Notes under the pieces: model-generated
What the model saw: the letters and a program-made list of their open reading frames with translations, nothing else
Databases searched by the model: none
Told to the model about the DNA's origin: nothing
Origin: a virus
DNA length: 24,573 nucleotides
Virus record (IMG/VR): IMGVR_UViG_3300049846_001136
Span: 1 to 24,573 of that record
Strand: one strand, 5' to 3'
Part shown: one piece after another, positions 1-24,573 of the stretch
How the letters are laid out: the number at the start of each line of letters is the position of its first letter
Position numbering within the stretch: position 1 is the first letter of the stretch
Made by a program: the position numbers and the translations under genes

Positions 1-330
1 ATCCTGTTTTGCATCAAGCGCTGATTGTAAATCAGTTTGGTCTGAAAGAGTTCCGCCTAAATCTCCCCAGTCAGAGGCTCCTCCACCGCCTGTAGTAACA
101 TCTGTAACCGTACCTGCGTCATCTTTAATTTTTAAATGCTTTGTGGCGTTATCGACATATAGCTTTGTGTATCCAGGCCCAGGAGTTGTAGGCTCTGTTG
201 AGTTTAATATCGCCACAGGAAGATCGGTATATAAAGTTGTACCATCATCAAGTAAGTTTGAATCCTGGATTTGAGGGTCCGAGCCGCTTAAGCCCTTATA
301 CTTTGGAACTTTATTGACTGTTAGCGCCAT
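1..330 (-). CDS. Tail fibre / structural appendage protein, N-terminal part (runs off left edge)
   Basis: The reading frame is open from the ATG at 330 to the left edge, giving 110 residues with no stop. It starts MALTVNKVPKYKGLSG and ends in a segment WGDLGGTLSDQTDLQSALDA. That WGD-LxGTLSDQTDLQSAL pattern is common in phage fibre and appendage proteins, where it often lies before a repetitive beta-structured shaft. A Gly run (GGGG) just before it looks like a linker. The start is supported by GGAG about 8 nt upstream. It overlaps the end of the preceding gene by 10 nt. Its position, last after the internal-protein genes, matches the fibre gene position in T7-like operons. The receptor-binding part, if present, lies outside the window. 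Confidence 0.8.
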   Translation of the reverse strand, partial: MALTVNKVPKYKGLSGSDPQIQDSNLLDDGTTLYTDLPVAILNSTEPTTPGPGYTKLYVDNATKHLKIKDDAGTVTDVTTGGGGASDWGDLGGTLSDQTDLQSALDAKQD

Positions 331-695
331 GAGTTTTTCTCCAATACTCTTTTTTGTTTAAGTAAATCAGAGATATTTCTATTTATCCTGATATAGTTTG
401 TAAGCTGAGCAAGTCTTGATGTGCCAATTGGCGGTTCCCCTAGTTTGTGTTGGAGTTCCTCTATCTTTTGAATAGTATCTCCAGGCATTCCATTTGATTT
501 AGCTTTGGCGTATTCATATATTTCTCGAAGCTCAGTTTGGTGCTTCTCTGAAGAATCAAAGAAGTCTACGTTCATAAACTTGTAGATGTCCATGGGAACA
601 CCCTGCCAAGAAGGTTCTGAGACCATCTGGGGAGTTGTGTGGTCATTAGATATAATAGGTTGTGGGGATGGGGCGGATTTGGCTAGACCTTCCAT
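321..695 (-). CDS. Hypothetical protein downstream of internal virion genes
   Basis: I do not recognise this protein. From the chosen start it has 124 residues. The N-terminal third is Pro/Ser-rich and probably unstructured. The rest is charged and helical-looking (LREIYEYAKAK, then IQKIEELQHKL), with a basic C-terminus. The frame also allows an ATG at 710, which would add five residues. I prefer 695 because GGAG lies 9 nt upstream, whereas nothing purine-rich precedes 710, and because the preceding 25-codon gene stops as TAATG exactly on this ATG, a usual coupling arrangement. Its place between putative ejection proteins and the fibre gene suggests a virion or assembly role, but this is inference only. 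Confidence 0.65.
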   Translation of the reverse strand: MEGLAKSAPSPQPIISNDHTTPQMVSEPSWQGVPMDIYKFMNVDFFDSSEKHQTELREIYEYAKAKSNGMPGDTIQKIEELQHKLGEPPIGTSRLAQLTNYIRINRNISDLLKQKRVLEKNSWR

Positions 696-772
696 TAAGA
701 AAGACTCCATCCAATTTTAAACATGAAAATAAATGCATAGATGAATATGACTACAAATACTATCTGCTTCAT
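695..772 (-). CDS. 25-residue single-span membrane peptide
   Basis: The frame reads MKQIVFVVIFIYAFIFMF followed by KIGWSLS and a TAA stop. Residues 4-18 are continuously hydrophobic, flanked by Lys2 and Lys19, as in a single transmembrane helix. The ATG overlaps the stop of the upstream 420-residue gene as ATGA, and its own stop overlaps the next start as TAATG, so it fits the operon's coupling on both sides. The function is unknown. A lysis accessory, pinholin-like or virion membrane peptide is possible, but it is shorter than characterised holins. It could instead be only a coupling leader. Position and hydrophobicity are the only evidence. Confidence 0.5.
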   Translation of the reverse strand: MKQIVFVVIFIYAFIFMFKIGWSLS

Positions 773-2031
773 TCTCCACCATCTCTCTTATAAAGTTTCC
801 CACCTACATATCCACCTATTCCACCAATAGCACCACCAAATAATGCTGCGCTTCCAGCATGTTGAGTTAATCCCTTCATCATGAGCCATCTATTAAATGA
901 GTTCATAGATGCTTCTGCGCCACCTATCAAGGCTCTGTTATCTCCGCCAGCAGTTTTTAAGATATCAAGAGCTTTTCTTGGGGTTGAAACATAAGGATTT
1001 TTAAGCGACTTAGATAACTCTCCACCCCTTGTAGCAAATTGTGTATTTCTATCTATAAGTTTGTTTCTAAGATAAGATTCAGCCCTTGTAATTTTGGTAA
1101 AAATGTTCTCAGCCTTTATTAAATCATCTGCTTCTTTTGAAGTTTTCGTTGCCCCTCTTACAGCTTTATGAAAAGCATTGGCAAGTTTTCCATAGGCCTC
1201 GTTATAATCAACAGTGGCAATCGTCTCTTCTGGTGTGCCCTTGTTAAATTTTGATGGTGCATATTTTCCTAAAACCTGCTTCACCCTTCTCAAAGAATCT
1301 ATTGTAAATTTGCCGACTTCATTTATCTCAGGAACTTCTTTTTTGATTTTATCAACAACAGCCTTGGGCAGGTCTTTTATAGCGTCTAACGCATCATCTG
1401 TGTACACAGAAACATTTTTATAAGGAGCTAATAGTTGATTTATCTTAGTACCAGAAATGCTTAATGCTTGCTCTCCAGCTTTGAGGATATCTTCTGATGC
1501 GCCTTCCATCTTCAAATCAGCCTTAGTGGTTAATTTTCCAAAGAACTTGTTCACTCTTGATAAGGCCGCAGCGGGAGCTAACATCTCAACTCCAAAACCA
1601 AGAAGACCAGCAGCATTCTTTTCCATTCCAGCACCTCTATAAACATCACCGAGGCGCCCTTGTTTCTGCAAAGTAAATCCTTTATATGCTTCTTCTGCAA
1701 GCTGACTAGGATTAAAATTACCCTGTTGCATTTGAAGCATTGGATTAGATATTCCAGAAACAACAGATGTCATAGGCATACCTGCTGTTTTTAATACTCC
1801 AAGACCTTTACGCATAGGATTTAGAGAAGCCATATCAGCCGCTGTATCCATGAGATAGTCACCACGCTTGGTTATATCACTTTGAATATCTTGACCAACT
1901 CTCTTTGTCATATCAAGATAATCTTCTTTAGGGGTAGATGTATCTACTGAAGTAGATGCTTGTGGCTGACTACGCCTAATGGTAACTACCTCACCAGTAA
2001 GTTTATTTCTTATCTTCATAGTCTCACTCAT
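769..2031 (-). CDS. Putative internal virion / DNA ejection protein (420 aa)
   Basis: I recognise no named family. The protein is 420 residues, Ala/Lys/Gly-rich and largely helical-looking. It has a polar N-terminal ~70 residues, a hydrophobic patch near 140-160 (LLGFGVEMLAPAAALSRV) and a C-terminal glycine-zipper-like segment (ALFGGAIGGIGGYVGGKLYK) that could insert into a membrane. Such segments are seen in ejected virion proteins. The gene is the third of three consecutive genes between the nozzle/GNAT genes and the fibre gene, the place of gp14-gp15-gp16 in T7. Unlike T7 gp16, no lytic transglycosylase motif is visible and the protein is much shorter. It overlaps the upstream gene by 8 nt and the next small gene by 4 nt. 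Confidence 0.6.
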   Translation of the reverse strand: MSETMKIRNKLTGEVVTIRRSQPQASTSVDTSTPKEDYLDMTKRVGQDIQSDITKRGDYLMDTAADMASLNPMRKGLGVLKTAGMPMTSVVSGISNPMLQMQQGNFNPSQLAEEAYKGFTLQKQGRLGDVYRGAGMEKNAAGLLGFGVEMLAPAAALSRVNKFFGKLTTKADLKMEGASEDILKAGEQALSISGTKINQLLAPYKNVSVYTDDALDAIKDLPKAVVDKIKKEVPEINEVGKFTIDSLRRVKQVLGKYAPSKFNKGTPEETIATVDYNEAYGKLANAFHKAVRGATKTSKEADDLIKAENIFTKITRAESYLRNKLIDRNTQFATRGGELSKSLKNPYVSTPRKALDILKTAGGDNRALIGGAEASMNSFNRWLMMKGLTQHAGSAALFGGAIGGIGGYVGGKLYKRDGGE

Positions 2032-3064
2032 TAACTATCTCCCAGCCTTCAGGAATACCAAGAGCTTTACTTTTTAGTTCTGGAAACTTTGAATAAACTT
2101 TCTTAGCAATTTTAGTAGATATCTCATGTCCTGATGATTCAAGTTCTTGTAGAACTTTTGTTATATCACCACCTTTATCAGCTAAATCAATTAATCTATT
2201 TGCGGCTAGATTAACATTCGTATCTGTTGGATGTTTTAATGCTGATACCATAGCGCTAGCATAAGTATCTCTATCTTTGTCTGTAACTTTTCCACCTTCT
2301 ACTAACTTTGCTTGGGCATTAGCAAGAACTGGGAGTTCAGTTTGAAATGATTTAGTTATTGGTAATTCATCAAAAGCATTAGCTATTAATGCCCCCTTTC
2401 TATCAATCCATCCTTTTGTTCCGCTAGCACCTATATCTGGGTATTTAGATTTTAATTCATCATAAGATTCTGTAAATCTTTCAAATAATCTTTTTGTCCC
2501 AGTAACTTGTTCCTCAGATGATTGTTGCGCATCTTGCTGTTTTTCAAGTTTTTTACTAACCAAGCCTTTTTGAATATCAAGATTAGCTTGTTCAATTGGG
2601 TTAAGTGTTTGTTTCTGAGAACCAAGAGTAATATTTCCAACCTTCATAGATTTTGGTCCAAATCCAATACCACTACCCATGATTGGAGCTACAACGCCAG
2701 GGCGTATGCTTTGTGAATTAATCTGTGGTCTATTACCTCCAAGATAATCTGGGATAGTAGATTCAGGAGGTGTCATAGGGCTTTGACCTATGGGAGAAGA
2801 TTTGCCTTGTGAAAATGCCATGAGTCTTTCAGCTGCAGATGAATCCCCAAGCATTGCCATAGTAGAAGCGAGTTTTGCAGCTTGTATTTGTGGATCAGAT
2901 TCTATTCTAAGCTTTTCAGCCTCAGCTTCCATCTGCTGTCTCTTACTCTGAGCATCAAGATAATTAGCATAGGTATTTCCTCTCTGACCGTAGATACCGG
3001 CAATTGAATCGCCTCCTACCATTAGAGCTGATGCGATAGCTTGCTTAATTTTATTTTCAGCCAT
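2024..3064 (-). CDS. Putative internal virion protein (346 aa)
   Basis: No named family is recognised. The N-terminus (MAENKIKQAIASALMVGGDSIAG) contains a short Ala/Gly-rich semi-hydrophobic stretch, followed by a helical, Gln/Ala/Glu-rich segment around residues 38-70. A Pro/Ser/Gly-rich low-complexity linker spans about 85-135, and the C-terminal half (about 160-346) is charged and helical. The order (small membrane-active-looking N-terminus, linker, helical body) and the setting between two other candidate ejection proteins suggest a structural or ejected role by position. The start overlaps the stop of the upstream gene by one base. The function is inferred from synteny only. Confidence 0.55.
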   Translation of the reverse strand: MAENKIKQAIASALMVGGDSIAGIYGQRGNTYANYLDAQSKRQQMEAEAEKLRIESDPQIQAAKLASTMAMLGDSSAAERLMAFSQGKSSPIGQSPMTPPESTIPDYLGGNRPQINSQSIRPGVVAPIMGSGIGFGPKSMKVGNITLGSQKQTLNPIEQANLDIQKGLVSKKLEKQQDAQQSSEEQVTGTKRLFERFTESYDELKSKYPDIGASGTKGWIDRKGALIANAFDELPITKSFQTELPVLANAQAKLVEGGKVTDKDRDTYASAMVSALKHPTDTNVNLAANRLIDLADKGGDITKVLQELESSGHEISTKIAKKVYSKFPELKSKALGIPEGWEIVNE

Positions 3065-3726
3065 TATAAACCTCCAAGGAATGCGCCGCCCATTCCCATT
3101 CCTGCGGCTATAAGACCATAACGCCCTTTAAGGTTTTCTTGAGCCATAGCGCCATTTGACCCATACATATTTCCATAAAGATTAGAATAACTTCCATACC
3201 CTTGCATATTATTATTAGCCACCTGTCCATAGTTATAGCCTTCAGAGGCGCTTTTGAAGTTAGGCGCTTGGGCTTGAGTGAGTGGTTGTCGACCTGTAAG
3301 GCTTAACGCCATATTCTGATAATACTGCTTATACTGTTCATTCTGATTCACAAGTCCTCTAGATACATAATCAGCGCCGATACCACTTCCAGCATTTGGC
3401 CCAATCTCAGACCTTAAAGTATCTAAGTATTGAGCGCGAATTGCCTCAGGAACCGCAGAATCCATTCCAGACTGAGCTTGATTAGTTAATGTCTCATTTA
3501 GTTTTTGAATCCCTGGGTATAAATTCTCATTTGTATTTTTCATAAGCTCCGCATATTTCGGGGCATACTGAGTTGTTAAATCAAGTTGTTGCTGGGCATA
3601 CTTTGGATTATAGTCAAGTTCGGCCTGATACATAGCCGGGAGATTCTGGATATAATCCTGTATATTCTGAGACGTACTAGGCGCTGCAGGAGGAGTTGGA
3701 GTTTGAATTGTAGTTTTTCCGCCCAT
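3064..3726 (-). CDS. Putative internal virion protein, Gln/Tyr/Asn-rich (220 aa)
   Basis: The protein starts MGGKTTIQTPTPPAAPSTSQ, a Gly-Gly then Pro/Thr-rich opening often seen in small phage structural proteins preceding ejection genes. The middle is rich in Gln, Tyr and Asn (for example PKYAQQQLDLTTQYAPKYAEL). Residues 150-195 are low-complexity Tyr/Gly/Asn/Met. The C-terminus is a short glycine-rich hydrophobic tail (AAGMGMGGAFLGGL). It contains no catalytic motif. Position corresponds to T7 gp14 (first of the internal proteins after the gp13-like gene). The identification rests on synteny and composition rather than family recognition. Confidence 0.55.
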   Translation of the reverse strand: MGGKTTIQTPTPPAAPSTSQNIQDYIQNLPAMYQAELDYNPKYAQQQLDLTTQYAPKYAELMKNTNENLYPGIQKLNETLTNQAQSGMDSAVPEAIRAQYLDTLRSEIGPNAGSGIGADYVSRGLVNQNEQYKQYYQNMALSLTGRQPLTQAQAPNFKSASEGYNYGQVANNNMQGYGSYSNLYGNMYGSNGAMAQENLKGRYGLIAAGMGMGGAFLGGL

Positions 3727-4083
3727 TTATTTTCCTTTCATGAATTTTGATAAACTATATGCCTTGGGCGGTCTTTTAGGATACTTTAACGCCCTTTCAA
3801 GTCTAAAGAACCTAAGGTAAGGAAATTTGTGCCAAGAATGAATAATAAGTTGTTTAATCATTCCTTTGCGTTCCATGTCCTTTCTCACTATTAAATCAAG
3901 TACATGGGCGCATTCCCCATTCACATTAAATCTAACAAGCCCTGATATTCCAATAGAGTCATGCAAAACTGTAATTGTCCCATAGGAAATATGCTTTAAG
4001 ATGGCGTCATTAAGTATCTCACTATCGGATAAAGGTCTGTAATTTAAATAAAATTGTTCTATTTCAGAAATAACTTCTATCAA
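3727..4083 (-). CDS. GNAT-like protein, candidate counterpart of T7 gp13
   Basis: This 118-residue protein has an acetyltransferase-like layout. Beta-type strands TITVLHD and ISGLVRFNV (about 36-54) are followed by HVLDLIVRKDMERKGMIKQLI (60-80), which resembles GNAT motif A, where an R-x-x-G-x-G/A loop binds acetyl-CoA. Here the loop reads RKGMIK, so cofactor binding may be lost. T7 gp13, to my knowledge, belongs to a GNAT-fold family and lies directly after the nozzle genes and before the internal proteins, as here. The start codon is TTG: TTGA overlaps the upstream TGA stop and GGAG lies about 8 nt upstream. The role is probably virion assembly rather than acetylation (inference). Confidence 0.5.
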   Translation of the reverse strand: MIEVISEIEQFYLNYRPLSDSEILNDAILKHISYGTITVLHDSIGISGLVRFNVNGECAHVLDLIVRKDMERKGMIKQLIIHSWHKFPYLRFFRLERALKYPKRPPKAYSLSKFMKGK

Positions 4084-4895
4084 GCCTTTATCTCCGTAAT
4101 TGTTATTGAAGATGCTGAAACACCTCCAAATAATTGAGTCCCGGAATTATCCCCATTAAAATAGTGAGTTCCGGAAGAAGCCCCTATTCTTACTTTAAAA
4201 GTTGTTGCTGATGTTGTGCCGGCGGTCATGTAATGTTTTAGATGAAATACACCAACCTCACTCGTTGTAGCTAAATCATCCCTAACAGCGGCTAAAGCAT
4301 TAGCTGTAGAATCTTGAAATAATGCACAAGCCATTCCAGATGTTCCAGCTCTTGATGAGCAACATATAACGTCTATAAGGAGTTTATTAGAAGAGCTACT
4401 TGGAGTTATCGCTAAAGTCATTACTTGCGTCCCTTCAGTATTCTGTGGGATTGTATTATCAAGAGGAATCGCGGTAGAGCATGTGGCAACAGCTCCTGCC
4501 ATAGTATTAACTACTTGAACTACCATACCGGCAACAGCAGTTGTCGAGGGGGTTACAAGAGTTCCATCATCTCTTACATATTTAGTTCCATCTGGAGTAC
4601 CACTTGCTAAATTAGCGATTGGTATAATTCCTGCCCCACTTGGAGTTGAAGCAAGCCCTGTTAGGGATGAGCCATGAACCTTAGAAGCAGTAGTTATTTG
4701 AGCAAGTTGTGTATCAAGAATGTTTGCAGAAGCGGATAGTTGTGTTCCTACAATTCCAGCAGATGAAGATAAATCGCTTGTAGTTAGTGTTCCAGACAAA
4801 GTTCCTGTGGCGGTATCTATTAGATTATGAAAATCAGTCTTTGATGCTGAGTCGGGAAGAGAACTTCCCCTTGTAATTGTGATAGTCGCAGACAC
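4080..4895 (-). CDS. Tail fibre/appendage-like structural protein with C-terminal beta domain
   Basis: The 271-residue protein is Ser/Thr/Ala-rich. The N-terminal ~110 residues are repetitive (TTSDLSSSAGIVGTQLSASA, ILDTQLAQ) as in phage fibre shafts. GTKYVRDDGTLVTP near 102-115 is a common phage fibre linker. The C-terminal ~150 residues contain PLDNTIPQNTEGTQVMTLAI and PSSSSNKLLIDV, recognisable from a beta-sandwich domain found at the ends of many environmental phage appendage proteins. The start is GTG, preceded by AGGAG about 8 nt upstream; no ATG is available at this position. It sits between the nozzle gene and the gp13-like gene and overlaps the latter by 4 nt. It probably attaches to the tail nozzle (inference). 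Confidence 0.7.
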   Translation of the reverse strand: MSATITITRGSSLPDSASKTDFHNLIDTATGTLSGTLTTSDLSSSAGIVGTQLSASANILDTQLAQITTASKVHGSSLTGLASTPSGAGIIPIANLASGTPDGTKYVRDDGTLVTPSTTAVAGMVVQVVNTMAGAVATCSTAIPLDNTIPQNTEGTQVMTLAITPSSSSNKLLIDVICCSSRAGTSGMACALFQDSTANALAAVRDDLATTSEVGVFHLKHYMTAGTTSATTFKVRIGASSGTHYFNGDNSGTQLFGGVSASSITITEIKA

Positions 4896-4897
4896 TA

Positions 4898-6559
4898 TTA
4901 TATCTCCTCTTCTGGATCATACTCTTGCGGAATAGCCGTAAGAGATGTTTCGTAAATTGTTATATCATCTGAATTATCCGTTACTTCGTTGTGTTCAATC
5001 TTATGCCTAAACGTATACCATTCTCCGTAAGAATCAAGAGGGAATTTTTTATACGCTAAAGCGTCTGTTCCAAAGATGATAGGAAATGACGTAGGGAAAG
5101 TAATTACATTCGTTGACACATCAAGATAGCCTAGAAGATTGTAAGAGCCATTATCAAAAGAGCCGTAAACGGAAACGTTATAATCCCCAATTGGTTTTGC
5201 AACTACTTTAAGCTCCCCAGCATATTTCTTTATTAATGGAAATCCTAAATCTTCATTCCTTGATTCCTCAATAAAATGTATTGGATTGCCATTATCCGTT
5301 GCGCCATACCAGCCCCTAAAAACTTTCCCAAGAGAATCATCTACATAGGTTATAAATCCATCATCATCTGTTACGGCATTTCCATTTTCATCATATAGAA
5401 TTAAAGAATCTCCATGAGAAATTCCAAAGTATAATCTTTCTTCACCTGATACTTTGAATTTTGCCCATGCGCCTACATTCCACCCATCAATAACCATCCA
5501 GCCGGATGTAGCAGGATAATAAACCCAAACTTGGTTGTTATAAGTCGAACCATTTACTGGAAGCGCAATAAAGTATTTATTATCCCAGTAGATAGAACAG
5601 GCTTTATGAATATAATTCCATGAGATTGATTCAAATTCTGTTTTTAGTTTATAGGATAAAGGGAGTGTTTGCCCATACTGTAATTTATCTTGAACTGTCC
5701 TCTTTATTCCTCTTACTCCATCAAAGGCAAGATAGAGATAATCATCCCCAACCTGTTTAAATGTTTCACCCGCAACACAACCATATTCACTAATCTTCTC
5801 TGGCTTATCGGTGGCTACAGGTACATCTGATGGGTTTAGACCCCATACTTGGTCTTTGCCTACAACAAGAAGCCCTAAATCACGAGTCCCAACAAGAGCT
5901 CTTTCTTCCCCCACAGGAATCCTAAAGTAATTAGTTGTTCTGTCAAACCCTGTAGCGTAGTTTGACGGTGAGGCATCTGAGAAATAGAGTAGGTCTGATT
6001 TAAGCGCCCAAACTCTGTTACGATAAGGCTCCATAACAATAGTCTTTGGAGGAGATGTATTAGTATCTCCTAGGTTTGTCATGGTATAGGTTCCTGGGGC
6101 CATTTGAAATACGTTATCTGTTCCGTTAGATATTAAGGCCACATCCCCTGTGCCTGTTTTATATGCCTTAATCATCTTAGTGATAAGGCCTGTAGTGAAG
6201 TCTGTCTTTACATTTGAGAAACTCCCTGAGCCTGTCCAGCGCCTTAGATAAGTTCCATCTGTTGTAAGTAGATTGGCCTGGGCGCCTTGGGGCTCATAAC
6301 CAAACATACCTGTTATAAAACTTGTGCTAAATTCTTCTATAAGAGTTCTCCCTGGGCGCCTTCTTCTTTCTCCTGGAATAACTAAATCTATATTTCTTAT
6401 ATTCTTAGCTTCATTCTGCGCTATAACATTCGCATGTTGCCTTGTATTCATACCTCCAGTAAGATCACGCCTTATAATTGATGCTCTGGAATCATCTGTG
6501 CCTATAAAAGTTCTTGGGGCTACATCACGGCGTTGAAATAGAGTTTTTCTACGAGGCAT
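4898..6559 (-). CDS. Tail nozzle / stabilisation-type beta-propeller protein
   Basis: This 553-residue protein has an N-terminal block (RRDLTGGMNTRQHANVIAQN then RNIDLVIPGERRRRPG) characteristic of phage tail nozzle and packaged-DNA-stabilisation proteins, in which 'GGMN', 'N.d' and 'G..r.RpG' recur. The rest is a run of beta-rich, aromatic repeats with RNRVWALKSDLLYFSDAS, QVWGLNPSDVP, YDENGNAVTDDDG and HKACSIYWDNKYFIALPV, consistent with blades of a propeller. It would cap the short tail below the adaptor ring. The ATG overlaps the adaptor stop by one base (TAATG). No depolymerase motif is visible. Family-level placement is fairly secure; the exact homologue (T7 gp12-like versus P22 gp10-like) is not decided. 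Confidence 0.75.
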   Translation of the reverse strand: MPRRKTLFQRRDVAPRTFIGTDDSRASIIRRDLTGGMNTRQHANVIAQNEAKNIRNIDLVIPGERRRRPGRTLIEEFSTSFITGMFGYEPQGAQANLLTTDGTYLRRWTGSGSFSNVKTDFTTGLITKMIKAYKTGTGDVALISNGTDNVFQMAPGTYTMTNLGDTNTSPPKTIVMEPYRNRVWALKSDLLYFSDASPSNYATGFDRTTNYFRIPVGEERALVGTRDLGLLVVGKDQVWGLNPSDVPVATDKPEKISEYGCVAGETFKQVGDDYLYLAFDGVRGIKRTVQDKLQYGQTLPLSYKLKTEFESISWNYIHKACSIYWDNKYFIALPVNGSTYNNQVWVYYPATSGWMVIDGWNVGAWAKFKVSGEERLYFGISHGDSLILYDENGNAVTDDDGFITYVDDSLGKVFRGWYGATDNGNPIHFIEESRNEDLGFPLIKKYAGELKVVAKPIGDYNVSVYGSFDNGSYNLLGYLDVSTNVITFPTSFPIIFGTDALAYKKFPLDSYGEWYTFRHKIEHNEVTDNSDDITIYETSLTAIPQEYDPEEEI

Positions 6560-7515
6560 TAAAACACACCATATCTTGAATCATTAACATTTGAATTTGA
6601 TTCATGGTATCTATATGACTGAGGCCGAAACAAATTAAGCTTATTTGGCTGGTTCTCTGTGTCAAAGAGAAGGTTAGCAAGTCTCTTTTCAAATATTATA
6701 TCCATGTCTGCCGCCTTTGAGAATTGGCGCTTAAACCTCCAGGCATCTGCTGTAGCGCCTGCCTCAAGAATATCGGCACAATCAATAATAGGGTAATCAT
6801 AATCTTGAACCATTGGAAGCATCTTTGGAATGTAGATAACATCAATAGTTAATGTTGCATTTGGGATATTAACCAACCTCATAACTTTAACTCTGTACTC
6901 AAGCATAGCCCTTGACATAACAGCTATTGTTTTTGCGCCAGAATTTGATGTTACTGTAATAGTGCCGGATGTTAACGCTGATTTTGATACTGAAACTATT
7001 CTGCTAAATGATTTTGTGGTAGATACAGTTGTAGTTCCATTAATTTGTTTCTGCTCATAATCTTCATAACCATTTGAATCAAAACCCTTTACATACATTA
7101 TTTGTGAGGTATCGCTTGCGGATGAGGACACAAAACTAATAACACTTGCGGATGAAGGTTGCTCTTGATAAGTTTTATCCAGAATAACATACTGCTTAAC
7201 AACACCTGTATCATCTGTAGAGTACGGGTTAAGCATAACATTTGACTGTGAATCTACTCTTGAGAGATTTACCTTATTCGTAGCATCTCTAACAATGATT
7301 TCCTTTCCAAAGTCGCTAGGAAGTATATAATCCTCTGTCCCGGATGTTGTGCTAAATGAATAATCAGCACGATTTACATCAAGAATGTTTGTGCGCTTTA
7401 ATACCTCAGCCATACGGTCATTGATATAGCTTTTTATAAGGCTACTCATAGCCGAGGTAGAATCTCCTATCATAAGCCCTACATTATTGGTAATTGTCGC
7501 AAAAGTTCTATTCAT
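6559..7515 (-). CDS. Head-to-tail adaptor (SU10 adaptor-like / tail tubular A-like)
   Basis: The 318-residue protein begins with a helical segment (MSSLIKSYINDRMAEVLKR, about 23-41), followed by YSFSTTSGTEDYILPSDFGKEIIV, the typical 'y.f.T..g...Y.LP.df' strand pair of phage adaptor proteins. A Ser/Thr-rich beta insertion lies around 125-200. The C-terminal helical part (DYPIIDCADILEAGATADAWRF) matches the ring-forming helices of adaptors, and the last 40 residues are extended. Adaptors of this type bind the portal ring and seat the nozzle. It lies directly before the nozzle gene. ATGA couples it to the preceding glycosyltransferase gene, so the cargo block is in the same transcription unit. 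Confidence 0.75.
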   Translation of the reverse strand: MNRTFATITNNVGLMIGDSTSAMSSLIKSYINDRMAEVLKRTNILDVNRADYSFSTTSGTEDYILPSDFGKEIIVRDATNKVNLSRVDSQSNVMLNPYSTDDTGVVKQYVILDKTYQEQPSSASVISFVSSSASDTSQIMYVKGFDSNGYEDYEQKQINGTTTVSTTKSFSRIVSVSKSALTSGTITVTSNSGAKTIAVMSRAMLEYRVKVMRLVNIPNATLTIDVIYIPKMLPMVQDYDYPIIDCADILEAGATADAWRFKRQFSKAADMDIIFEKRLANLLFDTENQPNKLNLFRPQSYRYHESNSNVNDSRYGVF

Positions 7516-8210
7516 GCCGTTTCTATGTCCTTTAATTCTGATTTAAAATCTTTATAGCCGCAGAAAGCCATGAAACTTTCAAGTTCTAAGTTCTTGGATA
7601 TAGGCTTTGTGCCATTAAATAACCTTACTTGGTCTTTATGTTTAGCGCTATTTCTCCAATAGATATCTTTAAAAGGTTGTAGGAATTTAAAGTGATGAAT
7701 AGATATTTGAGAGGATAAATCTTTCCAAGGGTTTGTAATGCATCTAGTTACGAAGAATTTAACAGATGGTTTTACAAGGGCAAGAGGCGTATTGCCCTCA
7801 TCATAGAGAGCTATAGTTGATAAATCATTAAAGTATGGTATTGTTCTCACTCCAAACGCTTCCATTTCTGGAGTTTGGACGGCGAGCTCCAATATACGCC
7901 TTTGGTCTCCTAATAACATTATTTCATCCGAGTCAAGTAAAAAGACATAATCACAGTCTTTTAGAGCATTCATAGCCATATTTCTTTGATTGTGCTCAGA
8001 ATCTCTTGCCCAGTTTCCACGTAATATTTCTAGGTTATCTAAATTAGCCCTCTCGCATATCTCTATAGTATTATCTTCCTGGCTTTGCGTATCATCCCAG
8101 GGCATTGTTGAGTTTGTAACAAGAATTCTATCCATCCATGAGACACTGCTAAGGACCGCTGGAAGAAAGTGAGTAAGTTTATAACAAGGAATATGGACTC
8201 CTATTCGCAA
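7512..8210 (-). CDS. GT2-like glycosyltransferase
   Basis: The 232-residue protein opens MRIGVHIPCYKLTHFLPAVL, a short GT-A start. HNQRNMAMNALKDCDYVFLLDSDE (73-96) follows, with the D-x-D metal site at Asp93-Asp95 and the 'R-N' helix that precedes it in GT2-type enzymes. The nucleotide-sugar-binding beta strands are short. The size is enough for a single catalytic domain. The donor and acceptor are unknown. The start codon is TTG at 8210 and overlaps the stop of the preceding gene by 10 nt; GAG lies 8 nt upstream. No membrane segment is seen, so it should act in the cytoplasm. It is the last of four consecutive transferase genes. Confidence 0.75.
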   Translation of the reverse strand: MRIGVHIPCYKLTHFLPAVLSSVSWMDRILVTNSTMPWDDTQSQEDNTIEICERANLDNLEILRGNWARDSEHNQRNMAMNALKDCDYVFLLDSDEIMLLGDQRRILELAVQTPEMEAFGVRTIPYFNDLSTIALYDEGNTPLALVKPSVKFFVTRCITNPWKDLSSQISIHHFKFLQPFKDIYWRNSAKHKDQVRLFNGTKPISKNLELESFMAFCGYKDFKSELKDIETA

Positions 8211-8884
8211 AGTAGTTTCTCAAGCCAAGGGTCGCACTTTAAACGAGAATCTTTAATAGACTTAAACCAGTCAAGCTCCTCTCTTAGCTTATGGTCATAA
8301 CCCTTAAGATTCACTGTCCATTTAGATAGGTCTTTCATAGAATCCAGAGGGTTTATGTACTCAACTTCACCTGTCGGCACATTAAATGTATTCAGGAAAT
8401 AATCCTTTCTATATCCAAATCCTTTACAAAAGGAATAGCCAACAACAAATAGTTCTGCGATAGGGTATTGTAGAAAGTCATAAATTGCACACATCCCTTT
8501 TGTTGGACTTCCAACGACATCTCTTATTTTAAGCTGGACATCAAAAGGTTGATAAGATATTGGGAGTCTATCATTATTTAACTTTCTAAATTCTAGAAGG
8601 CCATGACTATCCGGCCAAATGTAATTAACATATTTTACTCCCTCACTTAACCACTGGTTGTAAAGCCCAGCCTTATCAATAGAATACTTATCTGACCAAA
8701 ACCAGAAATTCTCACATAGAATATCTGTTCTGCTTCCAACCTCATCCTTTACAAGTGGAGCTAGATTTCCAACCCTTGCTACAATGTCATATGAGTCTAT
8801 TAGGCTACCAAGACTCATTATTTCTGTTTGAGCGCCTGGGGCTACCAATGCAACTTTTTTCCCTTCTAAAATCGATTTGAGCAT
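8201..8884 (-). CDS. GT29 sialyltransferase-like protein
   Basis: The N-terminus GKKVALVAPGAQTEIMSLGS then IDSYDIVARVGN (about 8-40) and DEVGSRTDILCEN resemble the L-motif region of GT29 sialyltransferases ('G.s......g..Id.yd.ViR.N....dvG.rtd'). GSPTKGMCAIYDFLQYPIAELFVVGYSF (125-152) resembles the S-motif region. His198 and Glu203 form the H-x4-E of the VS motif. The protein has 227 residues and lacks the N-terminal membrane anchor of animal members, as expected for a soluble bacterial or phage version. GT42 enzymes have a similar outline, so the alternative is a CstII-like enzyme. No CMP-sialic acid synthesis gene is seen in the window, so the donor would come from the host, or the donor is a different CMP-sugar. 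Confidence 0.65.
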   Translation of the reverse strand: MLKSILEGKKVALVAPGAQTEIMSLGSLIDSYDIVARVGNLAPLVKDEVGSRTDILCENFWFWSDKYSIDKAGLYNQWLSEGVKYVNYIWPDSHGLLEFRKLNNDRLPISYQPFDVQLKIRDVVGSPTKGMCAIYDFLQYPIAELFVVGYSFCKGFGYRKDYFLNTFNVPTGEVEYINPLDSMKDLSKWTVNLKGYDHKLREELDWFKSIKDSRLKCDPWLEKLLCE

Positions 8885-9558
8885 ATATAATTCTTAAATT
8901 CACCGGATAGTTCATAGTTTAAAAATGGAGGCAAAAAAGAAATGTTCTCATTGATTCTTCTCTCTAAGTCATCTTTATCATATAAGCCATTCTGGACAAA
9001 AAACTCCCTAGTATATTTTATTCTATTGGCATCCATGTATTTAAAGTGAAGAAGCGCATTCCATGATGGGAATTTTAAAAGGCCTCCTTCAAAGGAAGCT
9101 CTTATTTCCTCATGAAACTGTTTATGCCAAAGACAACTGCTATTTTTCTTAAATAACCTTATTTCACAGCCTGTTTCTTGAAGGCACATCCCAAAGGTTA
9201 CTAGGTGGTATATGGGAATTTGTATTCTATCTACGCCCTGTGCCTCTATCTTAGAAAGAGACTCTTTAAAATCCACCATAAGATTCTCAGAAGGAATCTC
9301 ATCAGCATCTATTCTAAATACCCAATCACCATCTTGAACAAGGCTTAAAGCGGCATTTCTCTGATCTGAAAAATTTAACTCAAACTTCCTTTCAATCCTT
9401 GTAATAATAGGCCATGACTCAAGATATTCTTTTGAACCATCACTAGATAAGTCATCAACCACAATAATCTCATCACATATCTTTGCGACCTTTGGGATTA
9501 AGCTACGAAGGTATACTAATTCGTTGTGACAGAGAATATTTGCTACTATTTTAGGCAT
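8866..9558 (-). CDS. GT2 glycosyltransferase
   Basis: This is a clear GT-A fold enzyme of the WaaE/TPR-associated GT2 type. The sequence IVANILCHNELVYLRSLIP (4-22) is followed by the strand EIIVVDDLSSDGS (30-42) that binds the nucleotide, then FSDQRNAAL (63-71), the D-x-D motif RIDADE with Asp84 and Asp86, and the conserved WHKQFHEEI with His149-Glu150. The 230 residues make one complete catalytic domain without a membrane segment. The N-terminal domain of the 760-residue neighbour has the same motifs in the same order, so the two are paralogues. It overlaps genes on both sides (13 and 19 nt), consistent with a single cotranslated glycosylation cassette. Confidence 0.85.
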   Translation of the reverse strand: MPKIVANILCHNELVYLRSLIPKVAKICDEIIVVDDLSSDGSKEYLESWPIITRIERKFELNFSDQRNAALSLVQDGDWVFRIDADEIPSENLMVDFKESLSKIEAQGVDRIQIPIYHLVTFGMCLQETGCEIRLFKKNSSCLWHKQFHEEIRASFEGGLLKFPSWNALLHFKYMDANRIKYTREFFVQNGLYDKDDLERRINENISFLPPFLNYELSGEFKNYICSNRF

Positions 9559-11828
9559 TTAACCCAAGCCTTTGCCACATCTTCCCAGGTTGGGGGGGTA
9601 TGAACATTAAATGTATAATTCTCATCATACAAGACATTTATTAGCGCCTTAGCATATTCCTCGTTATTTGTTCCGCCTTTTCCAGGGACTTTTACTCCAG
9701 ATTGGACAGTTTCATTTAATGCCGCAAAATCTGTTGTTACCGGAATACAGCCGGAGGCTTGAGCTTTCATTGCGCTAATACATGATATTTCTTCATAAGA
9801 GCATGGATAAGCATAAACACCAGCCCTTTGATATTCCTTGATTAGTTTAATATGCCCTACTCTTCCATGCTCTGTAATTCCAATTTGTTTCATAAGAGGA
9901 ATCATCTTCTTCTTAAATTGAAGAAGATTATAATCCCCTGATTTAATAAGCTTGTCGATATTGTTCCAGCCATAGAATATATGAAGCTCGGCATCAGGGA
10001 TAAACTCTTTAACTTTTCCCCAAATCTCAAGCAAATGCTCTAAGCCCCTATCATAGCTTGATGCATAGATTATCCTGTGAGGAATTCTCTTTAGCCCATA
10101 ATCTTTAAAATCCTCAAGGTTTATCCCATTTGAAGATACAAATATTTTGCTCTCAGGAACAAATTTAGGGAGTAATGATTTGTGGAATTCTGATAACACC
10201 ACAACTTTGTCTATATTATCAATATGTGTTTCAGGCAAAAGTTTTGTTGGCTGGACATCATGTAGCCATACCCATTTATTCTTAGCTATAATTGGAAACC
10301 CAAATATAGAAACTCTCCAGGATATAAGAGTATCAAAGGTATCTCTTGGGTTAAATTTCTGATAGTTAACATAAGATACTCCGTTATACTCTCCCTCCAT
10401 TGTTCCGCAACCATTAAATACCGTAACTTTCTTTCCAAGCTTTGTAAGTTCACGGCTTAGGTAGATAACAGCCTCTTCTGAACCGCCAATCCCAGTTACA
10501 ACAGAAGGGTCTGCCCATTCATCAAGAACAGGGCCACAGTAGATAACAACAGTGTTTTTATCCCATGTGTTTGGTGGGAGCATTTTATTGCGGGCATTGT
10601 AAATATAAGCATTATCCTGCATATCAGAGGGTATGACACTGAAGAAATCTTTAAGCTTATTTGGTTCTCTTGATTTTATAAAGTTTGCTATGTATATAAA
10701 CTTCTCCGCAAAGTTCTTATCTTCAACAGCTTCCTCAAACATCTTGGAGTTATTCTTTATGAAATTAAATGACGGGGCAAGTTTCTTGGCATAATTAAAC
10801 AGGGCTAGAGCTTTATCATAGTCGTTTAGATTAAAATAGCAATAAGCCATTGTTAACGCCGGACGCCATGTATAACTTGAAGGGTCATAAAGCATAACAC
10901 TATCTTCCGGTGGGTTTTGCTTCATTCCAAATTCTCCCCAAAAAAGAGCTTTTTTCCACTCGGATTGTTCAAAATAAATTTCATGGAGTTTAAGATAAGC
11001 ATCAGGATATGAGGGGATTTCAAGCATAGCTTCCATAGCACATAGCTTTGCCTCTTCAGGCTCGTCCTTCTTAATATGACACTCGGCAAGCTGTATCCGG
11101 CTCATATATCTATCTTCGTCCCATCCTGACTTCTGAATGTGTTTTACAAGAAAGAACATAGCCTTATCTATGTCATTGACGGCAAGGAGATTACGCCCAA
11201 GATACGCAAGTGTTCTTGGGTCTGTATTCTCTTTATCTTGGTTATATTCCTCAATTAAGATTTCTATGTTGCGAAGCGCTGATGTTAAAGACTGTTCCTC
11301 TGTCTTTTTATGGACAATCCTAAATGACTTATCCATTACAAATCTATAATTTGTTGTGTCCTTTGGAAGGATATTCTCATGAATCTTTTTATTCCAATAG
11401 AGATTATTATTATCATTTCTAATAATTGTCTCTCTAAAATGCCCTGCTATTATATTTCCATCATCATCATGAGCATACTCATAGAATGCATAAACAATGG
11501 AAGTCTTCTCGGCCTTTGCTTTCTTAAAAGCTGATACAACATTCTCAGGATTAAGTATTGCGTCATCACAATCCATTCTAAAATAATACTCACAGTTTAT
11601 CTTTGAGGCTAAGAAATTTCTTTTATGAGCGAAGTCTTTTTGCCACTTATATTCATACACAAAAAGATTAGGGTAATCGGTCTTTAACTTACAAAACTCA
11701 TTAAAGTTATAATCAACCGCTATATGAATCTCATCAAATAAACTGTTATAATCTCTTAAAATCCTCTTAACTTCTTCTATCTCATCTTTTACTATGACCG
11801 CTAAGGCAAGTTTTCCGTTCTTAATCAT
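9546..11828 (-). CDS. Multidomain glycosyltransferase: GT2 - TPR-like - GT4
   Basis: Three parts are visible in the 760 residues. Residues 1-165 are a GT2 domain (AVIVKDEIEEVKR, FAHKRNFLA, D-x-D at Asp86/Asp88, WNKKIHENI with His150-Glu151). Residues about 185-370 are helical repeats with TPR-like spacing (for example LAYLGRNLLAVNDIDKAMFF, ALTMAYCYFNLNDYDKALAL). Residues about 425-760 are a GT-B/GT4 domain with the Gly-rich loop GIGGSEEA (446-453), VVVLSEFHKSLL, SSNGINLEDF and the donor-site region SYEEISCISAMKAQASGCIP. The second Glu of the usual E-x7-E motif is Lys688. Such a protein could add two sugars in sequence. It is the first transferase in the cluster; the ATG at 11828 follows the Zn-ribbon gene by 21 nt. 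Confidence 0.85.
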   Translation of the reverse strand: MIKNGKLALAVIVKDEIEEVKRILRDYNSLFDEIHIAVDYNFNEFCKLKTDYPNLFVYEYKWQKDFAHKRNFLASKINCEYYFRMDCDDAILNPENVVSAFKKAKAEKTSIVYAFYEYAHDDDGNIIAGHFRETIIRNDNNNLYWNKKIHENILPKDTTNYRFVMDKSFRIVHKKTEEQSLTSALRNIEILIEEYNQDKENTDPRTLAYLGRNLLAVNDIDKAMFFLVKHIQKSGWDEDRYMSRIQLAECHIKKDEPEEAKLCAMEAMLEIPSYPDAYLKLHEIYFEQSEWKKALFWGEFGMKQNPPEDSVMLYDPSSYTWRPALTMAYCYFNLNDYDKALALFNYAKKLAPSFNFIKNNSKMFEEAVEDKNFAEKFIYIANFIKSREPNKLKDFFSVIPSDMQDNAYIYNARNKMLPPNTWDKNTVVIYCGPVLDEWADPSVVTGIGGSEEAVIYLSRELTKLGKKVTVFNGCGTMEGEYNGVSYVNYQKFNPRDTFDTLISWRVSIFGFPIIAKNKWVWLHDVQPTKLLPETHIDNIDKVVVLSEFHKSLLPKFVPESKIFVSSNGINLEDFKDYGLKRIPHRIIYASSYDRGLEHLLEIWGKVKEFIPDAELHIFYGWNNIDKLIKSGDYNLLQFKKKMIPLMKQIGITEHGRVGHIKLIKEYQRAGVYAYPCSYEEISCISAMKAQASGCIPVTTDFAALNETVQSGVKVPGKGGTNNEEYAKALINVLYDENYTFNVHTPPTWEDVAKAWVKCLK

Positions 11829-11849
11829 ATGACCTCTCTATGGGGTTCT

Positions 11850-12245
11850 TTAAGTTCTCGAACAAGTTTTAAACTCAGGAAATTTCTTCATAAACCAGTT
11901 TATTTCACCCTCTTCTTTAAAAAGCCCAGGCTGATTATGCATCTTCTTAAAATTATCAAGTACATTAAAAAGACTAGGAGGAAGGCTTAAACCAAAACGT
12001 ATATTCTTATCTTGGTTTGAACCAAACTCATTAAGCCTAGTCTTTGATATCTCTTTATTTTGATTAATTATTCCCTTACAGTGGTCTATATTTCTTCCTA
12101 TATGGGGTAAATCACAACAAAGAGGAGAGTCTTTTTCGGGGTCAAAATCTTTACCGCAGTTATTACAGTAAAGCGTTTTGTCTTTAAGCCAGGTATTTAT
12201 TACAGCTCTAAATGCTAATTCTTTATTCGGAGTCTTTATAAGCAT
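11850..12245 (-). CDS. Zinc-ribbon protein downstream of the capsid gene
   Basis: The 131-residue protein has an N-terminal helix followed by CNNCGKDFDPEKDSPLCCDLPHIGRNIDHC (about 27-56). Its Cys pairs and His could bind one or two zinc ions. The second half contains GLSLPPSLFNVLDNFKKM and EINWFMKKFPEFKTC, whose 'W-F-x-x-x-F-P-x-F' pattern I associate with small conserved proteins found next to DUF5309-type capsid genes, though I cannot assign a role. It starts 56 nt after the capsid stop, just beyond a stable hairpin, so its expression may be lower than that of capsid. It could be a capsid assembly, head completion or nucleic-acid-binding factor. Confidence 0.65.
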   Translation of the reverse strand: MLIKTPNKELAFRAVINTWLKDKTLYCNNCGKDFDPEKDSPLCCDLPHIGRNIDHCKGIINQNKEISKTRLNEFGSNQDKNIRFGLSLPPSLFNVLDNFKKMHNQPGLFKEEGEINWFMKKFPEFKTCSRT

Positions 12246-12265
12246 CTGCTCTCTCTTTGAATCAA

Positions 12266-12289
12266 GCGGAGGGATTTTAACCCCTCCGC
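12266..12289 (-). terminator. Hairpin after the major capsid gene (attenuator or partial terminator)
   Basis: Eight perfect base pairs, gcggaggg paired with ccctccgc, flank an 8-nt loop. The stem begins 12 nt after the capsid stop codon in the minus-strand transcript. The transcript side after the stem lacks a run of U, so it is a poor intrinsic terminator. It may act as an attenuator or protect the 3' end of the abundant capsid message. On the plus strand the stem is followed after 8 bases by seven T, which would suit a rightward terminator, but no rightward gene is seen here. Confidence 0.55.
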
Positions 12290-12301
12290 CGTCATCATTT
12301 T

Positions 12302-13195
12302 TTACAGGTGAGCTTGCCCTAAGAACCCAGCATGGTAATGCTTGTTCTCTAAGGTCGCTTCTGTAACCACTTCACCTTTGGTTGCATCACCAGTTTTAGC
12401 CAGTTCACGTGTAAACGGCTTTCTCAAGTAAGCAACTTTAAACATTTCCTCGTTGATACCAATAACATCATAGTTCGTATCGCCTGCAATAGTCGCATAG
12501 CGGTGGGCGAACAATTTGACGTTACTTGCGGCATCCGCTTGATACACATCAATTGCGTTGATTAAGCGTCTGTCTGCTTGGTCGAAGTTCTTTGTTGCGC
12601 CAGCAGTAAACGCACTAATCTTCCTCTTGATGTACATTGAGCCATACACGGCATTAACTTCGGTAGAAGTATTATCCCAAACAAGCTGAAAGTAGTTGTT
12701 TAAGATATTCTCCGTCAAAGACACGCCTGATTGCGAGGTAACAAGAGAAAGCGAGTTCTTGATACCACGAAGCTGACGAGCCGCAGAACCTGTACCGCAA
12801 GCTAAAGAACCACGAAGAATCGCAAGTTCCATGTCGTTTTTAAGTTCGGCTAAAGCATCTGATGCTTCAAGCGCAAATCTGTCATTAAACGCCGCCTGAT
12901 TAACTGATCTCTCAGTATCCGTAACCTGGTAAGCTTCACGGAAAATCTGAGTGTAGTTAATTAAACGAGTTGGGTCAGTTAAGTTAGCATATGAGGCGTC
13001 CACACCTTCTACATAAGCGTTGGTCTTAACCGTTCCAAGTGTCTTAATTAACCATTCGTGGCGAATTGAGTTTGCGGTTGAATTCCCAAGCCCTGAAACA
13101 AGCTGGGTATTTTTAGGAGAAAGATTTGTAAGAACATTCAGCAAATCTTCTCTTATTGCGGCATCATCATATGTATATGCATTTGGACTTGCCAT
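12302..13195 (-). CDS. Major capsid protein, SU10/DUF5309 type
   Basis: This 297-residue protein matches the SU10-type capsid family (DUF5309). The N-arm MASPNAYTYDDAAIREDLLNVL is followed by IRHEWLIKTLGTVKTNAYVEG, then YTQIFREAYQVTDTERSVNQ. A spine-helix-like segment ALEASDALAELKNDMELAIL RGS follows at about 109-130, then the P/A-domain part with VDVYQADA-like strands (AIDVYQADAASNVKLFAHRY) and the C-terminal motif AYLRKPFTRELAKTGDATKGEVVTEATLENKHYHAGF. The 'E.tLe.....a......' ending is typical for the family. No N-terminal prohead protease site is apparent. It follows the scaffold gene by 4 nt, and a hairpin follows its stop. Confidence 0.9.
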   Translation of the reverse strand: MASPNAYTYDDAAIREDLLNVLTNLSPKNTQLVSGLGNSTANSIRHEWLIKTLGTVKTNAYVEGVDASYANLTDPTRLINYTQIFREAYQVTDTERSVNQAAFNDRFALEASDALAELKNDMELAILRGSLACGTGSAARQLRGIKNSLSLVTSQSGVSLTENILNNYFQLVWDNTSTEVNAVYGSMYIKRKISAFTAGATKNFDQADRRLINAIDVYQADAASNVKLFAHRYATIAGDTNYDVIGINEEMFKVAYLRKPFTRELAKTGDATKGEVVTEATLENKHYHAGFLGQAHL

Positions 13196-13199
13196 TTGA

Positions 13200-14078
13200 T
13201 TATTCCTTTGTCATTCCCATCTGCTTATGAATCTCTCTAAACACCCCAGCGGCATCTTCTGAGCGCCCAGATGAGGCAACACGCTCTATATGCTTTTTAG
13301 TCGGAGATACACCTTCACTTGGCTTTCTTCCTCCGCCCTCAACAAATGTCTGTGCTTGCAATTTCTTAACCTGAGACTTCATAGACTGAATTGTCTTCTG
13401 AGTCTGAGGAGTTTTTGAAAGCATAGTATCGGCATAAGCAAGTTTTGAGGCAATTTCAAGACCGTCCGGGCGAGAAGCTATTTCAGGATTTGACATATAC
13501 CTTCCTATTAATTGAGTCATAGGATTAATATTATTCCAACCCATGAAATTCCCTTGCTGGTCTTTTATAGCAATATCAGGAAAAGTTGATAGAACCTTAT
13601 TAAACACTTGCGCTCTAACCGCTTCATCTTTTGCCTGTTTAGCCGTCTGCTCAATTCTTTGCTCAAGCTCCTGAGATATTTCGGACTTAAGAAGAGTAGC
13701 TTTTTCCTGCTCAACCCATGCCCTATGTTCAGGATTTGTTTGTGCGAATTGTTCAAGTTCAGCAATTGTGTATTTTGGCTTTTGCTGTTGTGTCGTTTTA
13801 GCAATCTCTTCTGCTACAAGCTTTGGCAAATTTGCTTGAGTTTCCTCATATTTACGCCGTTGCTCCATAGCTACATTTTTCCAAGGAACGCCACGTTCGT
13901 CATACAAGTCGGCATTAATTGGTGCTACAGTAGGTGTACTCTCCTGAGCCACCTCTTGAGATTGCTCGGTTGTTTCGGAAGAAGCCGAATTCTCCTGGGT
14001 AGTTTGCTCTACCTGATTATCATTCACGGCATTAGCGGGAGTCGAATCCGCAGGTACGACTGGTTGCTCTAATGGCAT
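13200..14078 (-). CDS. Capsid scaffold protein
   Basis: The protein has 292 residues and is highly charged. The N-terminal ~55 residues are Glu/Gln/Ser/Thr-rich and disordered-looking. DERGVPWKNVAMEQRRKYEE (59-78) is a recognisable motif of phage scaffold proteins of this type. A long helical, Gln/Glu/Lys-rich coiled-coil-like section follows (about 85-165). The C-terminal part is basic (MKSQVKKLQAQTF, then GGGRKPSEG and KKHIERVASSGR), as expected for the end that binds capsid subunits. It lies immediately upstream of the capsid gene. A good GAGAGGA ribosome site precedes the ATG. No serine protease triad is seen, so this is scaffold only. Confidence 0.8.
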   Translation of the reverse strand: MPLEQPVVPADSTPANAVNDNQVEQTTQENSASSETTEQSQEVAQESTPTVAPINADLYDERGVPWKNVAMEQRRKYEETQANLPKLVAEEIAKTTQQQKPKYTIAELEQFAQTNPEHRAWVEQEKATLLKSEISQELEQRIEQTAKQAKDEAVRAQVFNKVLSTFPDIAIKDQQGNFMGWNNINPMTQLIGRYMSNPEIASRPDGLEIASKLAYADTMLSKTPQTQKTIQSMKSQVKKLQAQTFVEGGGRKPSEGVSPTKKHIERVASSGRSEDAAGVFREIHKQMGMTKE

Positions 14079-14124
14079 TGTGTTATTCCTCTCATTTGGC
14101 TATCTTACCCTCAAGCCTGGGTGG

Positions 14125-14142
14125 TGAGGCGTAATTGCCTCA
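14125..14142 (-). other. Small hairpin overlapping the stop codon of the Com-like gene
   Basis: A six-base-pair stem (tgaggc with gcctca) and a 6-nt loop includes the TGA stop of the 53-codon zinc-ribbon gene and lies 46 nt before the scaffold ATG. No U-run follows in the minus-strand transcript, so termination is unlikely. It could modulate ribosome termination or reinitiation at the scaffold gene. The stem is short and may be chance. Confidence 0.3.
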
Positions 14143-14301
14143 AAAACTGTTTACTGTTTTGCATCTTGGACATTTTATCTCTATCCATTTATGCTCATTT
14201 TTTTGGTCTACTGTAAACTTAAACAATAGGCGTTTGCATATTTTGCACTCCGCCCGAAGATTGTTTTGGGCTGGAGTAGAAATTATAGTTTTTTGTCGCA
14301 T
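14140..14301 (-). CDS. Com-like zinc-ribbon protein (53 aa)
   Basis: The frame encodes 53 residues whose second half reads RAECKICKRLLFKF then KWIEIKCPRCKTVNSF. Two C-x2-C pairs (Cys19/Cys22 and Cys44/Cys47), the 'K-LLFK' after the first knuckle and 'IEIKCPRCKT.N.F' at the end match the Com family, small zinc-binding regulators best known from phage Mu, where Com permits translation of mom. The only ATG (14301) lies inside the preceding gene, an 83-nt overlap in another frame, with no clear ribosome site, so translation may depend on coupling. The first ~14 residues are not Com-like. No mom-like gene follows; scaffold and capsid do. The motif match is strong, the start less certain. Confidence 0.7.
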   Translation of the reverse strand: MRQKTIISTPAQNNLRAECKICKRLLFKFTVDQKNEHKWIEIKCPRCKTVNSF

Positions 14302-14641
14302 AAGTTTTATTAAGCCCAAATGCCTTTTGATTCTTTGAATGCTTAGGCATAAAATCTATTGCCCCTCCTGTTGGGTCTGCACTGCCTCTAAGCATCCTTG
14401 AGGTTATTTGAATAACTCTTTTATATTCATTCTCTTTTTTACCTTGCACAGAGCCTTTCATCAGCTCAATCATATCGGGAGACGGGGACATTGTTTGAAC
14501 TGCCTCTGTAATAGACCCAAGAGATGTAGCCCTATTCATGGTTATAGCACCGAGAGCCTCAATATCATCTTCGTCCTTTGCCGTACCAAGTTTTGAATAA
14601 ACAAATGAAGAAAGAAGTCTTAAATCATCTTTACCTGCCAT
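14219..14641 (-). CDS. SleB-like protein lacking the expected catalytic Glu, in the head gene cluster
   Basis: The 140-residue protein resembles the SleB/cell-wall hydrolase domain. LLSSFVYSKLG then IEALGAITMNRATSLGSITEAV (9-48) aligns with the family's 'LA..iy.EA.GE...g..aVa.V.lNR....f...i..V', and RMLRGSADPTGGAIDFMP (82-99) matches the 'G...DPTgGA..F' block. The residue aligned with the catalytic Glu after 'Y-A/S' is Lys17, so it may be catalytically inactive, or the active acid may be elsewhere (Glu24 and Glu28 are near). Its place between portal and scaffold genes suggests a structural or assembly protein rather than a free lysin. The C-terminal 25 residues are Ser/Gln-rich and unstructured-looking. 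Confidence 0.6.
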   Translation of the reverse strand: MAGKDDLRLLSSFVYSKLGTAKDEDDIEALGAITMNRATSLGSITEAVQTMSPSPDMIELMKGSVQGKKENEYKRVIQITSRMLRGSADPTGGAIDFMPKHSKNQKAFGLNKTYATKNYNFYSSPKQSSGGVQNMQTPIV

Positions 14642-14649
14642 AAATCCCC

Positions 14650-15078
14650 TTAGCTATGATATGTATTCCCCTGACTTGTATTAATTGTTGTCTGCCCTTT
14701 TGAGACTCCCTCATCATCATAATCTTTCTTGATGTTTCCTTCCGGGCTTCTAAATACCTCAAGTTCTTTTTGAGCAAGCTCTAAGTCATGTTTATAAGAA
14801 GGCAGTAGATTCATAAAAGTTTGAACAGCCATCTTACTTGCTTGCATCTGCTTAAACCTTGGCGATTGAACATCCTCATACGCCCAAGACAAATCTAATC
14901 CCTTTGCTGTATTCTCGTAATCCTGCTTTATTTCCTCCCAAATGGGATTATCGGTTAACTCCGATACAATTCTTTGACACTTTGAAATCTTCTTTATTAG
15001 AAACTGCTCATAATCAGAATTCTCTAAAACTTCCTCATTTCTTTTTTGGTTGCTTGCTTGCTTGCTTTTCTTTGGCAT
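14650..15078 (-). CDS. Hypothetical protein following portal (142 aa)
   Basis: No family is recognised. The protein has a very basic N-terminus (MPKKSKQASNQKRNEE), then charged helical segments (SDYEQFLIKKISKCQRIVSEL; KHDLELAQKELEVFR) likely to form coiled coil, and a polar C-terminal tail. The start lies inside the portal gene, overlapping it by 44 nt, and is supported by GGAGAG about 7 nt upstream, so the overlap is probably real. A gene of this size and composition between portal and scaffold may be a head assembly or portal-associated factor (inference by position). Confidence 0.65.
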   Translation of the reverse strand: MPKKSKQASNQKRNEEVLENSDYEQFLIKKISKCQRIVSELTDNPIWEEIKQDYENTAKGLDLSWAYEDVQSPRFKQMQASKMAVQTFMNLLPSYKHDLELAQKELEVFRSPEGNIKKDYDDEGVSKGQTTINTSQGNTYHS

Positions 15079-17128
15079 CTAGTGCTCTCCTTTCAAGGTC
15101 ATATTCCATCTGTTTTTCAATCTGTTTATCTTGATTCATAAGCATTCTTCCTCGGACATCCGGCTGCATTCCAAGCTTCTGAACAACCTGTGCTTTCTCT
15201 CCGTCAGCTAGAGATTCAAAGTCAATTTTCAGAAGTTCATTCATAGTATCAGGATTTGGAGGTTGAGGTTGAGGATTGTAATAAAGCTCTGCATTCTCAA
15301 TATCAAGTGTTTCATAGAATAACTTCATGGCATTTGCAAGTTGCTGAGGTCCTACAACCCCTGTTTGTAAAGCCACTGGGTTTGTAGCGCCCATCATAAC
15401 TGTTTGGGCCTTCTGTAATCTAACATTAGGATTTGTATTCTGGTCATTACCTCTAACAGTTATACGATATTTACCTTGAATTTCCTCACGGGTAAGTTTT
15501 AACCTCTCCCACTGATTCTGGAAGTATTCAAACTCATATTCATCAGGCCCATATTGACACCATAAATCCCACATCATAGAGAATAGGTCTGAGAACTTCT
15601 CTATATGTAAAGAGGCATCCAGGCTAAATACTTTCTGCTGGTCTTGTTGTTGAAGCGAGACTTCACCAAATGTACGTGGCTCCCTCTTATTAATCTGAGA
15701 TTGTAGAGTAAAGTCTGCCTGTCCTATGCACTCTTCTATCCTCCCAAGCAGTATCTGTTCCTCCTTCTCATAGGAGAACTCCACATTAGGGTTATTGTTA
15801 TTCAATATGTCTATCGTATTTCGCAGGTCTCCCATGCCGTGAATTGGGATACCCTGGTTAGGAATAAATTGCACAAGGTTTGGATTAACCATTCCAGCAC
15901 GATAAACAAACATGGGAGTATTCCTAATCGTCTGCTGGTCAATCTTCTGCATATGCTGGATATCAATTTCTTTAATGATATCTTCAATAAGCTCAACTAA
16001 CCCCCTATGCGCATACCACCTATCATCTGTTAACTCATAGTACAGTTTTACAAATGGCCACTTTCCATTATTAAGCGTCAGACTTATTTTTCTTAGAACC
16101 TTTTTAAATTCAGGCGCTAATGTAAATACACACTTCTCCGGCTCTCCATCCCCATTTAAGTCATACCATTCATACCACTCTACTATCTTAACGTGACCTG
16201 AGGGATTGTTTAGCCTCTCAATTCCCTCTCTCATATTCTTTGTCTGATCTGTAAGTTTAACCTTAGCGTCCTTAAAAGCCTCAATCTCATCAATAGCTTT
16301 TTTATCCCACCCTTTTCCTATAGCATTTTGCTTAATCTCATGAAGAGGCTTGTACATAACATGCCCGCAGTATTCAAGTCTTTGCTCATCAAAGCCACCA
16401 TCTGAAGGGGCATAAAAATCCTCAGGAGAAATTATCTCAATATCAGGGGAATCATATAAAACATCTTTTAACTTAATAGATATTTCTTCTTCTCCAGACA
16501 AAGCCTCTTTAACTGCCTCCATCAACTCCTGGGTATTCTCATCCCGAACTCTATCGGACATATCGGCTTCTGTAACTTGAGCAAGTAGCTGTACAAGTTG
16601 CTCCTCATTCTTATCCGGGTCAAAGAATTCAATGAGCTCATCCACTTCCATGTCGTCTAGCCTAAATGTCTCAAGACGTGTAGTAGTCTCTACACGATAA
16701 TAGGGCTTAATAATGTAGAATCCCTTCTCAAGCTCCTGGTCTATCGCTATAACACTTCTTGGCTTAATCTTTGCCACATTCATAAGAAGATGGTCTAGAA
16801 ACTTCTCTATCTTCCTTGCTGTTTGTGTATTCCCTGAAGGAGTTGGAACTACCTGAGCTACTGGCCTAATTCCAAATATTACATTAACTAAAGCTGATTT
16901 TAACTTCCTAATCTTTGTTTCTGCGGTAGGCATGCGGATATTTGAACACCCGACAAATGGAAATGTCTTGGTTTTCTTAATTCTCATCCGCAATCTATGA
17001 AATTTGTCTTGATTGGCAAGCCAAGTAGAAGTGTTGGCCTCGCAAGTCTCTATCTTTTTTTCAATATGGGAATAACATTCCTCTGAAGTAGGCACTTTAT
17101 TCTCTTTCTTCTTAGATTTATATTCCAT
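15035..17128 (-). CDS. Portal protein
   Basis: The 697-residue protein has the landmarks of large podovirus/SU10-type portals. FPFVGCSNIRMPTAE (56-70) and the helical wing follow the N-terminus. GFYIIKPYYRVET (136-148) and ISPEDFYAPSDG (233-244) are typical clip/wing strands. EWYEWYDLNGDGEPEKCVF (317-335) has the 'y D.nGDG..E' signature. YAHRGLVELIEDIIKEID (372-389) is the conserved 'G..e.l...q.eiN' crown/stem helix region. The last ~45 residues are Lys/Glu/Gln-rich (a barrel-like tail). It would form the dodecameric DNA channel that docks TerL. It lies 33 nt downstream of TerL, preceded by AGAGGG. Confidence 0.9.
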   Translation of the reverse strand: MEYKSKKKENKVPTSEECYSHIEKKIETCEANTSTWLANQDKFHRLRMRIKKTKTFPFVGCSNIRMPTAETKIRKLKSALVNVIFGIRPVAQVVPTPSGNTQTARKIEKFLDHLLMNVAKIKPRSVIAIDQELEKGFYIIKPYYRVETTTRLETFRLDDMEVDELIEFFDPDKNEEQLVQLLAQVTEADMSDRVRDENTQELMEAVKEALSGEEEISIKLKDVLYDSPDIEIISPEDFYAPSDGGFDEQRLEYCGHVMYKPLHEIKQNAIGKGWDKKAIDEIEAFKDAKVKLTDQTKNMREGIERLNNPSGHVKIVEWYEWYDLNGDGEPEKCVFTLAPEFKKVLRKISLTLNNGKWPFVKLYYELTDDRWYAHRGLVELIEDIIKEIDIQHMQKIDQQTIRNTPMFVYRAGMVNPNLVQFIPNQGIPIHGMGDLRNTIDILNNNNPNVEFSYEKEEQILLGRIEECIGQADFTLQSQINKREPRTFGEVSLQQQDQQKVFSLDASLHIEKFSDLFSMMWDLWCQYGPDEYEFEYFQNQWERLKLTREEIQGKYRITVRGNDQNTNPNVRLQKAQTVMMGATNPVALQTGVVGPQQLANAMKLFYETLDIENAELYYNPQPQPPNPDTMNELLKIDFESLADGEKAQVVQKLGMQPDVRGRMLMNQDKQIEKQMEYDLERRALDAKEKQASKQPKKK

Positions 17129-17161
17129 GTTATCCCTCTTGAGTCTATTATGAACCTATTG

Positions 17162-18625
17162 TCAACTATTCCAACCATAGTCATTGGGCATCTTAACCTC
17201 ACTCTTATCAAACTTATTATCTTGAGACATAAAAACAGGCTGTATTAATTGCTCGGCATATGCCATACAATCAATAATGTCATCCCATCTTTGATCTAAA
17301 TTTGGATTAAGTGAGGCTATTTCTTCGAATGCCTCATCATGAGACTCCCCAATGTAATATTTGCCTTGCTCAAATAGTGGTTGAAGCGCCGCTATAATTC
17401 TGGACGCCTTCCCTCTCTTAGCTACCCCTTGGGCGGTAATATACGTATTCTTAAGCTCCGCAAACGGTGGATATATCCTCCTATCATTTGCTTTATTAAC
17501 GAAGCTCCGAAATATCTCCGACTCTGTTCCTTGAGCCGGAATCCCAAGGGATGTTATTATGGTCCTACTAGACAACCACATATTTAACACAGAATCTATA
17601 AACTCTCCTTGCGGCGCATGTGTTCTAATATACGAAACTAAATACCTATTCATCTTCTGGTCTATTCCAACAAGGCAGGCTACTTTAAAATCCGCATGTT
17701 CCTCCTCTGAATAGGCAGGGTCTACGGTAATGACGCATGATAACTGTTGGGGAAGCTCCTTCCACCTTCTTATCTTATCTTGTGATATAGATGTTGTATC
17801 AGATGCCATTGGGTCATTTAGGTATTCTGAGCTAAACGCCCAGGAGCCTATTTCCTTTTTTCTCTGTTGCAATCTTTCGTGAGGCCAAAGTTCCGGCCAA
17901 AGCTCATTGCCTTCTTTTTCAACCTTATCATGATAAGCCCTATATATCTTCTTCTCCCAACCGTTATTAGAATCAAGTATTTGTTTAAGCACAGCAAGTT
18001 GGGATATAATTGAACCTACTATTAATAGTTGACCGGAAGGAGTTAACGCAGGCAAGCATGACTTAAATATCCAGTCGGAAACTTTTCTTCTTTGTTCCTC
18101 TGACTTTACAGAATCATCTGTCTCTATATCATCTAGGATGATGCAATCGGGTCTAAATCCTCTAATCTGTCCTTCCGACCCTCTTGCCCTAAATGTAACC
18201 CCTGTCTTAAGAGTAGCATGAGTCTCACTCCACTTGTCCGTTATCATATCCCCAAACCATCTTATTAACTTCTGATTTGACTCAAACTCTCTCTTAACTC
18301 TCCGAAGCATTTCTTTCGCAAGAGTTTCTGAGGCAGAGATGATAACGATATCCTGATATTTATTAAACACTCCAAGCCATATTGGGTAAATAATAGAACA
18401 CACATAGGACTTTGCGAATCCCCTTGGGGCGGCCACAACAAGGCGCTTCTCTACAAGAAGCATTTCATACATATCTCTATGAAACTGAGGAATCTTAGAG
18501 GTTAATAAATGCCCTAGAAATTGCTCTGCAAATATCCTTATATCCTCGGCGCAGGCTTTTATAAGAGCTGTCTTTATGTCCTCTTGCTCATGAGGGCTTA
18601 TCTTCTCAACAAGTGTTTTTCTCAT
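17162..18625 (-). CDS. terL: Terminase large subunit
   Basis: This packaging motor ATPase and nuclease has 487 residues. The Walker A-like P-loop is AAPRGFAKS (65-73). The strand DIVIISASETLAKE (92-105) precedes it in the ATPase core order. Walker B CIILDDIE (161-168) carries Asp165/Asp166 and the catalytic-type Glu168, and LLIVGSII (200-207) is the coupling motif. The nuclease domain starts CVITVDPAYSEEEHADF (297-313) with Asp302 as a first metal ligand. DQRWDDIIDCMAYAEQL (444-460) supplies the C-terminal acidic residues. Length and all motifs are intact. The start overlaps the stop of the aminotransferase gene as ATGA, which ties cargo cluster A to the packaging operon. Confidence 0.95.
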   Translation of the reverse strand: MRKTLVEKISPHEQEDIKTALIKACAEDIRIFAEQFLGHLLTSKIPQFHRDMYEMLLVEKRLVVAAPRGFAKSYVCSIIYPIWLGVFNKYQDIVIISASETLAKEMLRRVKREFESNQKLIRWFGDMITDKWSETHATLKTGVTFRARGSEGQIRGFRPDCIILDDIETDDSVKSEEQRRKVSDWIFKSCLPALTPSGQLLIVGSIISQLAVLKQILDSNNGWEKKIYRAYHDKVEKEGNELWPELWPHERLQQRKKEIGSWAFSSEYLNDPMASDTTSISQDKIRRWKELPQQLSCVITVDPAYSEEEHADFKVACLVGIDQKMNRYLVSYIRTHAPQGEFIDSVLNMWLSSRTIITSLGIPAQGTESEIFRSFVNKANDRRIYPPFAELKNTYITAQGVAKRGKASRIIAALQPLFEQGKYYIGESHDEAFEEIASLNPNLDQRWDDIIDCMAYAEQLIQPVFMSQDNKFDKSEVKMPNDYGWNS

Positions 18626-19722
18626 TTTATACTAAAAAGAACCTCTATTATCCTATTGATATCACTCTTGGTATGTTCTGTTGATAGAAATAGAAGCCCA
18701 TTTGAACCAACGTGAATACCGCTTCTAATAAAAACCTCCCTAGTCTTCTTGCGAAGCTCTAAATCTTCAAGCCTATCTCTATCGGCCCTTGATTCAGGGA
18801 TACTCTTAGTAAATAGCAATCTTAGAAATGACCCAACGCCTATAACCGATAACTTCTTATGATTATCAATAGAACACTTAAGATACTCGGCCTTAGCATC
18901 TAGCTCCATTAGAACATTCTCATTAACATTCTTTAACACTTCATTTCCGGCAGATAGGGTAATGGGATTTCCTGAAAATGTTCCTCCAAGAAAAACTTTA
19001 TCTGCTAATTGGTAATGCTTAGAGAGTGTAACTATCCCAATAGGAAAGCCCCCTCCAACAACCTTCCCATAGGTTGATATATCGGGTCTTATGCCATAAA
19101 TCCTTCTGCTATCCGTTCTTATCCCCGATATAATCTCATCAAATCCAAGTAGAATATCATTCTCATCACAGTATTTTCTTAAGGCTTCTATTAATGGCCT
19201 GTTGATATAGGGGTTTGAACCTTGGAATGGCTCAATAAATATCATGGCCGTCTTTCCTGGACAAATTCTATCCAACTCGCAAGCATCATACTCAATCTCT
19301 TTTACATTCTCCGCATACACCCCATTCTTATTTGAGAAATAAACTGTGTCATCATAACTTCCATGCCAAGAACCTTTAAATATCACAATCTCTTTGCGCC
19401 CTGTAATACACCTTGCTATTCTAAACGCTCTCATAACAGCCTCAGAGCCTGAGTTGCAGAACACAACATCTCTAAACTTAACATGCTTATTGAGACTCTC
19501 TAAAAACTCCTCATGTATCTTATGAGGATAGGCAAAGGCTGTGCCATTTGATATATCGCCCACAAGCCTTTTTTTAAGAAACTCCGGGGAATGGCCGAAT
19601 AGATGCACGCCTCCCGACATAGAGAAATCAAGATACTTTTTTCCGTTTATAACAATAACTTGTTTGTGGCCAAAATCTACAAGACGGCCTTTATCGTATT
19701 CTGCGTTTAGGACTCTACCCAT
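18622..19722 (-). CDS. Class III PLP aminotransferase, glutamate-1-semialdehyde aminomutase-like
   Basis: The fold-type I PLP enzyme is recognised by SGSEAVMRAFRIARCITGR (91-109; phosphate binding and substrate helix), FKGSWHGSYDD (115-125), IFIEPFQGSNPY (161-172), FDEIISGIR (194-202; Asp195 contacts the PLP ring nitrogen) and YGKVVGGGFPIGI (218-230) with the Schiff-base Lys220. FLGGTFSGNPITLSAG follows. At 366 residues it is shorter than typical GSAM (about 430), mainly at the N-terminus, but the core is complete. GSAM-like enzymes also occur in surface-polysaccharide clusters, where they act on sugar or keto-acid substrates. With neighbouring radical SAM and methyltransferase genes, a modified-sugar or small-molecule role is more likely than tetrapyrrole synthesis (inference). 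Confidence 0.85.
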   Translation of the reverse strand: MGRVLNAEYDKGRLVDFGHKQVIVINGKKYLDFSMSGGVHLFGHSPEFLKKRLVGDISNGTAFAYPHKIHEEFLESLNKHVKFRDVVFCNSGSEAVMRAFRIARCITGRKEIVIFKGSWHGSYDDTVYFSNKNGVYAENVKEIEYDACELDRICPGKTAMIFIEPFQGSNPYINRPLIEALRKYCDENDILLGFDEIISGIRTDSRRIYGIRPDISTYGKVVGGGFPIGIVTLSKHYQLADKVFLGGTFSGNPITLSAGNEVLKNVNENVLMELDAKAEYLKCSIDNHKKLSVIGVGSFLRLLFTKSIPESRADRDRLEDLELRKKTREVFIRSGIHVGSNGLLFLSTEHTKSDINRIIEVLFSIK

Positions 19723-20498
19723 AACTTCCTATGCTCTTCTCCGTGAACAATTCCATTTGCGTCACATTTATTACAGGGTGAATCTTTTCGAGCCTCGAAC
19801 AATTTCTTTCTAAACCGTGTCATATGGTCTGATTTCCAGATGTCAAATAAAGACTCCGTATTTATATTCCCAAACTTAACTTTCCGATTCCAATCTTGAG
19901 GACACAATAGCACATCTCCATTCCAGTCAATCATCATGGAGTAGGCAGGGTAATAGCAGGGATTACTTATTTGGGCAGTATTTAATGTCCCTCCCCTATT
20001 TGTAAGTTTAAAGCCATCAAATCTTGGCCTTATCATAACCCTATCCATGTAATCCTTTGTCATTGTCTCAATAATAGAAAGCCTCTTTTTCTCATACACG
20101 GATATTAGGAGCATATTGATGCCAAGCTTCATAAGCACCTCAACCTTAGCCTTACTCAAATAATCTCCATTAGTCACAACATCCACTTTGCAGACTTCAC
20201 TAAGCAGACCAACCGCTAACTGCAAATCCTTGTACATAAAAGGTTCTGAGAACCCTGAAAATACTACAAGGCCCTTGTAATTTAATGCCCCAAGCTGTCC
20301 ATACAACTTCTTAATAAGCTCAAAGCTCATCTCATTCGGGTTATTTGGCGCAATCTCACTATTTGATCTTGGGCAAAAAGTACAAGCTCTATTACAAGAA
20401 TCAATAGGAGATATTTCAATAATACTCGGTAGAGGCACGCCATCTTTTAATACCAAAGATTCTTGAATAACCTTCTCCAATCTCTCTATATTATCCAT
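19707..20498 (-). CDS. Radical SAM protein with C-terminal SPASM-like cysteines
   Basis: The [4Fe-4S]/SAM motif C-x3-C-x2-C is at Cys35, Cys39 and Cys42 in ISPIDSCNRACTFCPRSN. The barrel continues with VVFSGFSEPFMYKDL (78-92), equivalent to the 'GGEP' SAM-contact motif but written GFSEP, and VVTNGDYLSKAKV (107-119). Later cysteines at 181 (NPCYYP), 199 (GDVLLCPQDWN), 242 and 245 (CNKC) match a SPASM/twitch auxiliary cluster domain. The 263 residues make a complete protein. Related proteins modify peptides or sugars; the substrate here is unknown. It overlaps the aminotransferase start by 16 nt, suggesting that the two enzymes work in one pathway. Confidence 0.85.
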   Translation of the reverse strand: MDNIERLEKVIQESLVLKDGVPLPSIIEISPIDSCNRACTFCPRSNSEIAPNNPNEMSFELIKKLYGQLGALNYKGLVVFSGFSEPFMYKDLQLAVGLLSEVCKVDVVTNGDYLSKAKVEVLMKLGINMLLISVYEKKRLSIIETMTKDYMDRVMIRPRFDGFKLTNRGGTLNTAQISNPCYYPAYSMMIDWNGDVLLCPQDWNRKVKFGNINTESLFDIWKSDHMTRFRKKLFEARKDSPCNKCDANGIVHGEEHRKLWVES

Positions 20499-21121
20499 TA
20501 GCTTCTCTTCCTTGCCACAATGACCATAAATCCTGTGCTTTCGTCCACTAGCGGATAAAACCTATTTATATCCTGATGAAAGTAACTAATGCTATACCCT
20601 TTTAAGATATTTGAGAATATGCTAAGGAGTTCTTTTTTTGGCAACTCATTTACATGGTATGGGTTTGTGACATAGGGCTTATTATCTTTTAACCTTAGCA
20701 TTGGTGTTGTAAGAAACAAAATCCCATCTTCTTTTAGCATCACATTAAAATCAATTAGCATATCTATAGAATCTGATTTCTTTAGATGTTCAAACGTCTC
20801 TATGCACACAATAGAATCATACCTTAGACTTGTATCAATCGTCTTTATGTCCTGCTCAACAAACTTTATGTCTTCCTCACTGTTAAAAGCCTTTGCGTAT
20901 GTAATAGCATCATGAGAAATATCAATCCCAGTCACTGACCCTGAATACCCAAGTATCTTTGAGCCATAGCCTGACCCGCAAGAACAGTCGAGTATTTGGC
21001 CGTAGGCAAAGTTTTGCGCAAAAAAATAACGTGAAATGTGCTTTACAACATTATCATTTGTAAAATCAAAAGGTTCTTTAATGTAAAGTCTCTCAGGGCT
21101 AAGCTCTTTGGCTTTATTCAT
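20498..21121 (-). CDS. Class I SAM-dependent methyltransferase
   Basis: Motif I is ILDCSCGSGYGSKIL (53-67 counted from the upstream ATG), followed by the acidic residue of SVTGIDISHDAI, then IKFVEQDIKTI and the UbiG-like 'post' motif YDSIVCIETFEHLKKSD. LKEDGILFLTTPM is the usual next strand. Two starts are possible. The ATG at 21151 has no ribosome site and overlaps the small zinc gene. The ATG at 21121 has AAAGG about 5 nt upstream and lies 2 nt after that gene's TAG, so I chose it; the domain is complete either way. The substrate cannot be read from sequence; a sugar or the product of the adjacent enzymes is plausible. Confidence 0.8.
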   Translation of the reverse strand: MNKAKELSPERLYIKEPFDFTNDNVVKHISRYFFAQNFAYGQILDCSCGSGYGSKILGYSGSVTGIDISHDAITYAKAFNSEEDIKFVEQDIKTIDTSLRYDSIVCIETFEHLKKSDSIDMLIDFNVMLKEDGILFLTTPMLRLKDNKPYVTNPYHVNELPKKELLSIFSNILKGYSISYFHQDINRFYPLVDESTGFMVIVARKRS

Positions 21122-21123
21122 TT

Positions 21124-21330
21124 CTACCTTTCCATAAGACAGTTTAGACATATAATCATATAGCTTTTGTTGTGTTTATAACAAAAATCCCAGTTGTTTA
21201 CTGACTTGTAAATAATCTTTGTGTACAAAACCCTCCGCCTCGTCCATCTTTTTGCGCAATCAACACAAACACATGCCGGTTCATGGCCAGGGTTTCTACC
21301 TCTCTTAACTTCCTTATCCTTTCTTCCCAA
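21124..21330 (-). CDS. Small zinc-binding-like protein (68 aa)
   Basis: The frame has a basic N-terminus and cysteines spaced as CVCVDC (20-25) and then C-x2-H ... C-x2-C at Cys50, His53, Cys61 and Cys64, enough for one or two zinc sites. I recognise no family. The start is TTG, preceded by GGGGAG at 7 nt, a better ribosome site than most genes here, so a TTG start is credible. It overlaps the end of the FkbM gene by 17 nt and ends 2 nt before the preferred start of the methyltransferase, fitting the operon tightly. The function is unknown. Confidence 0.6.
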   Translation of the reverse strand: MGRKDKEVKRGRNPGHEPACVCVDCAKRWTRRRVLYTKIIYKSVNNWDFCYKHNKSYMIICLNCLMER

Positions 21331-21937
21331 TCACAAGCTCCCCATAGTTAAAGAACTCAAAGCCATGCTTTATAAGACTATTAAGAATCGCAGGCCGAAC
21401 TTTAAACTCATCATGTATTTCTATTGCGATAGAACCGACATTTACAAGCCATGAATCTTCAAGAAACAACTCTTTCTCTCCGCCTTCTATGTCAATTTTG
21501 ACAATATCAGCCCCATCTCTTACTAACTCATGTATCGAATACCCTTGGATTGTTTGGTCCTCGGATTCCTTGGCGGGCTTGGCATAGTATGACCATTCTT
21601 TTGAGTCCCTAAAATCACGCCCAATAGATAGTAGACAGTTTTCACTCCACACCCCGCCATGAATTAACTTGGCATTTCTTCCTTCAAGGTTCATTTTGGC
21701 AATATTATAATTATCTCTGTCAATTTCAAGCGCAACTACACTAGAATTCTTAAACTCTTCCAAAAAGAACACGGATGCGAAGCCCACATTGGCCCCGCAA
21801 TCGAGGATTTTTAGATTTTGGCCCGCCTCAAACAACTCCACTATCGGCTGATACTGCCTCTCAATAAAAACTTGGTGCCAGCTACTTAAGTCCGACGCAG
21901 GCGGCGTTCGGCACAGCAACTTTCGGCCACTCTCCAT
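21314..21937 (-). CDS. FkbM-family methyltransferase
   Basis: The 207-residue protein shows the FkbM methyltransferase landmarks: motif I ILDCGANVGFASVFFLEEF (44-62), the acidic residue in VVALEIDRDNYNIAKMNL (67-84), and DIVKIDIEGGEKELF (144-158), whose 'K-I-D-I-E-G-x-E' is diagnostic for the family. SIAIEIHDEF follows. FkbM enzymes O-methylate sugars or polyketide hydroxyls. Here the substrate is presumably a glycan, given the transferases downstream (inference). It is the first gene after the 308-bp non-coding region and has the strongest ribosome site in the window (AGGAGG with ATG about 7-11 nt on), so it may be well translated. Confidence 0.85.
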   Translation of the reverse strand: MESGRKLLCRTPPASDLSSWHQVFIERQYQPIVELFEAGQNLKILDCGANVGFASVFFLEEFKNSSVVALEIDRDNYNIAKMNLEGRNAKLIHGGVWSENCLLSIGRDFRDSKEWSYYAKPAKESEDQTIQGYSIHELVRDGADIVKIDIEGGEKELFLEDSWLVNVGSIAIEIHDEFKVRPAILNSLIKHGFEFFNYGELVIGKKG

Positions 21938-21994
21938 CCTCTCCCTCCTGTTAATAATCTAAAAACTTAGAAAAGTTAAAAATATGGGGCGTAT

Positions 21995-22049
21995 AGGGGA
22001 GGGGGTTTATACACATAAATCGACCCCCATGGGGGCCTCCCCCCTCCCT
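21995..22049. repeat. C/G-rich nested inverted repeats
   Basis: The left arm AGGGGAGGGGG (21995-22005) can pair with CCCCCTCCCT (22040-22049), with one bulged base. Between them lies the perfect 12-bp palindrome CCCCCATGGGGG (22024-22035). Three to four G-runs occur on each strand, so G-quadruplex formation is also conceivable, though the loops are not ideal. There is no U-run downstream in the leftward transcript, so it is not a standard intrinsic terminator. Confidence 0.55.
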
Positions 22050-22087
22050 CTCCCTAATACCAAGGAATTTTTTCTCATAGTCATGTA

Positions 22088-22155
22088 AAATATGATAAAT
22101 AATCAAATTTTATTGATACATTTACATTATTTGAAATATGATAAATAATCAAATT
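22088..22155. repeat. Two direct copies of a 22-bp AT-rich repeat
   Basis: The copies at 22088-22109 and 22134-22155 are identical over 22 bp, with core TATGATAAATAATCAAATT and a 46-bp period. Weaker similarity continues for about 12 bp after each (TTGATACAT versus TTGATGTAT). AT-rich direct repeats at this spacing could be iterons of an origin, or binding sites of a regulator or of TerS. The right copy also supplies the -35 of a candidate leftward promoter. Confidence 0.7.
22124..22152 (-). promoter_or_regulatory. Candidate leftward promoter for the late operon
   Basis: Read on the minus strand: TTGATT (22152-22147), 17 nt, then TAATGT (22129-22124). Both boxes deviate from consensus and the region is AT-rich, so a chance match is possible. 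It would serve the FkbM gene and everything downstream, including TerL and the structural genes, if terS readthrough is not enough. Confidence 0.3.
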
Positions 22156-22205
22156 ACCTTGATGTATTAACAAGTGGCGCATAATGCGAGAATTACAGAG
22201 GGAAA

Positions 22206-22243
22206 CATACCAAGCGGTATGTATTTACATACCAAACGGTATG
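22206..22243. promoter_or_regulatory. Tandem 16-bp palindromes, operator-like
   Basis: CATACCAAGCGGTATG (22206-22221) and CATACCAAACGGTATG (22228-22243) are separated by 6 bp. Each has perfect 6-bp arms (CATACC/GGTATG) and a 4-bp centre; only one base differs between copies. The 22-bp period puts both on the same face of the helix, as for a dimeric repressor binding cooperatively. The pair begins 2 bp beyond the terS stop codon. In RNA the same sequence forms two consecutive hairpins, so an RNA role (processing or attenuation after terS) is the alternative. Confidence 0.65.
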
Positions 22244-22245
22244 GA

Positions 22246-22785
22246 TTATGCGAGCTCTTGGGCTTCGGCGTCCTGGGATTCTGTGTCAAGTGCTATATTT
22301 TGCGCTGTTTTTTCGATTAAAAATGGTGGGATTTTTGGTTGACGAGGTGATATCATTTTGCCATTTTCTTTCAGATAATTTCGGATACTTTCGAGCTCTC
22401 GATTATCGGCAATTATTGTGATATTTTGGGCGCCTTCAGAATCTCGTAAGTACTTGGAAGGATGTATTTTAGCTATTAGTTCATTGGCTCTAATTCTATC
22501 GCTATCTTTACCTGACTTTTCTGCTATTTCAACAAACCTTTTTAATACTTTTCCTAAAGTTTCTGCCTCAATAACATCCGACTCTACAAGCTGCTCCGCT
22601 ATGGCATCCTTAATAAGCTTGGACTTCATTAGCGTGCTTGCGCTGGCCGTTGCAAGCTTGCGATTTGGTTGATTGTAGGCCATGCTATAGGCCTCGCCTT
22701 GATTATAATTAGTCTTTGGGAGCATAAGAACAAATTTGCGCTGGAGTGGCTTGAGTTTATATATTGCGCTTTGCTTGGAGGCCAT
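22246..22785 (-). CDS. terS: Terminase small subunit
   Basis: The 179-residue protein begins with LKPLQRKFVLMLPKTNYNQGEAYSMAY (about 11-37), followed by a helix with ATASASTLMKSKLIKDAIAEQL (45-66). These are the DNA-binding helices of TerS proteins ('L...Q..F......N...A...AY', then 'A...as.Lmk...v...I..ql'). The central helical region (VLKRFVEIAEKSGKDSDRIRANELIAKI) would form the oligomerisation core, and the C-terminal tail is polar and acidic. TerS recognises phage DNA and hands it to TerL. Unusually, TerL is 3.6 kb away. The ATG has no ribosome site: the predicted transcript starts on or next to it, so leaderless translation is likely. Confidence 0.85.
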   Translation of the reverse strand: MASKQSAIYKLKPLQRKFVLMLPKTNYNQGEAYSMAYNQPNRKLATASASTLMKSKLIKDAIAEQLVESDVIEAETLGKVLKRFVEIAEKSGKDSDRIRANELIAKIHPSKYLRDSEGAQNITIIADNRELESIRNYLKENGKMISPRQPKIPPFLIEKTAQNIALDTESQDAEAQELA

Positions 22786-22791
22786 GGAATA

Positions 22792-22820
22792 TATTTAGCA
22801 TGGCGCATAATTTATGTCAA
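22792..22820 (-). promoter_or_regulatory. Leftward sigma70-like promoter of terS
   Basis: Read on the minus strand, a perfect TTGACA (22820-22815) is followed by a 17-nt spacer and TAAATA (22797-22792). The expected start, about 7 nt further, falls on or beside the A of the terS ATG (22785). The spacer contains the reverse complement of TGGCGCATAAT (22801-22811), also found at 22175-22185, and CGCATAAT occurs inverted at 22245-22252, suggesting an operator within the promoter. Confidence 0.65.
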
Positions 22821-22869
22821 GCGGAATCTACATAATAATTTGATGAATAAACATATTCCCCTGCTATTT

Positions 22870-22936
22870 ATATTGTGTTAGTCGATATACAAAATCTTGA
22901 TATTATCTATTGACTTATATTGTATTAGGCTATATA
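22870..22936 (+). repeat. Pair of 20-bp imperfect direct repeats overlapping the rightward promoter
   Basis: Positions 22870-22889 and 22917-22936 match at 17 of 20 bases (ATATTGT-x-TTAG-x-C-x-ATATA), with a 47-bp period. The second copy covers the spacer and the -10 box of the rightward promoter, so the pair may bind a repressor or activator. Confidence 0.5.
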
Positions 22937-22938
22937 AT
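22910..22938 (+). promoter_or_regulatory. Strong rightward sigma70-like promoter
   Basis: TTGACT (22910-22915), a 17-bp spacer and a perfect TATAAT (22933-22938) form a near-consensus promoter. Transcription would start near 22945, leaving a leader of about 50 nt with GGGAGG (22981-22986) before the ATG at 22997. It drives the plus-strand operon and points away from terS, which has its own promoter. Confidence 0.75.
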
Positions 22939-22996
22939 TGATATTGAAGGTTGAGGGTTAAATAGTTAACTAACAACAAAGGGAGGCTAGATAGCC

Positions 22997-23419
22997 ATGT
23001 ATATATCAATCAAAGAGTGGGCAAGAATGACATTAAATAAAGCCGGTATTGAGTACGGAGAACAGATGCACAAGATACACCCAGTATATCTAACGGTTAG
23101 GAGGTTAGCAAAGAAACATCATAGACTTGCGGAGATGTCGTGTAATGGTTGCGGGTATGTTAAGGGGCAGAATTACACAACGGCGCTTAGCTTTGGAAAT
23201 AAACCGGATGCTTATCATGTTAGAGAATTTGGTTATGGAGTTAAGTCGGCGTATTTGACAGAGGATGCGGAAAATGACGTTTTTGACGTTGAGAGTGAGC
23301 GCATAGAAACCAAGATTAAAGCGCTATGCGATAAGGTGGGGTTTAGGGTGGAGTTTCAAGGCGATCCTAGGGGGAATACAGTTAAACTGTTTAATGGGGA
23401 AAGGCAGGTGGAGATATGA
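22997..23419 (+). CDS. Conserved-looking hypothetical protein, first gene of the rightward operon
   Basis: I cannot name a family for this 140-residue protein. MSCNGCGYVKGQN (47-59) has one C-x2-C pair. The C-terminal part SERIETKIKALCDKVGFRVEFQGDPRGNTVKLF (about 99-132) resembles small phage proteins that end in 'l...gf.v.fqgDPRG..vkl', seen in early regions, but no function is attached to them. It has no membrane segment. Ribosome site GGGAGG lies 10 nt before the ATG, directly downstream of the strong promoter, so it is likely among the first proteins made. The stop overlaps the next ATG (ATGA). Confidence 0.75.
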   Translation: MYISIKEWARMTLNKAGIEYGEQMHKIHPVYLTVRRLAKKHHRLAEMSCNGCGYVKGQNYTTALSFGNKPDAYHVREFGYGVKSAYLTEDAENDVFDVESERIETKIKALCDKVGFRVEFQGDPRGNTVKLFNGERQVEI

Positions 23420-23526
23420 GCTATCTAGCAATATGTTGCAATTGTGATGCGGTATTTGACACACAGCAGGAGGCGTTTAGGCATAGTAATAACGAATTGC
23501 ATGATGTGACATTCTTGGAGGATTAG
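23416..23526 (+). CDS. 36-residue single C2H2 zinc-finger protein
   Basis: The frame begins MSYLAICCNCDAVFDTQQ and continues EAFRHSNNELHD, with spacing C-x2-C-x12-H-x5-H at Cys7, Cys10, His23 and His29, plus Phe14 and Ala20 at the hydrophobic core positions, as in a canonical C2H2 finger. The finger takes up nearly all of the protein. The ATG overlaps the preceding stop as ATGA, and the next gene's ATG follows its stop after 5 nt, so it sits in an unbroken operon. One finger alone binds DNA weakly; it may act as a dimer or bind protein or RNA. A second gene of the same design follows two genes later. Confidence 0.7.
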   Translation: MSYLAICCNCDAVFDTQQEAFRHSNNELHDVTFLED

Positions 23527-23531
23527 AGGAT

Positions 23532-24125
23532 ATGAGCTTGAGGGATGATCTTATAGATAAATGGCGCAGAGATAAACTAGGCTGGTTAGATAGGTGGCTC
23601 TGGTGGATATTGGCGCTGGTTATGGTGGGCGTGACGCTTGTGGCGTGTCGTGTTGCATGTGCTAGTGAATCAAAGTACATGTTAACAAGTACAGTAGGTA
23701 CAGTAAATGCTGTAAGTGTTAACAGGCCCGTTGAAGTTACTCAAAACATAGTAGGTGATAAAAAGGTTGTGCTTCAGACGCTGGCTATGGAGAGCGCAAG
23801 TAGGCCGGAGGGAATAAAGTTTGTCGCGATAACGCTCTATAACAGGGCGTTAAAGCGTGGGACGAGCATTAGCTATGAGGCGCTTAGAGCTCATCAATAC
23901 TCCTGCTGGAATAGCTCAAAGTGGGCTAAGACATGGCTTGATAAGCATTATGGGCCTAAAACACGCCAGCGGGCAGAAAAGTGGCTAAAAATGGGTATGC
24001 TAGAGGCGGTTGATTATCCAGGTTTAACACACTATCACACGATTGAGACGAGCCCATACTGGGCTAAAGGGCATACGCCAGCTCTTATCCTTGGCGGACA
24101 CAAATGGTATAGGGGGATAAAATGA
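23532..24125 (+). CDS. Membrane-anchored SleB-type cell wall hydrolase (endolysin)
   Basis: The protein has 197 residues. A charged N-terminus (1-18) leads into one hydrophobic span (about 19-38, WLDRWLWWILALVMVGVTLV), then a SleB domain from about 78. TLAMESASRPEGIKFVAITLYNRALKRG (83-110) carries the catalytic-type Glu87 and the 'NR' helix. GLTHYHTIETSPYWAKGH (164-181) and LILGGHKWYRGIK (185-197) are the characteristic His-rich ending. It would cleave peptidoglycan glycan strands as a lytic transglycosylase-like enzyme. The span ends in LVAC-R (Cys39), which resembles a lipobox, and ACA-S offers a signal peptidase site, so export may be by a signal anchor, lipoprotein or cleaved signal route. 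No holin is recognisable nearby. Confidence 0.8.
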   Translation: MSLRDDLIDKWRRDKLGWLDRWLWWILALVMVGVTLVACRVACASESKYMLTSTVGTVNAVSVNRPVEVTQNIVGDKKVVLQTLAMESASRPEGIKFVAITLYNRALKRGTSISYEALRAHQYSCWNSSKWAKTWLDKHYGPKTRQRAEKWLKMGMLEAVDYPGLTHYHTIETSPYWAKGHTPALILGGHKWYRGIK

Positions 24126-24364
24126 ACGAAAATTATCCATGGGGAGTGAGTGCTTCGGATTTTGAAGAGGATACTAAGGGGCCAGTCTATGAGTACATTA
24201 ACAACATGACACCGCAGGAACAAAAGACGGTGTGCCTTGAGTGGATGGAGGCCAAGAAACTCTATGATGAGTTTGAGGCCGAGAGGGACGAGACTAAGGA
24301 TTGGCTTGATGAGGTTCAGGAATGGTGTGAGAAACAGTCTCGCTTCTGGGATTGGCTCAAGTGA
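24122..24364 (+). CDS. Hypothetical small acidic helical protein (80 aa)
   Basis: No family is recognised. It is acidic and Trp-rich, with a likely unstructured first 20 residues, then helices (MTPQEQKTVCLEWMEAKKLYDEFEAERDE) and a Trp/Glu-rich C-terminus (VQEWCEKQSRFWDWLK). It is joined by ATGA to the endolysin gene and by GTGA to the next zinc-finger gene. Co-translation with a lysis gene raises the possibility of a lysis regulator, but nothing in the sequence shows it. Confidence 0.7.
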   Translation: MNENYPWGVSASDFEEDTKGPVYEYINNMTPQEQKTVCLEWMEAKKLYDEFEAERDETKDWLDEVQEWCEKQSRFWDWLK

Positions 24365-24474
24365 AGTGTGGCTCAGGGCGGTGGAAGTGTAGTTGGTGTC
24401 TCTGGAAGTTTGAGTCAATTGATGAATTAGAGGCGCATGAAGAGGAACAACACGGAGGGGAAAAGGATGAATAG
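24361..24474 (+). CDS. 37-residue single C2H2 zinc-finger protein
   Basis: GTG at 24361 overlaps the preceding TGA (GTGA). The frame encodes KCGSGRWKCSWCLWKF then ESIDELEAHEEEQH and an acidic tail. Cys10, Cys13, His26 and His31 give C-x2-C-x12-H-x4-H, with Phe17 and Leu23 at the hydrophobic positions of the textbook consensus C-x2-C-x3-F-x5-L-x2-H. An earlier pair, Cys3 with the Gly/Ser stretch, is not part of the finger. It has the same design as the 36-residue protein at 23416 but with low identity. No ribosome site precedes the GTG, so coupling to the upstream gene is expected. Its role is unknown; DNA-, RNA- or protein-binding is possible. Confidence 0.7.
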   Translation: MKCGSGRWKCSWCLWKFESIDELEAHEEEQHGGEKDE

Positions 24475-24573
24475 CTTAATTATAACAAAAAAATTCTTTA
24501 ATCGAGTAAATAAAACTGATTCATGTTGGTTATATAAACCCCCATTAACTGCTATGGGTTATGGATATATAAC
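24467..24573 (+). CDS. HNH endonuclease-like protein, N-terminal part (runs off right edge)
   Basis: The frame is open from ATG 24467 to the edge. FFNRVNKTDSCWLYKPPL (10-27) and MGYGYI match the start of many phage HNH endonucleases ('F...v.k...CW.W.g.....GYG.f'). The catalytic His-Asn-His residues would lie beyond the window. GGAGGGG lies about 8 nt upstream, and the ATG overlaps the end of the zinc-finger gene by 8 nt. It may be a free-standing homing-type nuclease or a packaging-associated HNH protein. Confidence 0.65.
   Translation, partial: MNSLIITKKFFNRVNKTDSCWLYKPPLTAMGYGYI

Follow-up and report, generated by a model that had tools for sequence, protein, structure and literature searches.

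Glycosylation of phage virions has been documented mainly in actinobacterial phages. In the mycobacteriophage Corndog, genes gp35-gp38 encode an O-methyltransferase and three glycosyltransferases (GTs) within the structural operon, and the capsid peptides escaped detection (PMC4351075); for Che8, PMC11256854 refers to a later report of capsid glycans (Freeman et al. 2023). The DNA analyzed here, referred to as the window, comprises the 24,573 nucleotides of the IMG/VR virus record IMGVR_UViG_3300049846_001136 and carries four GT genes among its late structural genes. We regard this region as probably a virion glycosylation locus, in which the enzyme GTa would act on a virion protein and enzymes encoded in an exchangeable slot would extend or decorate the glycan. 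This reading is grounded in gene content, synteny, folds, catalytic residues, the near-absence of membrane segments, and searches of relatives that found no undecaprenyl-type initiator, flippase (PF01943), or hydroxymethylase (PF00303).

All genes described here are located on the minus strand. The major capsid protein (MCP) gene (12302-13195; PHROG 1328, supported by synteny and by its distance correlation with GTa) is followed by g131 (11850-12245), a conserved gene for a 131-aa Cys-containing protein, the four GT genes, and the adaptor/head-tail gene (6559-7515) that closes the slot and is assigned by synteny. The GT genes encode GTa (9546-11828), a GT2-TPR-GT4 protein of 760 aa; GTb (8866-9558), a single-domain GT2; a GT29-type enzyme of 227 aa with a sialyltransferase fold (8201-8884); and GTd (7512-8210), a GT2-like protein with a TTG start. 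Overlaps between successive genes measure 13, 19, and 10 nt, and GTd shares 4 nt with the adaptor gene. The open reading frames, coordinates, and position that the sequence-only reading had given for this overlapping block between capsid and adaptor were confirmed, as was its statement that none of the four proteins has a membrane segment. Its count of three GT2-type domains, one GT29-like enzyme, and one GT4 domain was borne out, with some Pfam scores below cut-off and backed by PHROG, AlphaFold, or DxD motifs. The same gene order recurs in dozens of contigs and, in locus L033, the series GTa-GTb-GT29-GTd-adaptor is matched gene for gene at 41-68% identity, so the arrangement within the late structural operon is not due to chance. 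The g131 gene is also found in relatives without GTs, which places it outside the glycan set.

GTa was characterized with Pfam, PHROG, NCBIfam, AlphaFold, and Foldseek, and comprises a GT-A/GT2 domain (residues ~1-175), TPR helices (177-416), and a GT-B/GT4 domain (424-760). The N-terminal GT2 domain scored below the Pfam cut-off and matched PHROG 13126 with an E-value of 1e-27, while the C-terminal GT4 domain exceeded the cut-off of Glycos_transf_1 (31.5 versus 26.4 bits). In the AlphaFold model (pLDDT 94.4), the C-terminal half showed a GT-B fold with GT4 matches in VIA (Z 27-30, rmsd 2.5-3, ~300 residues), and the protein combined a GT-A domain with a TPR-like helical domain, as in the SunS family. 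SunS/ThuS was the top Foldseek match (7msp_B, TMt 0.69, rmsd 3.0, 287 columns), and SunS (TIGR04195) was also the best NCBIfam match, but at 30.4 bits (29.9 for GTb) against a cut-off of 350 bits. Kinship with OGT/SPINDLY (TPR and GT-B) was considered and rejected, as Foldseek gave an rmsd of ~20 Å and low TM-scores, indicating a likeness in layout rather than homology. The DxD motif and the GT4 catalytic residues were invariant in 57-58 homologs at 28-68% identity. Searching 50,697 phage records with GTa by tblastn matched 17 records, and no GTa homolog turned up in a named isolate. The cellular relatives, cyanobacterial stand-alone GT4 genes, lay in unrelated neighborhoods that revealed no acceptor.

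Judged by sequence (GmaR) and by modeled fold (SunS/ThuS), the best PDB matches of GTa are enzymes that act on polypeptides. GmaR (22AO), a flagellin glycosyltransferase, is the best PDB sequence match of the GTa N-domain, and this would also suit enzymes that glycosylate another protein, be it a host protein (flagellin, or a target of host takeover) or a phage protein outside the virion. We consider this improbable given the late structural position of the genes, their co-inheritance with the capsid, and the large cost that so many slot sugar genes would represent for a late host takeover. The SunS/GmaR superfamily also holds LPS-core glucosyltransferases, and PHROG 13126 is named beta-1,4-glycosyltransferase; therefore, homology alone leaves the acceptor of GTa unfixed.

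The three remaining enzymes occupy the slot as accessory genes. GTb is a clear GT2 (Pfam PF00535, 2.9e-12) of the same superfamily as GmaR and SunS, matched GmaR in the PDB at 8.4e-12, and has homologs in L033 and L056. The GT29-type protein scored 19.6 bits against Pfam PF00777 (GT29), below the cut-off of 23, whereas its slot homolog in L057 passed it with 42.5 bits. Its AlphaFold model (pLDDT 83.5) adopted a sialyltransferase fold; the structural matches were almost exclusively sialyltransferases, including all of the best 23 (ST8SiaIII, ST6Gal1, and Cst; VIA Z 13.5, rmsd 3.2, 185 aligned). The protein carries sialylmotif-like residues and a VS-motif-type catalytic histidine, His198 (HKLREE), invariant in 22 homologs. 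As a single query, it gave no match among phages and none in IMG/VR; an alignment query found 37 loci. A cytidylyltransferase gene (PF02348) lies within the slot of L058, which may hint at a CMP-sialic acid donor, and this family was absent from 34 records tested, so in most relatives the CMP-sugar is probably supplied by the host; the donor could possibly be any CMP-activated sugar. GTd alone gave a weak Pfam GT2 match, below cut-off, and has DxD motifs. A gene of this type in L002 does exceed that cut-off, and no other accessory type recurs as often in the slot, with 33 open reading frames similar to GTd in relatives; the single-sequence search with GTd returned L033 only.

The link between GTa and the capsid gene was evaluated in contigs selected by their portal gene, blind to GTa (n = 35; n = 29 after dereplication by MCP clusters at 95%). 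GTa was present in 34 of them (28/29 dereplicated), located 385-890 bp behind the MCP gene. Distances for GTa and MCP correlated with r 0.90 over 62 loci and 0.71 in close relatives, and the partial correlation was still 0.49-0.53 with portal, TerL, or g131 as the control; GTa divergence follows capsid divergence no less closely than that of other structural genes does. This adjacency and co-inheritance could also follow from simple linkage. In two relatives, L036 and L046, GTa is retained with an empty slot; GTa is therefore a near-universal core gene of the lineage, with GTb, the GT29-type gene, and GTd being optional. The sequence-only reading had counted all four as cargo, a description that fits the three exchangeable genes but not GTa. 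Locus L113, with an MCP 72% identical, is without GTa, which indicates that GTa is dispensable or movable. L113 is the one case in this set where the loss of GTa coincides with an empty slot, and in a search for acceptor residues no MCP column conserved in GTa carriers differed in L113. GTa homologs lie away from the capsid gene in MW202497, L117, and L126, and 13 records with related capsids, picked for the absence of GTa, contained no GT2 at all.

The slot between GTa and the adaptor gene (slot B) is hypervariable, holding 0-12 genes, and GTb-GT29-GTd represents one filling. Its content is rich in glycosyltransferase, sugar-nucleotide, radical-SAM, and methyltransferase genes. Further along the window, cluster A encodes a class-III aminotransferase similar to GSA-aminomutase (18622-19722; Pfam 2.1e-33), a radical SAM/SPASM protein (19707-20498; profile matches), a class I methyltransferase (20498-21151; profile match), and an FkbM-type methyltransferase (21314-21937; PF05050 and TIGR01444, both above cut-off), a type that typically O-methylates sugars. 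A fifth gene had been proposed for this cluster and corresponds to a doubtful 68-aa open reading frame with a TTG start, without homologs among the relatives. A simple correlation between clusters A and B, as had been anticipated, fails across relatives, with cluster A in 1/21 and GTa in 34/35; gene content nevertheless indicates that both clusters do draw on a common gene pool, since L057 carries orthologs of the radical-SAM and aminotransferase pair inside slot B, beside a GT29-type gene. The hypervariable slot and the rarity of cluster A are also what would be expected of random morons, plain accessory genes at a tolerant insertion site with no common acceptor. This is very unlikely, as GTa is not variable (34/35), its catalytic residues stay invariant across widely diverged homologs, and the slot content is strongly skewed to glycan chemistry.

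The enzymes could instead remodel a host surface glycan or a soluble precursor (LPS core or capsule precursor), for instance for superinfection exclusion or to free progeny from receptors. The GTa N-half superfamily includes LOS beta-1,4-glucosyltransferases (PHROG 13126; PaBG annotation), the slot mixes sugar-nucleotide and GT genes as O-antigen loci do, and soluble enzymes are able to act on lipid A-core at the cytosolic face. However, the initiating phosphoglycosyltransferase PF02397 and the flippase PF01943 (Wzx) were each found in 0/24 near-complete relatives with positive controls giving signal, compared with GT2 in 24/24, and a TM-like segment was detected in 2/90 slot proteins and 0/77 GTa homologs. 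The genes also adjoin the MCP gene in the late structural operon. Nearly all members of this divergent lineage have GTa even as the sugars to be added vary, a pattern that fits a phage-owned acceptor better than changing host glycans. Of the two options that the sequence-only reading had left side by side, virion-protein glycosylation is thus better supported, and remodeling of a soluble host precursor remains as an unlikely rival. Phage GTs that hypermodify DNA are mentioned in PMC12619734 (citing Pyle 2024), and radical SAM and aminotransferase genes could serve base tailoring. Glycosylation of the phage DNA is nonetheless highly improbable, because the closest folds to GTa are peptide transferases, the genes lie among late structural rather than replication genes, and no thymidylate synthase/hydroxymethylase homolog (PF00303) was present in the 24 near-complete relatives (control positive in 9/14; the window itself is a fragment). 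The Tet_JBP profile, a DNA-modification marker, gave no match and was not counted because its control was equally silent.

For virion glycosylation, we propose that GTa would be expressed directly behind the MCP gene in the late operon and would recognize a virion protein, most likely the MCP, with a tail or head-completion protein as another candidate. One GT domain would add the first sugar, held and presented via the TPR superhelix, and the other would add the second, after which the glycan would be lengthened and decorated by enzymes from the exchangeable slot. Here, further sugars may come from GTb and GTd, the GT29-type enzyme may cap the chain using an acidic, CMP-activated sugar drawn from the host, and methylation and amination may fall to cluster A. 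All of this would take place in the cytosol on assembling particles. The acceptor is inferred, as are the sugars, the order in which they are added, and any benefit, which may consist of particle masking, stability, or adsorption. These data suggest that small tailed phages of an uncultured group, which almost always have GTa behind the MCP gene and swappable sugar genes after it, put a custom sugar coat on their own particles. More tentatively, and short of what we would call probable, a modular capsid-glycan system may extend across this uncultured podovirus lineage, with GTa starting a shell glycan and a swap-in sugar cassette, including sialyltransferase-type caps, giving each phage a specific surface 'serotype' analogous to bacterial O-antigen variation. 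If true, a core GT locked to the MCP across a divergent podovirus group, together with a hypervariable cassette, would mean that glycan coats belong to the basic surface traits of small tailed phages and keep evolving, which would affect how particles adsorb, how stable they are, and how antibodies or predators recognize them.

When compared to known systems, the mycobacteriophage sets likewise combine GTs and an O-methyltransferase in the late structural operon, with soluble enzymes and the capsid as the likely or reported acceptor. In contrast, they belong to another phage type, whereas in the system proposed here the gene for a single GT2-TPR-GT4 protein is fixed behind the MCP gene, ahead of the hypervariable slot; no mycobacteriophage was among the 17 GTa-matching records of 50,697 (tblastn with GTa and the GT29 protein as the only queries). 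In SunS/ThuS (TIGR04195; 7MSN, 7MSK), as in GTa, the GT-A domain leads into a TPR-like helical domain, but GTa falls far short of the score required for the family, carries an extra GT4 domain, and shows no bacteriocin context in the list of open reading frames. GmaR is the best PDB sequence match of both the GTa N-domain and GTb, a similarity that is remote only, and the acceptors may differ. The GT29 sialyltransferases ST8SiaIII and ST6Gal1 resemble the 227-aa enzyme in fold, in segments akin to the L and S motifs, and in the invariant His, while the 227-aa enzyme is soluble, short, and below the Pfam cut-off. Finally, the Manatee Spring podovirus MW202718, whose record annotates the genes singly and describes no system, shows a comparable arrangement, in which the MCP gene is followed by one gene, a GTa homolog (33%), and then more GTs and methyltransferases.

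The late genes of the window, an IMG/VR virus record of 24,573 bases, lie on the minus strand in podovirus order, namely the small terminase (TerS), large terminase (TerL), portal, scaffold, major capsid protein (MCP; PHROG 1328; 12302-13195), and tail genes. Among named phages, the nearest were metagenomic genomes from Manatee Spring (45% and 36% for the capsid), with the PaP3/Bruynoghevirus phages as remoter relatives (capsid 31%). Four minus-strand glycosyltransferase ORFs follow the capsid gene: GTa (9546-11828) and GTb (8866-9558), identified by Pfam, PHROG, and NCBIfam as GT2-TPR-GT4 and GT2, respectively, a gene for a 227-aa protein with a sub-cut-off GT29 match (8201-8884), and GTd (7512-8210), a weak GT2. 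Successive ORFs share 13, 19, and 10 nt, and the last overlaps the adaptor gene (6559-7515, minus strand) by 4 nt; judging from this anatomy, the four are therefore probably co-transcribed with the structural genes. No membrane segment was found in any of the four proteins, and the ORF coordinates, overlaps, and domain searches bore out the sequence-only reading of an overlapping, membrane-free block between the capsid and adaptor genes.

The same reading had regarded GTa as cargo, a label that did not survive comparison with relatives, which were retrieved through capsid, portal, or GTa and keep the order MCP, g131 (a 131-aa gene), GTa, variable slot, and adaptor. Because GTa was not used in their selection, the portal-selected contigs that reach far enough represent a fair sample, and 34 of these 35 carried GTa 385-890 bp after the MCP gene (28 of 29 clusters after dereplication at 95% MCP identity). 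The exception, L113 (MCP 72% identical), lacks GTa and has tail-like genes directly after g131. GTa pairwise distances tracked those of MCP (r 0.90 across 62 loci; 0.71 for close relatives only), and the partial r was 0.49-0.53 when controlling for portal, terminase, or g131, a value that none of the 999 permutations reached; part of this correlation would come from the linkage of neighbouring genes. GTa is a core gene, and the genes of the slot are exchangeable.

Regarding neighbouring genes, g131 (11850-12245, minus strand) encodes a Cys-containing protein and is found behind the capsid gene in about 50 relatives, some of which lack glycosyltransferases; it is a conserved gene of the structural module. 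GroEL genes adjoin GTa homologs in two sequences (L143 1-1487; L031 5640-7208), namely MW202497 and a contig that was binned under Candidatus Taylorbacteria but may be a mis-binned phage fragment. At 3727-4083, a GNAT-looking 118-aa protein without a Pfam match is conserved among the tail genes of L033, L046, L047, L055, and L061.

Between 0 and 12 genes occupy the slot that separates GTa from the adaptor, and two relatives that retain GTa have it empty. A Pfam search of 90 representative slot proteins revealed GT2 (21), radical SAM (8), epimerase (6), GDP-mannose dehydratase (4), DegT aminotransferase (4), LicD (3), GT10 (3), GT7 (3), formyltransferase (2), and methyltransferases. One slot (L039:6511-13844) combines an aminotransferase and a two-gene TPP transketolase with a pair of radical-SAM genes, one of which has a B12-binding domain; such a set may encode an unusual phage pathway for a branched or amino sugar.

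Cluster A, a second gene set (18622-21937), occupied the TerS-TerL position only in L002 among 21 relatives with the region visible, and the slot set does not require its presence. The proposed correlation between both sets failed for the core gene GTa and held only anecdotally for accessory genes: L057 bears the orthologous radical-SAM and class-III aminotransferase pair within its slot, beside a GT29-type gene, and therefore both sites share one pool of glycan genes. A GTd-like gene upstream of TerS in L194 is another sign of the TerS/TerL side as a second insertion site for glycan genes. The 68-aa TTG ORF at 21124-21330, earlier counted in cluster A, has Cys-pair motifs and no homolog in the relatives, and may not be a real gene.

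AlphaFold models settled both doubtful assignments. GTa (pLDDT 94.4) was predicted as a GT-A domain, a TPR superhelix, and a GT-B domain, while the 227-aa protein (pLDDT 83.5) best matched sialyltransferases in the PDB (Z 13.5 over 185 residues), its L- and S-motif positions and histidine being conserved across 22 homologs. Across 57 GTa homologs (28-68% identity), neither the GT-A DxD motif nor the glycine-rich and acidic GT4 residues vary, and therefore both heads are probably active. The closest solved structures to GTa and GTb were GmaR and SunS/ThuS, enzymes with polypeptide acceptors. The GT29-type enzyme would require a CMP-activated sugar; no cytidylyltransferase was found among the annotated genes of the window fragment, and one was present in the slot of L058. 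GT29-type genes are also frequent in large viral contigs (L214-L249), where several (L226, L227, L229-L231) are fused with further domains. The GT4 half of GTa has stand-alone counterparts of 44-48% identity in filamentous cyanobacteria, where they lie in unrelated neighbourhoods (L131-L142 and L146, around 10001-11071).

A TM-like stretch appeared in 2 of 90 close slot proteins and in none of 77 GTa homologs. All 24 near-complete relatives carried GT2, and none had an initiating phosphoglycosyltransferase, a PF01943 flippase, or a thymidylate-synthase-type hydroxymethylase, searches to which the control genomes responded. GT2 was absent from 13 records of the same capsid family picked for lacking GTa. 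Most likely, therefore, both the synthesis and the use of the glycan take place in the cytosol, with the phage supplying the acceptor; a virion protein would be the most economical candidate.

As a precedent, Corndog and its kin bear an O-methyltransferase and glycosyltransferases within the structural operon, and capsid modification was suspected by the authors because capsid peptides were missing (PMC4351075); glycans on the Che8 capsid were reported later, according to the passages citing Freeman 2023 in PMC11256854 and PMC12619734. As far as tested, the window enzymes share no homology with those of mycobacteriophages. What is new is a GT2-TPR-GT4 enzyme fixed lineage-wide behind a podovirus capsid gene, together with the hypervariable slot that follows it and its sialyltransferase-fold member.

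Follow-up and report, generated by a model that had tools for sequence, protein, structure and literature searches.

What is the function of five enzyme-like genes that lie between the two terminase subunit genes of a phage? This question is raised by a stretch of viral DNA of 24,573 nucleotides (IMG/VR record IMGVR_UViG_3300049846_001136, positions 1 to 24,573), which is called the window here. Most likely, the product of this operon's chemistry is a sugar that carries an additional amino group and methyl groups.

Gene arrangement between terS and terL

On the minus strand of the window the five cargo genes are arranged head-to-tail and overlapping between terS and terL. The features of this region are:

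22246..22785, minus strand: terS, terminase small subunit, which borders the slot on its upstream side (phrog_51, E 1.7e-8; PF03592 slightly below the cut-off)
21998..22011, minus strand: conserved non-coding element TATAAA(C/T)CCCCTCC, after terS and upstream of the cargo
21314..21937, minus strand: FkbM-family methyltransferase (TIGR01444, 60.6 bits, cut-off 37.7; PF05050, 34.8 bits, cut-off 22.7)
21124..21330, minus strand: 68-aa Cys/His zinc-finger-like protein, TTG start
20498..21151, minus strand: MT2, class I SAM methyltransferase (PF13489/PF13649)
19707..20498, minus strand: putative sugar dehydrogenase, a twitch-type radical SAM enzyme similar to BtrN (PF04055 + PF13186)
18622..19722, minus strand: class III PLP aminotransferase of a radical-SAM-linked clade (PF00202, 2.1e-33)
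17162..18625, minus strand: terL, terminase large subunit (phrog_38, 1.1e-82)

The gap between terS and the FkbM gene comprises 308 bp. From there on, in the order FkbM, zinc-finger-like protein, MT2, radical SAM enzyme, aminotransferase and terL, the genes overlap by 17, 28, 1, 16 and 4 bp, respectively, and the last overlap has the sequence ATGA. These coordinates bear out the overlap-joined arrangement with ATGA coupling to terL that was proposed in the preliminary description of this DNA. Its assignment of an FkbM and a class I methyltransferase also holds, with family matches above the curated cut-offs (PF05050/TIGR01444 and PF13489/PF13649); the PF04055 + PF13186 and PF00202 calls exceed theirs as well. 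The non-coding element is present in one exact copy each in the window and in the related contigs L144 and L148 and as a variant in L145, and among 206 loci no unrelated one has an exact copy. The signals from promoter and terminator scans exceeded those of shuffled sequence only slightly.

The same gene order at the same place between terS and terL was observed in L144, an independent contig from a diverged relative. The order is not peculiar to this phage. The cassette-bearing relative was first reached via its capsid protein; IMG/VR gave no match when scanned with the aminotransferase or with terL as the only query protein. The cassette proteins of window and L144 are 42-50% identical (42% for FkbM, 50% for MT2), and all frames are intact. 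The synonymous sites are saturated (pS 0.79-0.86) with a pN/pS of 0.43-0.48, and this saturation precluded a dN/dS estimate for the majority of the genes. Judged from this comparison, the cassette is under purifying selection. The same order and the intact frames in L144 show that the cassette did not arise by misassembly and is not in decay, and the shared order, which includes the C-terminal half of the zinc-finger-like protein, argues against a chance arrangement. The G+C content of the cassette is close to that of its own phage in both cases (38.8 vs 39.0% and 46.2 vs 46.6%), and the cassette proteins diverge faster than the terL, portal and capsid proteins. In L145 the slot contains a DNA methylase and in L148 and MW202524 almost nothing, so that the terS–terL gap, by its gene content, is a variable cargo site and indicates a place for exchangeable cargo in this phage group. 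Measured by the refuting conditions that the preliminary description set for itself, the outcome is mostly in its favour: the genes stay together in L144, although the content of the slot differs in the other relatives. L023 was not counted as a phage because it resembles a bacterial locus (L108) filed as virus.

Family searches with the 68-aa zinc-finger-like protein yielded no match. Its C-terminal half is retained in L144 (WxxCxKHxKxxxxIxCxxC), and none of 2000 shuffles reached as high a score. Proteins of 74 aa with Cys residues in the slots of L145 and L148 were considered as counterparts of this protein and rejected for their poor match (scores of 27 and 19 vs 71).

Properties of the cassette enzymes

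The catalytic motifs that had been described as intact are all present, namely C35/C39/C42 and C181/C199/C242/C245 in the radical SAM enzyme and K220 and D195 in the aminotransferase. The first three residues form the radical SAM cluster motif CX3CX2C. The four auxiliary-cluster cysteines are invariant in 15 sequences, and all seven cluster cysteines align with those of BtrN, the 2-deoxy-scyllo-inosamine dehydrogenase of the butirosin pathway, which acts on an aminocyclitol. BtrN is by far the nearest solved relative in the profile search (4m7t, E 3.6e-36) and the best PDB match of the predicted structure (E 2.3e-18), the model being poor in parts. Both enzymes share the twitch radical SAM fold and the Arg of the (S/T)NR(G/A)G motif at about 30% identity. 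Radical SAM enzymes of one fold may catalyze different reactions, for example epimerization. The SPASM part of the earlier radical SAM/SPASM designation needs correction: this domain contains four cysteines and in this resembles the one-cluster twitch domain of BtrN. BtrN oxidizes a sugar-like hydroxyl and its auxiliary cluster is held by four Cys (PMC9012708). In contrast to BtrN, the window enzyme has no aminoglycoside genes nearby and is paired with a class III aminotransferase. SpeY is a more distant known relative. Phage-borne radical SAM relatives with 26-27% identity occur in the Campylobacter phages CP220 and CPt10, for which an exchangeable radical SAM gene module was described, but no arrangement of aminotransferase, methyltransferase and terminase (PMC2853527).

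The aminotransferase carries the catalytic PLP lysine K220 together with D195, and its structural model (pTM 0.81; Foldseek E 4e-27) has the class III fold. Fold, catalytic Lys and catalytic Asp are shared with HemL, the glutamate-1-semialdehyde aminomutase (GSAM) to which the enzyme had been likened. The sequence does not support this likeness. The hemL equivalog score of 173.8 bits falls short of the cut-off (527.3), which the true HemL proteins of four compared genomes pass, and the HemL-specific segments GGVNSPVR (N-terminal) and SxxEAGF (C-terminal), present in the four HemL, are absent in the window, in L144 and in 7 of 7 aligned linked enzymes. In the tree the enzyme is located outside HemL, within a clade composed solely of radical-SAM-linked enzymes. 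A housekeeping HemL/GSAM of the haem pathway was rejected on score, motifs and tree, so that the PLP enzyme does not show the clustering with housekeeping HemL that would have counted against the cargo reading. In the phage record collection, matches of the aminotransferase resemble generic class III enzymes, and several belong to bacterial contigs that were entered as phage.

MT2 could transfer its methyl group to O, N or C. Its true start may be an internal ATG, because MT2 of L144 begins at the equivalent of residue 16.

Homologues in bacterial surface-glycan loci

Bacterial homologues of the cassette enzymes are found in flagellin-glycan, pseudaminic-acid and Kdo loci. Their neighbours encode flagellin, Maf, pseudaminic acid synthase, KdsA, KdsB and KdsD, as well as an epimerase, a nucleotidyltransferase and a carbamoyltransferase. 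This aminotransferase accompanies the radical SAM enzyme in 12 of the 21 bacterial loci that contain the latter. One bacterium with the module is the culturable Paraglaciecola mesophila (L098 locus). MT2 homologues were detected in 4 of 14 bacterial genomes, every one within the radical SAM/aminotransferase locus, and at least two of them are CBS-fused. The same enzyme set is part of surface-sugar gene clusters in many bacteria, and phages have acquired it on more than one occasion. KdsA/KdsB/KdsD adjoin cassette relatives in L011, L014, L015, L174 and L101; none is present in the window, which is a fragment. No description of this enzyme combination was found in open-licence papers, and the radical SAM-aminotransferase pair, tied to surface-sugar chemistry in bacteria and phages, is widespread and apparently uncharacterized.

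Proposed function and alternatives

A second glycan cluster, which an earlier reading of the cassette had omitted, is located downstream of the capsid gene at 7512-11828 and consists of four glycosyltransferase-like genes:

9546..11828, minus strand: 760-aa protein with N-terminal GT2-like, TPR and C-terminal GT1/GT4 parts (phrog_13126, 1e-27; PF00534)
8866..9558, minus strand: GT2 glycosyltransferase (PF00535, 2.9e-12)
8201..8884, minus strand: possible GT29-like sialyltransferase-type protein, weak (PF00777, 6.6e-4, below cut-off)
7512..8210, minus strand: possible GT2-like protein, weak (PF13704, 0.0012, below cut-off; phmmer link to the GT2 at 8866-9558, E 3e-5)

The gene of the 760-aa protein follows the capsid gene in the window, L144, L145, L148 and MW202524, and its product is a possible downstream transfer step.

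Based on the conservation in L144, the kinship with BtrN, the non-HemL aminotransferase, the bacterial glycan linkage and the phage glycosyltransferases, the cassette is probably a sugar-tailoring module that was captured from a bacterial surface-glycan locus into the variable terS–terL slot and feeds host-surface or virion glycans. The preliminary description, which is supported in part, viewed the genes as functional biosynthetic cargo; for a role in making a glycan moiety with amino or methyl groups there is good support from the order and selection in L144, the bacterial loci and the glycosyltransferases. Its suggestion of expression late in infection together with the packaging genes is a conjecture. 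Against sugar tailoring stands that no sugar-nucleotide or sugar-synthesis gene is found in the window, a fragment. The BtrN-like enzyme would abstract the carbinol hydrogen and turn one sugar hydroxyl into a carbonyl, the second electron passing to its auxiliary Fe-S cluster. The class III PLP enzyme would then convert the new carbonyl to an amine by transamination, and MT2 and/or FkbM would methylate N or O. Finally, glycosyltransferases of the phage (9546-11828 and 7512-9558) or of the host would transfer this sugar to the host envelope or to proteins of the virion. Reaction order, substrate, acceptor and timing are what we infer for such a module; for the acceptor we lean slightly to the host envelope. 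If true, a new aminated and methylated sugar is predicted by which phages alter the recognition of cells or particles, and the cassette offers a compact gene set for expression. Other phages carry surface-glycan genes for serotype conversion and lipopolysaccharide or capsid modification, likewise bacterial glycan-type cargo with glycosyltransferases. The window differs by tailoring enzymes instead of an acyl- or glucosyltransferase, by the terS–terL placement and by radical SAM chemistry.

With lower probability, the same chemistry would serve to decorate the capsid or tail of the phage's own virion and not the host surface. The position of the 760-aa glycosyltransferase gene after the capsid gene in all five phages and the translational coupling to terL, which suits use in assembly, agree with this, and mycobacteriophage capsids are reported to be glycosylated by phage glycosyltransferases (cited in PMC11256854). 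However, the flagellin, pseudaminic-acid and Kdo loci of the bacterial homologues point to the cell surface, and this phage group is not known to have glycosylated virions.

A more specific form of the sugar-tailoring reading is put forward tentatively and is itself doubtful: the radical SAM enzyme and the class III aminotransferase, with or without a methyltransferase, would constitute a pathway, sensitive to oxygen and not yet described, that leads to an amino-ulosonic acid (amino-Kdo or a nonulosonate). The pathway would be distributed over the surface loci of bacteria, and two or more phage lineages would have acquired it independently, in the present case in the exchangeable terS–terL slot. 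It would be a non-homologous counterpart of the KdnB/KdnA route to Kdo8N (8-amino-Kdo) in Shewanella, in which a surface-sugar hydroxyl is likewise oxidized and then transaminated. There the oxidation step is not catalyzed by a radical SAM enzyme, KdnB being an iron-containing alcohol dehydrogenase (PMC5125639), and the link of the cassette to Kdo is one of neighbourhood only.

It is improbable that the cassette serves to hypermodify the bases of the phage DNA with a group made by its enzymes. Phages employ glycosyltransferases, PLP and radical SAM enzymes for such hypermodification (see also the review PMC12619734), but PF00303 (thymidylate synthase/hydroxymethylase-type) was absent from the window, a fragment, and from nine further records that include two complete relatives, in a search whose controls worked, and the nearest bacterial homologues lie in cell-surface glycan loci. 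Still less probable is a pathway for a natural product, either a peptide or a small molecule, in which the radical SAM enzyme would act as peptide maturase. The SPASM-type domain and distant matches to peptide and metalloenzyme maturase models would fit, but every maturase score is far below the curated cut-off, the single auxiliary cluster has four Cys as in BtrN, in the fold search BtrN is ahead of the peptide maturases by some 11 orders of magnitude, and no precursor peptide was seen in L144 or the window. A chance arrangement, passenger genes in decay or a chimera produced by assembly, to which the empty or otherwise filled slots of relatives and the faster divergence of the cassette proteins might point, are hardly credible and already largely refuted by the same order on the independent contig L144, together with intact frames, the pN/pS of 0.43-0.48 at saturated synonymous sites and a cassette G+C content that agrees with that of its own phage in both phages.

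The cassette and its slot

The window, an IMG/VR virus record of 24,573 bases, contains five open reading frames between two terminase genes:

22246-22785 (-): terS, one border of the cassette region
between the borders (-): FkbM methyltransferase; 68-aa Cys/His zinc protein (21124-21330); class I methyltransferase MT2 (20498-21151); radical SAM enzyme with SPASM-like domain; class III aminotransferase
17162-18625 (-): terL, the other border

The cassette is spaced 308 bp from terS. Successive overlaps, terL included, are 17, 28, 1, 16 and 4 bp; the 4-bp overlap is the ATGA at which the aminotransferase gene meets terL. The arrangement in the preliminary description, five genes joined by overlaps and ATGA-coupled to terL between the terminase subunits, was confirmed. 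From this translational coupling, late expression alongside terL is plausible; promoter scans were uninformative. As a guess, the small zinc-finger protein may be regulatory or a scaffold. Portal and capsid matches place the packaging/head region in the window, and the phage appears podovirus-like.

Five close relatives (L144-L148) were obtained with the capsid protein as query. L144 shares 79% (capsid), 77% (portal) and 69% (terL) protein identity with the window. Its order is terS, a 124-aa ORF, FkbM, a short zinc-finger ORF, MT2, radical SAM, aminotransferase and terL; the zinc-finger ORF aligns with the C-terminal half of the 68-aa protein at a score reached by 0 of 2000 shuffles. Between the two genomes the cassette proteins are 42-50% identical, the genes show pS values of 0.79-0.86 (synonymous sites saturated) and pN/pS of 0.43-0.48, and the reading frames are intact. 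Cassette G+C equals that of its own genome in both, though the genomes lie about 8 points apart. Judged from these sequence comparisons, namely kept order, synonymous saturation, pN/pS, intact frames and genome-matched G+C, the operon is an old, selected component of the window/L144 branch.

The terS-terL gap is a variable cargo slot. L145 carries a 74-aa ORF and an N6/N4 DNA methylase (L145 448-1752) where the sugar cassette would be, L148 only a 74-aa ORF and the further relative MW202524 only a tiny ORF; this comparison leaves out L146 and L147, whose contigs start within terL. Linkage in close relatives, raised in the preliminary description, is mostly borne out: the cassette genes stay together in L144, but slot content differs in L145, L148 and MW202524.

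Irrespective of the cargo behind it, one copy per genome of the non-coding element TTATatatATAAA(C/T)CCCCTCCC lies just past terS (window 21998-22011 (-), L144 662-675, L148 767-780; a variant in L145). It could act as a late promoter or as a cos/packaging site. The terS-FkbM gap of the window also holds two tandem repeats, at 22083-22172 (44 nt x 2) and 22205-22247 (palindromic 21-nt unit CATACCaagcGGTATG x 2), which may act as operators; the sequence just past terS in L144 and L148 showed no repeat of this kind.

The radical SAM enzyme and the aminotransferase

The family profile of the radical SAM enzyme matched BtrN over nearly its full length (E 3.6e-36; next different protein 5.3e-7). 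The predicted model (mean pLDDT 77, pTM 0.81; residues 163-182 and 238-263 poor) likewise gave BtrN as top fold match (2.3e-18, 31% identity), and the twitch dehydrogenase SpeY scored 2.3e-6. Three radical-cluster cysteines, four auxiliary-cluster cysteines and the arginine of the (S/T)NR(G/A)G motif align in both proteins. BtrN catalyzes the two-electron oxidation of an aminocyclitol hydroxyl (PMC9012708).

The aminotransferase has a class III fold with the PLP lysine and aspartate present. It scored 173.8 bits against the hemL model (cut-off 527.3) and has neither GGVNSPVR nor SxxEAGF, two segments that the genuine HemL proteins of the compared genomes carry. In the tree the window and L144 enzymes pair (100/99) within a 100/99 clade of radical-SAM-linked enzymes only, apart from HemL. 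By sequence (score, segments and tree) the enzyme is not HemL/GSAM, and the earlier label "GSAM-like" had to be abandoned; clustering of this PLP enzyme with a housekeeping family, which would have spoken against the preliminary description, was not seen for HemL.

The module in bacteria and other phages

A class III aminotransferase of the cassette type occurred in 12 of the 21 bacterial loci recovered with the radical SAM profile. Of 14 such genomes, 4 encode an MT2 homologue (E <= 1e-15), in every case within the radical SAM/aminotransferase locus. The window and L144 radical SAM enzymes form a 100/98 clade with those of the bacterial loci L099, L101, L102, L103 and L104. Since four of these five are the MT2-bearing genomes, the three genes probably arrived jointly. 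The closest aminotransferases, from L099 and L101, agree with this tree at weaker support.

The bacterial loci are surface-glycan loci, in which the module adjoins:

L098: flagellin and Maf glycosyltransferase
L101: KdsD, DegT and epimerase genes
L102: pseudaminic acid synthase
L104: CBS-nucleotidyltransferase, epimerase, carbamoyltransferase and an FkbM gene

L101 holds two diverged BtrN-like copies (9965-10876 and 14340-15236) with KdsD between them, possibly for two oxidation steps. The radical SAM and aminotransferase genes of L098 (9977-13014, Paraglaciecola mesophila) and L100 (3263-6360, Nitrosomonadales MAG) are almost identical, through either recent transfer or a mis-binned contig.

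In eight other phage contigs (L010-L016, L020) the same type of aminotransferase directly or closely follows a radical SAM gene, several also carrying cupin, KdsB and KdsA; in L013 the radical SAM gene beside the aminotransferase is a distant one. Because these pairs fall in clades separate from the window's in both trees, phylogeny indicates that the pair entered phages at least twice. In L174, MT2 overlaps radical SAM, followed by KdsB and KdsA. In Synechococcus phage S-SCSM2R (PQ898602.1, 27890-28615) a SPASM-domain gene adjoins a histidinol-phosphate-type aminotransferase, perhaps the same logic with a different aminotransferase family.

Proposed route and alternatives

A second glycan cluster lies in the window:

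7512-11828: GT2-TPR-GT1 (760 aa), GT2, and weaker GT29-like and GT2-like genes, downstream of the capsid gene and before the tail-side genes

The 760-aa gene follows the capsid gene in all informative relatives (L144, L145, L148, MW202524), which suggests that glycan transfer is a constant feature of the phage group, with the tailoring cassette as an optional extra.

Most likely, the radical SAM enzyme would oxidize a sugar hydroxyl, the PLP aminotransferase would transaminate the product, MT2 and/or FkbM would methylate it and the glycosyltransferases would transfer the modified sugar; the sequence of steps, the substrate and the acceptor are inferred. Given the Kds and pseudaminic-acid gene neighbours, the substrate could reasonably be of the Kdo-like or nonulosonic acid class. 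KdnB, which oxidizes Kdo at C8 en route to Kdo8N (PMC5125639), shares this logic but no homology with the radical SAM enzyme.

Virion glycosylation would involve the same chemistry and differ in the acceptor alone; the host envelope is slightly favoured over it as the acceptor. DNA hypermodification is disfavoured, since the window plus nine further records, including two complete relatives, yielded no PF00303 protein; so is peptide maturation, against which both scores and fold speak. Chance passenger DNA is in practice excluded by the same operon in L144.

Phage-borne glycan-modifying genes are already known, and radical SAM genes in phages have been reported (PMC2853527). In the open-licence literature we found no description of a module of BtrN-like radical SAM enzyme, class III aminotransferase and methyltransferase, of the way this module recurs among glycan loci of bacteria and in separate phages, or of the terS-terL slot.

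Elsewhere in the window, the product of 4080-4895 (-) weakly matches the trimeric Pgp3 C-terminal domain PF05475 (E 7.6e-5, below cut-off) and is perhaps a tail-fibre trimerization part.
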